This document shows, piece by piece, positions 1 through 64,000 of a stretch of DNA of 64,000 bases. The position numbers were made by a program, and so were the translations under genes. The notes below the pieces were generated by a model, which saw only the letters and a list, made by a program, of their open reading frames with translations, was not told the DNA's origin and made no database searches. Source of the DNA: Candidatus Methanosuratincola sp. (GTDB lineage Archaea; Thermoproteota; Methanomethylicia; Methanomethylicales; Methanomethylicaceae); NCBI GenBank assembly GCA_014361455.1, contig JACIVP010000003.1, forward strand, positions 62,001 through 126,000. The letters run 5' to 3'. Every line of letters starts with the position of its first letter. Positions within the stretch are counted from its first letter, which is position 1.

Positions 1-370
1 CGACCCTTTCACCAGTCTTCTTTTCCACCTCGGAAGAGAAGGCCCCAATCACAATATTCGCAAGCTCCTGCATAGCGGTTTCCTTATATTCATCTAGTAG
101 GTATATGTGTTCGTTAGTCAAGGTATTGATCAATTCATCGGCGCTCGAAAGATCCATCAATATCAACGCATAAGCAGTAACTCCACCCTCCAATTTTGAA
201 AGAATGCCCAAATAGTAAAAGTCTTCTTCAAGAGAGAGTTCCCACACCAAATCGTCGGGATTTATTTTTTTGGTTTTCCAATTAAGCTCGAACGCGATGT
301 TCAGAAAATCTTCAAATGCCGCAGATATCCTTGAAGCAAACCCCTGATCAAATAAAGGTAATTTATGCAT
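1..370 (-). CDS. cheC: CheC-type CheY-P phosphatase (partial, runs off left edge)
   Basis: The gene reads leftward from an ATG at 370 and has no stop before base 1, so only about 123 N-terminal residues are present. The end of the visible part, AMQELANIVIGAFSSEV, matches the CheC/FliY phosphatase signature (an E..N pair preceding an aliphatic helix). Family members dephosphorylate CheY-P in chemoreceptor signalling in archaea and Gram-positive bacteria. It follows cheY after 23 bp on the same strand, so cheW-cheY-cheC form one unit. The second phosphatase motif would be outside the window, so one or two active sites cannot be decided. A ligand-binding CheC-like paralogue is the main alternative. 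Confidence 0.8.
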   Translation of the reverse strand, partial: MHKLPLFDQGFASRISAAFEDFLNIAFELNWKTKKINPDDLVWELSLEEDFYYLGILSKLEGGVTAYALILMDLSSADELINTLTNEHIYLLDEYKETAMQELANIVIGAFSSEVEKKTGERV

Positions 371-393
371 AACGATCAACCCAGAAAGGTGCG

Positions 394-774
394 CTATACA
401 AATTCTTTGCAAGAAGAAGGAAATAAGACTTTGCTGACTGTATTTATCAACTCCTCTTGTTTGAATGGTTTTGCCAGAAAAGCAGTTACGCCCATGCGCA
501 TAGCTTCATTCTTTGCCCAAATCTGATCCACCGCAGTCAGCATGATTATCTTCGATGATGGATCTATACTGAGGATCTCTTTTGCGGCATCTATCCCATT
601 TTTATTTGGCATATTTATATCCATTAAGATGACTTGCGGGGAGTGTTCAAGGAACTTGTTGACTGCATCTAACCCATCGGTGGCTTCAATAATCGATTTA
701 AACCCTGCCATAGACAATACTCTACATATAAGCCTCCTCATAAACAAAGAGTCGTCTGCTACAAGTACAGACAA
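394..774 (-). CDS. cheY: Chemotaxis response regulator CheY
   Basis: This is a single-domain receiver of 126 residues, the normal CheY length. Visible landmarks are the acidic pair D7-D8, the phospho-acceptor D52 in ILMDINMP, T80 in the MLTA segment and K102 in AKPF. CheY-P would pass the signal to the archaellum motor, in archaea through an adaptor such as CheF bound to the ArlC/D/E proteins. It lies between cheW (18 bp upstream) and cheC and is probably co-transcribed from the cheW promoter. No output domain is present. Confidence 0.93.
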   Translation of the reverse strand: MSVLVADDSLFMRRLICRVLSMAGFKSIIEATDGLDAVNKFLEHSPQVILMDINMPNKNGIDAAKEILSIDPSSKIIMLTAVDQIWAKNEAMRMGVTAFLAKPFKQEELINTVSKVLFPSSCKEFV

Positions 775-791
775 TTAGACACCCCTAGGTT

Positions 792-1334
792 CTAAATCTC
801 TGCAGATGACGGGGACGAAACAGATGCTGACGGTTTTTCGGATTTTGCAACATTCTTTGTAATTTTAAACGCTGAAGCGCCGTCTTGGCTTACTTGACAG
901 TGTTCTTGAAGAAGTTTAACAACATCGATTAGGATTGTGAGCTGATTTTCGGATCTAATTATTCCAGATATGAAAGAATTCGATGGACTGGTGGTGATTG
1001 ATGGTGATTTGACAATTTCCCCGATTGGTACCGTAACAACGCCAACAACGCAATCTACAATCAGTCCTACGACATCAGAGTCGAACTCGACCATTATTAT
1101 CCTCGAGTTTTCATCAAATTCTCTTTGAACCATCCCGAAGATCTTCCTGAGATCGACTATTGGCGTTATCTGCCCCCTAAGGTTTATGACTCCCTCCACA
1201 TAGCCAGGTGCATTTGGGACCTTTACATAATCCCTGACCTTGATTATTTCCTTGATCTGATGAACATCAATCCCATATATCTCTTTGTCTAGCTGAAAAG
1301 TAATCGCTTGGACTTCGGTCCTAGTAACACCCAA
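792..1334 (-). CDS. cheW: Chemotaxis coupling protein CheW
   Basis: The protein has 180 residues with the CheW SH3-like fold pattern (ITFQLDKEIYGIDVHQIKEI, then YVEGVINLRGQITPIVDLRK). CheW links the MCP tip to CheA at the array. The C-terminal 35 residues are a Ser/Lys-rich tail beyond the usual domain. The start is TTG at 1334, chosen because a GGTGA ribosome-binding site lies about 6 nt upstream and no ATG fits. It is the first gene of the cheW-cheY-cheC unit. Its promoter carries the GGTCGCC-like element at 1391-1397. Confidence 0.92.
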   Translation of the reverse strand: MGVTRTEVQAITFQLDKEIYGIDVHQIKEIIKVRDYVKVPNAPGYVEGVINLRGQITPIVDLRKIFGMVQREFDENSRIIMVEFDSDVVGLIVDCVVGVVTVPIGEIVKSPSITTSPSNSFISGIIRSENQLTILIDVVKLLQEHCQVSQDGASAFKITKNVAKSEKPSASVSSPSSAEI

Positions 1335-1366
1335 TGCTATTCACCAGTTAGATCAGTTTACTCAAT

Positions 1367-1397
1367 TATATTTTAAGCTGATGAGTTAAAGGCGACT
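1367..1397 (-). promoter_or_regulatory. cheW promoter with AGTCGCC element
   Basis: On the minus strand AGTCGCCTTT (ending at 1391) is followed after 15 nt by the TATA-like AAAATATAA at 1375-1367, 33 nt before the cheW start. Element, spacing and orientation match those upstream of the other motility genes in this window. Confidence 0.55.
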
Positions 1398-1557
1398 AGC
1401 AGTCGTGGCAGTCTAAATGGTTTCGCATATTTTTAAATAATATAGGACACTTTAGTTGCCATTGATATGCCTTTTTTGATGATCAGATCGAAATACAACT
1501 TTGATGGATAATGAAATGAATAAAGATCGGTAAAGAACCGGTAAAAAGACAATTTAT

Positions 1558-1594
1558 GTCGCCATATGGTCGCCTTTTGATTATTGGTTTATAC
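1558..1594 (+). promoter_or_regulatory. MCP promoter with tandem GTCGCC elements
   Basis: Two copies of GTCGCC occur at 1558-1563 and 1569-1574, 11 bp (one helical turn) apart. The second reads TGGTCGCCTTTT. A TATA-like TTTATAC follows at 1588-1594, 13 nt after the second copy and about 35 nt before the TTG start of the MCP gene. Confidence 0.6.
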
Positions 1595-1628
1595 GATCTG
1601 AACTAAAGCAGTATTTTAGGGGAGAAAG

Positions 1629-2594
1629 TTGATAGGCTTAAGAAAGGCTAAAGACAAAACAATCGAGGTTCAGCATTTGAACAGTTCTGAAGCAAATTTT
1701 GGAGCTGACAAATCACAAGCGATTGGCAAAGATGCACAAGAAAATTTGCTCAAGATCAAGGATCAGGAGATAGCAATCAGCCAGTCGATGCAGCAGATAG
1801 CTCAGTCGGTTCAACAGATCGCGAAAGGGGCACAAACTACATCTGTTGCGATAAACAACATTCTTGCCCAGATACAGAAAGCAGACGGCATAATCCAAGG
1901 AGTGATAAAGTCCAGGGAAGAGGCGAGCGAGGACGCGAGACAAGGAAAAACTCTCGCAGACGAAACGATCGTGAATAGTAAAAAAACAGAGGAAGTTCTT
2001 GCGGAAATAAAGTTGGTGCTTGAAACTTTAGGGCCTTCATTGAACTATCTAGATGAGGCAAGTAAAAAAATCGGAGATGTAATTGATACGATAAAGGACA
2101 TAGCAGATCAGACCTCATTGCTTGCACTCAACGCTGCCATTGAAGCGGCAAGGGCTGGGGAGGCAGGCAGGGGCTTTGCTGTGGTCGCAGGAGAGATACG
2201 CAAGCTTGCAGAGGAAACGCGCAAGTCAGTGGATGCAACTCAACAAATAGTGAAGAAAGTTCAAGAAGCAGCAATGAAAACTCTCGATGGAACTGGCGAA
2301 CTGACCAAGAAATTGAGTTCTGGAACCGAGGTGGTGAGGCAGGGGGCAGAGTCCCTAAAAATGCTTTCGGAGTTCACGATCAATCAATCCGAGGGAATAA
2401 CCAAGAGAGCTGGAGCAGTGCAAGCGGCAATGGATGTAATCAAGTCCTTGCAAGGACCAATAAGCGAGGTCGCGGCGGTGGCAGAAGAAAATGCTTCGGC
2501 CGCAGAGGAGATAACCAGCGCAATACAGGAGGCTAATGCATCGATCGAGGCTAGTGCAACTATGATACAAGACTATCTAAAAAAGCATGAATAG
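1629..2594 (+). CDS. Soluble methyl-accepting chemotaxis protein
   Basis: This 321-residue protein is almost entirely MCP signalling domain. It has the conserved hairpin tip ([20 protein letters not shown], then [14 protein letters not shown] at roughly residues 160-200) that contacts CheA and CheW, flanked by long heptad helices. There is no signal peptide, transmembrane segment or recognisable sensor domain: the first 60 residues are a Gln/Ser-rich helix. It is therefore a cytoplasmic receptor whose input is unknown, perhaps sensed through a partner. The start is TTG at 1629, 4 nt after GGGGAG. It is divergent from cheW and is the only MCP seen in the window. Confidence 0.9.
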
Positions 2595-3070
2595 ACACCG
2601 TTGAACGACTGCAAAACACATTTTATTTCCTCTTTCTCGATCAAACCAGCATTAGACAAAAGAATTAGATAAAGTGTAATCCAAGATTAAAATGAATCTG
2701 ATATTTTACGTTATATCATACCTAAATATGTAAGTCAGGTGCTCATTAGATTTTGTTCTTGTTAAAAGGAATGGTAAAACATGTGAATTTAAAAGAAAGG
2801 TATTTTACCCACCTAAGTTATCGGAACGGTTATTGTTTATAGTCTTTTTCCTTCAAGATCACATAAACCAACAGAATAAGTTACAGTTTTTTGACTGATT
2901 TGACTCTCAAGGTTGCTCAAAGCATTCTCAAGTAAGTTCATTCTCTTCTATTTTTCAAGATTTACCTCGTAAAAGCCATTTGCCCTAGATCCTCAGGATG
3001 GTGGCATTTCATTTTGTAAACCATTGACCTTACTTTTTCTATGCTTTCCGAAACTTCATTTAGCGTGTTT
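2595..3070. other. AT-rich convergent intergenic region, no gene seen
   Basis: These 476 bases separate the converging MCP and cheA genes. They are AT-rich and hold no reading frame with recognisable similarity. I see no RNA gene or clear repeat. Confidence 0.6.
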
Positions 3071-5317
3071 CTATTTGTCTTTGGCAATTGTCATCACATC
3101 TATAACGAATGTTGGTTTTCCGTCGCCGAGTATTGCCGATCCTAGAAAACCCCTCACCTCCCTTAGGATCTTCGGAATAGGCTTCATCGCCACTTCGTCC
3201 TCATCTCGCACCTCCGACACTAGGAGACCGTAGTTCCTGCCGTCTCCCCTCTTTATTATGATCACGACGTAGGCGTTGCAGACGCCTTCGTCAATTCCAA
3301 GTAGCCAGGCAAGTCGATAGAGCCTAATCAAATTTCCCCTTAGATTTATAAAAGGCGCCCCATGAATAAATCGTATTTCCTCTTTCTTTATCTCAACTAT
3401 TTCTAAGATATCAATTACCGGTATTGCATAGAGCTGCCCGCTTGAACCGACCCCAACGATGATAACCTTCAGTGTAGCCATCGAAGCAGGGAGGCGCATT
3501 GTAATCGTTGTACCCTTTCCAACTTCCGATTTTATCGAAAGCGAACCGCCAAAAGACTCTATTTTACTCTTGACTGCACTCATGCCCATACCCCTCCCCG
3601 ATAATTCTGATACTTCTTTCTTCATTGAAAATCCAGGAACGCAGATAAGGCCCAGTGCCTCTTCGTCAGTCATACTCTCTGCCTTTTTAGAAGAAATGAG
3701 ACCCCGAATCACGGCAGTTTCCCGGACTGCCTTCGGATCTATACCTTTTCCATCATCTTCGATATTGAGTATAAAGTGGGAGGCGTCCCTTGAAGCGGAT
3801 ATTTTAATCGTTCCAACCGCAGCCTTACCAATCCTAACCCGCTCTTCTGTGGTCTCTATGCCATGATCGATGCAGTTCCTTACTATATGGACAACGGGAT
3901 CCATTATTTCTTCGAGTATCTTTCGGTCAATGGCAGTATCACCACCTTCGACGATAAGGTCTATTTCTTTACTAAGGCTCTTTGACATGTCCCTCACCAT
4001 CCTTGGGAAGATGCCAAAGACCTGCCCTATAGGCATCAGGCGAAGATTCATTACCTCGTTCTGAAGGTCAGAAACCGTCCCATCAATTAGCCTGTGCACC
4101 TCCTTTAACTCGGGCGACCCTAGCTGTTTGACTATATTGCCAAGCCGAGATTTTGCCAAAACAAGCTCTCCCGCCAGATTGAAGAGCCGATCTAGACTGC
4201 TTATGTTGACCCTGATCTCCTCAACCCTGTGCTTACCCTTGGTCGAGTCGGCCCTTATGGTTGCTGATGATTCTTCCTTACCTTGTGTCTCAAAACACGA
4301 AACGAGCTGGTCTATCTGCACTATCTTCTCTGCAAGCAAGGATTTCTCAGAAGGGACGCCCCCGTCTAGGCTGATGGGCTCGCATTTCAATTCCTTTACA
4401 CCAGGTATCCCTTTGAGAGATTCAATAAGAGACTGGATATCGTTCGTCGAGACCTCAGCTTTCACCGCATTCTCAAATTCCCCGTTTGCTAGTTGTTCGT
4501 TAGGGGGATCAGTCTGTAGGAGAACCCCATTTTCAACCAGTGTCTTTAGGATCATGAACGCCCTGACAGGGCGCAAAGGTTTTTCAATTTCGGTCAGAAT
4601 CGTTATTCTGAAGTGCCCCGCACCAGCTTTGGACTGCCCAGAATCTGAAAAAATGCCATCAAGTTCTGCAATTTTGTCGCTTGACTCGGCTGCGCTATCG
4701 GACCCGGTTCCAGTCCGGCTTTGCCCTGATTTTTCACCAAGATCGCTCCAACCCTCTGACTTGATGGGGGCGGTTTTGAGCTCAAATTCCGCTTTTTTCT
4801 CATCTTCAATTACCCTGCTCATGCTTGCATGTATCTTGCCTATTGCCTCTTCCAAGTCCTTTATCTTGGCAGTAGAAATCTTAGGTGCAAAACCATCAGA
4901 ATTGCTTTTAAGAGCCTCAGCTATCTCATGGGATTCCGGCTTAGAACTCTCAGACAGAGGACTAGAAGAAGATGGATTAGTAGAACCCGGGGTTGTAGCA
5001 GCAAAATCGTCTACCAATATGCTTATTTTATCCACATACCCTAGCAGTAAATCAATTGTGCTTGTTGAGACTGTTCTTTTTCTCTCCTTCAGATCTGCGA
5101 GTATGTCTTCGGCCTCGTGCGCCAGATCGGCTATCTTTTCTAGCCCCATCATTGCCGAATCCCCCTTTATAGTATGCATCTCTCTGAAGGCTTCGTTAAT
5201 CGCTTCACTGTCTTCTTTGTTTTTCTCGAGGTGCAAGAATATCGCGTTTAGCCTTGCTATGTGCTCCTTAACCTCCCCCAAGTAAAGCTCACGGTAGTAA
5301 CGATCTTCGTTGCTCAA
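3071..5317 (-). CDS. cheA: Chemotaxis histidine kinase CheA
   Basis: The protein has 748 residues in the standard CheA order. An N-terminal HPt domain carries the phosphorylated His48 in MHTIKGDSAMM. A CheY-binding P2-like domain lies near residues 230-320 (HFRITILTEIEKPLRPVRAF). Then come the dimerisation helices (around 370-430), the HATPase domain with N box VRNCIDHGIE and glycine boxes DDGKGID and GRGMGMSAVK, and a C-terminal CheW-like domain. It autophosphorylates under MCP control and donates phosphate to CheY and CheB. The 100-230 segment is a long low-complexity Ser/Glu linker. It lies downstream of the minD-like gene on the same strand but has its own upstream GGTCGCT element. Confidence 0.96.
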   Translation of the reverse strand: MSNEDRYYRELYLGEVKEHIARLNAIFLHLEKNKEDSEAINEAFREMHTIKGDSAMMGLEKIADLAHEAEDILADLKERKRTVSTSTIDLLLGYVDKISILVDDFAATTPGSTNPSSSSPLSESSKPESHEIAEALKSNSDGFAPKISTAKIKDLEEAIGKIHASMSRVIEDEKKAEFELKTAPIKSEGWSDLGEKSGQSRTGTGSDSAAESSDKIAELDGIFSDSGQSKAGAGHFRITILTEIEKPLRPVRAFMILKTLVENGVLLQTDPPNEQLANGEFENAVKAEVSTNDIQSLIESLKGIPGVKELKCEPISLDGGVPSEKSLLAEKIVQIDQLVSCFETQGKEESSATIRADSTKGKHRVEEIRVNISSLDRLFNLAGELVLAKSRLGNIVKQLGSPELKEVHRLIDGTVSDLQNEVMNLRLMPIGQVFGIFPRMVRDMSKSLSKEIDLIVEGGDTAIDRKILEEIMDPVVHIVRNCIDHGIETTEERVRIGKAAVGTIKISASRDASHFILNIEDDGKGIDPKAVRETAVIRGLISSKKAESMTDEEALGLICVPGFSMKKEVSELSGRGMGMSAVKSKIESFGGSLSIKSEVGKGTTITMRLPASMATLKVIIVGVGSSGQLYAIPVIDILEIVEIKKEEIRFIHGAPFINLRGNLIRLYRLAWLLGIDEGVCNAYVVIIIKRGDGRNYGLLVSEVRDEDEVAMKPIPKILREVRGFLGSAILGDGKPTFVIDVMTIAKDK

Positions 5318-5349
5318 GCAAAAACCATCCCCTTAACAAAAGAGGTACA

Positions 5350-5370
5350 TTGAACTTTATTGAAGCGACC
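5350..5370 (-). promoter_or_regulatory. Candidate cheA upstream element (GGTCGCT)
   Basis: On the minus strand GGTCGCT lies at 5370-5364, about 47 nt before the cheA start. The following sequence has only a weak TATA-like stretch (CAATAAAGTT) directly adjacent, so this is the poorest member of the shared-element set. Confidence 0.3.
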
Positions 5371-5420
5371 CGCCGTCATAACGGTTGTTGACTTTATGAA
5401 CCCGATCCCCCCTTTCCAAG

Positions 5421-6230
5421 TCATTTTGCCCCAGTCAGATCTATTGTTTGACTCTCAGTTGCGGTCAGCTCTATAAGTCGCTTGGCAATTTTCAATAATT
5501 GCGATGAATACGGATGCTGTGGATGATGCAGGCAGAAGACACCCCTAGACCTGTGCGAAAGTATTTCCTCGTAGAATGGAAGAATGCCTATAACCGACGC
5601 GTCGATGATCTTTGACACCTCCGAGGGCAGATCGGGGGATTCTGCGAGGTTAGGAGGGACCATGTTTAGTACGACGTAGCTGATCCTGCCGAACTTCTTC
5701 ATTATCTGACCGGTGATGTATGTCCCTGTCACATCCTGCTTGTCCATCCTCATTAGAAGGAGGCTCACATCACTTGACATTACAGCAAGAAGTGTATCTT
5801 CATTTAGACCTGGATGAGTGTCAAATATGACGTAGTCAACATTATATTCTTGACTGAGTTTCTCGGCTACGTGACGGAAGAACTTGTCGCTATACCCTTC
5901 CCGTATTACCTTCACTATCTCTTCAGGTTTCATGCTTGAACCAAGGAAGTATACGGCGCCTCGAGGCAACTTCAAGTGATTAGTTATGTCAAGAACTATG
6001 TCTTGGAAAGAACATCTGTTATAGATGTAATCATTCAATGTAAAGTTCATCATCTGGGAGGAGACGTTGTAAATTACGTGAAGACCAGGAGAGGTTATGT
6101 CCATGTCTATTGTTGCTACTCTCTTTCCCAGCGCCGCCAGAAGCACCGACAAATTTGAAGTAGTGGTGCTTTTCCCAGTTCCACCCCTGTAAGAATGCAC
6201 TACACACGTCGTAGTCATCTTTACCACCAT
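5421..6230 (-). CDS. MinD/ParA-family ATPase linked to chemotaxis genes
   Basis: This 269-residue P-loop ATPase has the deviant Walker A motif RGGTGKST (residues 15-22), the switch I segment TIDMDITSPG and a Walker B-like region VDYVIFDTHPG. It belongs to the MinD/ParA/FleN class, which forms ATP-dependent dimers that position cell structures at membranes or poles. Haloferax volcanii MinD4 is known to place chemosensory arrays and archaella at poles. The location between cheA and the MCP/archaellum genes suggests the same job here, by inference. I see no clear C-terminal amphipathic membrane-targeting helix. Its ATG overlaps the stop of the upstream coiled-coil gene (TGATG), indicating coupled translation. 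Confidence 0.85.
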   Translation of the reverse strand: MVVKMTTTCVVHSYRGGTGKSTTTSNLSVLLAALGKRVATIDMDITSPGLHVIYNVSSQMMNFTLNDYIYNRCSFQDIVLDITNHLKLPRGAVYFLGSSMKPEEIVKVIREGYSDKFFRHVAEKLSQEYNVDYVIFDTHPGLNEDTLLAVMSSDVSLLLMRMDKQDVTGTYITGQIMKKFGRISYVVLNMVPPNLAESPDLPSEVSKIIDASVIGILPFYEEILSHRSRGVFCLHHPQHPYSSQLLKIAKRLIELTATESQTIDLTGAK

Positions 6231-6448
6231 CAGTGTGAAGAGATTCGCTTTTCAAGTTTTGAAACTCTACTCTCCAGATTGTCAAGCCTGCTTGTTATAT
6301 CCTCAAGCTTGTCCTCGAATCTAGAGATCACATCCTCTACTTTGCCGGTATCGGTCTGCATCTCGGACATCATAGTCCTTAACTTCATCCTGAGCGCCGA
6401 TTCGTCCTCCTTATCCTTCAGATCCTTGCCTAAAGACGTTTGTCCCAC
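6230..6448 (-). CDS. Small coiled-coil protein coupled to the MinD-like ATPase
   Basis: The predicted protein has 72 residues. From about residue 25 it forms a continuous heptad coiled coil (VISRFEDKLEDITSRLDNLE, then SRVSKLEKRI). The gene is supported by the one-base stop/start overlap (TGATG) with the MinD-like gene and by a promoter with the shared element at the right distance. The start is GTG at 6448, close to the expected transcript start. No family is recognised. It is a plausible partner or regulator of the ATPase, like coiled-coil partners of other ParA proteins, but this is inference. Confidence 0.7.
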   Translation of the reverse strand: MGQTSLGKDLKDKEDESALRMKLRTMMSEMQTDTGKVEDVISRFEDKLEDITSRLDNLESRVSKLEKRISSH

Positions 6449-6478
6449 CCCGTACGATAGATAGAGGCACTATCCAAA

Positions 6479-6505
6479 CTATAAGCAGATTCGCATTAGG
6501 CGACC
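6479..6505 (-). promoter_or_regulatory. Promoter of the coiled-coil/minD unit with GGTCGCC element
   Basis: On the minus strand GGTCGCC lies at 6505-6499, followed after 14 nt by TTATAG at 6484-6479. The GTG start at 6448 is 30 nt beyond, implying a very short leader. It sits back to back with the promoter at 6540-6569. Confidence 0.6.
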
Positions 6506-6539
6506 GACTCTCACCAATCCAAAAACACAGGATGCAGTT

Positions 6540-6569
6540 GGTCGCCAAAATTTAATATCCATATAAAAT
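6540..6569 (+). promoter_or_regulatory. Promoter of the small gene at 6603 with GGTCGCC element
   Basis: TTGGTCGCC ends at 6546 and ATATAAAAT begins at 6561, a gap of 14 nt. The TATA-like box overlaps the first possible ATG at 6570, so translation more likely starts at the ATG at 6603. Confidence 0.6.
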
Positions 6570-6602
6570 ATGCATATAATAAGCTCAGGCAAGTGCGTTG
6601 AG

Positions 6603-6920
6603 ATGACATTTCTTGATCTGCTCGTTGATGGAGAGATAGTGATGGAAGCTATGCTAGTAGACAACTCTGACGGCGAGGAGATAATGTACAAAGGACCTAA
6701 CCTAGAGAAAAGGATAAAGGATGTCTCATTTATGATAATGGACAACCTTCCAGCGCTGAGATACATCGTGCTTGCAGTTTCCAAGAAGAAGTATGTCATG
6801 ATTGCGATAAGCGACTCGAAGTATCTTATTCTTGGAATCAATCCGAAGGTGAACTCTGAACAATTCATCCATCAGATTACAAAGTCACTTAAAGAACTTG
6901 GCCTTGAATGGCAGGATTAA
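6603..6920 (+). CDS. Small conserved-looking protein, possibly Roadblock/LC7-like
   Basis: The protein has 105 residues from the ATG at 6603. An upstream ATG at 6570 falls within the TATA region and is unlikely. Alternating strands (MEAMLVDNSDGEEIMYKG, then IVLAVSKKKYVMIAISDSKY) and a C-terminal helix resemble small Roadblock/LC7-type or profilin-like domains that act with GTPases or motility proteins. This is a fold-level guess only. It is divergent from the coiled-coil/minD unit and shares the GGTCGCC promoter element, so a motility role is likely. Confidence 0.6.
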   Translation: MTFLDLLVDGEIVMEAMLVDNSDGEEIMYKGPNLEKRIKDVSFMIMDNLPALRYIVLAVSKKKYVMIAISDSKYLILGINPKVNSEQFIHQITKSLKELGLEWQD

Positions 6921-6978
6921 ACAGATTACAGGTAAACTGTAGAAATTACGGTCCTATTTGTATGGAAAAGCGATCATC

Positions 6979-7004
6979 GGTCGCTTTTTTGCAAATTTTT
7001 ATAA
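6979..7004 (+). promoter_or_regulatory. Promoter of the ArnR-like pair with GGTCGCT element
   Basis: CGGTCGCTTTTTT starts at 6978 and is followed about 12 nt after the core by TTTATAA (6998-7004), 26 nt before the ATG at 7030. If the regulators bind this element themselves, the pair would be autoregulated. Confidence 0.5.
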
Positions 7005-7029
7005 GAGTTAAAAATAGGAATTCTGTACT

Positions 7030-7938
7030 ATGGTAGAAACCCTTCTGTCGCACGGAGACACGAACACTCTAGAGCAGCTTAGAAAGGTTGACGGATTGAT
7101 CGATATCTCGAAGAGCACACTACAGTTGGATATAATACTAGCCCTGAATGCAAACAATGAGCTCTCTCCGGCTGAAATAGCATCGGTGATAGGACAGAGA
7201 AGAAAAGCAGTCACAGATGCCCTCAGGAAGCTGAGAAACAAAGGACTGGTAGACACGACATTAGAAGGAGGTAAGTCGGCGAGGTATGTGCTGACTGATT
7301 CTGGAGCAGAATGCATATCGGTTATAAACCGGTGCATAGGCAACAATGGGCATGGAAAAGCAAATAACATAATTATTAATCAGGTTAAAAAAATCCCCAG
7401 CGTGAATGCCACTTCAATACAATTCGCGTCTGCGCTGTCTCAGCTGCTCTTTGCACTCGGAACCGCCAAGGGGAATGCGCTTCCGCTGAGTGAGATAGCT
7501 AGCATAATGGGCCTGAGCGAGCAGCGAACCGAGAGCTATTTGGAGTTATTCATGAAGAGCGAGCCAAGGCTCTTCAGAAGGTACACGGATGACCCCTCAT
7601 GGGTGAAGCACCTCAGGAAGCTCGGATTGAAGTTAAGGACCAAAAAACGGGAGACATTTTATGGGCTGACCCAGGAAGGGCTGCAGTACTTTTACAAACT
7701 GCCATCTTACAACCGGATCAGGCGATCCAAGTCATACAAGATGTTGAGCACGCTGACTAGGTCGAACAGCCCGAGGGAAATAGTGAAGAAACTCGGGTTT
7801 GCCGTGCTACTGGTCAGCGTGTTTTCATTTGTAACAACGTTCATGGTTTTGGATTTGCAATGGATGCTGATTATAGACATTTTGATGGTTGCAATAGGCA
7901 TACTGCTATCGCTAGATATATTCAAAGACAATATCTGA
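7030..7938 (+). CDS. Membrane-anchored double winged-helix regulator, ArnR-like (copy 1)
   Basis: The protein has 302 residues. A first winged helix covers about residues 22-90 (LSPAEIASVIGQRRKAVTDA). A short linker follows, then a second helix-turn-helix region at about 132-255 (LPLSEIASIMGLSEQRTESY). The end carries two hydrophobic segments (FAVLLVSVFSFVTTFMVL and MLIIDILMVAIGILLSL). DNA-binding domains with two C-terminal membrane helices, present as paired paralogues beside archaellum genes, are the hallmark of Sulfolobus ArnR and ArnR1, which activate the archellin promoter. Homology versus analogy cannot be settled here. Segments 7092-7299 and 7424-7794 are identical in DNA to parts of the next gene. 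Confidence 0.8.
   Translation: MVETLLSHGDTNTLEQLRKVDGLIDISKSTLQLDIILALNANNELSPAEIASVIGQRRKAVTDALRKLRNKGLVDTTLEGGKSARYVLTDSGAECISVINRCIGNNGHGKANNIIINQVKKIPSVNATSIQFASALSQLLFALGTAKGNALPLSEIASIMGLSEQRTESYLELFMKSEPRLFRRYTDDPSWVKHLRKLGLKLRTKKRETFYGLTQEGLQYFYKLPSYNRIRRSKSYKMLSTLTRSNSPREIVKKLGFAVLLVSVFSFVTTFMVLDLQWMLIIDILMVAIGILLSLDIFKDNI
7092..7299 (+). repeat. Direct repeat A, copy 1 (208 nt, identical to 8006-8213)
   Basis: Every base matches the second copy, offset by 914. It encodes the first winged-helix domain of regulator copy 1. Sequence on both sides is unrelated between the two genes. Confidence 0.95.
7424..7794 (+). repeat. Direct repeat B, copy 1 (371 nt, identical to 8464-8834)
   Basis: The segment is identical to the second copy, offset by 1040. 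It encodes the second helix-turn-helix region. Identity stops exactly at the codon before the membrane segments. Confidence 0.95.
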
Positions 7939-7952
7939 AGGAGAGCTCGGGC

Positions 7953-8990
7953 TTGGCGGATGCACTTCCCCTCAGCAATAGGCTCGCCAGGATCAGGAAC
8001 TTAAGCGGATTGATCGATATCTCGAAGAGCACACTACAGTTGGATATAATACTAGCCCTGAATGCAAACAATGAGCTCTCTCCGGCTGAAATAGCATCGG
8101 TGATAGGACAGAGAAGAAAAGCAGTCACAGATGCCCTCAGGAAGCTGAGAAACAAAGGACTGGTAGACACGACATTAGAAGGAGGTAAGTCGGCGAGGTA
8201 TGTGCTGACTGATCTCGGGATAGAGTTAGTCAAGACCCTGTTGAGCATCCTAGAGGTTTCTCCTTCGGATGAGCCGGGCAGGATAGGCGAAACGGGGGCT
8301 GTCGGGATCGGACAAGCTTTTTCTGGGTCAGAGCCAGCAGGCTTGAAAGAATCTTCAGATGGAAGGAGCCAAAGCATCCTTCATGGTAGATCCTTTCAGG
8401 AGGCGGGGCGGACTAATGGACCTCAGAATTTTACGAGGAGAATTGAGCCGGGCTCGTTCGCGCTCGCGTCTGCGCTGTCTCAGCTGCTCTTTGCACTCGG
8501 AACCGCCAAGGGGAATGCGCTTCCGCTGAGTGAGATAGCTAGCATAATGGGCCTGAGCGAGCAGCGAACCGAGAGCTATTTGGAGTTATTCATGAAGAGC
8601 GAGCCAAGGCTCTTCAGAAGGTACACGGATGACCCCTCATGGGTGAAGCACCTCAGGAAGCTCGGATTGAAGTTAAGGACCAAAAAACGGGAGACATTTT
8701 ATGGGCTGACCCAGGAAGGGCTGCAGTACTTTTACAAACTGCCATCTTACAACCGGATCAGGCGATCCAAGTCATACAAGATGTTGAGCACGCTGACTAG
8801 GTCGAACAGCCCGAGGGAAATAGTGAAGAAACTCTTATTAATTCTACTGATAAGTGAATTATTTTCACTGATAGGGATGGTAGTCCCCTTGGATCTAAGG
8901 ATCACTTCATTCTGGCTTGCTTTTACGATCCTCCTAGGGTCTGTCGCGCTGGCATCAGCCTTAATATACCGGATTGCAAACCACCTCTGA
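7953..8990 (+). CDS. Membrane-anchored double winged-helix regulator, ArnR-like (copy 2)
   Basis: The protein has 345 residues from TTG at 7953, chosen because GGAG at 7940-7943 is 9 nt upstream and directly follows the stop of copy 1. A longer open frame from 7860 would overlap copy 1. The two DNA-binding regions are identical to copy 1. The linker is longer (about 83 residues, Gly/Ser/Pro-rich). The two C-terminal membrane segments (LLLILLISELFSLIGMVVPL and FWLAFTILLGSVALASALIY) are different. The two proteins should therefore read the same DNA site but differ in membrane-proximal signalling. It is followed after 13 bp by cheB. Confidence 0.8.
   Translation: MADALPLSNRLARIRNLSGLIDISKSTLQLDIILALNANNELSPAEIASVIGQRRKAVTDALRKLRNKGLVDTTLEGGKSARYVLTDLGIELVKTLLSILEVSPSDEPGRIGETGAVGIGQAFSGSEPAGLKESSDGRSQSILHGRSFQEAGRTNGPQNFTRRIEPGSFALASALSQLLFALGTAKGNALPLSEIASIMGLSEQRTESYLELFMKSEPRLFRRYTDDPSWVKHLRKLGLKLRTKKRETFYGLTQEGLQYFYKLPSYNRIRRSKSYKMLSTLTRSNSPREIVKKLLLILLISELFSLIGMVVPLDLRITSFWLAFTILLGSVALASALIYRIANHL
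8006..8213 (+). repeat. Direct repeat A, copy 2
   Basis: Identical to 7092-7299. It encodes the first winged helix of regulator copy 2. Confidence 0.95.
8464..8834 (+). repeat. Direct repeat B, copy 2
   Basis: Identical to 7424-7794. It encodes the second helix-turn-helix region of regulator copy 2. Confidence 0.95.
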
Positions 8991-9003
8991 ACTGGTGAGG
9001 TTT

Positions 9004-10029
9004 ATGAAGAAAGTTTTGGTTGCAGACGACTCCTCCCTGATGCGCCGCCTCGTCAGCGACACACTAAGGGGAGAAGGTTTCGAAGTGCTAACTGCCTCAA
9101 ACGGGAAGGAGGCGATCGAGTTGGCAGCCAAAAACAAACCGGATGCTGCCGTCCTAGACGTTAGGATGCCAGTCATGGACGGCCTGGCTGCCCTGAAGGA
9201 ATTCGTTTCCACTGGAATTCCCACAGTCATGTTTAGCTCTCTTACCAAGGAAGACTCCCAAGTCACAATGGATGCTTTAGAGGTTGGCGCCTTCGATTTC
9301 GTCCCGAAGCCAGGAGGCACAGTCACTCTAGACATCTCAGAGGTTAGAGATGATCTGATCAGAAAAGTCAGGGCAGCTGTGATAAGCAAAAAAATTCCGA
9401 TCTTACGACCAAAGACAGGCAAGTCTGGGAGAGTTGAGGGGGTCCATGCCCCCGCATCTTCTGTACTACTCATTGCAGCATCTACGGGGGGGCCGTCATT
9501 CGTAAAGGCGTTAGTTCAGTCACTGGGCAGTGATCTTGAAGCTGCAGTCTTGATAGTTCAGCATATGCCTCCGGTCTTCACAAAATTCTTTGCTGAGAGG
9601 ATAGCATCAGGTTCGCGTATCCCGGTTAAAGAGGGGGAGGAGGGCGACGAAGTCCGCGCAGGTTTGGCGTTTCTGGCCCCTGGCGATTATCATATGGAAG
9701 TTACTTCCGACCCCGTAGCAAGGTTGTCTCTGAACAAAGGACCTAAAGTCAACTACGTCCGACCTTCCGCTGATCCTCTATTTATTTCGGCAGCAAGAAG
9801 GTTCGGCAGGAGGGTGGTGGCAGTGATTCTTTCTGGGATGGGATCGGATGCGAAGGACGGGGCGCTGGCGGTCAAGTCCTTTGGCGGGCACGTGATAGCC
9901 CAAGATGAGACAACGAGTGTAGTTTATGGCATGCCAAGAGCTGTTATCGAGGCTGGCGCGACAGACGAAGTATTGCCATTCGATGAGATACCGAAGAGGG
10001 TGAACGAAATATTAAGTCGCCTGGCATAG
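9004..10029 (+). CDS. cheB: Receptor methylesterase/deamidase CheB
   Basis: The protein has 341 residues from the ATG at 9004, which has a GGTGAGG site just upstream. An N-terminal receiver domain (VADDSSLMRR, phospho-Asp in VLDVRMP) is joined to the methylesterase domain. That domain has the catalytic Ser in AASTGGP (about residue 160), the His in QHMP (about 188) and the Asp in GMGSDAKDG (about 282). CheB-P removes methyl groups from MCP glutamates during adaptation. The matching methyltransferase CheR and deamidase CheD are not in this window. It lies 13 bp after the second ArnR-like regulator, so it is probably in that operon. Confidence 0.95.
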   Translation: MKKVLVADDSSLMRRLVSDTLRGEGFEVLTASNGKEAIELAAKNKPDAAVLDVRMPVMDGLAALKEFVSTGIPTVMFSSLTKEDSQVTMDALEVGAFDFVPKPGGTVTLDISEVRDDLIRKVRAAVISKKIPILRPKTGKSGRVEGVHAPASSVLLIAASTGGPSFVKALVQSLGSDLEAAVLIVQHMPPVFTKFFAERIASGSRIPVKEGEEGDEVRAGLAFLAPGDYHMEVTSDPVARLSLNKGPKVNYVRPSADPLFISAARRFGRRVVAVILSGMGSDAKDGALAVKSFGGHVIAQDETTSVVYGMPRAVIEAGATDEVLPFDEIPKRVNEILSRLA

Positions 10030-10228
10030 AGCAAATAAATATCAGCAAATACCAAATGGTTATATCCAAACAAGTTTTGTTCTATTACCAAATAAAACAG
10101 AAGATATTAGTTAATGTGTTTATTCCGCACCAGTACTTAAGTGGATTTCTGGATAAAACTTTGGGAAAGTAAGTCTGATCTCGCAATTCCCAGAGGGATA
10201 AGTGGCGTTCGGAGATACGGTGATGTAT

Positions 10229-10306
10229 GGTCGCCTTACAAGGCTGCAAAGTCGCCGCTGCGACGACGACCATCGCCGATGCATCTTAATATTATATACG
10301 GTCGCA
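10229..10306 (+). promoter_or_regulatory. arlB promoter region with several GTCGCC elements
   Basis: GGTCGCC occurs at 10229-10235, GTCGCC at 10251-10256 (21-22 bp later, two helical turns) and GGTCGCA at 10300-10306. The TATA-like TTATATAC lies at 10292-10299. The arlB ATG follows 34 nt after the box. Multiple copies fit a strongly controlled promoter for the filament protein. Confidence 0.55.
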
Positions 10307-10333
10307 GTAAAAGCTTGCGTCAGGTGATTGAAA

Positions 10334-10999
10334 ATGAGGAGGATGAATCGAAAGGGCATGACCGGGATTGAGACAGCAATCATTCTCATTGCTTTCGTGA
10401 TCGCTGCTTCGGTCTTTGCGTTCGCTGTGCTCAATATGGGACTATTGACAACCGCTAAGGCGCAGGATGCCATTATATCGGGCGTTGGACAGGCCCAGTC
10501 CTCGCTGAAAATAACAAGTGTATACGCCTACTCTGATAGTGCCGGATCTGAGGCAAATACCAAAGGTGTTGCCATGCTGGTTCAGCCTTCAGGAACTGCC
10601 AACGTTGACTTCACAGCATCAAAGATAGCCATCTCGTACAAGAATGAGCACGTGGCGTATCCTGATGTATACGAGGCCGAAACAGCTTCTGATGTTTTCA
10701 TAAACAAGACGGATTTCGCCGGATCTTACGATGGCAACTTGGTTAATCTTTTGAATGCATCTGGTATGGAAAACCAAACATGTGTAGTAATAGAGATCCA
10801 AGGCGACGGAGATATGCTCCTTGAGCAGGGCGAGCTCTTTGCAGTATACCTCCACTTAGAGAACATTGATTCGAATGCAACACTCGGCGTGTACGACCAA
10901 TTCACAACAGAAATAATCCCAGGCCAGGGTTCAAAACTGACCTTCACTGGAACGATGCCCGCAAGCATACTCGAAGTGATGTTGCTCTCTGGATCCTAA
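10334..10999 (+). CDS. arlB: Archellin (archaellum filament protein)
   Basis: The protein has 221 residues from the ATG at 10334; a TTG at 10328 or the ATG at 10343 are also possible. It has a class III signal peptide: a short basic leader ending RKG, then MTGIETAIILIAFVIAASVF. Prepilin peptidase PibD/FlaK is expected to cut after that Gly. The hydrophobic helix forms the filament core, and the rest is a beta-rich outer domain with several N-linked glycosylation sequons (NKT, NAS, NQT, NAT). It is the only archellin gene here, in contrast to multi-archellin loci of many Euryarchaeota. Confidence 0.93.
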   Translation: MRRMNRKGMTGIETAIILIAFVIAASVFAFAVLNMGLLTTAKAQDAIISGVGQAQSSLKITSVYAYSDSAGSEANTKGVAMLVQPSGTANVDFTASKIAISYKNEHVAYPDVYEAETASDVFINKTDFAGSYDGNLVNLLNASGMENQTCVVIEIQGDGDMLLEQGELFAVYLHLENIDSNATLGVYDQFTTEIIPGQGSKLTFTGTMPASILEVMLLSGS

Positions 11000-11115
11000 G
11001 CCACCATCTTTTTATACTCCATCTCCTAATCCTCTTTTTTTAAACATGAAAAATGAATTTTTGAATTTCATAATATGGATTTTCCACATAAATCAGGGTG
11101 GTTTCAGCGTTGGCT

Positions 11116-11142
11116 GGTCGCCTTAAATAACGCTATTTAAAG
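11116..11142 (+). promoter_or_regulatory. Promoter of the arlCDE-like gene with GGTCGCC element
   Basis: CTGGTCGCCTT (core 11116-11122) is followed after 11 nt by TATTTAAAG at 11134-11142. This gives the rest of the archaellum operon a promoter of its own, separate from arlB. Confidence 0.55.
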
Positions 11143-11200
11143 TATGGATTGAACACAAGATACGAGCGACAACTTCGCTGTATCGAAGAGGGTGCAGAAG

Positions 11201-12208
11201 ATGTCGCTGCTCAAGGAAGAGGACGAAGACCTAGGGATGAAGATCATCCAGCTCGAAGAGAAGACTAACAAGCTGGAGGGTGCAGTAGCCGAGATTTCCA
11301 AAGAGGCGCGCGCGATCCTCAATGATGTCAGAGTGGTCCTGACGGACTTGGAGAACCCAATGAATTACCTCAAAAGCCTCGGGATTGATGAGGTCATGCT
11401 AGCCATGGCCGAGAATATCACAGAAAACAAGCTAAAGGAGTTCATGGAGAAGCGCCTCGAAACGCTCGTGAGGACGGTCGTCGAGGGTAAGCTGAAAGAA
11501 ACGGTGAACGCCATAATTGCAGAGTTTATGGAAAAAGAGGCGGGGGGGATAATAGAAGGAAAGATACGAGATATGAAGGAGAAAGGGATTCTAAATGTTC
11601 CGATAAATGTTGACGAATTGAAGAAAGCCCTTGACGAGAAATTAAGCGAAGCCATAAACATGGACGAATTGAAGGGCACTCTAAAGAAAGAGCTGGAGGA
11701 CTCGATCCAGAAAGATTTAGGTCAGAGCATAGGTAAAGACAAAAGTGCCCTGGAATCGTTGAAAGGGGCGCTTAAGCAAGAAATTCTCACAGAACTTTCG
11801 CAAACTCGGTTCCCGCAAGAGGGTACTGAGATGGCGCATGCTGAAAGAATTTCAAACCAGAATCGACAGCGCCAGCCAGTATCCATAGTTGGAATTACTG
11901 CATGCGCCGCATCCCTCGTGAGGATCTTTGGTAGGAGGGGGGCGGAGCGTGTAGTCGATGACAACTACCGCCTAGGCAGGATAAATGAGGACACAAGGTC
12001 ATCCCTGATAAGGGCGATAAGCATAATGAGTGCAGGGGAGGTTCTAGATATGTCCTACGAGAAGGAGTGCAATATGGAGGATCATGTACTTGTCACGTAT
12101 CTCTTCGATAGGCTAGGAAACGGTGGTGGAGACGTTGACTTTCTCGTGGTCGCGAATCTTCTTGGTAGCTCGTCGATCGTGAAGGGCAAATCCGATCTGA
12201 AAGATTAG
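11201..12208 (+). CDS. ArlC/D/E-like archaellum switch protein
   Basis: The protein has 335 residues from the ATG at 11201 (GAGGGTG about 8 nt upstream; a GTG at 11192 is possible). It begins with a coiled coil (residues 10-50), continues as a long charged helical region with repeat-like EELKEKL-type segments, and ends in a compact domain. That domain (SLVRIFGRRGAERVVDDNYR, then LGRINEDTRSSLI) resembles the ArlD/E domain that sits around the motor and receives the CheF/CheY signal in Euryarchaeota. Crenarchaeota lack these proteins. Position between arlB and arlG supports the call. The match is weak (no Trp in the usual GWIS motif), so ArlC/D/E-like is as far as I go. Confidence 0.6.
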   Translation: MSLLKEEDEDLGMKIIQLEEKTNKLEGAVAEISKEARAILNDVRVVLTDLENPMNYLKSLGIDEVMLAMAENITENKLKEFMEKRLETLVRTVVEGKLKETVNAIIAEFMEKEAGGIIEGKIRDMKEKGILNVPINVDELKKALDEKLSEAINMDELKGTLKKELEDSIQKDLGQSIGKDKSALESLKGALKQEILTELSQTRFPQEGTEMAHAERISNQNRQRQPVSIVGITACAASLVRIFGRRGAERVVDDNYRLGRINEDTRSSLIRAISIMSAGEVLDMSYEKECNMEDHVLVTYLFDRLGNGGGDVDFLVVANLLGSSSIVKGKSDLKD

Positions 12209-12308
12209 GGGGATTTTCTTGTTAAATACTCGACCCGAAAATTCAAAGTATGCCAAAAATATCTCAACTAATATTTTGTATAAAGATAAGGGTCACGAGT
12301 GATCAGAA

Positions 12309-12788
12309 GTGAGCTCGGTCATCACAGAAGGGATACTCACCATTGCTATGGTAATAGCGGCCTCTTCGGTAGCGGTCGTGTTTGTTCAAAATGCGTATCA
12401 GTTAAACTATGCACAATCGATCTATCTTCAGAATACCAAAGACATCTCGATAACCTCAATCAAGATAGTGTTCGCGATCAACTCTTCTGATAATGAGGTA
12501 AAGGTTTGGATAAAGAATACGGGCAGGTATGTTTTCGAGCAAGGTCAGATAAAGCAGTTCAACATATTCTTTGGACCCGTAACCGCCCCTGTTCCGATGT
12601 TTTACAACGGAAGCTTCGACAGCTGGGTTTTTGAGATAGTGAATGACTATGACGAAGACGGCAGGCTAGATCCAGGAGAGACCCTTGAAATAACAATTAC
12701 ACTCAATTACACAGTCTTGGAAGGGGACTACCTCGTGATGGCAAATACGCATAATGGAGTCGACGACAAATTTTTCTTCTCAGTTTAG
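12309..12788 (+). CDS. arlG: Archaellum stator protein ArlG
   Basis: The protein has 159 residues starting at GTG 12309. An N-terminal hydrophobic helix (SSVITEGILTIAMVIAASSV) is followed by an immunoglobulin-like beta-sandwich, as in ArlG/ArlF. The calcium-like loop DYDEDGRLDPGE near residue 115 is notable. ArlG filaments capped by ArlF anchor the motor to the S-layer in the pseudoperiplasm. It lies directly before arlF. A TATA-like TTGTATAAAG sits about 30 nt upstream without the GGTCGCC element. Confidence 0.85.
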   Translation: MSSVITEGILTIAMVIAASSVAVVFVQNAYQLNYAQSIYLQNTKDISITSIKIVFAINSSDNEVKVWIKNTGRYVFEQGQIKQFNIFFGPVTAPVPMFYNGSFDSWVFEIVNDYDEDGRLDPGETLEITITLNYTVLEGDYLVMANTHNGVDDKFFFSV

Positions 12789-12817
12789 TCAAGTTTGGGA
12801 CTGATGGAGGGGGACGA

Positions 12818-13336
12818 ATGAGCGGGTTCGGCGGGGCATTTGCGGCGGCAATGGTTGGGTTGGTTTTTGTTGTCGCAATTTCATCCCTGACCAGCCTATC
12901 AGGATCTTCACTGATGCTCCTTTCCCAGCAGGCTGACAACATAAAGGAAACTAAGAGTGCAATACTTATAATCAGCGGGGAGCTCCAGCCAGGAAGAGAC
13001 TCGGCATTGGTCAACATGACACTTGTAAGCACATCGAGCCAGAACAGGGTTTCTGACTTCAAATATATAGATATTATTGTCACATATAGATATAACAGCA
13101 TGGTGTTTTCAGAACGGCTTTCTTGGCCAGACGGCTGGTCGGTCAATAGAGTCTTTGTTTCAGATGTTGAAGGAGAAATCTTGAACCCCCTCAGGGAGTC
13201 CTGTGGGCTCTGGGACGCGGGAGAAAATTTAGAGATTCTTCTTCGGACCACTCATCCTATCGATCCAAGTTCAGTTTGGTCGATAGTGGTGGCGATGCCA
13301 GACGGTGGCGTGGGAGCAATGAGTTTTGGAGGTTGA
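12818..13336 (+). CDS. arlF: Archaellum stator protein ArlF
   Basis: The protein has 172 residues: a glycine-rich N-terminal membrane helix (GAFAAAMVGLVFVVAISSL) followed by a beta-sandwich domain. The pattern is that of ArlF, which binds the S-layer and acts with ArlG as stator. A strong GGAGGGGG site precedes the ATG at 12818. The adjacency arlG-arlF-(small gene)-arlH-arlI-arlJ is the usual archaellum order with one extra gene inserted. Confidence 0.82.
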   Translation: MSGFGGAFAAAMVGLVFVVAISSLTSLSGSSLMLLSQQADNIKETKSAILIISGELQPGRDSALVNMTLVSTSSQNRVSDFKYIDIIVTYRYNSMVFSERLSWPDGWSVNRVFVSDVEGEILNPLRESCGLWDAGENLEILLRTTHPIDPSSVWSIVVAMPDGGVGAMSFGG

Positions 13337-13340
13337 GCGC

Positions 13341-13544
13341 GTGGTAAACGACGATTCGTATTTTGATCCGATATCAGATGGGCTAAAGTTTTTGCCGAAA
13401 GAAAATTTCAGCGACAATGTCTATAATTTAGACTGCGGAGCGTTTAGTAGCAGGTATGCCATGGAATGGGATGCACATCACTTTATGTATGCAAACGAGG
13501 TTATTATCAGTTTATTTAATCCAGGAGGCGCACTGCAATGGTAG
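13341..13544 (+). CDS. Small acidic protein between arlF and arlH
   Basis: The predicted protein has 67 residues from GTG at 13341, which has GGAGG 8 nt upstream, inside the end of arlF. It is acidic and aromatic (DDSYFDPISDGLKFLP, then YAMEWDAHHFMYANEV). Its stop overlaps the ATG of arlH by 7 bases, so translation is probably coupled. No family is recognised and there is no signal peptide or membrane segment. The tight packing is the main argument that it is real. It could be a cytoplasmic accessory of ArlH. Confidence 0.6.
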   Translation: MVNDDSYFDPISDGLKFLPKENFSDNVYNLDCGAFSSRYAMEWDAHHFMYANEVIISLFNPGGALQW

Positions 13545-14263
13545 TCCAGCCACAGAAACAGGGACAACTGATCAGGATGGGCACAGGAGAACTTGACCGC
13601 CTGATAGGCGGAATTCCAATGCCCTCAATGAACCTGTTAGAGGGAGAAAATGACACTGGAAAGAGTGTATTCGCCCAAGACGTGACCTGGGGAGCACTTA
13701 CTTCGGGGTTCACCGTGAGGTACATCACCACAGAGATGACGGCACAATCACTAGTGTCCCAGATGGAAAGCCTCTCCTTTAATGCCACCCCCTATTTCAT
13801 CGAAGGCAGATTCAAAATAACAGCTTTTCACGCAAAGGGGATCAACTGGGATGAGAACATCGCCTCAAACTATCTATCTGTAATGTTCAATTTCATTAAG
13901 AAGAAGGGGGATGCAAATGTCATCGTATTCGACTCGCTCACGTACATAGCGACCCACTCCTCAGAGAAGGATCTATTAAACTTCCTCTCGGAGCTTAGGA
14001 ACTACGTCGACCAGAGGACTAGGGGGGTCTTCGTCACCATACACCCTTTTGCGTTCGACTCGAATCTGCTGATTAGGATCAGGTCAATATGCGATGGGCA
14101 TATAGTATTCAAGGTGAAAACACTGCCAAGCAATGAAACCGCAAGGACTCTCGAGATACTGAAATTGAGGGGAGCGGCAAAGGCAACCAATAACCTTTGC
14201 ACATTCAAAGTTGAGCCGGGGATTGGACTCAGAGTGTTGCCTTTCACACAAGTTAAGGCCTAG
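13538..14263 (+). CDS. arlH: Archaellum ATPase regulator ArlH
   Basis: The protein has 241 residues of the RecA/KaiC-like fold. The Walker A motif GENDTGKS lies at about residues 37-44 and the Walker B region VIVFDSLT at about 129-136. ArlH binds ATP and docks onto ArlI. Its nucleotide state is thought to switch the motor between assembly and rotation. It follows the canonical order arlH-arlI-arlJ. Its ATG overlaps the end of the small upstream gene. Confidence 0.93.
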   Translation: MVVQPQKQGQLIRMGTGELDRLIGGIPMPSMNLLEGENDTGKSVFAQDVTWGALTSGFTVRYITTEMTAQSLVSQMESLSFNATPYFIEGRFKITAFHAKGINWDENIASNYLSVMFNFIKKKGDANVIVFDSLTYIATHSSEKDLLNFLSELRNYVDQRTRGVFVTIHPFAFDSNLLIRIRSICDGHIVFKVKTLPSNETARTLEILKLRGAAKATNNLCTFKVEPGIGLRVLPFTQVKA

Positions 14264-14347
14264 GATCGCGTACAAACCGATTCATGGCGGCAATGACGTG
14301 GCTGATCGAAAGAGGCTGAAGGGCTGATAGAAAGAGGGCGACAGAAA

Positions 14348-16111
14348 GTGGCCAGTACATCTGCGCAAGGAAGCACATCTAGACCTGACTCAGGAATGAA
14401 CTGCAATTTGGTATACGAGTTGGGTGCAGAGTTCGGCGAGTATGCTGTAAAGGCGCCTCACCTCCACGAGTATGCACATAAAGCACGAAGCAACTCGGAA
14501 TTTGAGGGAATCCCGCTTCAGTTTAAAAAGAGCCTTTCCCAGGACCTCCGTCTCTTGAAGAAGTTCAATCTTATCTATCCTGTTTCCGACAACATATTCA
14601 TACATGTTTTCAAGGGGGCCAGGGATGCGTACGGCAGGTATTGTCCCATAGAGTCGAGGCTCCCGCCGGATAAGAAAAACCTAATCGGAAAGGCAGAGGA
14701 GCTGATCGCCTCAATTATAAATGAAGAAATCGCCCAAAAGATCGTCGAGAAACGTGAAAAGATATTAATCGAACTCTTCGAGGCGGTTGTCAAGATAGAA
14801 GGGAGCTCGACCTCGCCTTCGAAAAACAAGACCAGGATCGCTCCCTTGTTTCTTCCGAAGGAAACCTATGAACAGCTGAAATATGAGATCCTCACGGATA
14901 AGATAGGAATGGGACCGCTAGAGCCCATGATAAAAGATGTATATATAGAGGATATCTCTTGTGATGGCATAGGTCCAGTATTCTTGGAGCATAAGATATT
15001 TGGGTCGATGACCACCACAATAGAGTTTAAGAACGAAAGCGAGCTCGATTCCTTCATTGTAAAGATGTGTGAGAGGATCGGGCGACCAGTTAGCCCGAGG
15101 AGGCCGATTGTGGACGCTTCCCTCTTGGACGGGTCAAGACTGAATGTCGTTTTTGGGAACGATGTTAGTAGAAGAGGAAGCAACTTCACTATCAGAAAAT
15201 TCACAAAGATCCCACTCAGCATAACACAGCTAGTGAAGTTCGGTACACTAGATGCAAGGATGGCAGCGTATATTTGGATGATGCTCGAGTCAGGCATGTC
15301 CATCTTTATTTGTGGTGAAACGGCATCTGGGAAGACAACCACATTGAACGCAATCACAGTTTTCATCAGACCTGACGCAAAAGTCATTACGATTGAAGAA
15401 ACTCCAGAAGTATATATTCCTCACCCGAATTGGGTTAGCGAATGCAGTAGGAGTGGGGAGTCCGAAGCCTCATCGATAGAGCTTTTCGACCTGCTGAAGT
15501 CGGCACTAAGGCAGAGACCGAATTACATCATTGTTGGAGAGATCCGGAGTAAAGAAGGCAATGTGGCATTCCAAGCAATCCAGACCGGTCATCCGGTCAT
15601 CTCCACATTTCATGCAGCTTCAATGCAAAAACTGATCCAGAGGATCACTGGAGATCCCATAAATATTCCAGCGGCATATATTGATAACCTAAATGTGGTA
15701 CTTTTCCAGAGCAGCGTAAAGAGCCCTAAGACAGGGAAGTTTGAAAGGAGGGTAACGAGCATATGTGAGATAATAGGCATAGATCCAGTCGAGAAATCTT
15801 ACAACTTCATAGAGATATTTTCTTGGGATCCGATCACTGATGCGCACACTTTCAGGGGGGTCGGAAACAGCTATCTTCTGGAGTACAAGGTAGCACCCAT
15901 GAAGGGGCTGGCGCCTAAGGACGCCAGGAAAATATACAATGAGCTGGAGCTCAGAACATATATAATTAAGAAGCTCATCGAACTGAACATATTCAACTAC
16001 TATGACGTTTACAATGCCCTCTCCAAGATACACGAGAATCCGTATCTGGCGGACATGACTTTTGACAACTATACAACAAAGGCAATAGACAAGATCTTGA
16101 AAAGTGATTGA
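14348..16111 (+). CDS. arlI: Archaellum motor ATPase ArlI
   Basis: The protein has 587 residues of the type II/IV secretion ATPase family. The Walker A motif GETASGKTT lies near residues 322-331, a catalytic Glu follows in VITIEETPE, and a Walker B/His box is seen in NYIIVGEIRSKEG and TGHPVISTFHAAS. It forms the hexamer driving both archellin assembly and filament rotation with ArlJ. The start is GTG at 14348. It leaves an 84-bp gap after arlH without a gene. Confidence 0.95.
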   Translation: MASTSAQGSTSRPDSGMNCNLVYELGAEFGEYAVKAPHLHEYAHKARSNSEFEGIPLQFKKSLSQDLRLLKKFNLIYPVSDNIFIHVFKGARDAYGRYCPIESRLPPDKKNLIGKAEELIASIINEEIAQKIVEKREKILIELFEAVVKIEGSSTSPSKNKTRIAPLFLPKETYEQLKYEILTDKIGMGPLEPMIKDVYIEDISCDGIGPVFLEHKIFGSMTTTIEFKNESELDSFIVKMCERIGRPVSPRRPIVDASLLDGSRLNVVFGNDVSRRGSNFTIRKFTKIPLSITQLVKFGTLDARMAAYIWMMLESGMSIFICGETASGKTTTLNAITVFIRPDAKVITIEETPEVYIPHPNWVSECSRSGESEASSIELFDLLKSALRQRPNYIIVGEIRSKEGNVAFQAIQTGHPVISTFHAASMQKLIQRITGDPINIPAAYIDNLNVVLFQSSVKSPKTGKFERRVTSICEIIGIDPVEKSYNFIEIFSWDPITDAHTFRGVGNSYLLEYKVAPMKGLAPKDARKIYNELELRTYIIKKLIELNIFNYYDVYNALSKIHENPYLADMTFDNYTTKAIDKILKSD

Positions 16112-16192
16112 AATGAGGATTTCGGATCTTGAGCCTAACAAAGTAACGGATAGAGGCTGGAATTGTCGAGGATGTACAAAGAGTGGATCTAA

Positions 16193-17800
16193 ATGGCAAT
16201 GACCGATACAAAGGAAATGCCCCTTTGGATGCCACAAAAGAGCGTGGAAGAACTCAAGAAAATTGAGGAAAAAAAAGCCAGAGAACACTTCAAAGTCTCG
16301 CTAAGGGACCGGATTTCAATCCTTCTTTATGCTAGGACGAACAAGCAAATTTGGCATACTATGCCTTTCTTCATCATGCACCTTTTAGCTTCAGCATATG
16401 CCGACGTTTCATCTCTCGAGCTAGTGAGGGTAAGCAGTAGATCCAAATTTGGACCAATAACTAATATTATGAAAAGAGTGGGTGCAATGGTAGATTTGGG
16501 TGTAGATCTCTCGCGTTCGTGTGAGTTAGTAAGGAAGGAAATAAAGACCGTATATTTAAGGGATTTCCTCCAGCGATTTGCTCAGATAGCCAAGATAGGA
16601 GAGGACATGATAACATTCCTGACGAAGGAGTATAACTCGTTTATGACGATGTACTCGAGTGAAATGGAGAGAACTCTGAACAGGCTCAAGAGGTTCGCTG
16701 AAGCGTATAGTGCGATCCTTTCCGCTTCGGTCCTTATAGTGCTGATTCTCGTGTTTACAAGCATGCTTTGGGGAGCCGGCATCGAGGCTACGGGCATCGC
16801 CATGCCAGCAATAATAGGAATTTACGCAATATTTGGTTTCATCTTTTACATGAATTCCCCCAGCATCAGGATGGTCTCAAAGAATTATGTTGACAAGGAT
16901 CTGAAAAGCACTATCAGGATCAGTAGAATCACTTGGAAAGTAACGTTGGCATTGAACATTTTTCTGGTCTCAATGCTAATTTTCGAACGTATATCCTTCC
17001 AAATTGGTATCCTTGGAGTAGCTTTGTCTGGATTGCCATCTCTCTTGATCGGATACATTGGTCTGAAGCGCTCGGGCAAGATTGGGGTAATAGACGAACG
17101 ATTTCCCGAGTTTATAACAATGCTAACAACCTCACTCTCCACGACTGGAGCCTCGCTAACTTATGCATTCAGAGAGGTTACAAAGCTTGATTTTGGTAAG
17201 CTGACACCTTACGTAAGAAGGATGTCTTCACGCCTTGATTTGGGGATCAATAAATCGGTCGCGTGGGAAAATTTAAAGAAAGAGACTTCCAGCGAACTTG
17301 TCGGAGTTCATGTAGACGCGATTTCGGACGCGAATAAACTCGGCGCACAAGCAAAGCTGTATGGACCACTTATTGTAAATTCGGCACTGTTCTCTTTAAC
17401 TCTGAGGCGAAAAGTCGAGGAGACTTCTGCGTTTATGAAGGGGATAGTTGTGCCCATCCATCCTATTTTATGCGCGATCATCGGCCTGATAATGGCCATC
17501 TTAACCCAATTCGTCCAAATATTTACGCAGTTCGAAGAACAGGGACTCCCGCTAATATTCGCTTCAGTACCTTCTCTCGCAGCCCTAAATACATACATAT
17601 ATATCTTGATTGCAACCCTCACATTCGTCAATGCAATAATTATCCACGAGATATCCGGTGAACAAGAATTCAGCCTGCCGTTTTATCTTGGTTTATTCAT
17701 AGTGACTGGGTGGATGACTTATCTAGTTTGCTTCACTTCCGTTGCAGCTTACCTTGAGAACATCGGATTGAGCAGGATGATAGACATAACGGGGTTCTGA
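16193..17800 (+). CDS. arlJ: Archaellum membrane platform protein ArlJ
   Basis: The protein has 535 residues with about nine hydrophobic segments and two TadC/GspF-type cytoplasmic domains (around residues 45-165 and 300-400). It is the integral-membrane platform on which ArlI acts. It starts at ATG 16193, 81 bp after arlI. The N-terminal 45 residues are a charged cytoplasmic tail. The next gene starts 3 bp after its stop. Confidence 0.93.
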   Translation: MAMTDTKEMPLWMPQKSVEELKKIEEKKAREHFKVSLRDRISILLYARTNKQIWHTMPFFIMHLLASAYADVSSLELVRVSSRSKFGPITNIMKRVGAMVDLGVDLSRSCELVRKEIKTVYLRDFLQRFAQIAKIGEDMITFLTKEYNSFMTMYSSEMERTLNRLKRFAEAYSAILSASVLIVLILVFTSMLWGAGIEATGIAMPAIIGIYAIFGFIFYMNSPSIRMVSKNYVDKDLKSTIRISRITWKVTLALNIFLVSMLIFERISFQIGILGVALSGLPSLLIGYIGLKRSGKIGVIDERFPEFITMLTTSLSTTGASLTYAFREVTKLDFGKLTPYVRRMSSRLDLGINKSVAWENLKKETSSELVGVHVDAISDANKLGAQAKLYGPLIVNSALFSLTLRRKVEETSAFMKGIVVPIHPILCAIIGLIMAILTQFVQIFTQFEEQGLPLIFASVPSLAALNTYIYILIATLTFVNAIIIHEISGEQEFSLPFYLGLFIVTGWMTYLVCFTSVAAYLENIGLSRMIDITGF

Positions 17801-17803
17801 TCC

Positions 17804-17983
17804 ATGGAATTTGGTTTCAATTTCAAATTGAAGGCAGCAAAAAGATACAAGGAATTAACTCCGACAAGCCAAAGAAGAAGTGTATTCTGGAGTTCGTCTA
17901 AATTCTATATTAGAAACGGCGCTCTGAGGCATAGCTTCAGAACACATACAATAAGGTTTAAGGCCGAAAAGAGGCGTTTTTGA
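17804..17983 (+). CDS. Short, strongly basic protein after ArlJ
   Basis: This ORF encodes 59 residues rich in Lys and Arg (MEFGFNFKLKAAKRYKEL, then SFRTHTIRFKAEKRRF). It lies exactly between arlJ (3-bp gap) and the ArlX-like gene, whose ATG overlaps its stop as TGATG. Such gapless packing argues for translation. There is no membrane segment and no recognised family. It could bind acidic partners or nucleic acid at the motor, but nothing in the sequence proves this. Confidence 0.5.
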   Translation: MEFGFNFKLKAAKRYKELTPTSQRRSVFWSSSKFYIRNGALRHSFRTHTIRFKAEKRRF

Positions 17984-19059
17984 TGGATCTTTATTTGATT
18001 AACTCAATCCTCTTGCCATTTTTGGTACTAATGGGAATGATCGTGATAGTAGGAATGATGGTGATCATTCTTATAGACACGGTCGGACTCTATAAGAGGA
18101 GGGAAGAAAGAAAGAGGGGGGATGTGACAGAAAAGAGGGCTCCCCCCGAATCTGAAATGACAGAGTCGGCGGCAGTTGTCGGATTATCAGAGGCTCTTTC
18201 GGAATCGTTAGATGAAGCCGGTGCAGAAAACAATCCCAGATCGCGTGATTCAGAATCCGAGCGATTAGTTGAAATTGGGATGGATCAAACTTCAAAGAGA
18301 TCCCAAGGCAAGTACCATAGGGTGTTAGGAAGGTTTAGAGTGCCACTAGCCAGCATTCTGAAACGAAAAAAAGAGGCGCCAAGTAAGCCGCTCACATTCA
18401 CATCTATACCAATCCTAAAGGAAGCTCAAGATCAGCCTCATGAAAATTTGCAAAAAAGCACTTCAGCTGCCAATCAGATCTCTCAGGTTGAGCAAGCCAA
18501 TGCTGGAACCAGCAAAGATCAGATGTTGGCATTGGGAAGAGATGAAAAAGAAAGTTCAGCGGAAGAAAAGAAGCGAATAGAAAAGAAAGGAGAACCAATT
18601 AGTTCAAGAGATCAAGAAGGGAAGGAGCCGGAGGAAGAGATCAAAGTAAAACAATTATCAAGCCTTGCCGATGCAAAAGAAATCATCGAAGCTAAGGTCA
18701 AGGAGGCTGATAAAAAAAAGTCGATCAATGTCTCGCCCACTGAAACAGACGATGTTGCTTCATTGTTGGGAATAGCACAGAACGCCGGGGAGAAAGAAGG
18801 CCCAAGTTCAGAGACCACCAATCTAAGCCCAAATGTGATTTCTCAAGCAGCAAAGTTTGAAGGAAAAAAACCGGAGGAAGCATCAGGACGCGAAGATGCT
18901 GAATTACAGGAATTGCTTTCGGAGCCTTCTGCCGCAGACTTGTTGCAGAGGAATGAGGCGATCGATGAGGTGATCATCATATCAAAACAACTTGCTGAGC
19001 TGAAATCATCATTGATTCAACTAGATCAAAAACTCAAGAGTCTAAAAAAGGAGTCCTAA
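17983..19059 (+). CDS. N-anchored coiled-coil protein at the end of the archaellum operon, ArlX-like
   Basis: The protein has 358 residues from the ATG at 17983. One N-terminal transmembrane helix (LPFLVLMGMIVIVGMMVIIL) is followed by a basic stop-transfer stretch (YKRREERKRG). Then comes a long, highly charged, probably disordered cytoplasmic region of about 270 residues, and finally a C-terminal coiled coil (IDEVIIISKQLAELKSSLIQ, then LDQKLKSL). This architecture recalls crenarchaeal ArlX, which forms a ring scaffold around ArlI, but ArlX is shorter. It is the last gene of the operon. Similarity is architectural only, so identity is uncertain. Confidence 0.6.
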   Translation: MDLYLINSILLPFLVLMGMIVIVGMMVIILIDTVGLYKRREERKRGDVTEKRAPPESEMTESAAVVGLSEALSESLDEAGAENNPRSRDSESERLVEIGMDQTSKRSQGKYHRVLGRFRVPLASILKRKKEAPSKPLTFTSIPILKEAQDQPHENLQKSTSAANQISQVEQANAGTSKDQMLALGRDEKESSAEEKKRIEKKGEPISSRDQEGKEPEEEIKVKQLSSLADAKEIIEAKVKEADKKKSINVSPTETDDVASLLGIAQNAGEKEGPSSETTNLSPNVISQAAKFEGKKPEEASGREDAELQELLSEPSAADLLQRNEAIDEVIIISKQLAELKSSLIQLDQKLKSLKKES

Positions 19060-19150
19060 GATAAGATCCTGATCTCCTTAATTGTTTTTTTCCCGTTATT
19101 GTTGCTATAAAAAACTTTTTTGCCCGATGTTTCACCCAATGTGGGTTTAT

Positions 19151-20437
19151 TCATTTCTTTCGTTTAGGACTTTTGGGGAGAGAAGGCTCAGCCTCGAACC
19201 GTTTCTTCAACTCATTCTTTCTGATCTTGAGGAAGTAATAAGCGATGATCGCAACCGTGATCGCAACCAGAAACACCAAGAGGACAACTGACCCAGCCGG
19301 GATCGAGTATGGCGCAGGCACGAACGAAACGACGTACTCAAGCCCTGAGTGTGGAGTTACATCCGAAGCCTGATTCCAGCATGCAATCCAAGAAGACCCA
19401 TTAATGACCTGGAGACCTTGAGCAACCACATTTGACGACCCCAAAGGTAGCTCAACAACCAGAGTTAAGTTACGTACAAGGTATTGGCACCATCCCGGGA
19501 GAAAACTGCCGCTAAGCACAATATTCCCTGCCTGGGATTCGAATGCGCTTGCAGCAGGTATGTCGTAGACCAATGTAAAAGAAGCCCTCTCGGTAGGTAA
19601 GATCCTGGTTCTCAAATCTATCGTGAGGTAAGCGCCATTCAATTCGTAGTTCATATAGCCGATAGAGTCGTAGACACGGACCAAGGATGCGCTGTCTGGT
19701 AGCCTTATCGTGACGTTGTAGGCTATGTTGCTGTTTATGTTCACCACCTGTACAGAGTCCGTTACCGTTATCCCGCCTGATCCGACGGCGATCCTATGTT
19801 CCAGATTGTTTATCTCAATGAGTTCAAAGTCCCCGCTGTAACCTATTGTCGCATTGTAAGCCCTTGAAGGCTCTAAGATGTCTTCTCCGACCAGCGCAGG
19901 CTTCCCATCCACTGTAGTGTATGTAAGGTTTTCTGGGTATTCAAACAGCGTCGAATTCGATGGTGTAAAAAGGATCAGGTTTGCACCCATCTCTTCTTCC
20001 ACGGCAGGGTAGAGGTTTAGAAAGGTCGTGTAGTTCTGGCTCGACTTTTGCGTCGTATAGTGCAGAATGGTTTCCAGTGTGAATGAGGAGGTGCCATTCG
20101 TCTCAACAAGTATGGTCATGTTACCAGTTGAGCCATCCCATGCGGCATAGAGATTTAGTGCCGAATTGTCTGGTCCGTAAGCCTTGATGGAGTGGAGCGC
20201 TTCGGGATTGGGGAGTATGAATGAGACCGTGAAGTTCATTGGACTTGATGAAAGGGTGAACTGGTCTTCATATATTTGATAATAAGGCTCGGCGATAATT
20301 GTCCTCTGAACCGTAGAGGATGAAGCGAAGACAGGGCACCACTGACCCATGGCACAGATCAGCGAGAAGATAAGTAAAATTGGAATCATACTTGATCTGA
20401 TCAAACCAACGACCCCGAATGCGAGATTAATTATCAT
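19151..20437 (-). CDS. Surface-exposed beta-rich membrane protein, ribophorin I-like pattern
   Basis: The protein has about 428 residues from the ATG at 20437; the ATG at 20389 is also possible and gives a cleaner signal peptide (MIPILLIFSLICAMG). Beta-rich extracellular domains carry many NxS/T glycosylation sequons. A C-terminal membrane helix (GSVVLLVFLVAITVAIIAYY) is followed by a basic tail ending PKSPKRKK. A tandem of two domains in which an amphipathic repeat is followed by ...ITLRLPDSA...-type strands reminds me of ribophorin I (OST1), the oligosaccharyltransferase subunit, but this is only a pattern impression. It converges with the archaellum operon. Confidence 0.65.
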   Translation of the reverse strand: MIINLAFGVVGLIRSSMIPILLIFSLICAMGQWCPVFASSSTVQRTIIAEPYYQIYEDQFTLSSSPMNFTVSFILPNPEALHSIKAYGPDNSALNLYAAWDGSTGNMTILVETNGTSSFTLETILHYTTQKSSQNYTTFLNLYPAVEEEMGANLILFTPSNSTLFEYPENLTYTTVDGKPALVGEDILEPSRAYNATIGYSGDFELIEINNLEHRIAVGSGGITVTDSVQVVNINSNIAYNVTIRLPDSASLVRVYDSIGYMNYELNGAYLTIDLRTRILPTERASFTLVYDIPAASAFESQAGNIVLSGSFLPGWCQYLVRNLTLVVELPLGSSNVVAQGLQVINGSSWIACWNQASDVTPHSGLEYVVSFVPAPYSIPAGSVVLLVFLVAITVAIIAYYFLKIRKNELKKRFEAEPSLPKSPKRKK

Positions 20438-20657
20438 GCGTTCCCAAATATTAAGATAGGGGTTGTTTATCAGGGGCACCAACCAGTAAATCCCAAATGC
20501 TTCCTCCGATCTGTTGGAGATGATCTGCCCTGCTGGCGTCATGAGCCTCGATATGCTTTTATGATGTGCCAAGCAAAGGGGATTCGGTTATCCTTTAAAC
20601 TGATGAACGAATTCTCGGTGCAGTGCTCGTAAATTATGCTAAAATACGTTATAGTCT

Positions 20658-21215
20658 AGTCGCGGGCCATGCGCGATGAGGTGCAACACGCCTGAATGAG
20701 GATATCGCCTTGCGCGATCATGTTCAGAGCGCACCCCCTGCAGGGCAGGGCGAGTTGCAGGGTGCCCTAACTGATGCGCAGTTAGATATTCTCATCTCGC
20801 TACCAAGATGCGCAACTTTGCCCTGCAGCCCGCTTCCGGATCGCATAGAGAACCCACAGGATTGCGGATCATGAAGGAACATTCATGGAACCGAGAAGAG
20901 CTGTATGAAACGGGAGTTCCAGCACTACCCATGGACTGACCCGGCAGGCGGTGCCACATCTATGGGGATTGGCTCCAGCAATGGATATTGCTGAAGCGCT
21001 GTTGGAAAGGGGGCTGTACCTGCCGACTAGATAATTCCCGCATGCCCTTAGGAAGCACTGACGTTTGAATTCTAGACGGGCGGGAACACAGGCAGGTGCG
21101 TAAGCGCTCATGGAGCTCTTTCTTTGGTATATTCCAACGCGGGATCGCATGGGGCTCCTCAGAACACGACTATTAGGAGGCGGGCCCATGCCAATCACCG
21201 CACCGATGATAATCT
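20658..21215 (+). pseudogene. gcvPB: Decayed glycine dehydrogenase (decarboxylating) subunit 2
   Basis: Pieces of the P-protein subunit 2 can be followed in order across different frames. They are LNEDIALRDHVQ, then GELQGALTDAQ (the usual vQGALel segment), then MRNFALQPASGSHREPTGLR (the usual FSLQPAAGAHGEfTGL segment). After a large deletion come MDIAEALLERGLYLPT (usual DIAkaLLdrGfh.PT) and EALTFE, then GAPQNTTIRR (usual aPHnTpvRR near the C-terminus). Several frame changes and stops separate the pieces, and about 300 codons are missing in the middle. The intact enzyme decarboxylates glycine in the glycine cleavage system. It lies between the surface protein and the antiporter operon. Confidence 0.72.
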
Positions 21216-21241
21216 TGAGCCGCAGGACATATTGGGGTTGT

Positions 21242-22801
21242 TCATGGAGTGGGATACTCCAAGGAGTTTAAAACCAGGTCAATATAACCGTCAACATTCA
21301 GGAGGTCCCCAGCAGCGAGTCCACTGAGCTCGAAAAGCAGATTCGGCACAAGACCAGTCACGATAATGATGCCGATCATTGCCCCGATCGAAAGGATCAC
21401 AGATGTCGACGGGTGGCAGTTGACTGCTCGCTTCTCCCCAGAGTAGATTATCGCCAGTAGGCGGATCTGCGCAATTGACTCGAAGACTATTGCGACAACC
21501 ATGGGCAGGACGAGGTAGGAATACGCTCCGCCGGCGCTCAGGACCGAGAGTATTAGGAGCAACTTGCTCCAGAACATATTAAGAGGGGGAAAGCCGATCG
21601 CGGCCAGCGTCCCTACGGTGTATAGGGAGGATGTCCCGGGAAGCGCCTTGGATATGCCGCGCAGGGCCCTGATATCCCTAGACCCGGTGGCGTGGATGAA
21701 GACGCCGGCGATCATGAAGAGGGAGGCCTTCACGAAAGCGTGGTTTATTATGTGGAGGTAGGCTGCTGACGCTCCCAACGAGGTGCCTATGCCGAAGCCG
21801 ATGGTGATGAAACCGAGGTTTGTGATCGTGGAGTAGGCGATGAGGCGCTTGATGTCGGACTGAACGAGCATGAAGGCGGCCCCGGCAAGGCAGGAGATGG
21901 TACCCAAGATCACAAGAAGATAGAGCCCCAATGCGCTCCCTTGAATTGATCCGGCTGCAAAGCCGTCGAACAGTATCCTAGCAAGCACGGCGATGTTAAC
22001 CTGGACCAACAGACCGGAGAGTATCGCACTTATCGAGCTCGGAGCCATGCTATGTGCGTCCGGGAGCCAGAAATGCTGCGGCACGATCGCGGAGCCTATT
22101 GTGAAAGACCAGACAATCAGCGCAACGATCACCGGCAAAGCTGAGGGCCCTGCGAACATGCCGCCTGAGAAGGGGGATTCGTAACCCCCGAGCTTGGCTG
22201 CTATCTCGGCGATAGTCATGCTTCCAAACATACCGAATACCATCGCGGTCGAGAGGTAGTATATCGAAATGGCGAGTATATCGTATATTCCGTACTTTAT
22301 TCCTGCCTCAACCGAAGCCTTGACTTCCTTCCTGAACGGAACGAGGAGGATCGCTGAGAGCCCCATCAGTTCAAGCATGACAAATATGTGGAACATGTCC
22401 CCCGAAAACAGCAGACCGTACATCCCCGCCTGCATCAGGAACCTGAGAGAGTAGTACCACTTCACGTCCCGGTCTCTCTCTATGTACCTCATTGAGTAAA
22501 TCATGGTAGTGGAGAATATCACCGAGACCACGAGGGACATAGGGGCTGAAAAGCGGTCGATCACATACGGGATCCCGACAGGCGGCGGCCACCCACCCAT
22601 ATAGTAGACGTAAGGTCCATCGATCAAAAAGACATTGATGACTGTAAGTAGAGAGAAGATCATGGAGGCGGTTGTGAATATGCCGGAAAATAGCTCGACT
22701 GCACGCCGCCCAGAAAACATCCCGATTGCCACACACAGGAATGACCCCAACAGGGAGAGGAGCATAGCAAGGATCGGCGCATGGATCAGCAGGATGTTCA
22801 T
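21242..22801 (-). CDS. Antiporter-like membrane subunit, MrpD/MbhH type
   Basis: The protein has 519 residues and about 14 membrane helices of the NuoL/M/N proton-translocation family. The TM5 Glu is present (FVMLELMGLSAILL). In the TM7 region the usual Lys (FLIKAAIxPLHxWLPDAH) is replaced: here it reads FTIGSAIVPQHFWLPDAH. It is the last gene of the nine-gene operon (transcribed leftward) and corresponds to MbhH by order. It overlaps the MrpC gene start by 4 bases. It forms part of a Na+/H+ antiporter in the cytoplasmic membrane. Confidence 0.88.
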   Translation of the reverse strand: MNILLIHAPILAMLLSLLGSFLCVAIGMFSGRRAVELFSGIFTTASMIFSLLTVINVFLIDGPYVYYMGGWPPPVGIPYVIDRFSAPMSLVVSVIFSTTMIYSMRYIERDRDVKWYYSLRFLMQAGMYGLLFSGDMFHIFVMLELMGLSAILLVPFRKEVKASVEAGIKYGIYDILAISIYYLSTAMVFGMFGSMTIAEIAAKLGGYESPFSGGMFAGPSALPVIVALIVWSFTIGSAIVPQHFWLPDAHSMAPSSISAILSGLLVQVNIAVLARILFDGFAAGSIQGSALGLYLLVILGTISCLAGAAFMLVQSDIKRLIAYSTITNLGFITIGFGIGTSLGASAAYLHIINHAFVKASLFMIAGVFIHATGSRDIRALRGISKALPGTSSLYTVGTLAAIGFPPLNMFWSKLLLILSVLSAGGAYSYLVLPMVVAIVFESIAQIRLLAIIYSGEKRAVNCHPSTSVILSIGAMIGIIIVTGLVPNLLFELSGLAAGDLLNVDGYIDLVLNSLEYPTP

Positions 22802-23169
22802 CCTCTCAGCTCCTTTATCTTCTTGGTTTCCATTGTCCCGTAGTACTTGTAGGTGTAGATGATCAGGGCGGTCAGGGTGGCAACCTCAGCGAGCCCGATC
22901 ACTACAGCAGTGACGACAAAGTAGTGCGCGAGTGGATCCACCGCAATCGATGCGAACTCAGACGGATCCATCCCTGGAGGTATTATGGGCGGTATGGCAC
23001 TCCCTGACCTGTATCCCTGGAGGATGTAGAGGAGGTTCACCGCGTCGGTGAGGAGGAAGATTGCGAGCATTTTCTTGAATAGGTTGGATTTGAAGAGGGC
23101 CGCGTAGATACAGATGGATACCATTATTGCGACTAGAATGTAAGGAAGGTGCCCGATGGTGCCGATCAT
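22798..23169 (-). CDS. mrpC: Antiporter subunit MrpC/MbhG (NuoK-like)
   Basis: The protein has 123 residues and three membrane helices, with the NuoK-like segment DPLAHYFVVTAVVIGLAEVA and following helix TLTALIIYTYKYY. MrpC/MbhG sits in the membrane core of the antiporter and contributes to the ion path. It overlaps both neighbours by 4 bases, typical of coupled subunit genes. A loop of about 25 Pro/Gly-rich residues between helices 2 and 3 is longer than in most MrpC. Confidence 0.88.
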   Translation of the reverse strand: MIGTIGHLPYILVAIMVSICIYAALFKSNLFKKMLAIFLLTDAVNLLYILQGYRSGSAIPPIIPPGMDPSEFASIAVDPLAHYFVVTAVVIGLAEVATLTALIIYTYKYYGTMETKKIKELRG

Positions 23170-23942
23170 TCCTCTTCCTCCTTATCGCTTATTGTCAATA
23201 GCAAGAACATTATGGTAAACCCCATCCCAACATGGATCATTTCGCCCAGCTGGATTGGGATTATCAGTCCACCAGAGAGGCTTGAGAGGCCAAGAAATGC
23301 AGGGTAGCCAAATGGCGCCCAAGCTTTTGGTTGGTTCTGCAGCGCATATGCAAGCGATCCTGATGCCAGCGAGTACAATACTGGAATTATTGTAAGCACG
23401 GTAATGAGAGCCAGCCCAAGGATTTTTGCGATATGGGCCTTCTCCAAGTCGATACCCATCTTAGGAAGAAAGCCCCTGGAAAGCGAGACGAGAATTGCAA
23501 TGTAGGCAATAGCCATTATTGCCCCGCCCTGGAACCCGCCGCCAGGGGTCTTCACGCTGAAGATAGTGATTGCAATAGCTGAGGTCAGGACGAACACAAA
23601 GACCAGCCGTGAGGTCGCCCTAACTATGATGGTCATGCCGCGCGTCTTCTTCAGTTTTGCAGGCCTCTCGAAGAACATCGCGACAGCAACTATGCCCACA
23701 TAGAAGACCATGGTCTCGTACAGCGTGTCGTACCCGCGGTAGTCCCAGAGCAGACCGGTCACAGCGTTTGGGGAGGCGGACCACCAGTCCTGGTTCTCGA
23801 AATTGAAAGTGTTAAAGAGGTAGAACTCGCCCAGCGGCCTCACGAATCCTAACTCTGGGTAGCCCAAGAAGGCGTATATGAGGATCGAACTCAGCAAGGC
23901 AATGAACAGTATGCCTAGAATTAACCCCTTCCAGCCGCTCAT
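23166..23942 (-). CDS. mrpB: Antiporter subunit MrpB (MbhE-MbhF fusion type)
   Basis: The protein has 258 residues from the ATG at 23942, which overlaps the DUF4040 gene by 4 bases; a longer frame upstream is not likely. The first 95 residues match the MbhE/MrpA C-terminal part (NAVTGLLWDYRGYDTLYET). Residues 110-258 are the MrpB domain (SVKTPGGGFQGGAIMAIAYI, GEMIHVGMGF). In Pyrococcus Mbh these are two genes, so here they are fused. It is a core membrane subunit of the antiporter. Confidence 0.88.
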   Translation of the reverse strand: MSGWKGLILGILFIALLSSILIYAFLGYPELGFVRPLGEFYLFNTFNFENQDWWSASPNAVTGLLWDYRGYDTLYETMVFYVGIVAVAMFFERPAKLKKTRGMTIIVRATSRLVFVFVLTSAIAITIFSVKTPGGGFQGGAIMAIAYIAILVSLSRGFLPKMGIDLEKAHIAKILGLALITVLTIIPVLYSLASGSLAYALQNQPKAWAPFGYPAFLGLSSLSGGLIIPIQLGEMIHVGMGFTIMFLLLTISDKEEEE

Positions 23943-24181
23943 TCCTCTCTCCTCCCCAACTTTCTTAGACCCACAATGAAGAATGCTGTGGATATTCCGA
24001 CGCCTGCGGCGACCTGAACCAGCGCGATGTCGGGAGCCAAGAGGAGGTAGAAGATTGCGGCGACGAGGACCCCCTCTGCTCCGGCCAGGACGACGGCAAG
24101 GAGCAGGTCCTTGGTATAGACTATTGCTGCAGTAAGGACGACGCAGAACAGAAGGAGAAGGTCGATAATCAGGTCTATCAT
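23939..24181 (-). CDS. DUF4040 antiporter subunit (MbhD, MrpA C-terminal domain)
   Basis: The protein has 80 residues and three membrane helices (LLLLFCVVLTAAIVY, LAGAEGVLVAAIFYLLL, ALVQVAAGVGISTAFFIVGL). It equals MbhD or the DUF4040 part of MrpA. In most members the segment reads APDVALTEAAVG with a Glu on the proposed ion path. Here it reads APDIALVQVAAG, so that Glu is Gln. It overlaps both neighbouring genes by 4 bases. Confidence 0.85.
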   Translation of the reverse strand: MIDLIIDLLLLFCVVLTAAIVYTKDLLLAVVLAGAEGVLVAAIFYLLLAPDIALVQVAAGVGISTAFFIVGLRKLGRREE

Positions 24182-24528
24182 CTGCCATCTTCCTCCATGT
24201 GGTCATGCTCCAAGGGCTGACGCGAGATCTTCATCTTGGACGCCGCCTTCGCTATCGCATGCGAAGAGACAGGTGCCGTGAGGGCGATGAATACGGCCGT
24301 CCCTATGGCTCCGAGGGATGTAACCACCCCGTCATTTCCATGAACGCCATAGGATAGAAATGCCACCCCAATCAGCGGGATGACTGACCCCCCTATCACA
24401 GAAACCGTTGCTGCATGTATTCTGAGGAAGTATGACGGGAAACGCAGGAGCCCGATCGATCCGATGATGCTCAGGGCACCCCCGAGGACTAGGAGAAAAA
24501 TCCCTATGAAAAGGAAGATCTCAGTCAC
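24178..24528 (-). CDS. mrpG: Antiporter subunit MrpG/MbhC
   Basis: The protein has 116 residues and three membrane helices, with the PhaG/MnhG pattern (GIFLLVLGGALSIIGSIGLL, RFPSYFLRIHAATVSVIGGS, ALTAPVSSHAIAKAA). The GTG at 24528 is chosen because GGTGA lies 6 nt upstream and it nearly abuts the mrpF stop. A start further upstream at 24561 would overlap mrpF by 41 bases. Confidence 0.88.
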   Translation of the reverse strand: MTEIFLFIGIFLLVLGGALSIIGSIGLLRFPSYFLRIHAATVSVIGGSVIPLIGVAFLSYGVHGNDGVVTSLGAIGTAVFIALTAPVSSHAIAKAASKMKISRQPLEHDHMEEDGR

Positions 24529-24790
24529 CAATCTGCTCACCTTCCAGATATCTAGCAACATATAGTGCCCCTATGAAGAACCAGAGTGCCAAGGAGAAGC
24601 TGATCACGATCAAGTAGGGCGAGCCGGACATGACGGCGATTATTCCCATGACCACCGTGAGGGCGTATGATACGACGTCTAATGCCAGCATCCGGTCCGG
24701 TATCGTAGGGCCAACGATCATCCGGTATAGAGAGATCGTTATCGAGATTATGAACATCGTCAGTGATAAAATTAGAATTATGTCTAGCAT
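24521..24790 (-). CDS. mrpF: Antiporter subunit MrpF/MbhB
   Basis: The protein has 89 residues and three membrane helices. The MrpF signature GPTIPDRMLALDVVSYA follows the first helix. MrpF is a small subunit of the Mrp/Mbh sodium-translocation module. It overlaps the end of mrpE by 7 bases. Confidence 0.9.
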   Translation of the reverse strand: MLDIILILSLTMFIISITISLYRMIVGPTIPDRMLALDVVSYALTVVMGIIAVMSGSPYLIVISFSLALWFFIGALYVARYLEGEQIGD

Positions 24791-25278
24791 AGAAAACGCC
24801 TCACCAGTTCCTCAAACCCCTTGCTTATGTTATTGTAGCAAAAGCCCTCCTCGACCGATGGGGCACTGATCCAGTGCACGTAATAGTATCCTTTATCTTC
24901 GTCCACATCAACCACAACAGTCCCAGGGGTGTTGGTTATCGAATTGCCCACAAGCATCACGCCGTATTCGGTCGTCATGGAATATGGGACTCGTACTATC
25001 GATGGCCGGACATCCATCGTGAATATCCTCTTGATCACGTCCCAGTGAGCCAAAGGCTCATAATACAGCCAGTAGACTATAAGATAGCGCACTGCACTCA
25101 GCCACCGGGATGGGCTTAGAATCTTCCTCTCGTCGGAGACGATGAGGTTACGAGTGACTATTCCGACTATTACTGCAATAATTATCCCAACTATCAACTC
25201 GTCCGTGCCCAGGCTTCCCACTAGTGAGACGTATACCAAGAATGAGAGGAAGGACGTAAACAAGACCTTGATCAGCAC
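24784..25278 (-). CDS. mrpE: Antiporter subunit MrpE/MbhA
   Basis: The protein has 164 residues: two N-terminal membrane helices (VLFTSFLSFLVYVSLVG, LIVGIIIAVIVGIVT), then a cytoplasmic domain with the MrpE pattern (NSITNTPGTVVVDVDEDKGY followed by YVHWI). The start is GTG at 25278, one or two bases past the stop of the preceding gene. It begins the E-F-G-DUF4040-B-C-D order that equals mbhA-H of Thermococcales. Confidence 0.9.
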   Translation of the reverse strand: MLIKVLFTSFLSFLVYVSLVGSLGTDELIVGIIIAVIVGIVTRNLIVSDERKILSPSRWLSAVRYLIVYWLYYEPLAHWDVIKRIFTMDVRPSIVRVPYSMTTEYGVMLVGNSITNTPGTVVVDVDEDKGYYYVHWISAPSVEEGFCYNNISKGFEELVRRFLC

Positions 25279-25281
25279 ATA

Positions 25282-26721
25282 TCAGACCCCCATTGGAACC
25301 AAAACCAACCAAGGAAAGAAGAAGAAGACCATGGAGAGAACTAGCATGGCGGCGATAGGGATCAGCATGGAGACTTCAGGTTTGTTTATCTGCAAGTTCT
25401 CCCTGATTGGGCCGAACATCGATTTGCGGATTGCCTCTGCCCCATAGGCAATCGTCAGGATCGAGGAGAATGCGGCTCCAGCCACTATGATCAGAGAGGT
25501 GGGATCGCCTGCACCAAGGAAAGCGCCGCTGAATATGATCAGCTTCGAGTTGAAACCAGAAAAGGGAGGGAATCCTGCCAACCCAAGGAAGCCAGATGCC
25601 AGAAAGAAGGCTATGAAAGGCATTTTTGTCGCCAGCCCGCCCATCATGCTTATCCGCCTGACGCCATTTAGCTGCATCATTATGACGCCCGCGGTCATGA
25701 AGAGGACGGCTTTCAGGAATGCATGTGTTAGGTAGTGGTAGACCACACCGACGGTCCCGACATACGTTATTGAAGCGATCCCCAGCAAAATGTAACCCAT
25801 ATGGCTTATGCTCGAGTATGCCAAAAGCCTTTTTATATCATCTTCGGTCAGAGCGACGAGCCCACCATACACAATCGTCACGAGCGCCCACAAGGAGAGC
25901 CACGGCGACAGCTCAAGCGCCGCAGGGGATGCCATCCTCAAGATGCCGTATGCACCAATACCTATCGTAACAGGACTCAGCAGGGCGCTGATGGGGGTAG
26001 GGGCCTCGCCGTGAGCTAGAGGGAGCCACGTGTGGAGCCCAAATGCCGCCAGTTTGACGGAGAACCCGACCAGGAGCAGGTACGAGGCGATCGAGAGGTC
26101 CTGGTATGAGAAAATGGTGATGCTGCCGCTCTCCATGTAGTGGTACACAAAGCCGACCAGGACGAGCACACCGCTTATGTGGGTCCAGATGAAATAGATA
26201 AGAGCGATCCTTTCTTTTTCTCCGTACCCGAACATGTGGATCAGCAACCAGGTACTGATCAGGATGATCTCATAGAAGAGGTAGAACTGGATCACATTTG
26301 TCGAGATGACTGCCCCGATCATCCCGAGATAGAAGGCGAGGTAAATCGCATAGAACCTCGAAAATGCCCTTTTTCTCTCCTGCCCTTCGAGCCCCATTTC
26401 TGAGATCCTGTGATCCATGTACTTGATCGAGTAAAGGCATACGGCCGCTGAGACGGAAGAGATCGAAAATGCATAGATCAGGCTCATCCCATCTAGTGAG
26501 AGGTTAAAGTTGATGTCAAGACCGAGGTAGTTCACCCATGCAATTTCGGACAGAACCATTTCGCCGTCGAGTAGCGACGGGTACAGCAGGATTATTTGGA
26601 ATACACCGAGCATCGGGGGGAGTGAGGCGATGTATCCGACCTTTTCATTGAGCCGCGATCCGGCGAAATGGACTATTGGGATCGAGAGCAATGGAATAAG
26701 TAGCATGCAGAATAGGTTCAT
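25282..26721 (-). CDS. Antiporter-like subunit, NuoM/MrpD family (second large subunit)
   Basis: The protein has 479 residues and about 13-14 membrane helices. It has the TM5 Glu (FYLFYEIILISTWLLI) and the TM7 Lys with the broken-helix motif (SVKLAAFGLHTWLPLAHGEA). It is closest in pattern to the NuoM/HyfF-like proteins. It overlaps the upstream gene by 4 bases. Standard seven-gene Mrp operons have only MrpA and MrpD as large subunits, so this is an additional one. It should translocate protons with its neighbours. Confidence 0.87.
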   Translation of the reverse strand: MNLFCMLLIPLLSIPIVHFAGSRLNEKVGYIASLPPMLGVFQIILLYPSLLDGEMVLSEIAWVNYLGLDINFNLSLDGMSLIYAFSISSVSAAVCLYSIKYMDHRISEMGLEGQERKRAFSRFYAIYLAFYLGMIGAVISTNVIQFYLFYEIILISTWLLIHMFGYGEKERIALIYFIWTHISGVLVLVGFVYHYMESGSITIFSYQDLSIASYLLLVGFSVKLAAFGLHTWLPLAHGEAPTPISALLSPVTIGIGAYGILRMASPAALELSPWLSLWALVTIVYGGLVALTEDDIKRLLAYSSISHMGYILLGIASITYVGTVGVVYHYLTHAFLKAVLFMTAGVIMMQLNGVRRISMMGGLATKMPFIAFFLASGFLGLAGFPPFSGFNSKLIIFSGAFLGAGDPTSLIIVAGAAFSSILTIAYGAEAIRKSMFGPIRENLQINKPEVSMLIPIAAMLVLSMVFFFFPWLVLVPMGV

Positions 26722-28643
26722 GGCGATCCCACCAGGATTAGAAACACGATCAGTAAGAGCAGCAGCACGCCAGCGATACCCAAGTACCTGTTCAAGTCAC
26801 CGGAATGTATGCGGCTCAATCGCCTTGCTGATGCCATGGTGGCGCGCGCGATTGCCTGGCTTGACTTCCCGAGAAGCCCCTCAAACGAGTAGGCACCTCC
26901 AGAGGCTCTTTTTACCGATTTGCCAACCATGGAATATAGACGGTCTACAGGCCTCTTCATCAACATGCCCCTGAGCCCAGAAGTGAGGGCGGCAAGCCGA
27001 AGTGCAGGCTGGAAGTTTCTGAAGTACACCAGGTAAGCAGAACCGATCCCAATCAAAAGGGCGAATGTACTAAGGAGAAGGGCGGCATTAACGGCAGAGT
27101 TATGCAACACTGCAAGATCTAAGGCGCGTGAAAATGACTCGCTTATGAGATGCTCTATCGACTGCCCGAAGAACCCTAGGAACAATGTCAGCCCGGAAAG
27201 CAACAGAGGCGGAGCTGCTAACAGCCATGCCTCTTTGATGTGTGTCTCCCTCTTTGCGGGAGCAATGAAGGCATACCAGAGGAGACGCATGGAATAGAAG
27301 CAGGTCATCGCAGATGATATGGCAAGAAGAAGGGCGGCTAAAACATTGACAGGAAAGACTGCTGCCAGGATAGCATCCTTGCTCCAGAACCCCATAAGTG
27401 GGGGGAGGGCGCAAAGACTAAGGGCAGAAATAGTCATAGCCACGAATGTCTTGGGCGCCTTTTTTCTGAGCGAGCCCATCTCAGTAATGTATATGGTATG
27501 GGAGATGTGGATCGCAGAGCCTGCACCAAGAAATAGAGAAGCCTTGAAGATCGAATGGGAGAGTATGTGGAAGACCGCTGCGCAGAGACCGAGGAGTGGG
27601 CTCCCAGAGATTCCTGCCACCCCGAGGGCTGTGAACATGAAGCCGAGTTGGGACACTGTCGAGTACGCGAGGACTTTCTTCATCTCACACGCAAACATGC
27701 CGTACAGCGATCCCAGCAGTGCAGTGAGGAGACCTGCCGTGGCAGCAATGAGGAAGAAGGAAGAAGACGCCAGTGGGCTGAGGGGCGATAGCGCATAAAA
27801 TATGGGCGAGACCCTGGCAACGAGATACACACCTGCCTTGACCATTGTTGCGGAGTGCAGCAATGCGCTGACAGGCGTGGGTCCAGACATTGCCTCTGGC
27901 AACCATTCATTGAACGGGAATTGGGCAGACTTTCCAAGGGGGCCAATGACGAGCAGAATCGAGGCGACCAAGATGTAAGTCGGGTTGACTGCATTTGTTG
28001 AGACAAGAGCTTGGAGCTCCAGATAGTCGAAGGTTCCATACATTGAGTATAGCATCATTATTCCGACAAGCATCAGCGAATCTGCCACGCCAGTCGTGAG
28101 CAACGCCTTCTCTCCGCAGATGGAGGGCCTTTCAAATGGGGCAACCCCCTCCGGACCGCCCAACCACTTATCCTTCTGATCCCTGTAGTAGTGACCGATC
28201 AGGAAATAGCTGCTCAGACCTACCCCCTCCCAGCCCAGGAAGCTCATGATGAAATTATCCGAAAAGACGAGCAGGAGCATACTCGATTCAAAGCATGACA
28301 TCAAAAACCAGAATCTCGAAGCCCCCTCTTCGTCGCGCATGTATTCGATCGAGTAGAAGAATACTACGAGCGAAATGAATGAGACGATCGCGCCCATCAG
28401 CACGCTCAATGGGTCAACTATCAGACCGAATCTGACAGTTGCCTGCGGAATCCCCCACCACTCAAACCCATCCACATGAACGACCCCGACTTCGAAGGCA
28501 GACCGTAACAGGGACGCAATGATGAGAAAGGATACCCCAGAAGATAGGGTGATCAAGTAACCAGACCTCTTTCCCAAAAGGAAGCAGAACAGGCCCGCAG
28601 CGCAGGGCAAAACAATAGAAACCCACAGGGGTAGCGTTTCCAT
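26718..28643 (-). CDS. Antiporter-like subunit, NuoL/MrpA N-terminal family (first gene of the operon)
   Basis: The protein has 641 residues from the ATG at 28643, which has GGTGG about 7 nt upstream; a GTG at 28652 is possible. The NuoL pattern is clear: MSCFESSMLLLVFSDNFIMS and GWEGVGLSSYFLIGHYY, then TM7 LGKSAQFPFNEWLPEAMSGP followed by TPVSALLHSATMVKAG. It ends with a long amphipathic region and a last helix (GVLLLLLIVFLILVGS), as in NuoL and MrpA, but lacks the DUF4040 and MrpB parts, which are separate genes here. It translocates H+ or Na+ in the membrane. Confidence 0.9.
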   Translation of the reverse strand: METLPLWVSIVLPCAAGLFCFLLGKRSGYLITLSSGVSFLIIASLLRSAFEVGVVHVDGFEWWGIPQATVRFGLIVDPLSVLMGAIVSFISLVVFFYSIEYMRDEEGASRFWFLMSCFESSMLLLVFSDNFIMSFLGWEGVGLSSYFLIGHYYRDQKDKWLGGPEGVAPFERPSICGEKALLTTGVADSLMLVGIMMLYSMYGTFDYLELQALVSTNAVNPTYILVASILLVIGPLGKSAQFPFNEWLPEAMSGPTPVSALLHSATMVKAGVYLVARVSPIFYALSPLSPLASSSFFLIAATAGLLTALLGSLYGMFACEMKKVLAYSTVSQLGFMFTALGVAGISGSPLLGLCAAVFHILSHSIFKASLFLGAGSAIHISHTIYITEMGSLRKKAPKTFVAMTISALSLCALPPLMGFWSKDAILAAVFPVNVLAALLLAISSAMTCFYSMRLLWYAFIAPAKRETHIKEAWLLAAPPLLLSGLTLFLGFFGQSIEHLISESFSRALDLAVLHNSAVNAALLLSTFALLIGIGSAYLVYFRNFQPALRLAALTSGLRGMLMKRPVDRLYSMVGKSVKRASGGAYSFEGLLGKSSQAIARATMASARRLSRIHSGDLNRYLGIAGVLLLLLIVFLILVGSP

Positions 28644-28656
28644 CAGGTCCACCGAC

Positions 28657-28987
28657 TTTATTTTTACAAGTGGCGCTCGAAGGAGGGCGACTGGAATGCA
28701 ATTTGTTTAATATCATAAATAAGAGCTTCCATCAGTAATGAAATTTTAAGCTCAAGATGAATGGCTTGACGACCACAGCCTGTGATTTTGAAGCCTCCTA
28801 TAATGTGGTCTTTCAGTATCTTTATCAAGATATAAACTTTTCATCATTTAGTTCAAATTAATTAATTATATAAAATGCTTATTTTAGTTCAAAAGATTGG
28901 GCTTGAGGAATGGCCCTAGCAGAACGCCCTGTAAAATCCTGTTTAATGTATTTATACTACGCTGGGCAATAAAAAATAGGGATCGTA
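28657..28987. other. Divergent intergenic region with two promoters
   Basis: This AT-rich stretch separates the antiporter operon from the MIP18-like gene. A TATA-like TGTATTTATACTAC lies at about 28946-28959, about 30 nt before the rightward gene. Leftward, TTATTTATGATATTAAAC at about 28705-28723 could serve the antiporter operon. I find no GGTCGCC element and no other gene. Confidence 0.5.
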
Positions 28988-29275
28988 ATGGGTAAGGAAA
29001 TAGAATCCAAAGTCATTGATGCCCTTAAGGACGTCATGGATCCGGAGACTGGAATGAGCATGGTAGACATGCAGCTCATTGACACTGTGGAGGAGACGGA
29101 TGGCATAGTCAAGCTGGAATTTGTCCCATCCAGCCCAATGTGCCCAATAGCATTCTATCTTGCACAGGAGATAAAGAAAGCGGTCTTGAGCGTCCCTGGG
29201 GTCAAGAAGGCGACGATAAGATGCAAGGGGCACATAATGGAAGATCAGATAAACAAGTCCGTAAATGAGGAGTAA
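28988..29275 (+). CDS. MIP18/DUF59-family Fe-S assembly protein
   Basis: The protein has 95 residues with the DUF59 (MIP18/SufT/PaaD) pattern: an N-terminal helix IESKVIDALKDVMDPETGMS and the conserved Cys segment SSPMCPIAFYL. Family members help insert Fe-S clusters into apoproteins. It is followed after 5 bp by the MoaD-like gene, so the two are probably co-transcribed. The Fe-S link fits several cluster enzymes nearby (radical SAM methylthiotransferase, tRNA thiolase). Confidence 0.88.
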   Translation: MGKEIESKVIDALKDVMDPETGMSMVDMQLIDTVEETDGIVKLEFVPSSPMCPIAFYLAQEIKKAVLSVPGVKKATIRCKGHIMEDQINKSVNEE

Positions 29276-29280
29276 ATATA

Positions 29281-29559
29281 ATGGGGACTGCCGTCTGCGT
29301 TAGACTTTTCGCCAGCCTAAGAGAAAGGGCGGGCAAGGACAGGGCGGTCTTGGAGTTCAATGTTCGACCAAGTATCCAAGAGGTCTTGGATAAGATCATT
29401 GTTGAAATCCCTGACCTTGAGGGCACGGCTTTCAAGCATGGTCGATTCGATGAGAGGTACAAGGTACTCTCAGGAGGAGAATCAGTGAGCCCAGCAGACT
29501 TCAGAAAGAGGCTCGCTGACGAAACGGTGGCCATACTGCCACCGGTCAGCGGCGGATGA
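29281..29559 (+). CDS. MoaD/ThiS-like ubiquitin-fold sulfur carrier (SAMP-type)
   Basis: The protein has 92 residues, a beta-grasp fold and a C-terminal di-glycine (ILPPVSGG). In archaea such proteins donate sulfur for molybdopterin or tRNA thiolation, or act as small ubiquitin-like modifiers (SAMP). The activating E1-like enzyme is not in the window. It converges on the methylthiotransferase gene with a 14-base overlap. Whether it serves molybdopterin or tRNA thiolation cannot be told. Confidence 0.88.
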   Translation: MGTAVCVRLFASLRERAGKDRAVLEFNVRPSIQEVLDKIIVEIPDLEGTAFKHGRFDERYKVLSGGESVSPADFRKRLADETVAILPPVSGG

Positions 29560-30808
29560 TTCTTCCCGTGAGGCTAAACGGTGAACACCCAACAACCTCT
29601 AGAAGCAGCCGAGCCCCAAGAGTTGAGTGGGCTGCGCATTCTACAATAACGGGCTTGTACTCGTCTGTTCTGGCAACCACGCCAAACCCTCTTCTGTAGC
29701 TCAATGCGGTAGCCTCGACCTCCCTTCCAATCCACCCTCTGTTTCGTTCGGTCTGAATTGCGATCTTTTTGGAGGTAAGAATCCGGCTGCGCGCTTTCTT
29801 CACTGGCTCAGGGATCTGTTTCAGAAGAGCGGCAGGTGTGTGAGGGCGAGGAGCGAATCTTGAAATATGAATTTTGTCCGGCGTTATTGAGTCGAGCACT
29901 TTACATGTTTCCCTGAAATCATCCTCAGTCTCCCCCGGATATCCGACAATTACGTCGGTTGCTAGGGTCATCTGGGGGAAGCGCCGTCTCATGTCGCTCA
30001 CTGCTTCAAGGTACAGTTCAGCAGTATATCCACGGCGCATAATGGAAAGGATCCTGTCGCTGCCGCTTTGCAGAGGGATGTGCACAAATTTGTAGATTTT
30101 ATTGGATGTATAGCATTCCATAAGCTCATCGAAACAAGAGGATACTGAAGAGAGGTTGAACATGCCGACTCTCACCCTGAATTCGTAAGGGATTGCTACA
30201 GCCCGATTCAGAAGGCTAACAAGGGATGCCCCAATATCCTTGCCATAGACCCCTGTGTCCTGAGCTGCCAGCCTTATCTCTAATGCCCCAGAGACGACAG
30301 CATTCTCGATGATCTGGAGTATTTCTTCTGGGGCGACGCTGAGAAGCTTCCCCCTTGCCAACCGAACTATGCAGTAGGAGCACTCTCCAAGGCAACCCCT
30401 CGAGATTGGGATAGTGTGGACTAGCCCTCTTGTGAAGGAGGCGGGCTTCGAAAGGCTGTCCCCCTTTTTCACAGATATTACCCCTCCCTGTAGCGCCCTG
30501 ATCATGTCATGCAGGTTATTCAGAGTCACTATGGAAATTTCTGGGAAGTTGTATCTTAGAAGACCAGGCTGAGCCGCAGCCATGCACCCGGTCGCCACGA
30601 CCTTTTTGCGCCCAAGGCTGGAGATGTACTTAAGAACCTTGTGCTCGGTTTCCTCTCTTACAGTGCATGTGTTGACGACAACGGCATCGGCATCCTCTTC
30701 TGAGTCCACAACTTCGATCGGGTTGCCCTCAAACAGCTTGGCGATCATTTGAGAGTCTGCTCTGTTGAGCTCACACCCAAATGTTCTTATTAAAACCCGC
30801 AATAGCAT
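29546..30808 (-). CDS. tRNA-t6A37 methylthiotransferase (e-MtaB/MiaB family, radical SAM)
   Basis: The protein has 420 residues from the ATG at 30808. The N-terminal UPF0004 domain shows its three Cys (RTFGCELNRADS, NTCTVREE, ATGCMAA) for the second Fe-S cluster. The radical SAM domain has CLGECSYC near residue 140. A C-terminal TRAM-like segment for tRNA binding follows. Archaeal and eukaryotic members convert t6A37 to ms2t6A in tRNAs reading ANN codons, such as the tRNA-Lys(UUU) encoded at 35.6 kb. The start overlaps the stop of the upstream PHP gene region closely (10-bp gap). Confidence 0.88.
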   Translation of the reverse strand: MLLRVLIRTFGCELNRADSQMIAKLFEGNPIEVVDSEEDADAVVVNTCTVREETEHKVLKYISSLGRKKVVATGCMAAAQPGLLRYNFPEISIVTLNNLHDMIRALQGGVISVKKGDSLSKPASFTRGLVHTIPISRGCLGECSYCIVRLARGKLLSVAPEEILQIIENAVVSGALEIRLAAQDTGVYGKDIGASLVSLLNRAVAIPYEFRVRVGMFNLSSVSSCFDELMECYTSNKIYKFVHIPLQSGSDRILSIMRRGYTAELYLEAVSDMRRRFPQMTLATDVIVGYPGETEDDFRETCKVLDSITPDKIHISRFAPRPHTPAALLKQIPEPVKKARSRILTSKKIAIQTERNRGWIGREVEATALSYRRGFGVVARTDEYKPVIVECAAHSTLGARLLLEVVGCSPFSLTGRIIRR

Positions 30809-30818
30809 CCCCAGGAAA

Positions 30819-31481
30819 TCAACATCGGACACGTCTGATAAGTCTGGTGCAGACTGTTTTTGCCAGGGTTACTGCGGAGGTGCGCTTCCCCCGCGGCATT
30901 GTCTTTCCGGCGGAAATTGAGAGTATGACGGATGCTGGATCGCTAGAAGGCGAGTCGACAACGGTATAAGCATCCCCAACGGCATCGGCCAAGTGAGCGT
31001 CGCTTCCGGCTACCATGGGTAGCGAGTTCCTAAGGGCGAAGCTTGTTGCTTTGGAATTATAGTAGCTAAGGGTTGAAGCGTTGAGCGTTTCGATGAGTGG
31101 CGAGTAGGGGATCAGAGAACGCGCCTCAGAGATCCCGATGCCATGGCTCAACGGATCCATTGGATGGGGGATGATTACCGTCGATCCTTCCTGATGAGCA
31201 GTTTTGACCGCCCCTTCGAGTGAGAGACCATTAAACCTCCGCTTTGGGTTCAGGATTATTAGATGCCCGGCAGTCGTAGTCAGTTCGACGCCTGGAATCA
31301 CCATAATGCCAAGTTCCCCGGAAAGCCGTTGGGAGTCAGATTCATTTAGGATCAGGTCGTGGTCAGTGATCGCCAAGCCGTGCAGCCCCCTCTTTTTAGC
31401 TACTGCGGCGATTTCCCTTATTGAAGAGCAGCCATCCGGGGAGCGATCGGTATGGACATGGAGGTCAATTTTCAGTAGCAA
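30819..31481 (-). CDS. PHP-domain metal-dependent phosphoesterase
   Basis: The protein has 220 residues of the polymerase and histidinol phosphatase (PHP) fold. Metal-binding motifs are DLHVHTDRSPDG (residues 6-17), ITDHD, the His of IIPHPMDP and SDAHLAD. Substrates of such small PHP proteins vary (nucleotides, 3'-phosphoadenosine phosphate, RNA). The start is TTG at 31481 just after the metG stop (12-bp gap), so the two may be co-transcribed. No more specific function is supported. Confidence 0.85.
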   Translation of the reverse strand: MLLKIDLHVHTDRSPDGCSSIREIAAVAKKRGLHGLAITDHDLILNESDSQRLSGELGIMVIPGVELTTTAGHLIILNPKRRFNGLSLEGAVKTAHQEGSTVIIPHPMDPLSHGIGISEARSLIPYSPLIETLNASTLSYYNSKATSFALRNSLPMVAGSDAHLADAVGDAYTVVDSPSSDPASVILSISAGKTMPRGKRTSAVTLAKTVCTRLIRRVRC

Positions 31482-31493
31482 GGCACATCCCTA

Positions 31494-33503
31494 TTACCTT
31501 ACTTCCGACCCTGACGGAACTGCCCGGTCTGGGATCAACAGTGCCACCTTTTCATCCCCATCCGCGGCGAGTATCATGACTTCTGATTTGAACCCAAATA
31601 GCGTGGTAGGTTGCACGTTCATCAGCACCGCTACCTTCTTGTGTAGCATCTCGTCTGGAGAGTAGTACTTTGCTATCCCAGCTACGCATGATCTGACTCC
31701 GAACTCGCCAAGGTCAATCTCCAGGTGTAGTAGGTCCCTAGATCCCCTGATCCTCTCGGCGGTCACGATTTCCCCGATGCCAATCTTGGCCTTTTTGAAC
31801 TCGTCTATGGGGACTCTTTCGCCTACATCTTTGTGAGGGATGAGGGTTTCCCTGATCTTCTGGACATCTTGGGAAGCGATCTTCTTGAAGAGCGGGGAAG
31901 GCTCCCCGATTTTATGCCCACATGGAAGGGGGAAGCTGGCTTCGCCCCATGGAAGCTGCTCAATTTCCGAGCATAGACCAAGCATCTTCCATATCTTCTT
32001 GGAAGTTGATGGCAAAAATGGAGATATCATGCTGCCGATTGCCTTAACAATCTGGGCTGAAGTATAGAGGGTTGCAGCTGCCCTTTCAGGGGACGACTTG
32101 ATTGCGGCCCAAGGAGCGGAATCATTGAGGTATTTGTTTCCCTCCCTTGCAAGATTCATTACTGAGAGGAGAGCGTCCCGGAAATGCTTTGCTTCAATAT
32201 GCATGGCGGTCTCTGCAACGGTGTTTTTTATCATGTGTAGCATCCTTTCATCCTTTTCTTCGAGCTTGGCTTCTGGGATGGTTGATCCGAAAAAACGCTC
32301 GATGAAAGTAAGTGTCCTGTGCACGAAATTGCCGAGTACGTCCGCAAGCTCGTCGTTGTAGCGCTTCACGAAATCGTTAACCGAAAAGTCTGCATCCCGG
32401 TCAAGGGGGGCAACAGAGATCAGGTAGTAGCGCATCGGATCTGCATCGAATGCCTTCAGATAGTTTTCTATGCTTATGTACCACCCCCTGCTCTTCGACA
32501 TCTTCTTTCCTTCCAAGGTCAGATACTCACCAGCTATGATCGTTTCTGGGATGTTGAACTCTCCAGTACCCATGAGCATGGCTGGCCAAAATATTGCATG
32601 GTGGTAGATGATGTCCTTACCTATGAAGTGCACTATCCTGCCATCGCCCTGCCAGTATCTCCTCCACCCTTCCTGGTCACCCCTACTCATAAAGTAGGCC
32701 TTTGTGGACGAGATGTAGCCTATCGGAGCGTCGAACCACACGTAAACCACCTTCCCTTCCCCACCTTCTACCGGCAGTTGCACTCCCCAAGTCATGTCCC
32801 TAGTTATGTCCCAGTCGCGTAGACCCTCATTAATCCACTGGAGCGCGTACTTCTTCACATTCTCCGGGATCTTGGTATTGCTGCCCAGCCATTCCTTTAG
32901 GCTGCCTTCGAAGGCGGTAAGTTTGAAGAACCAGTGTTTTGTTTTGGAGGGCTCTGGCATGGTACCGCATATCGCGCACTTTGCGTCTTTCAGCTCAGTT
33001 ATCCGCAGGTATCTTCCGCACGAATCGCAAGAATCGCCTCTCGCGCCTTCGTATCCGCAGAATGGACAGACGCCCTCCACATAACGGTCAGGGAGGTACT
33101 TGTCGCATTTTGGACAGCGGAGTAAGTCGATCTCATGCTCGTATATGTACCCTCTCTCGAGCAGGGTTTTGAAGAAGTGCTGTGTCATCTCGTAATGGAT
33201 GCCCTCAGTGGTCCGCGAGAAGTAATCAAAGCTACACCCCATTCTCTCCAAGTCGCCCTTGATTAGAGGATAGTATCGGTCGGTGATCTCCTTCGGGTGG
33301 ACGTGCTCCTTTTCAGCCCGGAGGGCGATTGGTGTCCCATGTTCATCTGTAGCGCATATGAAGATCACATCCTCGCCTTTTCTCCTCATGTACCTGACAA
33401 AAACGTCAGGAGGAAGATAGGTCGACCGGAGATGCCCAAGGTGCAGGCGGTCGTTACTGTATGGCAAGGCAGAAGTGACAATCATCGGTGCCATATCGAT
33501 CAC
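31494..33503 (-). CDS. metG: Methionyl-tRNA synthetase with fused tRNA-binding domain
   Basis: The protein has 669 residues. The class I HIGH-like motif LHLGHL is near the N-terminus and KMSKSRG follows mid-protein. A double zinc knuckle (CPKCDKYL, CPFCGYE, CDSCGRY, CAICGTM, about residues 130-180) is typical of MetRS. The C-terminal 110 residues form an EMAP II/Trbp111-like OB domain (IGIGEIVTAERIRGSRDLLH). In many archaea that domain is a separate protein (MetG-beta), so the fusion is worth noting. The start is GTG at 33503, with ATGs at 33494 and 33485 as alternatives. Confidence 0.95.
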   Translation of the reverse strand: MIDMAPMIVTSALPYSNDRLHLGHLRSTYLPPDVFVRYMRRKGEDVIFICATDEHGTPIALRAEKEHVHPKEITDRYYPLIKGDLERMGCSFDYFSRTTEGIHYEMTQHFFKTLLERGYIYEHEIDLLRCPKCDKYLPDRYVEGVCPFCGYEGARGDSCDSCGRYLRITELKDAKCAICGTMPEPSKTKHWFFKLTAFEGSLKEWLGSNTKIPENVKKYALQWINEGLRDWDITRDMTWGVQLPVEGGEGKVVYVWFDAPIGYISSTKAYFMSRGDQEGWRRYWQGDGRIVHFIGKDIIYHHAIFWPAMLMGTGEFNIPETIIAGEYLTLEGKKMSKSRGWYISIENYLKAFDADPMRYYLISVAPLDRDADFSVNDFVKRYNDELADVLGNFVHRTLTFIERFFGSTIPEAKLEEKDERMLHMIKNTVAETAMHIEAKHFRDALLSVMNLAREGNKYLNDSAPWAAIKSSPERAAATLYTSAQIVKAIGSMISPFLPSTSKKIWKMLGLCSEIEQLPWGEASFPLPCGHKIGEPSPLFKKIASQDVQKIRETLIPHKDVGERVPIDEFKKAKIGIGEIVTAERIRGSRDLLHLEIDLGEFGVRSCVAGIAKYYSPDEMLHKKVAVLMNVQPTTLFGFKSEVMILAADGDEKVALLIPDRAVPSGSEVR

Positions 33504-33682
33504 GCTTTAAGCTAATATATTCACTTTCGCTTGTTATTTAATGTGTCTAACCTGATGTGCCTGAAATTCCAAAGCAGGCTTAACCCAGACATTTATTTGA
33601 ACATGTTTGCTGCCTCTTCAGGCTTTAATTTTAACTATAAGGATTTATAGCGGCACCATGTCTCCTTATGTGAGGGATGATT

Positions 33683-34096
33683 ATGTCTTATGATTACGAG
33701 GCCCTGCTTCAGAGGGGGTTCTCAAAGATGCCAGAGAAGGTCTTCAAGTCATCAAAGTATGAGACGCCGAAGGCTGAGGTGGCGGCAATTGGCTCAAAGA
33801 CTCTCATAAACAATTTCAAGGAGATCGCTTCAAGGCTAAACAGGACTCCAAACCACTTGCTCAAGTTCATGGTCAGAGAACTTGCGACCTCTGGAATCGT
33901 GGAGGATTCGAGGGCATCGCTGAATGGAAAGTTCTCCAAGGAGGTTATCGACGAACTCATTATCAAGTACATCAAGGATTATGTGCTCTGCAACTCATGC
34001 AACAAGCCAGATACCAAGCTCGCGAAAGAGGGCAGATTGACATTTATCGTATGTGAGGTATGCGGTGCTAAAAACCCAGCCAAGACACTGACATGA
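33683..34096 (+). CDS. Translation initiation factor aIF2 subunit beta
   Basis: The protein has 137 residues from the ATG at 33683, which has GTGAGGG 6 nt upstream. It has the aIF2-beta helix, the alpha/beta domain (LINNFKEIASRLNRTPNHLL) and the C-terminal zinc ribbon (VLCNSCNKPDT and IVCEVCGAKNP). It joins aIF2 alpha and gamma to deliver initiator Met-tRNA to the ribosome. It begins a three-gene unit with DUF424 and an NMD3-like protein, a common archaeal arrangement. Confidence 0.95.
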   Translation: MSYDYEALLQRGFSKMPEKVFKSSKYETPKAEVAAIGSKTLINNFKEIASRLNRTPNHLLKFMVRELATSGIVEDSRASLNGKFSKEVIDELIIKYIKDYVLCNSCNKPDTKLAKEGRLTFIVCEVCGAKNPAKTLT

Positions 34097-34105
34097 GGGT
34101 GGCCC

Positions 34106-34414
34106 ATGAAAGAGGAAAAGCTTTTTATTAAGGTCTGGGCAGTGCGCGAAGGGGAAGTGATGATTGCGGTTTGTGACCCCCAACTCGTGGGGAAGAAGTT
34201 TCATGATGGCAGGCTACTCCTGGATGTGAACGAGGCGTTCTATAAGGGTGAACTAGTTTCGGCAGAGGCAGCCGTTGATTACCTTAGGAAGGCAACTGTG
34301 GCCAACCTAGTTGGCGAAGTGGCAGTCCAGTGCGGCAAGGAAGCTGGGCTGATACACGAGGATGGAGTAATGACTATAGATGGAGTGCCCCATGCCCAAT
34401 TCGTTCTTATATGA
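34106..34414 (+). CDS. DUF424 family archaeal protein
   Basis: The protein has 102 residues with the DUF424 pattern (FIKVWAVREGEVMIAVCDPQ, LLDVNEAFYKGELVS, VANLVGEVAVQCGKEAG). The function is unknown. It lies between aIF2-beta and the NMD3-like gene with gaps of 9 bp on both sides, as in many archaea, so a translation-related role is likely. Confidence 0.88.
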   Translation: MKEEKLFIKVWAVREGEVMIAVCDPQLVGKKFHDGRLLLDVNEAFYKGELVSAEAAVDYLRKATVANLVGEVAVQCGKEAGLIHEDGVMTIDGVPHAQFVLI

Positions 34415-34423
34415 GGGGCTGTG

Positions 34424-35518
34424 ATGGGGCGCTTTTGTGCCAGATGTGGATCCGAGTCGGGCGTCTATATCCGAGGACTCTGTAGCGATTGCTACTGGAA
34501 GGAGATGGATATGGAGATTCCCTCGGACATATCCGTCACCATGTGTCCGGAATGCAGGTCCCACCTCCAAGGGAAGAAGTGGGTAGAGAGGGACGAGATC
34601 GCAGACAATGACTGCAAGGCAGTGGCAGCAGCCGAGACCGAACTTCTGAGACAGAAAAAATTTCATGGGGGCGTGACACTAGAATGGGCAAGCGGAGAAG
34701 TGATCGAAAGAGACGCCAGTGGCCGCCCGAAGGCAATTATGCTGAACCTGAGGCTGAAAGAAAAATCCACGGGCATAGAGCATAAAACAGCAGTGCTCGT
34801 CTCGATCGAGTATTCGACCTGTAGTACTTGCAAAAAGTATGCAAGGAAGGAACATGAAGCAGTTGTGCAGATCAGGGCGAATGAGAGGCCCTTAGACAAT
34901 GAGGATCAGAAACACGTGGAGCGGGTGATAAATGAGATCTGCAAGAGGGGACCCGATAGAAACAGGGGCGGCATCGTGGAAATAAAAGAGAAAGAGGGGG
35001 GCTACGACGTGAAATTTGCTTCGCTGAGTGCTGCCAGGGTGTTTGCGAAGAGACTCCACGAGGATTATGGCGCCGCCGTGCAGGAGAGCCCCAAAATAGT
35101 TGGCATCGACAGAAGGAGTGGGGGAAGAGTTTACAAGAATACGATCAGCATCAAGTTGCCAAGGCTAAGGGTAGGGGATCTTGTTTCCCTTCGAAATAAT
35201 GTTTATTTACTCACTGGGTTCGACCGCGGCAGGGCGATTGTGAAAGATATGAGAAGCGGGGGGCGTAGGACGCTTGGAGTGGACGAATACATTGCTCTTG
35301 AAAAGATCTCTGAGGATTATGTGAGGAGGGTCAGGCTTGATGGAAGAACCAGCAGCCATGCAGACTTCTACGACCTCAATAAGTCCAGCTTTATTGAGAT
35401 CCCTCCTGAGATGATTCCTCCTGAGATGAAGATCGGGGAAGAAGGGCTGTTGATTAGACACGAGGGCAAGGAAAACGTTTACAGGATAGCGAAATGGGAC
35501 AGGACAGAGAGCATTTGA
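34424..35518 (+). CDS. Archaeal NMD3-like protein
   Basis: The protein has 364 residues. The N-terminal zinc-binding region (RFCARCGSESGVYIRGLCSD, then TMCPECRSHLQ) matches the NMD3 family, with a third Cys pair in YSTCSTCKKYARKEH. Eukaryotic NMD3 binds the 60S subunit during export and maturation; archaeal members likely act on the large subunit. The archaeal protein lacks the export-signal tail, as expected. It is the last gene of the aIF2-beta unit and is followed by tRNA-Lys in opposite orientation. Confidence 0.88.
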   Translation: MGRFCARCGSESGVYIRGLCSDCYWKEMDMEIPSDISVTMCPECRSHLQGKKWVERDEIADNDCKAVAAAETELLRQKKFHGGVTLEWASGEVIERDASGRPKAIMLNLRLKEKSTGIEHKTAVLVSIEYSTCSTCKKYARKEHEAVVQIRANERPLDNEDQKHVERVINEICKRGPDRNRGGIVEIKEKEGGYDVKFASLSAARVFAKRLHEDYGAAVQESPKIVGIDRRSGGRVYKNTISIKLPRLRVGDLVSLRNNVYLLTGFDRGRAIVKDMRSGGRRTLGVDEYIALEKISEDYVRRVRLDGRTSSHADFYDLNKSSFIEIPPEMIPPEMKIGEEGLLIRHEGKENVYRIAKWDRTESI

Positions 35519-35573
35519 ATGCTCAATCCAATCCCTATAGCGTTTGTCGAAATCTGTATCAATTGGCGTATGG

Positions 35574-35660
35574 CGGGCCCGTCGGGATTTGAACCCGAGA
35601 CCAACGGGTTTCTTCGGTCTCTTAAAAGCCCGCTGCTCTACCGTACTGAGCTACGGGCCC
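35574..35660 (-). tRNA. tRNA-Lys (anticodon UUU) with 13-nt intron
   Basis: Acceptor arms GGGCCCG/CGGGCCC pair fully and the discriminator is G. Loop CTTTTAA gives anticodon UUU. A 13-nt intron (35622-35610) lies at the canonical 37/38 site. CTTT of the loop pairs with GAAG of the intron, leaving TAA and AAA bulges, as in a bulge-helix-bulge motif. The mature tRNA has 74 nt plus CCA. Confidence 0.93.
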
Positions 35661-35774
35661 CCTGAGGTTAGGGGAAGGTCTGCTTATTAATATTTTTAGT
35701 TGCATCCCGCCAAGCCGGGTAGAGCCAAGATATTTATTTGAATGGGAAGAAATCTCTTCTCCAAGGCGAAGAAG

Positions 35775-37100
35775 ATGAAGCTTGGTAAACCAAGGGGGAC
35801 GCGCGACTTTCTGCCCGAAGATATGAGGGTCAGAAGGAAAATTATGGACACCATAAGGACTGTATTTGAACTCCATGGATTCGAGGAGATGGACACGCCA
35901 GCGTTGGAACTTTGGGAGGTGCTTGCCACCAAAGGAGGGGAAGAGGTGGAGAAGCAGATCTACAAGTTCCAGGATAAGGGCGGGAGGTGGCTTGGTTTGA
36001 GGTTCGACCTCACGGTTCCCCTTGCTAGGGTTGTCTCCAACACCCCAGATCTGCCCAAGCCATTCAAAAGGTACTGCATATCAAAGGTTTGGAGGTACGA
36101 GGAGCCTCAGAGCGGCAGGTTTAGGGAATTTGTCCAGGCAGACATCGACATTGTGGGATCCCAAAAAATCGAGGCAGACATGGAGTGCCTTTCAACAGCC
36201 GTTGACGCCCTCAGGGCCCTCGGTCTGGAGGATTTCGAGGTCAAGATAAACAACAGGAAGGTCCTCGAGGGGATGGTGGAAGTCCTAGGAGTCGAAAATA
36301 GCATTGCCGAAGGAATATTCCATGCACTGGACAGGCTCGATAAGGTAGGGGAGACGGAGGTCGCGAGATCGATCGAGGGGATTGGGGTAGGGGAGGAGGA
36401 GGTCTCGAGGCTGCTCGAATTTACTAGGTTCAAGGGCGATGATGCCATCGCCTACGTCGAAAAGGAGTTGAAGTCAAGCAGGAGGGCGGTTGAGGGAATA
36501 AACGAGTTGAAGAGAATGATAGAGCTCTCTAGGACTTTCGGTCTGGATGGAACTATAGTGGTGGACTTTAGCCTGGTTAGGGGGCTTGATTACTATACAG
36601 GGCCCGTATTTGAGGTCAAGACAAAGAGCAGAGGGATAGGGAGCATTGCGGGAGGAGGGCGGTATGACCACCTGATTGAGAAGTTCGGGGGAGTCCCAAC
36701 GCCGGCCACTGGAATATCCCTAGGTGTTGAAAGGCTTTTCGAGGTCCTTTCAGGGGAGTTGAGAGACAGGGCAGCACCTGCAACGAAAGTCTTTGTTGCA
36801 TGTATAGGCGATGAAAATATGCCACAGGCTGTTGGAGTCTGCAGAGAGCTTATCAAGCGCGGGATCCCATCCGAGACTGACTTGATGGGCAGGAAGCTTG
36901 GAAGGCAGCTCGAGTATGCCAATTCCAAGGGTATTCCTTTCGTCATGATGGTGGGGCCCGAGGAACTCAGAACGGGTGCATTTAAGCTCAGGGAGATGCA
37001 TAGAAAGATAGAGCACCAAGTCAGACTGGAAGATGTGCCCACGTTGATAAGAAAGCTTGATGGGTCAACTCAGCAGCCCCCCAGCCAAGAAGGCCAGTAG
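35775..37100 (+). CDS. hisS: Histidyl-tRNA synthetase
   Basis: The protein has 441 residues from the ATG at 35775. An earlier ATG at 35742 falls immediately after the TATA-like GATATTTATTTG (35728-35739), so it would be upstream of the transcript. It has class II motifs (RGTRDFLP, GLRFDLTVPLAR, RYCISKVWRYEEPQSGRFRE), the HisA boxes (VRGLDYYTGPVFEV and GGGRYDHLIEKFGG) and a C-terminal anticodon-binding domain. Its last 36 bases overlap the end of the convergent UbiA-type gene. Confidence 0.95.
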   Translation: MKLGKPRGTRDFLPEDMRVRRKIMDTIRTVFELHGFEEMDTPALELWEVLATKGGEEVEKQIYKFQDKGGRWLGLRFDLTVPLARVVSNTPDLPKPFKRYCISKVWRYEEPQSGRFREFVQADIDIVGSQKIEADMECLSTAVDALRALGLEDFEVKINNRKVLEGMVEVLGVENSIAEGIFHALDRLDKVGETEVARSIEGIGVGEEEVSRLLEFTRFKGDDAIAYVEKELKSSRRAVEGINELKRMIELSRTFGLDGTIVVDFSLVRGLDYYTGPVFEVKTKSRGIGSIAGGGRYDHLIEKFGGVPTPATGISLGVERLFEVLSGELRDRAAPATKVFVACIGDENMPQAVGVCRELIKRGIPSETDLMGRKLGRQLEYANSKGIPFVMMVGPEELRTGAFKLREMHRKIEHQVRLEDVPTLIRKLDGSTQQPPSQEGQ

Positions 37101-37934
37101 TGCCAAAATCATCCAATACCTGATCTGGTTCTTCACCCGTAATGCCGATCCCCTCCCGTTATCCTTCATGATCCTATAGGAGGAGAAAACAAACCCCAAA
37201 TCGACAATTGCGACCGGCAACAGGTAAGCTATTCCGAGCTGCCCGAAGATATACGGGAGCGGGGTTATTGCGACTGCAGTGAGGTAGAAGATCACAGAAA
37301 GTGTGGCTGCAGCTTTTTCGCCCCTAACCAGAGCCACAGTCCTGATGCCCCGCAGCTTGTCCCCTTCCATATCGGCTATGCCTTTGGTCACCTCCCTCCC
37401 TGTGTTGGCGAGGAATGCAAGAAGGAAGAATGCCACAGAGGTCACATTGAAAGACCCCAGAACGACTATGCCCCCGTAGAGAAAAGGCACCGCGACGCAG
37501 TAGGAGACAACCAAATTGCCCCAGATACCAGTCTTTTTGCCATAGAGGTTGTACAGTGTGGAAAAGATGAAGGTCAGGGCTGCTAGAAAGACTGCGCTCT
37601 CCCTGAAGGGCAATGCAGAGATTATGCCGATTGCCCCAGTCACTGCAGATATGCATAGCGCAGTCTTTTTCGAAATCGCACCCGATGGCAGTGGGCGATC
37701 TGGCTGGTTCACCTTATCGATCTCAAAATCAACATAGTCGTTCAGTGCCATTGAGGAGGCGGTTAGGAAAAATGAGACCGAGAAGCCGAGGGTCATCTCG
37801 AAAATGGAGGGGATCCTGCCCAAGACCACTATCTCGCCTATTATGACCGCAATCCCCATCATGAAGGAGTTCGTGGGGCGCATGAGCCGGAGAATTGCAA
37901 TAGATCTTTCACAGAGTGACTTCGGTTGTGTCAT
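37065..37934 (-). CDS. UbiA-family prenyltransferase, probable digeranylgeranylglyceryl phosphate synthase
   Basis: The protein has 289 residues and about nine membrane helices. The first Asp-rich motif NDYVDFEIDKVNQPDRPLPS and the second motif DMEGDKLRGIRT are those of the UbiA family, in the form found in archaeal DGGGP synthases that attach the second geranylgeranyl chain of membrane lipids. The start is set at the ATG at 37934; 37949 is possible. It overlaps endA upstream and hisS downstream. A respiratory-quinone or heme O enzyme is the alternative. Confidence 0.85.
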   Translation of the reverse strand: MTQPKSLCERSIAILRLMRPTNSFMMGIAVIIGEIVVLGRIPSIFEMTLGFSVSFFLTASSMALNDYVDFEIDKVNQPDRPLPSGAISKKTALCISAVTGAIGIISALPFRESAVFLAALTFIFSTLYNLYGKKTGIWGNLVVSYCVAVPFLYGGIVVLGSFNVTSVAFFLLAFLANTGREVTKGIADMEGDKLRGIRTVALVRGEKAAATLSVIFYLTAVAITPLPYIFGQLGIAYLLPVAIVDLGFVFSSYRIMKDNGRGSALRVKNQIRYWMILALLAFLAGGLLS

Positions 37935-38457
37935 AGTAAGTGATCTCACCCTGCCTATCTATGACCGCCAAGATAAGATCTTTCTTAGAAAGCTTGGCAG
38001 ACTCCGATATGGAAGCAATTTCTGAAACCCTGACGGTCTTCCCTTCGACCAGACCATAGACCAGATATTTGGCCGGCTCTTTTCCGACTGAGGCCCCCCT
38101 TTCGTACACCCTGTATTCCAATTTTGGGCCGAAGCCAGGCTTTACGGCATAGCCCCTCTTCCTTAGATCGGAGTAGAGAAGAAATTTCAGCCAGATATCT
38201 GGTTCAGAACATTCAAGCAACCTCAACAAAGAAGGAAATTCAAGGATGACCCCTTGCTCGTCGCACACAGTGATTTTTTCGCGATCCACCAAATATAGCA
38301 TCTCGACATCGTTCAGCCTGAGGGCCCCTTTCTCTAAGGTCCCGACGGCACCTTGCTGGTGCAGCCTGTCTGCATCGAGTCCACTAATTATACACTGGTT
38401 CCCGCTTAGGACAGCTTTAGGCAGGGGTTCTGGCAACGAGAACACCTTTAAGACCAA
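37909..38457 (-). CDS. tRNA-splicing endonuclease subunit lacking the catalytic His
   Basis: The protein has 182 residues of the EndA fold. Y118 in YRVYERG and K159 in SKKD have the same spacing as the catalytic Tyr and Lys of Methanocaldococcus EndA (Y115, H125, K156). The position of the His, ten residues after the Tyr, is P128 in KEPAKYLV (usual EHSKYLV). It is therefore probably the structural partner of a catalytic EndA elsewhere, as in crenarchaeal alpha2-beta2 enzymes. Those enzymes cut non-canonical introns such as the one in tRNA-Trp of this window. The start is TTG at 38457. Confidence 0.85.
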   Translation of the reverse strand: MVLKVFSLPEPLPKAVLSGNQCIISGLDADRLHQQGAVGTLEKGALRLNDVEMLYLVDREKITVCDEQGVILEFPSLLRLLECSEPDIWLKFLLYSDLRKRGYAVKPGFGPKLEYRVYERGASVGKEPAKYLVYGLVEGKTVRVSEIASISESAKLSKKDLILAVIDRQGEITYYDTTEVTL

Positions 38458-38477
38458 GTAAACGAGAGGTTATCTAT

Positions 38478-38960
38478 ATGCCCTTCGAGGAGGATCTATC
38501 AAAGTTTTTGGCAGGCTATAAGCGTTTGGTGATAGCCGGGGTTGGAAACAGGATGAGGGGGGACGATGCTGCAGGTTGTTCAGCAGCCCGGATGCTTAGA
38601 AGAAAGCTGAAAAGGGACGTCCTTGTCATGGATTGTGGTGCAGTCCCGGAGAACTTCACCTCAGAGATGAAGAGGTTCCAGCCAAGCCACATCCTCTTCA
38701 TCGATGCCGTTGACATGGGGCTGGATCCCGGTGAGTTCAGACTTATTGACGGCGGCGAGCTGATTGAGAGATCGCTCTCAACCCACAAGCAATCATTAAG
38801 GCTCCTCTTCGCAATACTGAGGGAGGGGATTCCAGGAGTAAAGATAAAGCTCCTTGGGATCCAGCCGAAAACGATAGATTTCGGGAAGGGGCTTAGTCGT
38901 CCAGTTAGGGGCGGGTTAAGAACCATAGTGGACAAAATAGTTGGTTTGTCAGGGGGCTAA
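38478..38960 (+). CDS. [NiFe]-hydrogenase maturation endopeptidase, HycI/HyaD family
   Basis: The protein has 160 residues. The family motif GVGNRMRGDDAAG carries the first metal ligand Asp, followed by the Asp of FIDAVDMG and the His of STHKQSL. The PENFTSE motif is typical of HycI-like proteases that trim large subunits of group 4 energy-converting hydrogenases or F420-reducing ones. No hydrogenase structural gene is in the window, but the Mbh-like antiporter module and an frhB-like fragment nearby fit the idea that the genome has one. The following isomerase gene starts 3 bp later. Confidence 0.88.
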   Translation: MPFEEDLSKFLAGYKRLVIAGVGNRMRGDDAAGCSAARMLRRKLKRDVLVMDCGAVPENFTSEMKRFQPSHILFIDAVDMGLDPGEFRLIDGGELIERSLSTHKQSLRLLFAILREGIPGVKIKLLGIQPKTIDFGKGLSRPVRGGLRTIVDKIVGLSGG

Positions 38961-38963
38961 CTG

Positions 38964-40016
38964 TTGATAAAGACGATCGAATGGAAAGATGACTGTGTAC
39001 AAATAATCGACCAAAATGCCCTGCCCAACGAGCTCAAAATAATCAGATGCGAAGATTATGAGAGGCTGGCGAAAGCCATTGAGTGCATGGAAATCAGGGG
39101 GGCACCAGCGATAGGCGTTGCGGCAGCCATGGGGATAGCTCTTGCTGCAAAGAAATGCAGTAGCAAAGATGAATTGCAAGTTAGTTTGGAAGCGGCACAT
39201 AACAGGCTGAGATCAACGAGACCGACTGCAAGGAACCTTTTCTGGGCTCTCGAAAGAATGAGAAGGATTTGGAAAGACCTCTTGGATGAAACGGCCGAGA
39301 ACCTAAAAGAAAAGATCATAAATGAAGCTTTGGCAATTGCGGAGGAGGATGTCTCCGTATGCAAGGCCATCGGAGAGAACGGAGCGGATTTGATATCTGA
39401 TGGGGATGGGATCCTTACACATTGTAATGCAGGAGCACTGGCGTGTGTTGAATATGGAACCGCACTAGGAGTGATAAGAACCGCTTTCAAGGATGGGAGG
39501 AAGTTCATCGTGTATGCGTCAGAGACGCGACCGCTGCTCCAGGGGGCAAGGCTAACTGCATTCGAGCTGAAGCATGATGGGATCCCTTTCAGGCTTATAA
39601 CAGATAACATGGCTGCGTATGTAATGAAAAAAGGGCTCGTAAAGAAGGTAATTGTAGGTGCGGATCTGATAACGAGGCAGGGGTATGTCGTAAACAAGAT
39701 CGGAACCTATGGCTTGGCTGTTCTTGCCAAGCACCACGACATCCCGTTCTATGTCGCAGCGCCACTCTCTACAATCGACCTAGATAGAAGCCCGGAGAGC
39801 GTTGTCATCGAAGAGAGGGCGCCATCAGAGGTCACGCATGTACGAGGAGTCAGGATAGCCCCCGATGGCACAGAGGTCTTGAACCCCGCCTTTGATCTGA
39901 CGCCAGGGCACCTTGTCTCAGCAATAATCACCGAGTTCGGGGTGACCCGTCCACCTTATGACCTCTCAGTCCTTTTCAGGAATGGTGGCGATCGAATAAA
40001 CAGGATAGTTGACTGA
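38964..40016 (+). CDS. mtnA: S-methyl-5-thioribose-1-phosphate isomerase-like protein (MtnA family)
   Basis: The protein has 350 residues with the MtnA pattern: IRGAPAIGVAAAMGIALAA, the catalytic Cys in ILTHCNAG, the Asp in VGADLI, and NKIGTYGLAVLAKHHDIPFY. The enzyme converts 5-methylthioribose-1-P to the ribulose form in methionine salvage. The aldose-ketose isomerase fold is shared with eIF2B and ribose-1,5-bisphosphate isomerase, but the motifs favour MtnA. The start is TTG at 38964. Its end overlaps the convergent regulator gene by 51 bases. Confidence 0.87.
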   Translation: MIKTIEWKDDCVQIIDQNALPNELKIIRCEDYERLAKAIECMEIRGAPAIGVAAAMGIALAAKKCSSKDELQVSLEAAHNRLRSTRPTARNLFWALERMRRIWKDLLDETAENLKEKIINEALAIAEEDVSVCKAIGENGADLISDGDGILTHCNAGALACVEYGTALGVIRTAFKDGRKFIVYASETRPLLQGARLTAFELKHDGIPFRLITDNMAAYVMKKGLVKKVIVGADLITRQGYVVNKIGTYGLAVLAKHHDIPFYVAAPLSTIDLDRSPESVVIEERAPSEVTHVRGVRIAPDGTEVLNPAFDLTPGHLVSAIITEFGVTRPPYDLSVLFRNGGDRINRIVD

Positions 40017-40703
40017 GTCGTCGATCTCCTTCTTCCATTTTTCACCCACGGCAATGAGCACGAATACACCTGCGATCTCTGCTTTGCTTCGCTTGACCAT
40101 ATTGACTAGAGCTTTAAGTTGTTCTCCGGATCGGACAACATCGTCGGTGATCAATATGCTGTCCCTCTTTTCGATCCCATCTTTAGGCAGATAAAGGGAG
40201 ACTTGTATGCCGGCTTTTGAAACGGTGTAGGTCTCCTCAATAAAATTTGATACACCAATTTCCTTCTCTTTCTTCGCATATAGAAGCGGGACGCTGAATG
40301 AAGACGCAATGTGGACAGCAAGAGGTATCCCATCAACAGCCACCGTAAGCACTTTACTCACCCTTCTCCCTGCAAGTCTTTGCACCACGTGGTCGGCGAC
40401 GTACCTCAGGAGCAGGGTGTCCCCGAGGACTTTTGTGTTGTCGAGAAAACCACCCTTGTCAAATGAGATCTTGTCCATTATATGGCTGGTGACATCATAA
40501 CCTTTTTCCAGCTTCTCTAGGATTGAGGCGGCCCGCTCTGGGCTTGGCAGAATGTGCCCCTTGACATATCGGTTCAGAACGGTTATGGGAATACCAGTAA
40601 GCCGCATCAGTTCCTGGTACGACTTTACGCTTTTTGTGAGTCTCAGAAACTCAACTGCGCGGATCTGGCGCTTGAGGTATTCGTAGCGGGTCTCCTCGCT
40701 CAT
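39966..40703 (-). CDS. Phosphoribosyltransferase-fold transcription regulator (GfcR/PyrE-like)
   Basis: The protein has 245 residues. An N-terminal helix-turn-helix (YQELMRLTGIPITVLNRYVK) is followed by a phosphoribosyltransferase domain with the PRPP loop ILITDDVVRSGEQL. Haloferax GfcR, of this architecture, regulates sugar catabolism genes. Related PyrE-like or PurR-like proteins sense PRPP-linked signals. It starts at ATG 40703. The target here is not known. It may sense a pentose phosphate, given its MtnA neighbour. Confidence 0.82.
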   Translation of the reverse strand: MSEETRYEYLKRQIRAVEFLRLTKSVKSYQELMRLTGIPITVLNRYVKGHILPSPERAASILEKLEKGYDVTSHIMDKISFDKGGFLDNTKVLGDTLLLRYVADHVVQRLAGRRVSKVLTVAVDGIPLAVHIASSFSVPLLYAKKEKEIGVSNFIEETYTVSKAGIQVSLYLPKDGIEKRDSILITDDVVRSGEQLKALVNMVKRSKAEIAGVFVLIAVGEKWKKEIDDSVNYPVYSIATIPEKD

Positions 40704-40765
40704 TCATATACATCTCCATAGACGATATAATTTTAAGTAACAATCATATTATAAATTTTACATAT

Positions 40766-41209
40766 CTATTGAAAATCTCTCTTGCTGCCCACTATCCCTC
40801 GGCTGTCCTGGTACATCCCGGAATACGGGTGTGAAGAGGGCGAATCCAACATATTGAAGACAATCTGCACCAAACGCTCGCCTTGTGAGATCCATACGCC
40901 CCTGAGACCGAGGTTTGCAATTGAAATTGTGAGTTGCCCCTTGAATCCTGGGTCGACGAAAGCAAAACTGCCCAGAAGGCCCTCGCGTGCGAAGGACGAC
41001 CTAATGAACAACTGCCCTGCAATCGAGGATGGCAATTCGACTCTCTCGAGTGTACTAATAAGTGCATGAGAACCTTTTGGGATCTCTAAATCAAATCCGG
41101 CCCTCAGGTCGTATCCGGATGGGGAGAGACATTCGCTGGAGAAGGGGTCGATCTTCAGCGCCCCTTTGTTGATATAACCTAGTATGCTAGTATCTGACAG
41201 CAATGTCAA
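40766..41209 (-). CDS. dCTP deaminase/dUTPase family protein lacking the usual catalytic Glu
   Basis: The protein has 147 residues from TTG at 41209, which has GGTGAT 3 nt upstream; a GTG at 41216-41218 is the alternative. The fold motifs are SGYDLRAG, RSSFAREGL, FVDPGFKGQLT and the C-terminal YSGMYQDSRG. Dcd enzymes read TLE in the third motif, where the Glu activates water. Here it reads LTISIANLG, so Ser replaces Glu. The Asp of VDPGF, used for dUTP hydrolysis, is kept. A dUTPase-only role is therefore plausible. It follows the PPC-domain gene with overlapping ends. Confidence 0.78.
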   Translation of the reverse strand: MTLLSDTSILGYINKGALKIDPFSSECLSPSGYDLRAGFDLEIPKGSHALISTLERVELPSSIAGQLFIRSSFAREGLLGSFAFVDPGFKGQLTISIANLGLRGVWISQGERLVQIVFNMLDSPSSHPYSGMYQDSRGIVGSKRDFQ

Positions 41210-41214
41210 GCAAA

Positions 41215-41637
41215 TCACCCCAAGTCCAAGCGGAATGGCACAGTAACTCCTTTTTCAGCCAATTCAGAGTCGTACTCCCGTCGAATTTGAGGCTGAAGAG
41301 GTTCCAGAACTGCCTCGCAGAATATATCGACTTCACCTTTGAGGAGGTGGCCCACCCAAGAGCCAGCTTCGTTGCCCAAAGCGACGTGGAGATGGATGAA
41401 TGGCTGCCCACTCAGCAGAGTCAAGTTCCCGTTTCCTACTGCCTCAACATGCTGATCGATCTCCTTCTCCACCCCTTTCTTCACTATTATCTTGGAATTT
41501 TTCAATGCGCCAATGAAGGATAGAATGACCGCCGAATGAACCTTTGCACCCCTGGCAAGCCTCTCGAACGAAGAGATCACCTCTTCCCCCTCATCGAATC
41601 TGATGATCATGAGTTTTTCTGTACGAAGCAGCCTCAA
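41215..41637 (-). CDS. PPC/DUF296 domain protein
   Basis: The protein has 140 residues (a later ATG at 41610 gives 131). It has the PPC domain seen in plant AT-hook proteins and in prokaryotes: RFDEGEEVISSFERLA, then IGALKNSKI, then FIHLHVALGNEAGSWVGHLL with the GHLL motif and conserved His residues. Function in prokaryotes is unknown. In plants the domain mediates trimerisation. Its stop overlaps the dcd-like gene start region, so the two form an operon. Confidence 0.85.
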   Translation of the reverse strand: MRLLRTEKLMIIRFDEGEEVISSFERLARGAKVHSAVILSFIGALKNSKIIVKKGVEKEIDQHVEAVGNGNLTLLSGQPFIHLHVALGNEAGSWVGHLLKGEVDIFCEAVLEPLQPQIRREYDSELAEKGVTVPFRLDLG

Positions 41638-41739
41638 ATTTATCGCCTGTGAATTTTAATTAAGCTTCAGTTATAAAAGGCGTTCCAGTAAAAAGAAGCG
41701 CATTAAAAGCGGTTTATAGTTATAGATTATTTTAGTTCA

Positions 41740-41760
41740 TGATAAAAGTTTAAATACCGT
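41740..41760 (+). promoter_or_regulatory. TATA-like promoter of the aldehyde dehydrogenase gene
   Basis: AAAAGTTTAAATACCG at about 41744-41759 is a good archaeal TATA/BRE match about 65 nt before the TTG start at 41825. The interval up to 41638 otherwise shows only AT-rich DNA. Confidence 0.5.
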
Positions 41761-41824
41761 AAATGAATTTTCACTTAAAGCTATGACCATCTGACAATAA
41801 AACCGAAAAAATGGAGGATTTGAA

Positions 41825-43276
41825 TTGGTCGAGGTATTGAAGAATTACATAAACGGAGAATGGGTTGAATCTAGCAGTGCTGAAACATTAGATGTCGTGA
41901 ATCCAGCCACCCTAGAAGTCCTTGCAAAGGTGCCAAAGTCAACGAACGACGAGGTCCATGAAGCCATCAAAGCAGCAAAGGAAGCTTTTTGGGATTGGAG
42001 ATGTACCCCGCCATCAATTAGAGTGAGGTACCTCTTTGAGTTCAGGAGCCTTCTTGACCAGAATTTTGAAAAGATCTCTGAAATTATTGTGAAAGAACAT
42101 GGAAAGATCCTTGATGAGGCAAGGGGAGATCTAAAGAGAGGCATAGAGACGGTGGAGCTGGCCTGCGGAATCCCGATGATGATGGTAGGAGACATTGAGG
42201 AGGATGTCGCAAAAGGAATCGACGAGGCCTACTTAAGGCAGCCTCTCGGGGTCTGTGCTGGGCTTACGCCCTACAACTTCCCGGCAATGATCCCGCTGTG
42301 GTTCTTTCCGCTCGCTGTTGCCTGCGGAAATACATTCATACTAAAGCCCTCAAGCCAAGTCCCAATCACTGCCAATATGATCATTGAGCTCGCTGAAGAG
42401 GCAGGGTTCCCGCCTGGCGTGATTAACCTCGTAAACGGGAGCAGGAACGTCTCTGACGTACTGCTTTCAAGCTACGATGTTAAGGCAGTCTCATTTGTTG
42501 GCTCTACCCCGGTGGCAAGGCACATCTACAAGAAGGCTGCTGAGACTGGAATGAGGGCACAGTGCCAAGGCCAGGCTAAGAACTTTATTGTAATAATGCC
42601 CGATGCAGATATGAAGAACGTGATCCCGTCATGCATAACTTCGGCGTGTGGCTGCACAGGGCAGAGGTGCCTCGCAGGTGAGAACTTTATACCTGTGGGG
42701 GAGGCATATGAACCATTCAAGAGAGCGCTCGTAGAGGCAGCGTCAAAGGTGAAGATAGGATACGGGCTCGATCCGGAGGCCCAGATGGGTCCGCTTGCGT
42801 CCAAGAGCCAACTGGACAAAGTAATTGAATACATTGAGAAGGGCGTCGAAGAGGGCGCTAAGCTCCTGCTTGACGGAAGGAAGTTCAAGTGCGACGACTA
42901 TCCCAATGGGTATTTTGTTGGGCCGACAGTCTTCGATGAAGTGACTCCGGACATGACCATATTCAAAGAGGAGATCTTCGGTCCGGTGATGTGCCTAAGG
43001 AAGGCAGAGTCCCTCGACGAAGCGATTGAACTCACAAATTCCTCGATCTACGGGAATGCTTCTGCAATATTCACCAGCAACGGGAAACATGCCAGGGAAT
43101 TCTGCTACAGGGTCAATGCAGGAAACGTAGGAGTGAACATAGGTGTCCCGGCGCCAATAGCGTTCTTCCCGTTCAGCGGATGGAAGGAGTCTTTCTTCGG
43201 AGACCTCCACGCCCAGGCGATGGACGCGGTCGAGTTCTATACACAGAAGAAGGTCACAATAACCAGGTGGTTCTGA
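41825..43276 (+). CDS. Aldehyde dehydrogenase, methylmalonate-semialdehyde dehydrogenase type
   Basis: The protein has 483 residues of the NAD-dependent ALDH superfamily. It closely follows MmsA in pattern: GVCAGLTPYNFPAMIPLWFF, then FVGSTPVARHIY, the catalytic Cys in GCTGQRCLAG and EEIFGPVM. MmsA oxidises methylmalonate or malonate semialdehyde to acyl-CoA without a separate acid step. Substrate specificity cannot be told from sequence. The start is TTG at 41825 with GGAGG upstream. It is followed by a ferritin-like gene after 1 bp, so they are co-transcribed. Confidence 0.85.
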   Translation: MVEVLKNYINGEWVESSSAETLDVVNPATLEVLAKVPKSTNDEVHEAIKAAKEAFWDWRCTPPSIRVRYLFEFRSLLDQNFEKISEIIVKEHGKILDEARGDLKRGIETVELACGIPMMMVGDIEEDVAKGIDEAYLRQPLGVCAGLTPYNFPAMIPLWFFPLAVACGNTFILKPSSQVPITANMIIELAEEAGFPPGVINLVNGSRNVSDVLLSSYDVKAVSFVGSTPVARHIYKKAAETGMRAQCQGQAKNFIVIMPDADMKNVIPSCITSACGCTGQRCLAGENFIPVGEAYEPFKRALVEAASKVKIGYGLDPEAQMGPLASKSQLDKVIEYIEKGVEEGAKLLLDGRKFKCDDYPNGYFVGPTVFDEVTPDMTIFKEEIFGPVMCLRKAESLDEAIELTNSSIYGNASAIFTSNGKHAREFCYRVNAGNVGVNIGVPAPIAFFPFSGWKESFFGDLHAQAMDAVEFYTQKKVTITRWF

Positions 43277-43277
43277 G

Positions 43278-43697
43278 GTGCAGCTAGGGACATTCGGTGC
43301 AATTTTAAAATTCGCATCCGAGTTAGAGGAGGCCGCCACTAATTTCTATGATGAGGCGGCGAAAAAAGCCTCACCTGATCTTCAGAAGGTATTCGGCGAC
43401 TTCGCTACTGCCTCAAAGAAGAACAAGCAGATGATTGAACGAACCAGGCGCATGGAAATACAAGAGATGGTCCTTGAGGCAATAACTGGCATTGATGGCA
43501 ACAATTACAAGATGGACCAAAGCATCTCCTCAGAAGAAAGAGAAAACATAAAGAAGGCCATTGAGATCGAGAGCAAGACCAAGAAATTCTATGAAGATAG
43601 TATGGAAAAGCTGGGATTTTTGCCCAACGTCAAGAAGACATTTGCAAAGCTTGCTGCCGAAAAGCAAGAGAGGCTGAAGAGGCTGCAGAGCAGCTAG
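43278..43697 (+). CDS. Rubrerythrin/ferritin-like four-helix protein without clear diiron ligands
   Basis: The protein has 139 residues, predicted all-helical. Helix 1 (FASELEEAATNFYDEAAKKA) and helix 3 (KKAIEIESKTKKFYEDSMEK) resemble the ferritin-like repeat of rubrerythrin, but the ExxH motifs for the diiron site are absent. It may therefore be a structural relative. It starts at GTG 43278, 1 bp after the aldehyde dehydrogenase stop, suggesting linked function. A poly-T stretch follows at about 43701. Confidence 0.6.
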   Translation: MQLGTFGAILKFASELEEAATNFYDEAAKKASPDLQKVFGDFATASKKNKQMIERTRRMEIQEMVLEAITGIDGNNYKMDQSISSEERENIKKAIEIESKTKKFYEDSMEKLGFLPNVKKTFAKLAAEKQERLKRLQSS

Positions 43698-43756
43698 TTC
43701 CCTTTTTTATTTCCCAACCTAACTTCCAAAGTAGAATGGATTGCAGAGGTTGATGG

Positions 43757-43831
43757 TGGGGCTGCCCGGATTTGAACCGGGGTCACCAGGGCCCAAGCCT
43801 GACAGTCTAGACCAAGCTAGCCTACAGCCCC
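43757..43831 (-). tRNA. tRNA-Pro (anticodon UGG)
   Basis: Acceptor arms GGGGCTG/CAGCCCC pair fully and the discriminator is A. Anticodon stem TCAGG/CCTGG encloses loop CTTGGGC, giving UGG. T-loop TTCAAAT. There is no intron. Length 75 nt without CCA. Confidence 0.95.
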
Positions 43832-43949
43832 GCGTGAAAGATGAAATCATCCAGCCGTTTATTATAAGTATCGCTCGGCGTCACCGCTCAGCGTTGTTAG
43901 AACTAAAAATCCTAATTGCTCATGAAAGGGGCCTGAAAACATGCTATAG

Positions 43950-44513
43950 GATAGGTTAAGGTGCTGTGGGGACAAGGACCCGCTCGAACATGAGCACCAA
44001 GACAAGGAGCTGAGCACCCCGTCTCATGACGGCGGCTTCCTCTTCGAACACATCGTGCTTGAGGTGTTCCAAGCATGGCTGAGCTGGGGAACAGTACTGA
44101 AGAAGAGGGGGCATTAAGAAAGGCGTTCAAGATTCATCCCCGAGAGTCGCCAAGTACAACAAGAAGGACCTCGAGTGCATCATAGGGGCTTCTGGAATGA
44201 TCAGGAACAGAAGGAAGATAGAATCAGCCGTAAACAACGCGAAGCGGTTCATCGAGGCGAAGAAGGAGTTTGGTTCGTTTGAGAGGTATGGTGGGGGGCG
44301 TCGGCGGGAAGGCGATACAGCACAAGCTGGAGGGGCCCTTGGAGATGCAGACGGAATCCAAGGAGTCTAGGGCGATGAGCGCAGACATGAAGGGACGCGG
44401 ATTCACTTTTGTCGGGCCGACGATCTGCTATGCGTACATACAGGCAGTCGGCATGGTCAACGACCACCTGGTACGGTGCTTCAGGCATGCCGAACTCAAG
44501 GATACCAAGTAAG
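43950..44513 (+). pseudogene. tag: Decayed DNA-3-methyladenine glycosylase I
   Basis: Three frame-shifted pieces line up in order with Tag. The first, CCGDKDPLEHEHQDKEL with FLFEHIVLEVFQAWLSWGTV and KKRGALRKAF, is the N-terminal half (usual EWGVP...LSWlTiLkKR). The second is AKYNKKDLECIIGASGMIRN then RRKIESAVNNAKRF, usually followed by ...YlW. The third, GRGFTFVGPTICYAYIQAVG then MVNDHLVRCFRH, is the C-terminal part. At least two frame changes separate them and the conserved WG of the N-terminal motif is lost. The intact enzyme removes 3-methyladenine from DNA. Confidence 0.8.
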
Positions 44514-44638
44514 TGACGCCCAGTGTCGTGGGGGCGGTCTGGCATTACAACCGGTTCCTTGAATTAGCCAATCGCCCTAAATATTGAGGGCCAAGAGAGT
44601 CAGGATATTTTTTGTACCGTTAAGAACCGTATTTGGAC

Positions 44639-45030
44639 ATGAAAGACCTCGTGAAGAACGACATGATGGCGCAGAATTACGGTATGGAACTGGTCGAGTC
44701 CAAGCCGGGATCGTGCATGATTAAGATGGGAGTAAGGATGGACATGCTCAATGCCTACGGTGCCACCCACGGGTCGGTGATCTACGCGCCCGCTGATGTG
44801 GCATTCGCAGCCACGTGCAACTCTGGCAGAAGTCTCTCGCGTTGGCAATGAACGTCAACTGCCTGAGACGGGCGCATGAGGGCGAGGCCCTGACCGCGGA
44901 AGAGTACGAGGAGAGCTCAGGGAAGGCTACTGCTGTGTGCAAGATCAAGGTCACGAACGGCGAGGGCAGGCTCTTACGCTTTTTCTACACCTTCGCCAGC
45001 CGAGGTTTGCGGGAGCGGGTAAAATTCTGA
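44639..45030 (+). pseudogene. Frameshifted PaaI-type acyl-CoA thioesterase
   Basis: Two adjacent frames give a hotdog-fold PaaI-like thioesterase. The first, from ATG 44639, reads VKNDMMAQNYGMELVESKPG and ATHGSVIYAPADVAFAATCN (usual HGG.ifalaDvAfa.aans). The second reads ALAMNVNCLRRAHEGEALTA and CKIKVTNGEGRLL. The frame change falls near 44825-44845. Unlike the tag remnant only one shift is certain, so a sequencing error is possible. The catalytic region HG(G)SV is slightly altered. Confidence 0.72.
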
Positions 45031-45483
45031 ACTGTAATGGAGCATTCGCATCCCCGTTAGAAATACCATTTTGATAAGGCGTCTGATGTAAAGATAGTGG
45101 AGAAGAGATCTTTCTAACTGTGATCATTTTGATGAAAAGGCATATGCCCGATAATGAAAAGATAGATCGCGTATGCTAGGGTTCAAGGAACTTGATACTC
45201 AGCATAGAAATAAAGGATTAGTTCGACTGGCTTTCAATAAAAGATGGTTTTATTCCGGTCGAAAGTAAGCACTAACGGCTAAATAGGCAAATCGGTAGCC
45301 CCATGCAAGGGTTAACTATGCCTTAAAAATCGCCATCGAATGACCGCCAGAAATCACATCCAGTTAAGTTGGAAAAAGACCGTATCTCTACAACCAGTAC
45401 AGCCAAGGGCGAGATGGTAACAACCGAATATATCAGCCGTTTGGGCAAGATCATTGAGAATTAGGCTTTAGGGTTATTGATAA
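45031..45483. other. No recognisable gene
   Basis: About 450 bases between the thioesterase remnant and tRNA-Ser. I see no long frame, no RNA pattern and no repeat. It may be further decayed coding DNA. Confidence 0.5.
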
Positions 45484-45507
45484 AACTTTTTCTCAAAAAA
45501 GTTTTAA
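45484..45507 (-). terminator. Hairpin with T-run downstream of tRNA-Ser
   Basis: AAAACTTTTT and its near-perfect inverse AAAAAGTTTT are separated by 3-4 bases. On the minus strand it follows the tRNA-Ser 3' end by 4 nt and contains a T6 run, so it could end transcription of SRP RNA plus tRNA-Ser. Confidence 0.5.
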
Positions 45508-45510
45508 TGG

Positions 45511-45596
45511 CGCCTGGGGTGGGATTTGAACCCACGAGTCTGTTGCCAGACAATGGCTTAGCAAGCCATCGCCTTACCAGGCTAGGCAACCCAGGC
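45511..45596 (-). tRNA. tRNA-Ser (anticodon GCU)
   Basis: Acceptor arms GCCTGGG/CCCAGGC pair and the discriminator is G. The anticodon stem ATGGC/GCCAT encloses loop TTGCTAA, giving GCU. A long variable arm (TGTCTGGCAACAGACT region) marks a serine tRNA. There is no intron. Length 86 nt. Confidence 0.95.
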
Positions 45597-45649
45597 TTTG
45601 AGACCAAGAAATGTCAGGGTCAGTTAAATATTTTATTTGTATTGTAAAT

Positions 45650-45969
45650 GGTGCGGCAGCCCCCCAGGAGTGGGCAGCCTGCACAGCAATGCCTTTGGAC
45701 GCCCAGCATCCATCCCGTTATCCTGTGAACGGCACTGTCTAGGCTTAGGGCCGCTCCCTTCCGGGCCTAACCCGTTTCACCTAGCAAGCGGAGTGCCCAT
45801 CCTTCCGGACGGACCTTGTCCGCGCCAATGCCCCCACAGGGCGAGACTTCCACGCTGCACGTCCATCAACATCGCTGCTGGTTTTGCCGCCTCCCAGAGT
45901 TACTGGCCCTACCTTTACGACCGTTTGTAGAGCAGAGGAGGCCGAGCCCTCCAGCCCTCCCTACCGCAC
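45650..45969 (-). ncRNA. 7S signal recognition particle RNA
   Basis: About 320 nt on the minus strand. The ends pair (GTGCGGTAG with CTGCCGCAC) to form helix 5, as in archaeal SRP RNA. The S domain shows the helix 8 signature with symmetric and asymmetric loops and tetraloop (GGTTAGGCCCGGAAGGGAGC). The Alu-domain start GGGAGGGCTGGAGG is near the 5' end. It binds SRP54 and SRP19 to target nascent membrane proteins. It lies 53 bp upstream of tRNA-Ser in the same orientation. Confidence 0.95.
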
Positions 45970-46046
45970 CACTTGATTCATCCACTTAGTGGTTTATCAG
46001 GATATCGCAGAGTAACCCCCACGCGGTGGTTTGTTTCGGAAAAGGT

Positions 46047-46991
46047 TCAAACGGACGTCTTCCTAATCCCAAGCAACGAGAACACTTCACATGTGCGGCA
46101 TATCTTCCTACTTGACGGCGAACCGCACAAAGTGCAGCTTTCCATTTTTGAGGCGACAATTTTTTCTTCTAGAAATTTTGAAAGTGCGTCAGACACATTT
46201 ACTATCGAATGTTTTGTGCCAGGGTGGTCAGCATCCAGGCGATTCAGAAGATCCCTTATCTCATCCCTCAGCGATGCCCGAACGTATGGGCATTCATTTT
46301 GGTAAAGATTGTAGCCCTTCGCATAAACATAAACAGCGATCTCTTTTTCTGGGATGTAACGCAACGGCTTGACCCTGGGAATAAAGCCGTCCCTCACCAC
46401 AAGAGGCCTTGCGCCTGCCCTGCCAATCCTCTCGATATCCCCACGAAACACGTTGATTAAGAAGGTTTGAGCTTCATCATCCAAGTTATGCCCAGTTGCC
46501 ACCTTCGTTGCACCTAATTTTAATGCCAAGTCATTCAGCAGGCGCCTTCTAAGTATTCCGCAGAAACTGCACCCCAGAAGCGGGATTCCCTTTGATCTTG
46601 CCATCCCGTATATCTCTTCGAGGCTGTACCCGTAGGCTTCTTTGAAAGTGAATATAAAATGCTCGAGCTCAAGCTTATTGGTTACATCTTTTGCGATTCT
46701 GATGCCCTCTTCCCTGTAGCCGCGGACGCCCTCGTCTATTGTAACCGCAAAAAGCTTTGCGCCATACCGCTTCTCGATCTTTGACAGGACATGCGCTAGA
46801 ACTACGCTGTCTTTCCCTCCTGACAAAGCGATCATGATCCGGTCATCCGGCGTGAAGAGCCGCTCTCTCTTTATCGTTTTGAAAACAGTTCGTTCTACGC
46901 TCCTCATGAAGCACTGCTTGCAAAGTGCTTCGCCGGACTGTCTTCTAAAGTAGAAACACGGCCTTCCGCAACGGCATTCCTGATTTGGCAT
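46047..46991 (-). CDS. tRNA 2-thiolation protein, TtuA/NcsA family
   Basis: The protein has 314 residues. The PP-loop SGGKDS (about residues 56-61) activates tRNA by adenylation. N-terminal (CRCGRPCFY, ALCKQC) and C-terminal (CTLCGSPSS, CRTC) zinc fingers and the Fe-S Cys of GCSFCG define the TtuA/NcsA/TtcA group. Members thiolate U54 or wobble U34 of tRNA using a sulfur carrier, possibly the MoaD-like protein at 29.3 kb. It follows the site-2 protease gene (17-bp gap). Which uridine is modified cannot be told. Confidence 0.88.
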   Translation of the reverse strand: MPNQECRCGRPCFYFRRQSGEALCKQCFMRSVERTVFKTIKRERLFTPDDRIMIALSGGKDSVVLAHVLSKIEKRYGAKLFAVTIDEGVRGYREEGIRIAKDVTNKLELEHFIFTFKEAYGYSLEEIYGMARSKGIPLLGCSFCGILRRRLLNDLALKLGATKVATGHNLDDEAQTFLINVFRGDIERIGRAGARPLVVRDGFIPRVKPLRYIPEKEIAVYVYAKGYNLYQNECPYVRASLRDEIRDLLNRLDADHPGTKHSIVNVSDALSKFLEEKIVASKMESCTLCGSPSSRKICRTCEVFSLLGIRKTSV

Positions 46992-47008
46992 CGTGGCTCA
47001 CCAATCAG

Positions 47009-48178
47009 CTAGCCAAATTTGAACGATGGGAACAGGACGAAACTCATTGAGATGTTGAGGACCAGGATCATAAGGCAGGCCCATCGCAGTGTATTCGACA
47101 ATTGGGCGGCTCTTTTTTCGCTTCTGAATAGCGTTCTGAGCAGTATTGCTAATAGCTTATCTCCGTCAAGCCCAGTCACTGGCATCATGTTGATTAGACC
47201 TATGTTTATCGACAGCAGGTAAAACCATGATAGTGAACCAAGAATATAGAAGGAACCCATGGATGGCACGAAAGAAAATCTTGGTTCATAGTAGGGAAAC
47301 GAGTTTATCCCTATGTAGGACGCATTCCTCGTGGTGGATTGGCCTAGCGTAAAGTTGAGCTCTATGCTCGTTCCGTCTCGGAGTATCAGGAAAGGGACAG
47401 TGGAGTTTGGAGGTATTTCTGAGAGCACCAACGTAAGAGAGTCTGCGTCTTTGACAGGGGAGCCGTTTATGTTCTTTATCACATCCCAAGTTCTGAGAAT
47501 GCCATCGGCAGGTGAGCCGGGCACGATCTCGGTGACCTGGAGGCCGCTGGGGTCAGTGCTGTACAAAGGTGCAAGAACCAAATTTGAGTTAATCAAAAGA
47601 ACCAAGGCAATAAGACCCATAAGGATGTTTGTAGTCGATCCGGCACTGAATACTCTGGCCTGAGCCGATCTCTTGGCTTTATTTAGGCTCTCCTCATCAG
47701 GCTCAACGAAAGCGCCAGGAATCACCGCAAGTAGGAGAAGGCCTGTGCTCTTAACCTGTATGTTTTCCGCCTTGGCAGCAACACCATGTGAAAACTCATG
47801 AAATATTATGATGATTGCCAAAGACAAGCCAAAGAAGAATAAGGTGTTGAAGTTGAGGGAGAGCGTAATGCCCGGTATCAATAGCGAGACCGGGCTTGCC
47901 GACTCGGTATTGAAGAAGAGGTAGAAAAGATTCCTGCACAGTATGTATGTGATGTAGACCATGCCTCCGATCGAGATGGCAACTCCCAAGGTCCAGAAGA
48001 CTTTCCAAAAAGGCCGGAGAGCCCTTCCGACCCGATCTATCAAGGAATTGAATCGGGTCGTCCTCCACATCATCAGAAACGGATGCACCTCGAAGCTTTT
48101 TGGAAGAAATTGCCTCCCTATGTAGACAATCGTCCAGAAGCAGAGCAGTACCGCCAAAAAAACAACCCAAGATTCCAC
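47009..48178 (-). CDS. Site-2 protease (M50 family) with PDZ domain
   Basis: The protein has about 389 residues from GTG at 48178, which has a G-rich site upstream; a longer frame would run into the divergent cutA gene. About six or seven membrane helices are present. The zinc motif FHEFSHG lies near residue 128, a PDZ domain follows (ITEIVPGSPADGILR-like segment) and the third motif NMMPVTGLDGDKLL is near the C-terminus. Such intramembrane metalloproteases cleave membrane-bound regulators. The membrane-anchored ArnR-like factors are conceivable but unproven substrates. Confidence 0.88.
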   Translation of the reverse strand: MESWVVFLAVLLCFWTIVYIGRQFLPKSFEVHPFLMMWRTTRFNSLIDRVGRALRPFWKVFWTLGVAISIGGMVYITYILCRNLFYLFFNTESASPVSLLIPGITLSLNFNTLFFFGLSLAIIIIFHEFSHGVAAKAENIQVKSTGLLLLAVIPGAFVEPDEESLNKAKRSAQARVFSAGSTTNILMGLIALVLLINSNLVLAPLYSTDPSGLQVTEIVPGSPADGILRTWDVIKNINGSPVKDADSLTLVLSEIPPNSTVPFLILRDGTSIELNFTLGQSTTRNASYIGINSFPYYEPRFSFVPSMGSFYILGSLSWFYLLSINIGLINMMPVTGLDGDKLLAILLRTLFRSEKRAAQLSNTLRWACLMILVLNISMSFVLFPSFKFG

Positions 48179-48235
48179 CAGATTCCCCCCAACAATATTA
48201 GAACGGTTCAACAACAGTTTATCCGGTGATAGTCG

Positions 48236-48547
48236 ATGAGTATTGTCTCTCTTATAACTGTCGGAGACAGGAAGGAGGCAGAAGAGATCGCTAGGCGTTT
48301 GGTTGAGGAAAAACTGGCTGCTTGTGTAAACATAATTTCTCCAGTCAGATCGATTTACAGGTGGAAAGACAGGGTAGAGGAGAGTGGTGAGTCCATGCTG
48401 ATAGCAAAGACCGAACAGAGGGTCTTCGAGAGAATGAAAAGAAGGGTTCTTGAGCTGCACAGTTACGAGGTGCCTGAAATAATTGCACTAGAGATTTCAG
48501 GAGGGCTCAAGAGTTATTTGGACTGGGTTAGTTCAAGTGTAGAATGA
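48236..48547 (+). CDS. cutA: CutA1-family divalent cation tolerance protein
   Basis: The protein has 103 residues with the CutA1 pattern: EKLAACVNIISPVRSIYRWK, then SMLIAKTEQ and LHSYEVPEIIAL. CutA1 forms a stable trimer; its role in metal tolerance is not firmly established. It starts at ATG 48236, 57 bp from the divergent protease gene. Its stop is followed directly by the nucleotidyltransferase gene. Confidence 0.93.
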   Translation: MSIVSLITVGDRKEAEEIARRLVEEKLAACVNIISPVRSIYRWKDRVEESGESMLIAKTEQRVFERMKRRVLELHSYEVPEIIALEISGGLKSYLDWVSSSVE

Positions 48548-48556
48548 GTGGCATTA

Positions 48557-49273
48557 ATGGCAAAGAAAGTTGCACCGCCTTATGAATCCAGAGAGGTTGT
48601 CTACGACAAGAGTCATTGGGAACTATTGGGTCGTTTAAGGGCAAAGGCGCTAGGCGTGATCAATGCTTTGAACAAGCATTGTATTGAAGGAAGAGCATAT
48701 GGGAGCATCGCGAGGGGCGACGTTAATGCCAAAAGCGACGTCGACATCATTGTTCCAGAAACTATCGACTCATTCATTATAGAGGGGGTGCTGGTAAAAA
48801 GCGGTTTTTCATTGGAGAGCAGGGAAGTGAGCCAAGCAACTCCGGTACATACAGTGAAAGCAACAATTTATATCGATCAGACGCTCAAGGTCACGTTCCC
48901 ATTATTGCCAATGAGAGGAAAGGAGAGGGAGTTCTATAAATTTGGAGGGGAAGTTGGTGCTTCAGAACTCGCAGCCGGAACGAGGGTTGCAGGTATCGAT
49001 AAGAGGCTCATGTTGATTGAACCCACCGAGCGCGGGCACGCAGAGCGATCGGTCCTCACATACGAGGTCGAGGCGGCCAAGATCGTGGGTGTGAGCCTTG
49101 AGGTGGTGCTTGAGAGGGTCAGGGTTCTGGCGAGGAGAGATCAAAAGGGCAGGACGGGAATTTTTTTCAAAAAAGTGCTAAGAGAGGGGGAGACCTTTGA
49201 GGGGGTGTTGATGGAACGCTTCTCAAAAGACCCGAGTCTAAGGAGGCTCCTCCAACAGCGTGGGAGAAAATGA
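48557..49273 (+). CDS. Archaeal nucleotidyltransferase-domain protein
   Basis: The protein has 238 residues from the ATG at 48557 (a GTG at 48548 touches the cutA stop). The Pol-beta-type nucleotidyltransferase motif GSIARGDVNAKSDVDIIV (about residues 50-67) has both acidic residues. The C-terminal half is a conserved archaeal extension with no known function. It may transfer nucleotides to protein or RNA, or be a minimal toxin-like enzyme without an antitoxin neighbour. It is probably co-transcribed with cutA. Confidence 0.8.
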   Translation: MAKKVAPPYESREVVYDKSHWELLGRLRAKALGVINALNKHCIEGRAYGSIARGDVNAKSDVDIIVPETIDSFIIEGVLVKSGFSLESREVSQATPVHTVKATIYIDQTLKVTFPLLPMRGKEREFYKFGGEVGASELAAGTRVAGIDKRLMLIEPTERGHAERSVLTYEVEAAKIVGVSLEVVLERVRVLARRDQKGRTGIFFKKVLREGETFEGVLMERFSKDPSLRRLLQQRGRK

Positions 49274-49414
49274 TTTCGGAAAAGGAAGGCAGTGACCCAC
49301 GAACAATCAGATAAAAAAGGCAGCACACGAATGCTGTTTTGCTGACCATCGGGAGTGCGCACGGTGCATTGCCCTCAGGGATTAAATAGTGGGGCAGTTT
49401 GTTGGGGGCAACAC

Positions 49415-49747
49415 GTGAGCGGCCAACGAACCACTCCAGTTTTAATCTTGGTGGTATTGATCTCTATTTCGGCTTGTATCACAGAAGTCAGGGGCGAAGA
49501 AGATTCTGAATTGATACAAGACAAATTTCATAGTGTAGTGGAGGAATGGTTGAATTTCTTCAAAGTCAACCTCGATTGGTTTTCCGACACATTACTCAGC
49601 TTTATGAAATATGTGGTAAAAACACTTTACTTCATAGTTGGGCTGGCTGGCTTTGTAATGTGGGCTTCAGGATTCTCACGCTACACCGGGAAGAAGCTGG
49701 TAATCGGTGCGATAGCAATGGCATTTGTCTCGGAAATACTTCTTTGA
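49415..49747 (+). CDS. Small secreted membrane protein, VirB2/TrbC-like topology
   Basis: The protein has 110 residues from GTG at 49415. A cleavable signal peptide (TPVLILVVLISISACITEVRG) is followed by an acidic helix (EEDSELIQDKFHSVVEE). Then come a hydrophobic segment (FMKYVVKTLYFIVGLAGFVM), a short basic turn (SRYTGKKL) and a second hydrophobic segment (VIGAIAMAFVSEIL) at the C-terminus. This order is that of VirB2/TrbC pilins and of the archaeal Ced system protein CedA1, although no clear sequence motif confirms it. A TATA-like GATTAAATAG lies about 30 nt upstream. Confidence 0.65.
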   Translation: MSGQRTTPVLILVVLISISACITEVRGEEDSELIQDKFHSVVEEWLNFFKVNLDWFSDTLLSFMKYVVKTLYFIVGLAGFVMWASGFSRYTGKKLVIGAIAMAFVSEILL

Positions 49748-49795
49748 AGTTCAAAAACCAGCAGTTTTAATATCATTAGCATTCACCTGATCAAT

Positions 49796-50830
49796 ATGGA
49801 TAGAGCTCTTCCTCAAGGGTGCAAGTTATGCCTAGACGGGAGCAAAATGGTGCTCTTCGTCACAGGCCTTTGCGACAAAAACTGTTATTATTGCCCGCTT
49901 AGCAAGTCCAGGAAAGGCAAAGATGTGGTCTATGCAGACGAGACCCCAGTAAAAAATGATCTTGATATCATCCTTGAGTGCAGGGCTATCGATGCGGAAG
50001 GTACAGGCATGACTGGAGGAGACCCGTTGATAAGGGCCAAGAGAACTCTGAAGTACATAAGACTGCTTAAAAGGGAGTTTGGAGACGGGCACCACATACA
50101 TCTCTATACCAACGGCATGCATGCAGGTAAAGACCTCTTGACTAAGCTAAAGGAGGCTGGGCTTGATGAGATCAGGTTTCATCCAGGAAGAGAATTTTGG
50201 GATAGGATAGCGGTTGCTAAAGCACTTGGAATGTGCGCAGGGGCTGAGGCGCCATCAATTCCAGGCGGGGAACGGGAGCTGAAGGAGTTCATAAGATACC
50301 TCGAGAATATTAAAGCGGATTTTCTGAATTTGAATCAATTGGAATTCTCGCCAGAGAACGCGCTTCAGTTGAAGCAGCGCGGTTTCGCATTAGAAAATGG
50401 AGAGATGTCAGCCGTCAAGGGCAGCGAGGAGGCTGCCCTGCATGTGATCAAATGGGCTGAATTGGAAGGGATCTCGCTACCAATAAACTACTGCCCCACA
50501 TATGTAAAGGACTCTATACAGACAAAGAGGAGGCTGCTCAGAAGGGCAAAGAACGTTCGCAGACCCTATGAAGAGGTTTTTGAAGACGGCCTTGTTGGAA
50601 AGGTGGTAGTACGAACTGATACGGGCAGCACCAGAATGCTGAGGAAAGAACTCCATCTGCATTTTGCAGTCCCATTATACGCTATCGGTATATCAGACGA
50701 CGGAGGGGCGTTGGAGCTGCACAGGAATTTCTTAGATCCCGCAAGGAAGCTTATGAGAGGCGCGATCTTTGAGTACGTCCAGTCATACCCAACATTTTCA
50801 AGGGATAAGTTCGCTGGATCCCCGTGTTAA
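49796..50830 (+). CDS. Radical SAM protein of unknown substrate
   Basis: The protein has 344 residues. The radical SAM cluster motif CDKNCYYC lies at residues 26-33, with a second Cys pair CKLC at 9-12 just before it. A GxGMTGGDPL segment follows, as in SAM-binding GGE-type motifs. The overall pattern is that of archaeal pyruvate-formate-lyase-activating-like proteins without assigned function. It starts at ATG 49796. It converges on pelA with a 4-base overlap. Confidence 0.82.
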   Translation: MDRALPQGCKLCLDGSKMVLFVTGLCDKNCYYCPLSKSRKGKDVVYADETPVKNDLDIILECRAIDAEGTGMTGGDPLIRAKRTLKYIRLLKREFGDGHHIHLYTNGMHAGKDLLTKLKEAGLDEIRFHPGREFWDRIAVAKALGMCAGAEAPSIPGGERELKEFIRYLENIKADFLNLNQLEFSPENALQLKQRGFALENGEMSAVKGSEEAALHVIKWAELEGISLPINYCPTYVKDSIQTKRRLLRRAKNVRRPYEEVFEDGLVGKVVVRTDTGSTRMLRKELHLHFAVPLYAIGISDDGGALELHRNFLDPARKLMRGAIFEYVQSYPTFSRDKFAGSPC

Positions 50831-51906
50831 CTAAATTTAAAGCGTAGCAGAGCGACAACTCCGCCCAAATTATAGAGCTGAGCGCCTTTTTCGTGTTCAC
50901 TTCCGATGAAAAAAACTTTGCCGCCATATCTCTCTGCAGTCTTGCACAACTCTTCCAGATCCCTCTTCACTGTTATAGGTGCGGTCTTTATCAGACGATC
51001 TGACACCAACAAGGCCTCGACTGCGCCTGCGTTAACACGCCTTTCGACCTCTGAAAGTCCGTATGCGACTAGATTTGGATCTCTTGAAAGCCTTGAGAGC
51101 ACTTCATCAACCAATCTGGAATCTCGTACTATCAGGGTATCGGCCAATATTTTTGAAATGGCACCCCTATTAATCACCTCTCTTACTCCAGGGAAGCCGA
51201 CAGTCGATGTCGACTCTTCAAATATGTTGAGGGTACGATGTTTTTCCTTAAGGTATTTTGCAAGTTCATTTTTTGTGAAGCCTGGACCTGCCAGGACTAC
51301 ATTATGGGGCACGTCCTTCATTACTCTAATCAGCTCATTTTCTATTGAACTGAAGTATTTTGACTTTAAGGAGGTTCGGTCAGAATTTTCCAAGTACTTG
51401 CCAGGCATGTTTGATTTTATCGATACAACCTCATGCACTTTGTAGTCCTTTATCAGGTAAATTGTTGCTTCCTGATCGTCGATGGTCACGACAATTACAT
51501 TCGGTCTTGATTTATTAAGGGCCCTTTCTAGGCGTTCCTCAAAGAATGAAGACCAATTCGCTTTGATTATCCTTAAATGGTCTCTTTGGCCCACAGCAAA
51601 TGAGTGATAAGATCCCAGTATGTTCATATCCTCTGGGGCCGAAACAACTTTGCCCCTGATCCTAAGTTTTCCTGTGAAGCTCTGGATCCCAGTGTCTTCG
51701 ACCATAATGCACATGAAAACTCGCCTTCTCCCTACCCGCTCTTCGACATCCCCCCTCGAAACTTTGATCTCGCGGGTCGTATGCCCGCAAATTTGGTCTC
51801 CAACCTCTATCATGTTGTATAGGTGCCACAGATCATCCTCGTCTTCCACATCTACCTCAACCCACCCCTTTTTCTTGTCTGATTCTATTATACGCACCCT
51901 CAGCAC
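50827..51906 (-). CDS. pelA: Pelota (mRNA surveillance, ribosome rescue)
   Basis: The protein has about 359 residues. The GTG at 51906 (or 51897) is chosen because it aligns with the normal Pelota start and leaves room for the divergent rimI promoter. The three domains of Dom34/Pelota are visible: the Sm-like N-terminal domain (DDLWHLYNMIEVGDQICGHT, then TREIKV), the central domain and the C-terminal eRF1_3 domain (ALLVSDRLIKTAPITV). With aEF1-alpha and ABCE1 it splits stalled ribosomes. Confidence 0.93.
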   Translation of the reverse strand: MLRVRIIESDKKKGWVEVDVEDEDDLWHLYNMIEVGDQICGHTTREIKVSRGDVEERVGRRRVFMCIMVEDTGIQSFTGKLRIRGKVVSAPEDMNILGSYHSFAVGQRDHLRIIKANWSSFFEERLERALNKSRPNVIVVTIDDQEATIYLIKDYKVHEVVSIKSNMPGKYLENSDRTSLKSKYFSSIENELIRVMKDVPHNVVLAGPGFTKNELAKYLKEKHRTLNIFEESTSTVGFPGVREVINRGAISKILADTLIVRDSRLVDEVLSRLSRDPNLVAYGLSEVERRVNAGAVEALLVSDRLIKTAPITVKRDLEELCKTAERYGGKVFFIGSEHEKGAQLYNLGGVVALLRFKFS

Positions 51907-51955
51907 CGTTCCAATAACGATATTTGATGCCCTTTTGAATTTTGCTTGTCCTACT

Positions 51956-52402
51956 ATGTCTGACTTCGGGTACAATATAAGGGATGCCAGGCCGGAGGAA
52001 CTGGACGCGATCCACCAGATCGAATTGAGATCATTTCCAGACCCTTATCCAAGAGGTCTTTTGAAAGCCTTCTTTTTCATACCTGGTTCAATCATAGTTG
52101 CTGAGTCTAAAAACAGGATTGTCGGATACGCAATCGGAGTCATAAGAGAAGATCATCTAGGGCACATAGTCTCGATCGCTGTCGCTGAAAATGAAAGGAG
52201 AAGGGGGATGGGGAGTGCGCTCCTAAAAGGAATCATTACCAAGCTTTCAAGAATGAATGCAAAGAAGCTCGTCTTGGAAGTGAGAAAGTCAAACTATGAA
52301 GCGAAATCACTTTATCAGAAGTTCGGTTTTGAAAAGAAGAAAGAGATTAGAGGGTATTATCAAGACGGGGAGACAGCAGAGGTGATGGAACTCACTTTAT
52401 GA
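51956..52402 (+). CDS. N-terminal acetyltransferase, RimI/Ard1 type
   Basis: The protein has 148 residues from the ATG at 51956. The GNAT acetyl-CoA loop is ENERRRGMGSALL; the preceding strand ends HIVSIAVA, as in archaeal RimI/Ard1. It probably acetylates N-termini of proteins after Met removal. It is divergent from pelA and overlaps the end of dnaG by 11 bases. Confidence 0.9.
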   Translation: MSDFGYNIRDARPEELDAIHQIELRSFPDPYPRGLLKAFFFIPGSIIVAESKNRIVGYAIGVIREDHLGHIVSIAVAENERRRGMGSALLKGIITKLSRMNAKKLVLEVRKSNYEAKSLYQKFGFEKKKEIRGYYQDGETAEVMELTL

Positions 52403-53669
52403 GGTCATCGAATACCATGATTTTTATGTTCTGGGGCCGCTTCGCGATGTTTCCAATCCTCGCCCCTACCAAATAGGAGACCCCCCTACTGTTTGATATG
52501 TCAAGCAAGCGCTGTGTGATAACGCCGTCGAAAATTACTGCGAAGTATTTTATTTCAGAGTTCTGCAGCAGTTCAGCCAACTCTCTTACTGCCACTTTTT
52601 GTTTGACTTCCCAGTTCTCGTCTGTCAGGATCCCCTCAAGACTGCCATGAAGCTCCTTGACCAATGATTGTAACCTCTCCAAGTCAGCCTCGGGGATTTC
52701 TATTTGTGGGGCAGGTTTTTCAGGTTTTTCTGGCGTCACCACTTCGGTCGTTTGTGGTTCAGGCAAGCTTATTACGCGCTCTTCAACTTTAGGTTGTTTC
52801 GTGTGCACTTCAACCTCTGGAGCGCGTTCTCTTTTCTTCTCGCCCATCATTAACAAGTATTGTTCTGCAGGGATTTTGGCGTGCAAGTATTTTGCTATTT
52901 CCTTTCCAGTCAAGTCCTCGACCTCTTTGCCAGGAGGGGCACGAGCCACATAGTCTATGTCAGCAACCTGGAACAGCTCTCTAAGGATCAGTTCCCCTCC
53001 CCGATCGCCATCCACAAAGGCGATAACTGTCTTCTTCTTACTGAGATCCTTGATTGTATCTGGTACGGATGCACCATCCATTCCGATTACGTTCTTGTAA
53101 CCGTGGCGAAGCATATTAACTACATCCGCGCGGCCCTCAGTAACGATTATTGTATCTGATTTATCAATGTCAGGACCACATGGTAAGTTGTCAGGCCCGT
53201 ACTTGCCTATCGCATGAACTCTAACGGACTTCATTATCTCCTCGGAAAGTTCCTTTATTTCAAAGGCACCCTCCGTCTCCCAGTGGACTAATATGTCGCG
53301 TGCTCTGTCGATTATCTTGCGTCTCTTTTCTTCCCGGACATCCTCAATTTTTTTAATCTCAACCCTAGCTGAACAAGGACCCACTTTGTCTATAGTTTCG
53401 ATTGTTGCGGCTATGATAGCAGTTTCAACCCGGTCGAGACTTGAGGGTATCATTACCTCACCGAACGATTTACCAGATTTTGACTCCATGTCGACCTGTA
53501 TTCTGCCAATACGCCCACTTTTCTGGAGTTCCCTCAGATCCAAGTCCTCTCCCAAGAGGCCCTCAGTCTGACCGAATATTGCTCCGATCACATCTGGCTT
53601 GTCGACTACCCCGTCTATCTCAATATTCGCATATATGGTATACTTTGCAGTTGTCGGCGTGCCGCCCAT
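52392..53669 (-). CDS. dnaG: Archaeal DnaG-like protein (exosome-associated)
   Basis: The protein has 425 residues. It has the archaeal DnaG N-terminal domain, a Toprim domain with Glu in VTEGRADVV and the Asp pair in FVDGDRGG (about residues 170-240), a charged Pro/Glu-rich linker near 290-340 and a conserved C-terminal domain. Archaeal DnaG binds Csl4 in the RNA exosome and also has primase activity in some species. It starts at ATG 53669. A zinc ribbon as in bacterial DnaG is absent, as expected. Confidence 0.94.
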   Translation of the reverse strand: MGGTPTTAKYTIYANIEIDGVVDKPDVIGAIFGQTEGLLGEDLDLRELQKSGRIGRIQVDMESKSGKSFGEVMIPSSLDRVETAIIAATIETIDKVGPCSARVEIKKIEDVREEKRRKIIDRARDILVHWETEGAFEIKELSEEIMKSVRVHAIGKYGPDNLPCGPDIDKSDTIIVTEGRADVVNMLRHGYKNVIGMDGASVPDTIKDLSKKKTVIAFVDGDRGGELILRELFQVADIDYVARAPPGKEVEDLTGKEIAKYLHAKIPAEQYLLMMGEKKRERAPEVEVHTKQPKVEERVISLPEPQTTEVVTPEKPEKPAPQIEIPEADLERLQSLVKELHGSLEGILTDENWEVKQKVAVRELAELLQNSEIKYFAVIFDGVITQRLLDISNSRGVSYLVGARIGNIAKRPQNIKIMVFDDLIK

Positions 53670-53825
53670 ATGCCATGCCTCCTAAAAAATCAGGCCGTAC
53701 CTAGACCAAAGGCGGCGGAATTATTGTTACTGAAATAAGTGATCCACATGTTAAACAATACCCCTTATCCATTCTATAATATTGATCAAGTCCATAAAAA
53801 GACAATTCACTTAAAAATCTTACTA

Positions 53826-54884
53826 TCATGAACGGAGATAATTCAACAGCTCGGACGCTTCTTCGTTGTGGCTGAAGTATCCTCTAACAGGCTCTAACAG
53901 AGATATCAGCCCATCGGAAACACCATTTTTTAAGTCAAGGGGGTGCACAAGACCTGCCCGGTAGGATTCGACAAGTTCAGACGGTTTTTCGAATGAGACA
54001 TCGCCACCATATGTGGCAGGCCGTGGTAATTTGAAGGGTTTGCTCCACATCAATATGTATTTGGCAATATCCAAGACGGGATTCATATCCACGATCTTTG
54101 GTGGGCAGTAGGCAGAAGCTATCTTAGAACGGATCTGTTCGGGCAAGTCGTGGATGAATAGGCAGGAATCAGGTTTTGACTTACTCATCTTCACGTCAAT
54201 CATGGCATTTTCATCGTCTGAAATGTCCATTCTGCCACTGCCTTGTAAGGCGGACAGGAGCGGCATGTGCACCGCAACTGGCTTTTTCATGGAATACGCC
54301 TCGGCCACCTCTCTGGCAAGAACGTGGGCTCGCCGCTGATCCATGCCACCTAAACAGAAGTCCAGATCCAAGTAAAAGATGTCCTCAACTTGCATACAGG
54401 GATAGATCAGCTTGGAAAAATCGATCGACGCCTCGTCCTCCTTTCTCCCCATGATCGTTACAGCCCTTTTTATTCTTGAGAGGGAGAGCTTCTTTCCAGT
54501 CCTCAAGATACCCTCCCAGTACTCCCTGTCCTTAATCAGATCTTCTGCTTTTACGATATTCACCCTTGAGAGGTCTACTCCGAGCGCTCTCAACGAATGT
54601 TCAATATATTTGGCGCATGCATGGATTTTTTTGAGATCCCCACCAAATTTGTCATTAATCCAAGCGTGCCAGGTCGCCTCTAAGAGGGTCATCTTGATGC
54701 CGGCTTCCATCATGTCTTTGAACTTGTTTACCCAGATAAGCCACCCTAAATGGAAAAGTCCGGACGGTTCAAACCCGAGGTACCCCTTTGGAGACGAGGA
54801 TGCTTGGAATGCAGCTATTGCATCCTCCCTTGTAATTAGCTCCAGAGAGTTTCTGGCTACCAGCTCGACCCTAGATTCAGCATC
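53826..54884 (-). CDS. tyrS: Tyrosyl-tRNA synthetase
   Basis: The protein has 352 residues from the ATG at 54884. It has the class I motifs HLGWL (in SGLFHLGWL) and KMSKSKPDS, and the tyrosine-binding segment LDLDFCLGGMDQRRAHVLA. These fit the archaeal/eukaryotic TyrRS subclass, distinguished from TrpRS by the binding pocket pattern. The C-terminal part is short, as usual in archaea. A 300-bp gap with a candidate RNA structure separates it from pheT. Confidence 0.9.
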   Translation of the reverse strand, partial: DAESRVELVARNSLELITREDAIAAFQASSSPKGYLGFEPSGLFHLGWLIWVNKFKDMMEAGIKMTLLEATWHAWINDKFGGDLKKIHACAKYIEHSLRALGVDLSRVNIVKAEDLIKDREYWEGILRTGKKLSLSRIKRAVTIMGRKEDEASIDFSKLIYPCMQVEDIFYLDLDFCLGGMDQRRAHVLAREVAEAYSMKKPVAVHMPLLSALQGSGRMDISDDENAMIDVKMSKSKPDSCLFIHDLPEQIRSKIASAYCPPKIVDMNPVLDIAKYILMWSKPFKLPRPATYGGDVSFEKPSELVESYRAGLVHPLDLKNGVSDGLISLLEPVRGYFSHNEEASELLNYLRS

Positions 54885-55059
54885 CATTTCTGCTACCCCG
54901 TCTAGACGGCAGCCGCCGTGTAGCCCGATGCTAACACCCAACCCCATTGAGGGAATTTCCTTCCCACTCGGATGGGCTCTCTACACCGGGCAATGTCCGG
55001 CGGCTACCAATGACCATTAATTTCCGATTGATCTATTTAAGTTGATTCTTGCAAAATTA

Positions 55060-55154
55060 CAGCAGGACTGTTGCGGGTGTGGGTTAGGTCGCACTCATCG
55101 TCGAGCTAACGCTCACCTCGATTGACTCCTTTAACCCGCGCTCTCGTCCTGCTG
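55060..55154. ncRNA. Candidate structured RNA or attenuator between pheT and tyrS
   Basis: CAGCAGGAC (55060-55068) and GTCCTGCTG (55146-55154) are perfect inverse copies. Inside them GCGGGT (55073-55078) pairs with ACCCGC (55134-55139), leaving a small internal loop, and further internal hairpins are possible. The 95-nt structure is GC-rich in an AT-rich gap. It could be a small RNA or an element in the leader of tyrS. No known family is recognised and the strand is not certain. Confidence 0.4.
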
Positions 55155-55190
55155 CGCTCAGCTCCCACTTCATCGCACCATACTATCCGC

Positions 55191-56855
55191 TCAGCCCCGA
55201 AATAAACTTTCCAAGTAGACCAGTTTTGAAAAATCAATCTCCATTGCGACAGCTGGATTAGAGAGGGCAAAATTAACCAAAACTTGTGGATGCACTTCGC
55301 CAAGTATACCGATTTCCGTACCGTTGACACAAATGCTTGCGATCCTCCCATCTATGAAGAGAGTGGACGAAGCCTTCGTGAGTTCGACATTCCCAGAGAG
55401 GTTTTTGAAGAGTGAAAATGCCACGGCCTGAATTTCTTCGAAGCCCACACGATCACCGCTTGCGACTACGCCAAGATGATTCGACATTTTTGGAGTTCCA
55501 TTTTCAATGACCACGACAGAGCCATACTCAAAGATTTTTTGTGGATACTCAACATGTATATTTGCCGACATGAAGTCCAAGAGTTTTGGGAGCAACCGGT
55601 CACGGAGCACCGTGTATTCCGAGGATACAGGCTTCACGACCTCTACAAAGGGGCGCTTGGGCAACTGCGGCTTGTTTACCATCATTTCGCAGTTACTCAG
55701 AACATATGTTGTGACCTCTACAAAGCCCATGCCGATCATCAGGTCCCTGATCCTTGCCCTCAGTCGGCTACCCGTCAGGGGCTTCCCAATCGTGTGAACC
55801 CTTGGAAACGTGGGCTGGACACGGTTAAGACCGTATGCCATCATTATGTCCTCTATTAAGTCGACTTCATGGAGTATATCCACTCGGTATGGCGGAATTT
55901 TTGCCCGTACAACCTCATCCCCGATGGTCTCAGTCCAATACCCCATCCTTTTAAGGAGGGAGGTAATATCGGAGATTGAGAGATCTAAACCCAAAACCTC
56001 CCTTGCCTTCGAGAGAGAGACCTCTTGAAAGTGTTCTGCAAAAATTGGGGTTCTCAAACGCCTGTCTTTGTATCTTACGTCTACATATTGTAACGAACCC
56101 CCCCGCTCTAGAGCGGATGTTATCATTATGTTCAGGCAGATGCTAATCGGTCTCATTTCCAGACCGGTTACATCAATAAACAGGTTAGTTGTCGTTTCGG
56201 ATACTTTGGTATCTTCACTGTTTATGATCGGGGGCATTGACAGAACTTTCCCCCGGGAGTCGATTAAGACCGGGTAATTCTGGCTCTTCGATATTATATT
56301 ACCATACTCCTTTCCCTTAGGAGTAAGCTCCAGTATTTCTCTGCCATCCAATTCCGCAGTATGTTCTAACGGAGTGAAACGGATCTCTTCAGGCGGCCTA
56401 GCTTCGTATACTATAGGTGGAAGGATTTTATCAAGATCATAAACGCCTATAGAAGCTTTCCTCCTGTTGGATCCGTAGGTGTTATGCAGCTTCTCTTGTA
56501 GCTGCATCAACTGCCTCAGTGCCTCATTATTGAGCGACACGCCCCTTACCGCAGCCGATACGATCAGTGGGCGAATGCTCGATACCGATTCAGACACGAT
56601 GAGATCGATAGGTAGGGCAGGATATTTTCCAAAACTGTACAATGAACCGATTCCAAGGTAATTCCTGATAGCTCTTGACACGCCCTCGGCACTGAACAGG
56701 TCGGGCCGGTCAGAGGTCACCTCCACAACCACTTCTTCGTTGGATGTCTCCAGCTCACACTTCACCGCTGTCAAAAGGTCTTCGAGTTCCGAAACAGAGA
56801 GATCTTTCCCTATAAGAGACAAGAGGTCTGATCTGTTTAGAGATATTACTGGCAG
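55191..56855 (-). CDS. pheT: Phenylalanyl-tRNA synthetase beta subunit
   Basis: The protein has about 554 residues with the archaeal PheRS-beta pattern: B1 domain (VEVTSDRPDLFSAEGVSRAI), B3/B4 editing region, B5 domain (DVDLIEDIMMAYGLNRVQPT-like) and the catalytic-like C-terminal domain. The normal N-terminal strand VISLNRSDLL is encoded upstream of the first TTG (56822). The only start there with a ribosome-binding site is CTG at 56855, 3 nt after the pheS stop, with GGTGG about 6 nt ahead. Confidence 0.9.
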   Translation of the reverse strand: MPVISLNRSDLLSLIGKDLSVSELEDLLTAVKCELETSNEEVVVEVTSDRPDLFSAEGVSRAIRNYLGIGSLYSFGKYPALPIDLIVSESVSSIRPLIVSAAVRGVSLNNEALRQLMQLQEKLHNTYGSNRRKASIGVYDLDKILPPIVYEARPPEEIRFTPLEHTAELDGREILELTPKGKEYGNIISKSQNYPVLIDSRGKVLSMPPIINSEDTKVSETTTNLFIDVTGLEMRPISICLNIMITSALERGGSLQYVDVRYKDRRLRTPIFAEHFQEVSLSKAREVLGLDLSISDITSLLKRMGYWTETIGDEVVRAKIPPYRVDILHEVDLIEDIMMAYGLNRVQPTFPRVHTIGKPLTGSRLRARIRDLMIGMGFVEVTTYVLSNCEMMVNKPQLPKRPFVEVVKPVSSEYTVLRDRLLPKLLDFMSANIHVEYPQKIFEYGSVVVIENGTPKMSNHLGVVASGDRVGFEEIQAVAFSLFKNLSGNVELTKASSTLFIDGRIASICVNGTEIGILGEVHPQVLVNFALSNPAVAMEIDFSKLVYLESLFRG

Positions 56856-56858
56856 CGC

Positions 56859-58325
56859 TTACCACCATCCCCAATTTCTAAGCTTGCTCAAGTCGTTTGA
56901 ATGGAGGTCCCGAATGTCATTAATGCCCAGCCGGATCATGGCCAATCGGTCTATACCTATGCCCCAAGCAATTACTGGGAAATCTATCTCAAGCGGACCC
57001 AAGACCTCGGGTCTGAACATCCCAGCACCAAGACACTCTATCCAACCCAACTTCGGGTGTTCAACGTAAGCATCAATGCTTGGCTCCGTGAACGGGTAAT
57101 AGCTTGCTCTGAACTTGATTCTTTTAAATCCCAGCTGTTTCGAAAATTCCTGGAGAATCCCAAGCAGATGCCTTACATTTATTCCTCGATCGCCAATTAT
57201 ACCATCTAGCTGGCAAAATTCTATCATGTGGCGCGAGTCTATTACATCTGGTCTGAAAACCTTAGAGAGGCTGAATGCCTTAACAGGGGGATCCTTATGT
57301 GAGTCGAGGTAACGGACTGAATTGACAGTCATCTGTGACCTCAATAAAGGGCGCTTGGCAACCTCCATGTCCCACTTGTAGTTCCACCCTTTTGAGCCAG
57401 TATTCCCTCCTGACTCATGTACGGATCTCACAGATTCGATTAGCTTAGGGGAGGCGTCTATATCGACTGAGACATTCTTCACTTGGAAGCTGTCGTGAAC
57501 CGCCCGAGCAGGGTGATCCTGAGCCTGGAATAGGACGTCGAAATTCCAGAATTCGGTTTCCACGAATTGGCCCTCTGTCTCTTCAAAGCCCATGCTGAAT
57601 AAGATCGCTTTGACTTCCTCGAGAAACTCAAGATAAGGATGTTTTTTTCCGATCTTGAGCTCAGGAGGAGAAGCGGAAACATCATAAGGACGGAGCGTGA
57701 TCTCTCGCCATTTCCCACTCTTTATGTGTTCCGAAGTCAGAATGCCTACAGCTACTTTGCGGTCATGGTCTGTGCCAGGGACCAACTCGATGACGATTTC
57801 TTTGTGGTCTTTTTTGGTGACTAGTCCTCTGAGGAGCAGATCTCGTAGAAGAGGTTTCTCTTGTTCGTCTGGAGAATATGAATTGTTTTCAATTTTTATC
57901 AGTATAGGATCATAATAGATTGGGACATCTTTCATCAGAATGATCACATTGCCTTCGGGCTTTTTTTCAATTGAAAGTGCCCCAGTTCTCCTCCCCCATC
58001 CAAGGACGGCAGAAACTTCATTTTGTTTCAGGACTTTAGACAACTCCTTTAGAGGGACTGAGCCTCCCTTTTCCCTCAAGAACGCAAGTAACCGGGTCTC
58101 GGGCATTCCTTTTGAAGCACAATATTTCCCCTCATCGGTCAAAAAGAACTTTTCCTGTATGAATTCTGTAATCTTAACATACCCTTTTTGGGCTAATAGG
58201 CTTGAAATCGGGAAGACAGAACTTTCAGGGATCCCCATCTTCCGGGCTATTGCCGAGGAGTCTGCCCTTCCCCCAAGTTCTATAAGTGCATCAAGGAATT
58301 CGGCTTCGGACTGACTGAGAGACAT
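56859..58325 (-). CDS. pheS: Phenylalanyl-tRNA synthetase alpha subunit
   Basis: The protein has 488 residues. N-terminal winged-helix modules (LIELGGRADSSAIARKMGIP) typical of archaeal/eukaryotic PheRS-alpha are followed by the class II catalytic core: motif 2 (SRHMIEFCQLDGIIGDRGIN) and motif 3 (VIAWGIGIDRLAMI), with the Phe-binding residues in QAQDHPAR. It forms an alpha2-beta2 enzyme with PheT, which follows directly. It starts at ATG 58325. Confidence 0.95.
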   Translation of the reverse strand: MSLSQSEAEFLDALIELGGRADSSAIARKMGIPESSVFPISSLLAQKGYVKITEFIQEKFFLTDEGKYCASKGMPETRLLAFLREKGGSVPLKELSKVLKQNEVSAVLGWGRRTGALSIEKKPEGNVIILMKDVPIYYDPILIKIENNSYSPDEQEKPLLRDLLLRGLVTKKDHKEIVIELVPGTDHDRKVAVGILTSEHIKSGKWREITLRPYDVSASPPELKIGKKHPYLEFLEEVKAILFSMGFEETEGQFVETEFWNFDVLFQAQDHPARAVHDSFQVKNVSVDIDASPKLIESVRSVHESGGNTGSKGWNYKWDMEVAKRPLLRSQMTVNSVRYLDSHKDPPVKAFSLSKVFRPDVIDSRHMIEFCQLDGIIGDRGINVRHLLGILQEFSKQLGFKRIKFRASYYPFTEPSIDAYVEHPKLGWIECLGAGMFRPEVLGPLEIDFPVIAWGIGIDRLAMIRLGINDIRDLHSNDLSKLRNWGWW

Positions 58326-58344
58326 TCTGAACGCCTCTTCTGAC

Positions 58345-58815
58345 TCAACCTCTTTTTAACAAACAACCTCTTTCATCTATCTCTTTATTCCTTATCCTTG
58401 AGGAGGAGATCGGCTTGCCATCGCTCGCAAGCTCCAAGCTCTGGACGAAGATTTTCAATGGCGGCATATTCTTTTCGGCTCTTATTCGGTTAGCCGCCTC
58501 TGCATTTTTGAGCGTTTCCTGTGTCACCACAATTCCAGATATACCAGCGTCCTCTAATATCGGACCGAATTCGTCATTCAGTTCAATCAGGCGTGCCCTT
58601 TCAATCAAGTTGTTTGTAATCAGAAAATATTTTACTTTACTGACCCGTTGATTAAAGCCCTGGATCTCCGTTTTGCCCATTTTCCTGGCGAAGGCATCTG
58701 AAGTGATTCCAACTATAACAATATCGCCCAAATCGAATGCCTTAAGCAACAAAGATTCATGTCCCTTGTGGAAATGATCGAAAGTACCTCCCACAGCCAC
58801 GAGCGGCAGTTTCAA
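58345..58815 (-). CDS. coaD: Phosphopantetheine adenylyltransferase (archaeal type)
   Basis: The protein has 156 residues of the nucleotidyltransferase fold. The HxGH motif FDHFHKGHE lies near residue 16 and ISSSRIR near the C-terminus. The archaeal/eukaryotic PPAT form makes dephospho-CoA from 4'-phosphopantetheine. The start is TTG at 58815, 3 bp after the upstream membrane-protein gene. It is 20 bp before pheS. Confidence 0.9.
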   Translation of the reverse strand: MKLPLVAVGGTFDHFHKGHESLLLKAFDLGDIVIVGITSDAFARKMGKTEIQGFNQRVSKVKYFLITNNLIERARLIELNDEFGPILEDAGISGIVVTQETLKNAEAANRIRAEKNMPPLKIFVQSLELASDGKPISSSRIRNKEIDERGCLLKRG

Positions 58816-58818
58816 GCA

Positions 58819-59178
58819 TTATTCCTTCTTATGGGAAATAGAGTATATTGACTTTATGTATGAAGGACCAGAGCATTTTTTGCATTGACCCATATCCTTG
58901 AAGACGTAATCCCCCTGAACAAAGCTTCTTTCTTCGATTTGCCCACAGCTCTTACACGAAATAACGGTAATTACGTTCTCGACTTCTTCTTTAGGAGCGG
59001 ACCTGCCAGGTAGGAAATATACAACCCAAGATGCTGCAAGCAATAATAGCCCAACAACCATGATCATCATACTCGAATCTGCCAACTCTTCGAATAATGA
59101 CACCGATACAAACAGTACGAAAGCGATCAAGGTAAGGGCTATTGAAATGACCGTATTTCTTTGTCGATGGTTTGACAT
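58819..59178 (-). CDS. Small membrane protein with zinc ribbon
   Basis: The protein has about 119 residues from the ATG at 59178 (59187 possible). Two membrane helices (TVISIALTLIAFVLFVSVSL and MMIMVVGLLLLAASWVVYFL) are followed by a cytoplasmic zinc ribbon (SCKSCGQIEE and QCKKCSG). No named family is recognised; similar small proteins are common in archaea. It lies between DUF1512 and coaD genes with gaps of a few bases, hence in one operon. Confidence 0.75.
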   Translation of the reverse strand: MSNHRQRNTVISIALTLIAFVLFVSVSLFEELADSSMMIMVVGLLLLAASWVVYFLPGRSAPKEEVENVITVISCKSCGQIEERSFVQGDYVFKDMGQCKKCSGPSYIKSIYSISHKKE

Positions 59179-59189
59179 TTCAAACACTC

Positions 59190-60272
59190 CTATTGGCCCA
59201 CTCCCATCGTATTTCCGATTCCTGCAACAATTACTGTGTCCCCTTCATTAGTCCGTTCTCTTATTATTTTCTTTACCTTCTCAACAATGAGATCAGATGC
59301 TTCGACGATCTCTTTCTTTATGGTTGTTAATGCCTCTTCCAAGCTCATCTTGCATACGATTGCATCGATCGGTATCTTATATTTCACCGCCACCTCTTCT
59401 ATCTTGTATTTCTCAGGACCTGGGTCGCCTATCGCCGCGCCGACTCCTTCGGCGATCTCACCAGTAGTCTCACCCTCTAACTTTGAGGCGGCATCGACCA
59501 TTATTATGCGACTCACTTTCCCTTCCAAGCTCTCCACAAGTTCCTTGACTGCCTCACCAGGCTTTCCAACGACGCCTCCGGGGCCTTCGGCTTTAAGCGT
59601 AAAGACCTTCCTTTTGTCTATTTCGATCTCGGAATATACGATGTCCTCTGCGATTCTCTTTTGGACAGTGCCAAAGACAAGCTTCGACGCAACAAGAGGT
59701 CCAAGCCCGTCTCCAATAGGTTTGCCCGAGGCAAATGTTTTCTGCGCATTATAGTAGGCCTCTGCTTGCTTCATTATCATTGGCAACTGCATATCAAGCT
59801 GGACGAAGATCATAAGACTCTTTGTTTTCTTGCCTAGAAGTAAGAAATGCCTCACTACTTTGTATATGTAATTCACAGCCGTTGCCGCTTCAAGTATTGC
59901 TTCGACATTCTCCCTTTCAGTCTTTGCCCCTTTTGGAGCAACTTGAGAGACAAACTCTATTGAACGCGAACGCCTCACATCAAGCAGATGCTCCAGCCTT
60001 TTTAGAACACCGAAAGGATCCAGGCTTACGGGCTCTATTGTGAAGAATTCCAAAAACCCAGATATGTCCCCACGTAAGTCTGTGCCTTCTGGGGCGAATC
60101 TCTTGATGCTGTTTATCGCATCCTCCTTGCTCTTTGATGCAAGTTCTTCAAGACGGACGACCGCTTTCTCAACATTCCTCTGGTAGGAATAGAGCTGTAA
60201 CTTCTGATTGAAAGCGATGATCACCGCGAAAAATATCAACATCCATACGATGTTGAGAATTACGGAGGTCAT
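59190..60272 (-). CDS. DUF1512 archaeal membrane-anchored protein
   Basis: The protein has 360 residues from the ATG at 60272; a frame from 60311 is less likely. One N-terminal membrane helix (IVWMLIFFAVIIAFNQKLQL) is followed by a long cytoplasmic region with the DUF1512 pattern (FVQLDMQLPMIMKQAEAYY, then GKPIGDGLGPLVASKL, then IMVDAASKLEGETTGEIAEG). The gene is conserved in archaea without known function. The C-terminal part has a GDTVIVAGIGNTMGVGQ segment suggesting nucleotide or cofactor binding, but this is unproven. Confidence 0.85.
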   Translation of the reverse strand: MTSVILNIVWMLIFFAVIIAFNQKLQLYSYQRNVEKAVVRLEELASKSKEDAINSIKRFAPEGTDLRGDISGFLEFFTIEPVSLDPFGVLKRLEHLLDVRRSRSIEFVSQVAPKGAKTERENVEAILEAATAVNYIYKVVRHFLLLGKKTKSLMIFVQLDMQLPMIMKQAEAYYNAQKTFASGKPIGDGLGPLVASKLVFGTVQKRIAEDIVYSEIEIDKRKVFTLKAEGPGGVVGKPGEAVKELVESLEGKVSRIIMVDAASKLEGETTGEIAEGVGAAIGDPGPEKYKIEEVAVKYKIPIDAIVCKMSLEEALTTIKKEIVEASDLIVEKVKKIIRERTNEGDTVIVAGIGNTMGVGQ

Positions 60273-60388
60273 GTCGCCTCCGCCGAAGAGACCCTGATTA
60301 ATAGGAAGCACGTTCTCACCACAATTTTGTTATTTTTGATAGTCTTCTTGGTTATATTTATTTGGTTTATTTGAGCTTTAGAAGATAA

Positions 60389-60514
60389 GGTGGCCGCCAG
60401 CTTCCGCGGCTTCCCAGACCCTCTCGGCGTCCAGTACAATCGCAGACGTTTGGTGGTTTAACTACCGTGTTCGGTATGGGAACGGGTGGAACCCACCAAC
60501 TTTGGCCGGCGTAC
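60389..60514 (-). rRNA. 5S ribosomal RNA
   Basis: About 126 nt on the minus strand with the conserved core CCCATACCGAACACGG and the 3' segment GGGAAGCCGCGGAAGCTGG. The ends pair partially (GCCGGCC with GGCGGCC). It stands alone, without 16S or 23S genes nearby, as in many TACK archaea. Upstream is the RAM-domain gene and downstream the DUF1512 gene. Confidence 0.93.
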
Positions 60515-60553
60515 CGAGATATAAAAAAAGCAAGGGGTTTTTAAACCTTACTC

Positions 60554-60793
60554 TTATGGAGCTTGTTCCATGACTATCATGGTCATGGTGGATCGTACTT
60601 TGTCTAGTTGCCGGATCTTCTTAGTAACCATCTCTCTGAGCTTCTCAAGGGTATCAGATTCGATCATCACGATGATATCGTAGACGCCATAAACCATGTA
60701 GGCAGTCTTGACCTCAGGAATCTTCTTGATATTCTCAAGGACTTCTCGGTCTGTTCCTGCTTCAACATTAACCAATACAAAGGCCAGAGGCAT
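60554..60793 (-). CDS. Stand-alone Lrp/AsnC ligand-binding (RAM) domain protein
   Basis: The protein has 79 residues, only the RAM domain of Lrp/AsnC regulators (FVLVNVEAGTDREVLENIKK and MVYGVYDIIVMIESD) without a DNA-binding part. Such proteins form rings and bind amino acids or modulate full-length Lrp proteins. It ends 40 bp from the 5S rRNA gene and starts at ATG 60793. Confidence 0.9.
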   Translation of the reverse strand: MPLAFVLVNVEAGTDREVLENIKKIPEVKTAYMVYGVYDIIVMIESDTLEKLREMVTKKIRQLDKVRSTMTMIVMEQAP

Positions 60794-60923
60794 TTTACCA
60801 CCATTAGAATCTATTGCGAGGATTGCTTATAACTTTTGTTTCATAAATTAACAGATAAGAGAGATATAAAAGAGAGGTTTATTAAAAATGACTTAAAATA
60901 GCAGTTTGGAAGGGGCGGGCAGG

Positions 60924-61997
60924 ATGAGGATTGGTGTCGTTGTTCATGGTCCAGAAGCAATAGACACTGGTTTGGCGATCCAGGTGATAGATTTACTTTC
61001 GAATTTCGGGGAGGTTAAAGCCTATGTTGGAGGAGCCACAGGAATAATTGCGGTCATAGACGCAGGGCTTGAACAAAGAATCGACATTTCCAGAACAGAA
61101 AAACCCTCGGAGGCGATTTCTAGGCTGGATCCAGAATCAACACATCTAATACTTGTGAATTATTGTAAAAGAGAAGAAACAGGAATCGCATTTGGTAGAG
61201 CTGTGGCTTCGAGAGCCAAGATAACAAAACCGCTAGTGCAGGTGGACAATAATTTTGTAATAAGCTGGAATGCTGATGGGGAAGAACTTGCCAGAGAGAT
61301 CTCGGATAAGTTGTCTAAGAAGATCATTGTGCCTACAAAAAACGAAAACAAGACGCCGCCGAACGTAAGGAGAGTGGTTGGCGTTGCCAAAGGGGAGAAT
61401 GTCTGGGTAAACGGGACAGTGATAGGGAGGGCTAAGAGCGAAGTCGTTGAGCTGTATCAAGGAAGAGACGGCAAAATCCAATTTTCTGGAGTCGAAGTAA
61501 AAGAGCACGTTTTGAACCGGCTGGAAAACCTCGACATTGAGAAAGCAATCATACGGAGTGGTGTTATCAGAAGGACAAGTAGAGAGCCAAGATCAATGCC
61601 TACAAAGAAGAAGAAGGTTGTCTGCATCATTGATCATGATGCAGAAAGATTAGCCCATAAATTTAGGGATGCTTCGGCTGTGGTGACGATCGGAGATGAT
61701 ACAACGAGAGTGGCAGGGGATCTGCTGAGCAGATACGATATTCCAATTATTGGCATAACTGATGGTGACGAGGATGGGATCTGCAGTGATAGGAATTTGG
61801 CGCCCGGGTCGGTCATCCTCACGCTTGAGAAGGGTATGGATGATGTTGCAGCCAAGGTAATAAAAAAACAGATATTCAAGGACGAAAACGAGATTCCATT
61901 CAGAAGTTTGAATGATCTTGAGCTAATGGTAATGGAGGCGCTGAGCGCTGTGCCGACAAAGAGTGTTGAAAGAGTGCCGCCGCGTTCTGATTGGTGA
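60924..61997 (+). CDS. DUF2117 archaeal protein
   Basis: The protein has 357 residues from the ATG at 60924 (GGGCAGG site upstream; a TTG at 60906 is possible). It has the DUF2117 pattern: MRIGVVVHGPEAIDTGLAIQ and then VKAYVGGATGIIAVIDAGLE, and in the C-terminal half VCIIDHDAERLAHK and DIPIIGITDGDEDGI. The function is unknown. Two alpha/beta domains of nucleotide-binding type are suggested. The family is found in methanogens and other archaea. Confidence 0.85.
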   Translation: MRIGVVVHGPEAIDTGLAIQVIDLLSNFGEVKAYVGGATGIIAVIDAGLEQRIDISRTEKPSEAISRLDPESTHLILVNYCKREETGIAFGRAVASRAKITKPLVQVDNNFVISWNADGEELAREISDKLSKKIIVPTKNENKTPPNVRRVVGVAKGENVWVNGTVIGRAKSEVVELYQGRDGKIQFSGVEVKEHVLNRLENLDIEKAIIRSGVIRRTSREPRSMPTKKKKVVCIIDHDAERLAHKFRDASAVVTIGDDTTRVAGDLLSRYDIPIIGITDGDEDGICSDRNLAPGSVILTLEKGMDDVAAKVIKKQIFKDENEIPFRSLNDLELMVMEALSAVPTKSVERVPPRSDW

Positions 61998-62630
61998 TGA
62001 TGTAAAAATGATTATTAGCAAATCCGGCTCTGCCATCAGGAGGAGGTAGGGTTGACCGTTTCCGTTGCCCACGAATAAACCCTGGAGGATAATGACAAAA
62101 CTTTTGCAAGATCTTTTAATTTCTTTATAGTAGAAGCCGATTCTGCGTAAATGCATGGTCTAAGGCATTCGATAAGTCACATGCAACAACTTCGATATGA
62201 ACTGACAGGATGTGGAGGTGCGGCAACGTCTTTGACCATGTTCACTCTTGAAGTAGGCTCGTGGGTGTAGCAAGAGGCGGAAACAAAATCTCGGAAATAT
62301 GAAGATCCGTTCAAGCAAAGTGCCACCAATAAACGACTTTCTACCTCCTTCGTTGAGCCCATTTTCGTCCTGCGGCTGATGCTAAAGCCTTCGCTTCAGT
62401 AAAATGGATATTCAGGTTCGCGTGTGGCATTTGTCAGTGACCATTGTCACATTATTGCGACGAGAAAGCTGTAGATTTTGGCATAAATCAAGCGATGAGC
62501 TACCCCAACAGGGTTTTCTGTTTATGGAGCACATTCCTTGAGGGATAATCTAGAGGATAAAGGAGAAAGGCGTAGGTAAAATAAATAGAAGCATATAGCT
62601 CCAAAAACCAAAGCGCGGTCTAGCCAATGA
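61998..62630. other. No recognisable gene
   Basis: These 630 bases contain only short frames without known similarity. It may include further decayed coding DNA related to the frhB-like fragment at its right side. I see no RNA gene. Confidence 0.5.
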
Positions 62631-62639
62631 TCTTCATAT

Positions 62640-62985
62640 AGGATCTCAAAAGCCTCCGATATGCGCAACCATCTGTTCGTGTCTTTCTTTGCATTCTTGT
62701 TCTTCTAATCGCATTTTTTCATACCAATCTGGTTCACACTTTACTTCACTATGCACTGCATCCACGCGCGCCGTATTTCCCTAATTGTTCCATTTGCCAT
62801 GTTCTCTCGAGTTTCGGCCTGATTATCGATCGACACAGACCAGTATGGGGGAATGCCGCTTCCGATATAAACATCATCAGCTAATCCTGTAAAATCATTG
62901 CAGGATTTGCAGCATTCTAATATGTCCTCAGATCTCTTTCATTGGGATCCTGACTTCACCTGAACCCAGATTGATGCTGAATTTT
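62640..62985 (-). pseudogene. Fragment of an FrhB-like (F420-hydrogenase beta family) gene
   Basis: On the minus strand, right after tRNA-Trp, KFSINLGSGEVRIPMKEI is followed (after a stop and frame change) by EDILECCKSCNDFTGLADDV then YIGSGIPPYWSVSI. This equals the C-terminal half of FrhB/FdhB domains (usual kF..y..dGev..ipl.el then C..C.DFt...aDisvGs.g...gws). The tail VDAVHSEVKCEPDWYEKMRL follows in another frame. The N-terminal half is absent. The intact family passes electrons to or from F420. Confidence 0.6.
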
Positions 62986-62988
62986 AGT

Positions 62989-63156
62989 GGGGCTGGAGGG
63001 ACTTGAACCCCCGATATGCGGGTTTCCCCGCTCTAGTCGCTCCAGAAGAAAATCATCCCCCAAGGTCATATTTTCTTCAATGAAGCCTCTGGAGCCCTTA
63101 ACGAGGCGCGGGTTGCCCCTTCGCCTTGCCGTCATACCGTGCTAGACCACAGCCCC
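62989..63156 (-). tRNA. tRNA-Trp (anticodon CCA) with two introns
   Basis: Exons are 63156-63128, 63097-63089 and 63023-62989. Intron 1 (30 nt, 63127-63098) sits in the anticodon stem between positions 28 and 29. GACG pairs with CGTT and AGGCG with CGCCT, giving GCA and AAG bulges. Intron 2 (65 nt, 63088-63024) is at 37/38, with CTCC pairing GGGG and an AAA bulge. Splicing restores stem GCGGG/CCCGC and loop CTCCAGA. The 3' half is one nucleotide short at the T-stem/acceptor junction (CCTCCAGCCCC). Confidence 0.88.
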
Positions 63157-63265
63157 ACCAAATTCAGAGAAAATAAGTGGAATTATATAAACCTAATTTG
63201 ACGTATTTTGCCTCCACTGGATTTTGAAATCGAAATGGAAAAGATCATCTTTTTGCTGATTGTGG

Positions 63266-63360
63266 AGCCTCAGGCGGGGTTTGAACCCGCGACCACCGCC
63301 TCTCTGGATCACATCAGTGGTTTACCAAGGCGGTGCTCTACCAGGCTGAGCCACTGAGGC
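63266..63360 (-). tRNA. tRNA-Thr (anticodon GGU) with 21-nt intron
   Basis: Acceptor arms GCCTCAG/CTGAGGC pair fully and the discriminator is T. The stem CCGCC/GGCGG encloses loop TTGGTAA, giving GGU. The intron (63322-63302) is at the canonical 37/38 site. TTGG pairs with CCAG of the intron, leaving TAA and AGA bulges. Confidence 0.93.
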
Positions 63361-63840
63361 GCAGGTATTTAACCGATGCATAAGGTTAATTAATTTTTTG
63401 CAAGGGAAACTGGTATTAATAAAAACATCAACCGCATCGAAACATGAGGCTGAGAGACAAAGAATGAAGGCGGGCGCGCTTCGATGCTTTACTGTTGGCA
63501 GCCTTGACATACTTCTTAGAGAAAAACAAGCAATATGCTCTGTCGGTCTTTGCTTGCAACCACAGTTTAGTGGCCGTATTTCGAAGGGGCAGTGCTTGAA
63601 TGCATAACGATGCCAGATCACCCCTATTTGAAGCCGCCGTGGCTGACACGGGTGCCCATTGGAACTAAAGAAAGAAAATTAAGTCTGGTAAGCCCTCATT
63701 TCTTTAATTGCATAATTTAATTACAAGCAAAAATTTTGAACAAAAAACAGAAACAAATCTTAAATTCTACATAAATGCACTTCTATAAATTGTTATCCGG
63801 AATTTTTTATATTTTTGGTATCAGAGTTATAAGTGGGGGG
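63361..63840. other. Intergenic region upstream of the right-edge gene
   Basis: About 480 bases with no recognised gene. The right part is very AT-rich and contains a TATA-like TTTTTATATTTTTGG near 63805-63820, suited to the gene at 63844. Confidence 0.5.
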
Positions 63841-63843
63841 AGA

Positions 63844-64000
63844 ATGAAAATAACCTTAAAAGATGAGTTCCCAAGCATAATAGATGTGGCATACAGCGAG
63901 TATAAGAAGTATAAACATATTTCAGAAATAATGAGCACAGACTTGAAATATATTGAACAGGAAAGAACGATGCTCGAAGCCGCAAAATCAATGGGAGAAC
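63844..64000 (+). CDS. Unknown protein (partial, runs off right edge)
   Basis: The frame opens at ATG 63844 after a GGGGGGAG site and stays open for 52 codons to the window end (MKITLKDEFPSIIDVAYSEY, then KKYKHISEIMSTDLKYIEQE). It is helical and charged. No family is recognised from this N-terminal piece. Confidence 0.6.
   Translation, partial: MKITLKDEFPSIIDVAYSEYKKYKHISEIMSTDLKYIEQERTMLEAAKSMGE

Follow-up and report, generated by a model that had tools for sequence, protein, structure and literature searches.

Archaeal motility switching is poorly understood beyond a few models. Lassak et al. reportedly worked on ArnR and ArnR1 of Sulfolobus acidocaldarius in 2013. ArnR of this species also binds at promoters without its box. 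In the portions of the literature cited here, the Sulfolobus ArnR box is given as TCGAC-N5-GTCGA, with two copies per arlB promoter that are both needed for binding; these boxes lie upstream of the TFB site, and their deletion abolishes flaB (arlB) promoter activity (PMC6396743). In the section cited of a 2016 census, Sulfolobales and Desulfurococcales are the only groups whose archaellum loci contain arnR-like genes, and chemotaxis genes are described as confined to euryarchaea (PMC4858521). Here, we describe a locus from a Thermoproteota methanogen lineage (mcrA is present) in which an ArnR-type system is predicted to control both archaellum and chemotaxis.

Within the window (the whole 64-kb stretch of DNA analysed), the minus strand of the motility block carries cheY (397..774; CheY_Halo, 6.7e-30, below its cut-off), cheW (792..1334; PF01584), cheA (3071..5317), a MinD-like ATPase with profile matches (5421..6230), and a short coiled-coil protein (6230..6448) that has only coiled-coil-type Pfam matches, below cut-offs. 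Judging by gene order in relatives, where minD is followed by cheA after 14 to about 130 bp, cheA probably belongs to the coiled-coil/minD operon. The plus strand carries a chemoreceptor signalling protein (MCP; 1629..2594; PF00015); a small protein of unknown function (6603..6920), conserved in relatives and matching no family; ArnR-like regulators a (7030..7938) and b (7953..8990), with cheB (9004..10029) downstream of the pair; the archaellin gene arlB (10328..10999; PF01917); an arlCDE-like gene (11192..12208), named from an earlier sequence reading and without a Pfam or NCBIfam match; and arlH, arlI, and arlJ (13538..17800; KaiC-like, T2SSE, and T2SSF). An arlF/G-like gene (12309-12788) and a further gene (12818-13336) lie ahead of arlH. 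For the small gene, a start at 6603 is more likely than one at 6570, since two relatives begin with MTFLD/MSFLD.

The first-pass annotation had proposed that GGTCGCC, or a one-base variant, is a shared motility-regulon element. All copies that it listed are present at the coordinates given, and the observation is confirmed and proves stronger than it had claimed. GGTCGCC occurs 13 times in the window against 4.9 expected, a count reached by none of 100 shuffles; the chance rate is thus about one per 13 kb instead of the one per 8 kb assumed earlier. Five of the 13 copies lie in motility promoters, and the remaining eight fall inside mechanical open reading frames (ORFs) of at least 80 aa. The copies at 6499 and 6540 also fall inside an antisense ORF (6479-6868, minus strand), which we regard as spurious, given its overlap with the conserved small gene. 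Over the whole genome, RGTCGCC is not enriched (457 versus 485 for the reversed control), and therefore the signal is one of position, not number. An isolated intergenic copy of GTCGCC, at 28686, goes unmatched by our box model.

The element is an imperfect inverted repeat, nnYGAY-N5-GTCGCC, of which GGTCGCC represents the right half. At a spacer of 5, the left arm agrees with GGCGAC in 3.17 of 6 positions, as compared with 0.87-1.85 of 6 at 13 other spacers (0 to 13), and none of 20000 random draws was as high. This arm is degenerate, and it is absent at several sites (the MCP and small-gene sites of the window, and cheW of relatives G013 and G017). The TATA element is nearly fixed in position, 20 bp from the G of GTCGCC. 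Among 44 sites, TATA-like hexamers start at +19 in 29, at +20 in 20, and at +21 in 16, and no other offset between +8 and +33 has more than 8. From the end of the element to the TATA box, the distance is a nearly fixed 14 bp, not the 11-15 bp given earlier. The rigid pattern GTCGCC-N14-TTWAWA was set aside as too strict, with only one of its two own-genome matches in the motility block; in 22 genomes, on both strands, it gave 14 matches versus 6 for the reversed control. A first trial pattern, with N10 to TTWWA, was badly spaced and had one match outside the motility block.

The highest score in the window, 24.0 bits, belongs to the coiled-coil/minD(/cheA) operon box (6499..6515, minus; GGTGAG-agtcg-GTCGCC; TATA TTATAG from 6484), and GTCGCC/T is present in 6/6 orthologous promoters and in G017, which was outside that training. 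The box of the arlCDE-like gene follows at 22.8 bits (11106..11122, plus; AGCGTT-ggctg-GTCGCC; TATA TTAAAG at 11137), with GTCGCC/T in 8/8 orthologous promoters and, outside training, in G005. The cheW box (1391..1407, minus; CACGAC-tgcta-GTCGCC; TATA TTAAAATA from 1376; 17.0 bits) has GTCGCC in 7/7 orthologous promoters. At the MCP gene (1558..1574, plus; TATA TTATAC at 1589; 16.6 bits; GTCGCC in 5/7 orthologous promoters), two GTCGCC copies, at 1558 and 1569, lie 11 bp apart, and a left arm of the usual type is lacking. The box of the ArnR-like pair (6969..6985, plus; AGCGAT-catcg-GTCGCT; TATA about 6997-7004; 15.7 bits) is less conserved: comparable sites exist in G001 and G004, some other relatives carry reversed copies, and the ArnR-like promoters of G013 and G017 have no clear box. 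The divergent small-gene box (6530..6546, plus; TATA ATATAAAATA at 6561; 10.8 bits) recurs in 2/8 genomes examined, the other being G001. The GGTCGCT upstream of cheA (5364..5370, minus), previously listed as a weaker case, is probably a chance occurrence; it scores 4.2 bits, has no TATA at +20, and is not conserved, and we have dropped it as a regulon member. GTCGCC is absent from the 170 bp ahead of cheB, and no [N]TCGC[CT] occurs in the roughly 360 bp inspected ahead of two further MCP genes, the second one in the own genome (C68:57774) and a similar one in G004.

The arlB promoter carries three half-sites. A distal box (10219..10235, plus; GGTGAT-gtatg-GTCGCC; 8.1 bits) is followed by a middle half-site (10240..10256, plus; GTCGCC at 10251) and a proximal half-site (10261..10277, plus; ATCGCC at 10272), the last being absent from the earlier list and yet the copy with canonical spacing, 20 bp before TATA TTATATAC at 10292. 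The right halves begin at 10230, 10251, and 10272, at intervals of exactly 21 bp, and are helically phased. Two of the arlB copies reported earlier (10229-10235 and 10251) stand, while GGTCGCA at 10300 is to be dropped, since it lies after the TATA start. In both the window and G006, arlB has a GTCGC copy 9 bp downstream of where its TATA box starts.

All seven family arlB promoters have an upstream GTCGCC/T, and in all seven a TATA-like sequence sits at precisely +20 from an [ACT]TCGCC half-site. The left arm of this proximal site is indistinct in four, and in the three of genus g1 a 4-bp spacer fits better. We also compared 15 arlB promoters (5 from f27, which is Sulfolobaceae-like, and 10 others), leaving out loci without a recognised arlB (5/20, including G098). 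The five f27 promoters show YGAY-N5-GTCGAA with TTTAAA at +19 to +21, and in the f27 genome G110 the right halves are 21 bp apart. The other ArnR-bearing Thermoproteota are mixed: GTCGCC occurs in 5/10 non-f27 promoters, and the TATA spacing is canonical in one of four checked (G085 only). The f11 promoters (G241 and G202) contain TCGCC repeats, whose geometry is not canonical, and were rejected as canonical boxes.

As the first-pass annotation had asked of related genomes, the element is kept at orthologous promoters. We counted 6-mers in 58 promoters (8 from the window and 50 from nine relatives, with the relatives' gene starts approximated from homology). A lack of N-terminal conservation led us to shift five mcp starts upstream, and the count left out cheB (6 rows) and 6/15 arnR rows (second copies, together with the divergent ArnR-like genes of L030, L033, L036, and L038). 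The top-scoring 6-mer in the relatives' 50 promoters is GTCGCC itself, found in 25 promoters against 1.1 expected. A box-plus-TATA model was then trained on 24 sites from relatives only (set A1), taking the nearest GTCGC[CT] to each cheW, mcp, coiled-coil, arnR, and arlCDE-like gene; mcp of G013 and G017, all arnR except G001 and G004, and the arlB, cheA, and small-gene sites were excluded. Applied to the own 1.52-Mb genome, with 150 of 180 first-look candidates scored, this model places all five of its matches (E<=1) in the motility block and none outside it. Of the two outcomes that the first-pass annotation had said would refute it, neither was seen.

Across the family, there are 48 matches at E<=1 (24 training sites, 5 in the own genome, and 19 others), a threshold that allows about 22 chance matches. 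Nine of the 19 others lie at motility, chemoreceptor, or ArnR-linked genes: the arlCDE-like gene of G005, the minD operon of G017, arlB of G020, four sites in G011 and G015 at two types of MCP gene, a histidine kinase neighbouring a second ArnR-like gene (G011, E 0.43), and a response regulator beside an ArnR-like gene (G009, E 0.054). Six have no motility link, among them an unexplained match at the inositol-1-phosphate synthase promoter of G009 (E 0.0019); in all, 15 of the 19 were examined, the other four being in G012, G013 (twice), and G017. The model thereby predicts further regulon members in relatives, namely extra chemoreceptors and a kinase. Among 300 genomes of the phylum, 13 have a match at E<=0.02, and 11 of these belong to the family and carry either ArnR-like genes or an orthologous archaellum.

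The earlier suggestion that the ArnR-like pair is the best candidate binder gains support from homology, box geometry, the recognition helix, and co-occurrence. The NCBIfam ArnR profile (NF041016) matches residues 13-285 with E 2.2e-23, consistent with whole-protein homology, while the pair's scores of 83 and 66 bits stay below the NCBI equivalog cut-off of 400 bits. Since three f27 genomes with ArnR-box-like arlB sites (G116, G182, and G266) are likewise below it, this cut-off looks narrow; going by sequence, we class the pair as ArnR-like, not as ArnR. The protein has an N-terminal HTH (Pfam MarR_2 at 31-77), a predicted second winged helix, and two C-terminal hydrophobic helices, which coincide with hydropathy peaks and are predicted at 248-271 and 276-298 in a low-confidence structure model (mean pLDDT 62, pTM 0.33). 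Fold matches of this model (ScpB tandem winged helices, MarR, and ArsR) are only suggestive. The recognition helix is conserved, reading RRKAVTDALRKL here and SRKAVLDAIRKL in G187. At the DNA level, the DNA-binding segment and second domain of regulators a and b are identical or nearly so, whereas the linker and membrane part differ. Near-identical blocks also occur within the ArnR-like pairs of other genomes, which points to repeated gene conversion.

ArnR-like genes are located with archaellum genes here and in several relatives, and without arlH in G009. In 21 of 22 family genomes, box and ArnR-like genes are either both present (box at E<=0.02; 10 genomes) or both absent (11 genomes; Fisher 3.4e-5). 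This test is partly circular, since training sites had come from 8 of the 10 genomes with ArnR-like genes; without the training genomes, p is 0.033. The single genome with a box and no ArnR-like gene, G005, is 73% complete. Three genomes with a divergent archaellum (G012, G016, and G019) have no ArnR-like match and no box at E<=0.02.

Altogether, we consider it very probable that the element is an ArnR-type operator through which a membrane-anchored, ArnR-type activator pair switches on the archaellum, chemotaxis, MinD, and its own genes. The sequences themselves show the element with its dyad, spacing, conservation, specificity, and co-occurrence; from these, we infer the identity of the binder, its binding as a dimer, activation, and a signal. 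Specifically, an ArnR-like dimer, anchored in the membrane through two C-terminal helices, would place its N-terminal winged helices on the inverted repeat. The right half-site lies 20 to 14 bp upstream of TATA, adjoining the TFB-binding element, so that the dimer could help recruit TBP/TFB. A single membrane signal would then reach the archaellin gene, the arlCDE-like gene, cheW, MCP, and the ArnR-like pair, with cheA switched on via the coiled-coil/minD operon and the small gene probably among the targets. At arlB, the spacing of half-sites in helical phase (21, 31-32, and 42-43 bp) would seat at least two dimers on one face of the DNA. Since the DNA-binding segments of the paralogues are virtually identical and their linkers and membrane parts different, two inputs may converge on the same boxes, and this gene-converted pair is a putative example of one operator that serves two membrane inputs.

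It is unlikely, in our judgement, that the same dimers act as repressors, blocking transcription beside the TFB site until a membrane signal frees them. Winged helices of the MarR/ArsR type are often repressors. The suggestive MarR and ArsR fold matches would suit such a role, as would the extra GTCGC copy just past the TATA start at arlB of the window and G006. Against this, the box lies upstream of the TFB site, as do the Sulfolobus ArnR boxes that are needed for arlB activity in the account cited (PMC6396743). We give about as little credence to a different motility-linked regulator, such as a response regulator fed by chemotaxis or a histidine kinase, binding the box with the ArnR-like pair merely a target. 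The box ahead of the ArnR-like gene itself, and those before the response regulator of G009 and the histidine kinase of G011, would fit such a regulator; however, the geometry and core equal those of the published ArnR box, the ArnR-like recognition helix is conserved, no box match at E<=0.02 occurs where a divergent archaellum is found without ArnR-like genes, and matches do occur in G009, where ArnR-like genes are present and arlH has no match. That the 7-mer reflects chance, composition, or a core promoter part of all genes is practically negligible: the lack of genome-wide enrichment agrees with it, but not the top 6-mer at orthologous promoters, the exact spacing to left arm and TATA, or the absence of matches at E<=1 outside the motility block among the own-genome candidates scored.

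If the box is indeed an ArnR-type operator, we would tentatively extend this reading, with rather more doubt than conviction, to an ancestral motility master switch of Thermoproteota. ArnR and its box would be the counterpart of the EarA of Euryarchaeota, commanding swimming and, where chemotaxis exists, sensing; the half-site would have changed with residue 57, where the recognition helix begins (Arg57 with GTCGCC, Ser/Asn57 with GTCGAA), and gene conversion would keep the DNA-binding parts of duplicates alike, letting several membrane signals act through shared operators. Exceptions outside these two main groups are Pro57 with GTCGCC (G216), Thr57 (G241 and G202), Ser57 (G236), and Arg57 without GTCGCC (G177 and G251).

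EarA of Methanococcus and Pyrococcus, as described in the parts of PMC13286277 and PMC6396743 cited here, is likewise a winged-helix archaellum activator with short repeated sites near the BRE. It differs in being euryarchaeal, in its site TACATA, and in being said to lack homology to ArnR; a membrane anchor is not among its features in those parts, whereas the pair here has two predicted C-terminal helices. TACATA is not among the top 15 6-mers listed for motility promoters.

The closer likeness is to ArnR/ArnR1 of S. acidocaldarius, for which the cited portions (PMC6396743, PMC4307647) describe membrane-bound one-component regulators adjoining archaellum genes, with an N-terminal HTH and two C-terminal membrane helices, as predicted for the pair here. 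In both systems, the paralogues have nearly identical HTH parts and different sensing parts, the box is an inverted repeat with a 5-bp spacer upstream of BRE/TATA, and arlB carries more than one box there and more than one half-site here. The box here has the YGAC-N5-GTCG core with a degenerate left arm, and does not reproduce the exact TCGAC-N5-GTCGA consensus, since its right half is GTCGCC/GTCGCT and its left arm varies. This half-site difference (GTCGCC versus GTCGA) offers a testable specificity switch. Unlike the Sulfolobus system as portrayed in those portions, most promoters here have a single box, the paralogues also share their second domain, and the predicted regulon includes chemotaxis, MinD, and the regulator's own promoter; the host, too, belongs to a methanogen lineage. 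Within the literature searched, an ArnR-type regulon in Methanomethylicaceae-type archaea, covering chemotaxis and using a changed half-site, is new.

The first 20 kb of the window (G000:C68:62001-126000, within a 1.52-Mb genome) form a motility block that comprises cheY, cheW, a chemoreceptor gene (MCP), cheA, genes for a MinD-like ATPase, a short coiled-coil protein and a small unknown protein, two ArnR-like regulators, cheB, and the archaellum genes. The host genome carries mcrA and is therefore of a methanogen-type lineage. It has two mcrA-type matches (G000:C1:253381 and C112:33308), the second of which is far weaker (75.9 versus 222 bits) and is either a divergent second McrA or contamination. 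The first-pass annotation had proposed that a shared GGTCGCC element marks a motility regulon. All the copies it listed exist in the window, where the 7-mer occurs 13 times versus 4.9 expected, and, as it had claimed for copies elsewhere, all eight outside motility promoters fall within mechanical open reading frames. Since no genome-wide enrichment of the 7-mer was found in the host genome, its position needed testing.

Motility loci were drawn from nine relatives, and for each orthologous gene up to 200 bp of upstream sequence was compared. GTCGCC was the best-scoring 6-mer when no motif was assumed, occurring in 25 of 50 relatives' promoters versus 1.1 expected. Counting the window, the element is conserved in the related genomes at cheW (7/7), arlCDE-like (8/8, one being GTCGCT), coiled-coil/minD (6/6, two being GTCGCT), and MCP (5/7) promoters, and at upstream sites of the archaellin gene arlB (7/7, two being GTCGCT). 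The small gene has it in only 2/8, and at the arnR promoters conservation is mixed. No element was found in the up to 200 bp upstream of cheB (0/6, window counted).

The element makes up the right half-site of an inverted repeat, nnYGAY-N5-GTCGCC. When the left flank is compared with GGCGAC, 3.17 of 6 positions match at a spacer of exactly 5, versus 0.87-1.85 for the other 13 spacer lengths; this level was reached by 0 of 20,000 random draws, with the same outcome when a single site was kept for each promoter type in each genus (20 groups). The distance to the TATA box is almost constant, at 20 bp counted from the G of GTCGCC, and 24 sites align gap-free from the left arm through TATA. At arlB, the proximal [ACT]TCGCC is exactly at +20 from the TATA-like sequence in 7/7 genomes, and further GTCGCC/T copies lie 21, 31, 32, 42, or 43 bp before it. 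These distances are near whole helical turns (R 0.97), with a chance probability of 0.003 for four independent cases or 5e-6 for eight, under a uniform distribution of distances over 15-50 bp. The arlB promoter of the window has three copies spaced 21 bp. A GTCGC copy 9 bp past the TATA start of arlB (10300-10306), also seen in G006, is possibly a second regulatory site.

A sequence-only box model, built from 24 relatives' sites with the host genome outside the training set, was run on the 22 genomes of the family (Methanomethylicaceae-type relatives, host included). In the host, the five matches at E<=1 are without exception motility-block promoters (coiled-coil/minD, arlCDE-like, cheW, MCP, and ArnR-like). 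With filters off, the next matches in the window are the small gene (10.8 bits) and arlB (8.1). A lone intergenic GTCGCC (28686-28691), 34 bp upstream of an Mrp/Nuo antiporter-like gene, is missed by the model. The 48 matches listed for the family consist of the 24 training sites, the five host sites, and 19 others, 15 of which were examined: nine are at motility, chemoreceptor, or ArnR-linked genes and six elsewhere. Four of the others reach E<=0.02, three of them motility-linked (arlCDE-like in G005; one MCP type in G015 and G011). The fourth, in G009 (G009:C24:116366-116400; L110:5367-5401), is an unexplained match, a good box with TATA (E 0.0019) ahead of a gene for inositol-1-phosphate synthase. 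G009 carries ArnR-like genes without an arlH match, and the gene on the opposite side of its box has a MinD-like look, judged from its start alone. Eight family genomes have no match to the box model (G002, G003, G007, G008, G010, G014, G016, and G018), and G012, G019, and G021 have one weak match each (E 0.12-0.19). Among 300 phylum genomes under stricter filters, the model finds E<=0.02 matches in 13, of which 11 belong to the family, with about six chance matches expected.

As to the binder, the ArnR-like proteins (7030..7938 and 7953..8990) match NCBIfam ArnR with E 2e-23 (residues 13-285) and 3e-18, both far under the equivalog cut-off. They combine a winged helix resembling MarR with two hydrophobic helices at the C terminus, and a structure model of low confidence points to a further winged helix between these parts. 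ArnR-like genes and the box (E<=0.02) agree in 21/22 family genomes, a partly circular count with a held-out p of 0.033. G012, G016, and G019, whose archaellum is of a different, divergent type (31-32% identity for arlH), yielded neither an ArnR-like match nor a box at that threshold. Together with a box geometry like that of the published ArnR box and a recognition helix among the best conserved parts of ArnR-like proteins, these results favor the pair as candidate binder, as first proposed. The regulon proposal is likewise supported, and its element is sharpened to a half-site variant of the ArnR box. Altogether, these comparisons suggest that, most likely, a membrane-anchored ArnR-type activator pair commands archaellum and chemotaxis jointly through this variant.

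Between the two ArnR-like genes, stretches of 371 and 215 bp that span both domains are 100% and 99% identical, respectively, whereas the linker and membrane part have diverged. The gene pairs of G001 and G004 (99-100%) and of G020 (93%) have comparable blocks. The shared blocks indicate repeated gene conversion, with a recombinational switch as a possible alternative; their extent over both domains implies that both proteins would read the same predicted box.

Among the open-licence papers listed by the literature searches, we found no earlier report of ArnR-type control of archaellum and chemotaxis through such a box. The published ArnR box is TCGAC-N5-GTCGA, with two copies before arlB that are both needed for binding (PMC6396743). 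We took group f27 as Sulfolobaceae because three of its genomes exceed the ArnR cut-off, as S. acidocaldarius alone does among 14 controls. In five f27 genomes, the arlB promoter has YGAY-N5-GTCGAA followed by TTTAAA at +19 to +21, a geometry equal to that of the family box within 1-2 bp. Residue 57 (window 7198-7200) stands at the start of the recognition helix, ahead of its conserved RK. The family has Arg at this position, and f27 genomes with GTCGAA boxes have Ser or Asn; it may be a specificity residue behind GTCGCC versus GTCGAA, a contrast confounded with lineage and with exceptions in other lineages. In arlB promoters of ten other ArnR-bearing Thermoproteota, GTCGCC is again the top 6-mer (5/10 versus 0.46 expected); the TATA spacing of the family box recurs in just one, G085, of the four that were checked. 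Finally, S. acidocaldarius ArnR and ArnR1 are described as nearly identical in their HTH domains and as differing in their sensing domains (PMC4307647), and the window pair resembles them in combining near-identical HTH domains with a differing sensing part.

What the first reader, a model, noticed from the sequence alone, without database searches (positions are those of the whole stretch)
7030..8990. Tandem ArnR-like regulators with DNA-identical binding domains and unrelated membrane segments
Two adjacent genes share 208 nt (7092-7299 with 8006-8213) and 371 nt (7424-7794 with 8464-8834) without a single difference, while the N-termini, the linkers (124 versus 250 nt) and the two-helix membrane ends share nothing evident. 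Silent sites are also identical, so the DNA-binding parts were recently copied by gene conversion or are held identical. Both proteins should read one DNA site while taking different membrane signals. Paired membrane-bound winged-helix activators next to archaellum genes match Sulfolobus ArnR/ArnR1.
Basis: partly seen in the sequence, partly recalled or inferred. Interest (0 to 1): 0.8.

Follow-up and report, generated by a model that had tools for sequence, protein, structure and literature searches.

The report
Twin motility regulators sharing DNA readers
Two neighbouring membrane-bound switches beside the swimming genes of a Methanosuratincola-like archaeon have had their DNA-reading halves copied over each other, independently in several species, while their sensing ends stayed different, so both probably control the same motility genes in response to different cues.

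Summary
The genome is a draft of the Ca. Methanosuratincola genus. Both genes are ArnR-like regulators: two winged helices, a disordered linker and a two-helix membrane hairpin, in a likely operon with cheB upstream of the archaellum genes. Three species of the genus carry the pair. In each, the winged-helix blocks are 98-100% identical within the genome but only 64-72% between species, with silent sites near saturation. N-termini, and where testable the membrane ends, match the same-position gene of other species instead. So the duplication is older than the species and the blocks were homogenised repeatedly (concerted evolution). S. acidocaldarius ArnR/ArnR1 show the same for the first winged helix; in its sister genome, recombination through that repeat apparently deleted the archaellum operon. 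A 17-bp palindrome, GGCGAC-N5-GTCGCC, sharing the core of the published Sulfolobus ArnR box, lies in che/archaellum promoters across the family, including the regulators' own. Best reading: one reader, two sensors, maintained by gene conversion; a new variant of a known kind. Binding, signals and the conversion mechanism are inferred, not shown.

The parts
7030..7938 (+). ArnR-like regulator, gene 1 (302 aa)
   Evidence: ORF; ArnR model E 2e-23; fold
7953..8990 (+). ArnR-like regulator, gene 2 (345 aa, TTG start proposed)
   Evidence: GGAGAG at 7940-7945; ArnR model E 3e-18
7092..7299 (+). block B1, copy 1: first winged helix
8006..8213 (+). block B1, copy 2, identical to copy 1
7424..7794 (+). 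block B2, copy 1: second winged helix and pre-membrane helices
8464..8834 (+). block B2, copy 2, identical to copy 1
7300..7423 (+). gene 1 linker, predicted disordered
8214..8463 (+). gene 2 linker, unrelated to gene 1 linker
7795..7935 (+). gene 1 membrane hairpin
8835..8987 (+). gene 2 membrane hairpin, orthologous to G004 gene 2 (63%)
9004..10029 (+). cheB, likely same operon
   Evidence: CheB_methylest, Response_reg
6969..6985 (.). candidate operator upstream of gene 1 (9/12)
6499..6515 (.). candidate operator, minD / 6570-gene divergent promoter (10/12)
6530..6546 (.). candidate operator, same intergenic region (9/12)
1391..1407 (.). candidate operator, cheW / chemoreceptor divergent promoter (10/12)
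1558..1574 (.). candidate operator, cheW / chemoreceptor divergent promoter (10/12)
10219..10235 (.). candidate operator upstream of flaB (10/12)
11106..11122 (.). candidate operator upstream of flaCDE (9/12)
14337..14353 (.). candidate operator at the flaI start (11/12); overlaps the proposed GTG start at 14348
   Evidence: weak in the region test

Best explanation
The two genes are tandem, probably co-transcribed, membrane-anchored one-component regulators of the wider ArnR family. A duplication older than the genus's species gave two copies. Since then recurrent recombination between them, most simply gene conversion, has kept both winged helices and the region leading to the membrane identical within each genome, while N-terminus, linker and membrane hairpin diverged and stayed copy-specific. 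Both proteins should therefore read the same operator, for which GGCGAC-N5-GTCGCC in the che/archaellum promoters is the candidate, and could dimerise with each other, while reporting different membrane-borne cues (one reader, two sensors). Shown by sequence: identity, homogenisation, orthologous flanks, domain layout (predicted), conserved promoter palindrome. Inferred: conversion as the mechanism, binding to the palindrome, activation, heterodimers, different signals.
For: Exact repeats. Within-genome block identity 100% (window), 97.7% (G001, part present), 99.8% (G004); between species 64-72%; four-fold sites 86/86 within the window genome against 14/66 to G001. The block tree groups copies by genome and needs four changes for 'copy 1'. 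N-termini group by position (z 4.8-7.4 against at most 3.6 across), and the gene-2 membrane end is shared with G004 (z 22) while the two window hairpins are unrelated (z 1.3). Tract ends fall at the same domain borders, within about two codons, in three species. Synteny with cheB/archaellum. ArnR homology. Palindrome: 8 of 8 hits of at least 9/12 in the che/fla part lie between genes, P 6e-8; the literature-derived core is over-represented in 52 family intergenic regions, Fisher 1e-7. Parallel in S. acidocaldarius.
Against: Sites with at most one mismatch are not enriched genome-wide (9 against 12 for the reversed control), so only local clustering supports the operator; its longer form was chosen by eye from these promoters, and copies followed by T runs could be terminators. 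Pairs elsewhere (G213, G334, G009, G015) are not homogenised. The window's hairpin 1 has only a weak counterpart in G001 (z 4.9) and none in G004 (z 0.7). All genus genomes are drafts, and G004 and G020 carry frameshifts in the pair.
Confidence: 0.75

Rival explanations
1. Assembly artefact: one gene, or two clearly different genes, was given identical blocks by the assembler.
For: Draft genome of 144 contigs; the repeats may exceed short-read length; G004 shows single-base indels inside the blocks.
Against: Pairs with near-identical blocks occur in three independent assemblies of different species; G001 breaks inside the repeat as a true repeat would; S. acidocaldarius, a complete single-contig genome, shows the same pattern.
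Confidence: 0.05
2. Recent duplication in each lineage followed by fast change of N-terminus, linker and membrane end.
For: Would give identical blocks without conversion.
Against: N-termini and the gene-2 hairpin match the same-position gene of other species, so the pair predates the species; independent duplications would have to recreate them.
Confidence: 0.05
3. The DNA letters themselves are under constraint (an overlapping gene, RNA or repeat function).
For: Silent sites are identical within genomes.
Against: Silent sites are nearly saturated between species of the genus (14/66 identical).
Confidence: 0.02
4. Homogenisation is a neutral by-product of tandem repeats, with no functional meaning for a shared DNA site.
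For: Tandem repeats recombine readily; tract borders may simply be where older divergence stops pairing.
Against: The tracts end at domain borders in three species; the same block is homogenised in S. acidocaldarius although its genes lie about 8 kb apart; other separated or diverged pairs are not homogenised.
Confidence: 0.15
5. The repeats serve as recombination sites that shuffle linkers or sensors between the genes (a cassette-exchange system).
For: G004 linkers look exchanged relative to the window and G001; G096 carries a hybrid gene from recombination through the block; the G006 single gene has a gene-1-like N-terminus and a gene-2-like hairpin.
Against: The G004 exchange could be an assembler's choice between equivalent paths; the G006 layout may be ancestral; no recombinase or variants within one species were seen.
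Confidence: 0.1

Closest known systems
ArnR / ArnR1 of Sulfolobus acidocaldarius (Saci_1180 / Saci_1171)
   Same: Membrane-bound winged-helix regulators next to archaellum genes; first winged helix nearly identical between the paralogues (210 nt at 95.7%, 26/26 four-fold sites compared) with different sensing parts (PMC4307647, PMC6396743); ArnR box TCGAC-N5-GTCGA has the same CGAC-N5-GTCG core.
   Different: Here the pair is tandem with cheB rather than flanking the archaellum operon; both winged helices are homogenised; overall identity to ArnR is about 26%; the outer bases of the candidate operator are GG/CC.
Single ArnR-like genes in related archaea (for example G006, G013, G017)
   Same: Same layout and, in the family, the same place beside chemotaxis and archaellum genes.
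   Different: One copy, or a diverged second copy (G009, G015), without homogenised blocks.
EarA of Methanococcus and Pyrococcus
   Same: Transcriptional activator of archaellum genes (PMC10665913; discussed in PMC6396743).
   Different: Different binding site (TACATA repeats, PMC6396743); not compared here by sequence.
Gene conversion between tandem paralogues (general phenomenon)
   Same: Within-genome identity above between-genome identity, silent sites included.
   Different: Here confined to the DNA-binding modules of a membrane sensor pair, with borders repeated in three species.

Membership tests
ArnR-like regulators (broad family) | N-terminal winged helix homologous to ArnR | tested here: met
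   NF041016 E 2e-23 (gene 1) and 3e-18 (gene 2); profile search finds Sulfolobaceae ArnR full length
ArnR-like regulators (broad family) | two C-terminal membrane helices | tested here: met
   predicted helices 248-271 and 276-301, hydrophobic sequence; topology not measured
ArnR-like regulators (broad family) | location in the archaellum locus | tested here: met
   in the window and several relatives
ArnR equivalog (NCBIfam NF041016) | score at or above the curated cut-off of 400 bits | tested here: not met
   83 and 66 bits; S. acidocaldarius ArnR scores 452
ArnR equivalog (NCBIfam NF041016) | putative HAMP and sensory domain between winged helix and membrane, as described for Sulfolobus | tested here: not met
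   the region is a second winged helix in the model; the Sulfolobus region also looks like one, so the published description itself is in doubt
ArnR equivalog (NCBIfam NF041016) | ArnR box TCGAC-N5-GTCGA in the archaellin promoter | tested here: inconclusive
   related GGCGAC-N5-GTCGCC sites are present; the exact box is not enriched
ArnR equivalog (NCBIfam NF041016) | activates flaB transcription | not testable with these tools
   needs experiments
Concerted evolution by gene conversion | paralogues more alike within than between genomes although the duplication predates speciation | tested here: met
Concerted evolution by gene conversion | direct evidence of non-reciprocal transfer | not testable with these tools
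   needs population or laboratory data

The most novel reading that the evidence does not exclude
Archaeal motility regulators repeatedly evolve a 'one reader, several membrane sensors' design in which recombination keeps the DNA readers identical. The same repeats also shuffle sensor and linker modules and occasionally delete the whole archaellum operon, making them a recurrent route both to new inputs and to loss of motility.
Probability: 0.25. Interest if true: 0.8.

Novelty: new variant of a known kind. Interest (0 to 1): 0.6.

Why it matters
It extends ArnR-type control of archaella from Sulfolobales and Desulfurococcales (the scope stated in PMC4858521) to Methanosuratincola-type archaea that also carry chemotaxis genes, and gives a testable candidate operator and regulon. 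It is also a clear case, seen in at least two distant archaeal lineages, in which recombination maintains a shared DNA-binding specificity while sensors diverge, which makes testable how paralogous regulators avoid or exploit drifting apart in DNA recognition.

Tried and rejected
The exact Sulfolobus ArnR box (TCGAC-N5-GTCGA, up to 2 mismatches) is not enriched in the window (23 against 21 expected). GGCGAY-N5-RTCGCC with one mismatch is not enriched genome-wide. A scan of genome contigs gave one further locus only, from the G004 species. The missing half of the G001 locus was sought through cheB and not found. Recent duplication and constraint on DNA letters were rejected on flank orthology and silent-site saturation. 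Mechanical ORF calls put three of the operator sites inside spurious ORFs, so gene boundaries chosen by homology were used instead. Literature searches for archaella in Methanosuratincola/Verstraetearchaeota and for domain-limited conversion in prokaryotic regulators found no direct precedent in the held library other than ArnR/ArnR1. Whole-chain fold matches were weak; the best was SarS (E 5e-4, low TM-score).

Full report
Observation. The two repeats are present exactly as described, and the linkers are 124 and 250 nt. Gene 1 is 7030-7938. Gene 2 best starts at TTG 7953 behind GGAGAG. cheB (ATG 9004) follows 13 nt later, so gene 1, gene 2 and cheB look like one operon. No other copy exists in the 1.52-Mb draft genome. 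The nearest named relative is Candidatus Methanosuratincola subterraneus (L023); its contig has the same length as G004's locus contig (692,614), so G004 is taken to be that genome.

Surroundings. The window start holds chemotaxis genes (cheY, cheW, a chemoreceptor, cheA), a minD-like gene, a 72-aa coiled-coil gene and a conserved 116-aa gene of no recognised family. Then come the pair, cheB, and flaB, flaCDE, flaF/G-like genes, flaH, flaI and flaJ (names not backed by a family search rest on sequence and gene order). The regulator sits beside chemotaxis and/or archaellum genes in most relatives examined.

What the proteins are. AlphaFold (13-row alignment, mean pLDDT 76.5, pTM 0.60) gives two winged helices, a disordered linker (105-125) and two C-terminal helices that fit a membrane hairpin. 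Block B1 is winged helix 1; block B2 is winged helix 2 plus the helices before the membrane. NCBIfam's ArnR model matches gene 1 over residues 13-285 at E 2e-23, far below its equivalog cut-off, so the window genes are ArnR-like relatives and not ArnR in the strict sense. A profile of the family finds Sulfolobaceae ArnR over its full length. G106 is taken to be S. acidocaldarius because its single contig is 2,225,959 bp (length known from memory), it has two ArnR genes flanking an archaellum operon, and its ArnR scores 452 bits.

Concerted evolution. Of 22 genomes of the family, 10 have a related gene and four have a tandem pair: the window, G001, G004 and, in another genus, G020. Within-genome block identity is 100%, 97.7% (over the part present), 99.8% and 73.3% respectively; G020 keeps 88% over 308 nt of B2. 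Between species of the genus with a pair the blocks are only 64-72% identical. Four-fold sites are 86/86 identical inside the window genome against 14/66 to G001. In the block tree the copies pair by genome. The N-termini do the opposite: gene-1 N-termini match gene-1 N-termini (z 4.8-7.3) and gene-2 match gene-2 (z 5.8-7.4), against at most 3.6 across. The gene-2 hairpin is shared by the window and G004 (63%, z 22), whereas the two window hairpins are unrelated. The duplication is thus older than these species, and the blocks were homogenised separately in each. Tract borders fall at the same domain edges in three species. This can reflect inherited divergence of the flanks, selection to keep them distinct, or both.

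A parallel in Sulfolobus. S. acidocaldarius arnR1 and arnR share 210 nt at 95.7%, with all 26 four-fold sites of the compared part identical, confined to the first winged helix; elsewhere they are about 40-69% identical. The literature already noted the nearly identical HTH and different sensing domains (PMC4307647, PMC6396743). In the only other genome of that genus held (G096), the left flank of arnR1 runs into a hybrid gene whose start follows arnR1 and whose remainder follows arnR, then into the right flank of arnR. The two alignments overlap by 239 nt at the winged helix, and no flaJ is found. The simplest reading is recombination between the repeats with loss of the archaellum operon.

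The candidate operator. Inspection of promoters showed GGCGAC-N5-GTCGCC-like palindromes. In the window, all eight sites of at least 9/12 between 394 and 19059 lie between the chosen genes, which leave 12.5% of that stretch (P 6e-8); the flaI site overlaps that gene's proposed start. At 10/12 or better there are five in 64 kb against 1.4 expected, all in this locus. A fairer test uses only the published ArnR-box core CGAC-N5-GTCG: in 52 intergenic regions of ten genomes, 14 reach p <= 0.05 (combined 1e-7); the longer form reaches 24 (1e-20). The signal sits mainly in cheW/chemoreceptor, minD/6570-gene, 6570-gene/regulator, flaB and flaCDE promoters and is absent from most gaps inside gene runs. 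The regions are related by descent and the longer form was chosen from some of them, so these P values overstate the evidence. The site is not enriched genome-wide; one of the nine near-perfect sites in the genome lies just before the window, upstream of another chemoreceptor-like gene.

Mechanism proposed. Two co-expressed membrane-anchored regulators with the same DNA-reading and probable dimerisation parts compete for, or jointly occupy, the same operators, including one at their own promoter. Different hairpins and linkers deliver different cues. Only the sequence pattern is shown; DNA binding, activation, signals and conversion itself are inferred.

Open points. The linkers of G004 look exchanged between its two genes compared with the window and G001. 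This is either real recombination between the blocks or an assembler's arbitrary choice. G004 has one single-base indel in each gene and G020 one frameshift, either decay or consensus errors.

Second winged helix in ArnR. The region of S. acidocaldarius ArnR described as HAMP and sensory domain is predicted here as a second winged helix and matches HTH families at residues 131-163. The described sensor region may need re-examination.

Noticed in passing
L067 (G096) 2787-3605 compared with L064 (G106): Hybrid arnR1/arnR gene at the junction of the arnR1 left flank and arnR right flank; the archaellum operon between them is missing, apparently deleted through the winged-helix repeat.
   Followed up: yes
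L064:9944-10753: The ArnR region described in the literature as HAMP/sensory domain is predicted to be a second winged helix.
   Followed up: partly
L025 (G004) pair, 8298-10219: Linkers appear exchanged between the two genes relative to the window and G001, and each gene has a single-base indel in one shared block.
   Followed up: partly
L033:5061-5077 (G000:C68:60060), 1.9 kb before the window: Near-perfect candidate operator GGCGATCACTGGTCGCT upstream of another chemoreceptor-like gene.
   Followed up: partly
window 5421-6920: minD-like ATPase, 72-aa coiled-coil protein and a 116-aa protein of no recognised family, conserved together between cheA and the regulators in several relatives.
   Followed up: no
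L028:7386-8318, L030:6584-7387, L019:1489-2286: A second, diverged group of ArnR-like proteins (KGTLQ motif) in G009, G011 and G015, apparently a separate paralogue.
   Followed up: no
window 35571-35660: ARAGORN reports a tRNA with a four-base anticodon (ttaa), possibly an intron-containing or misread tRNA.
   Followed up: no
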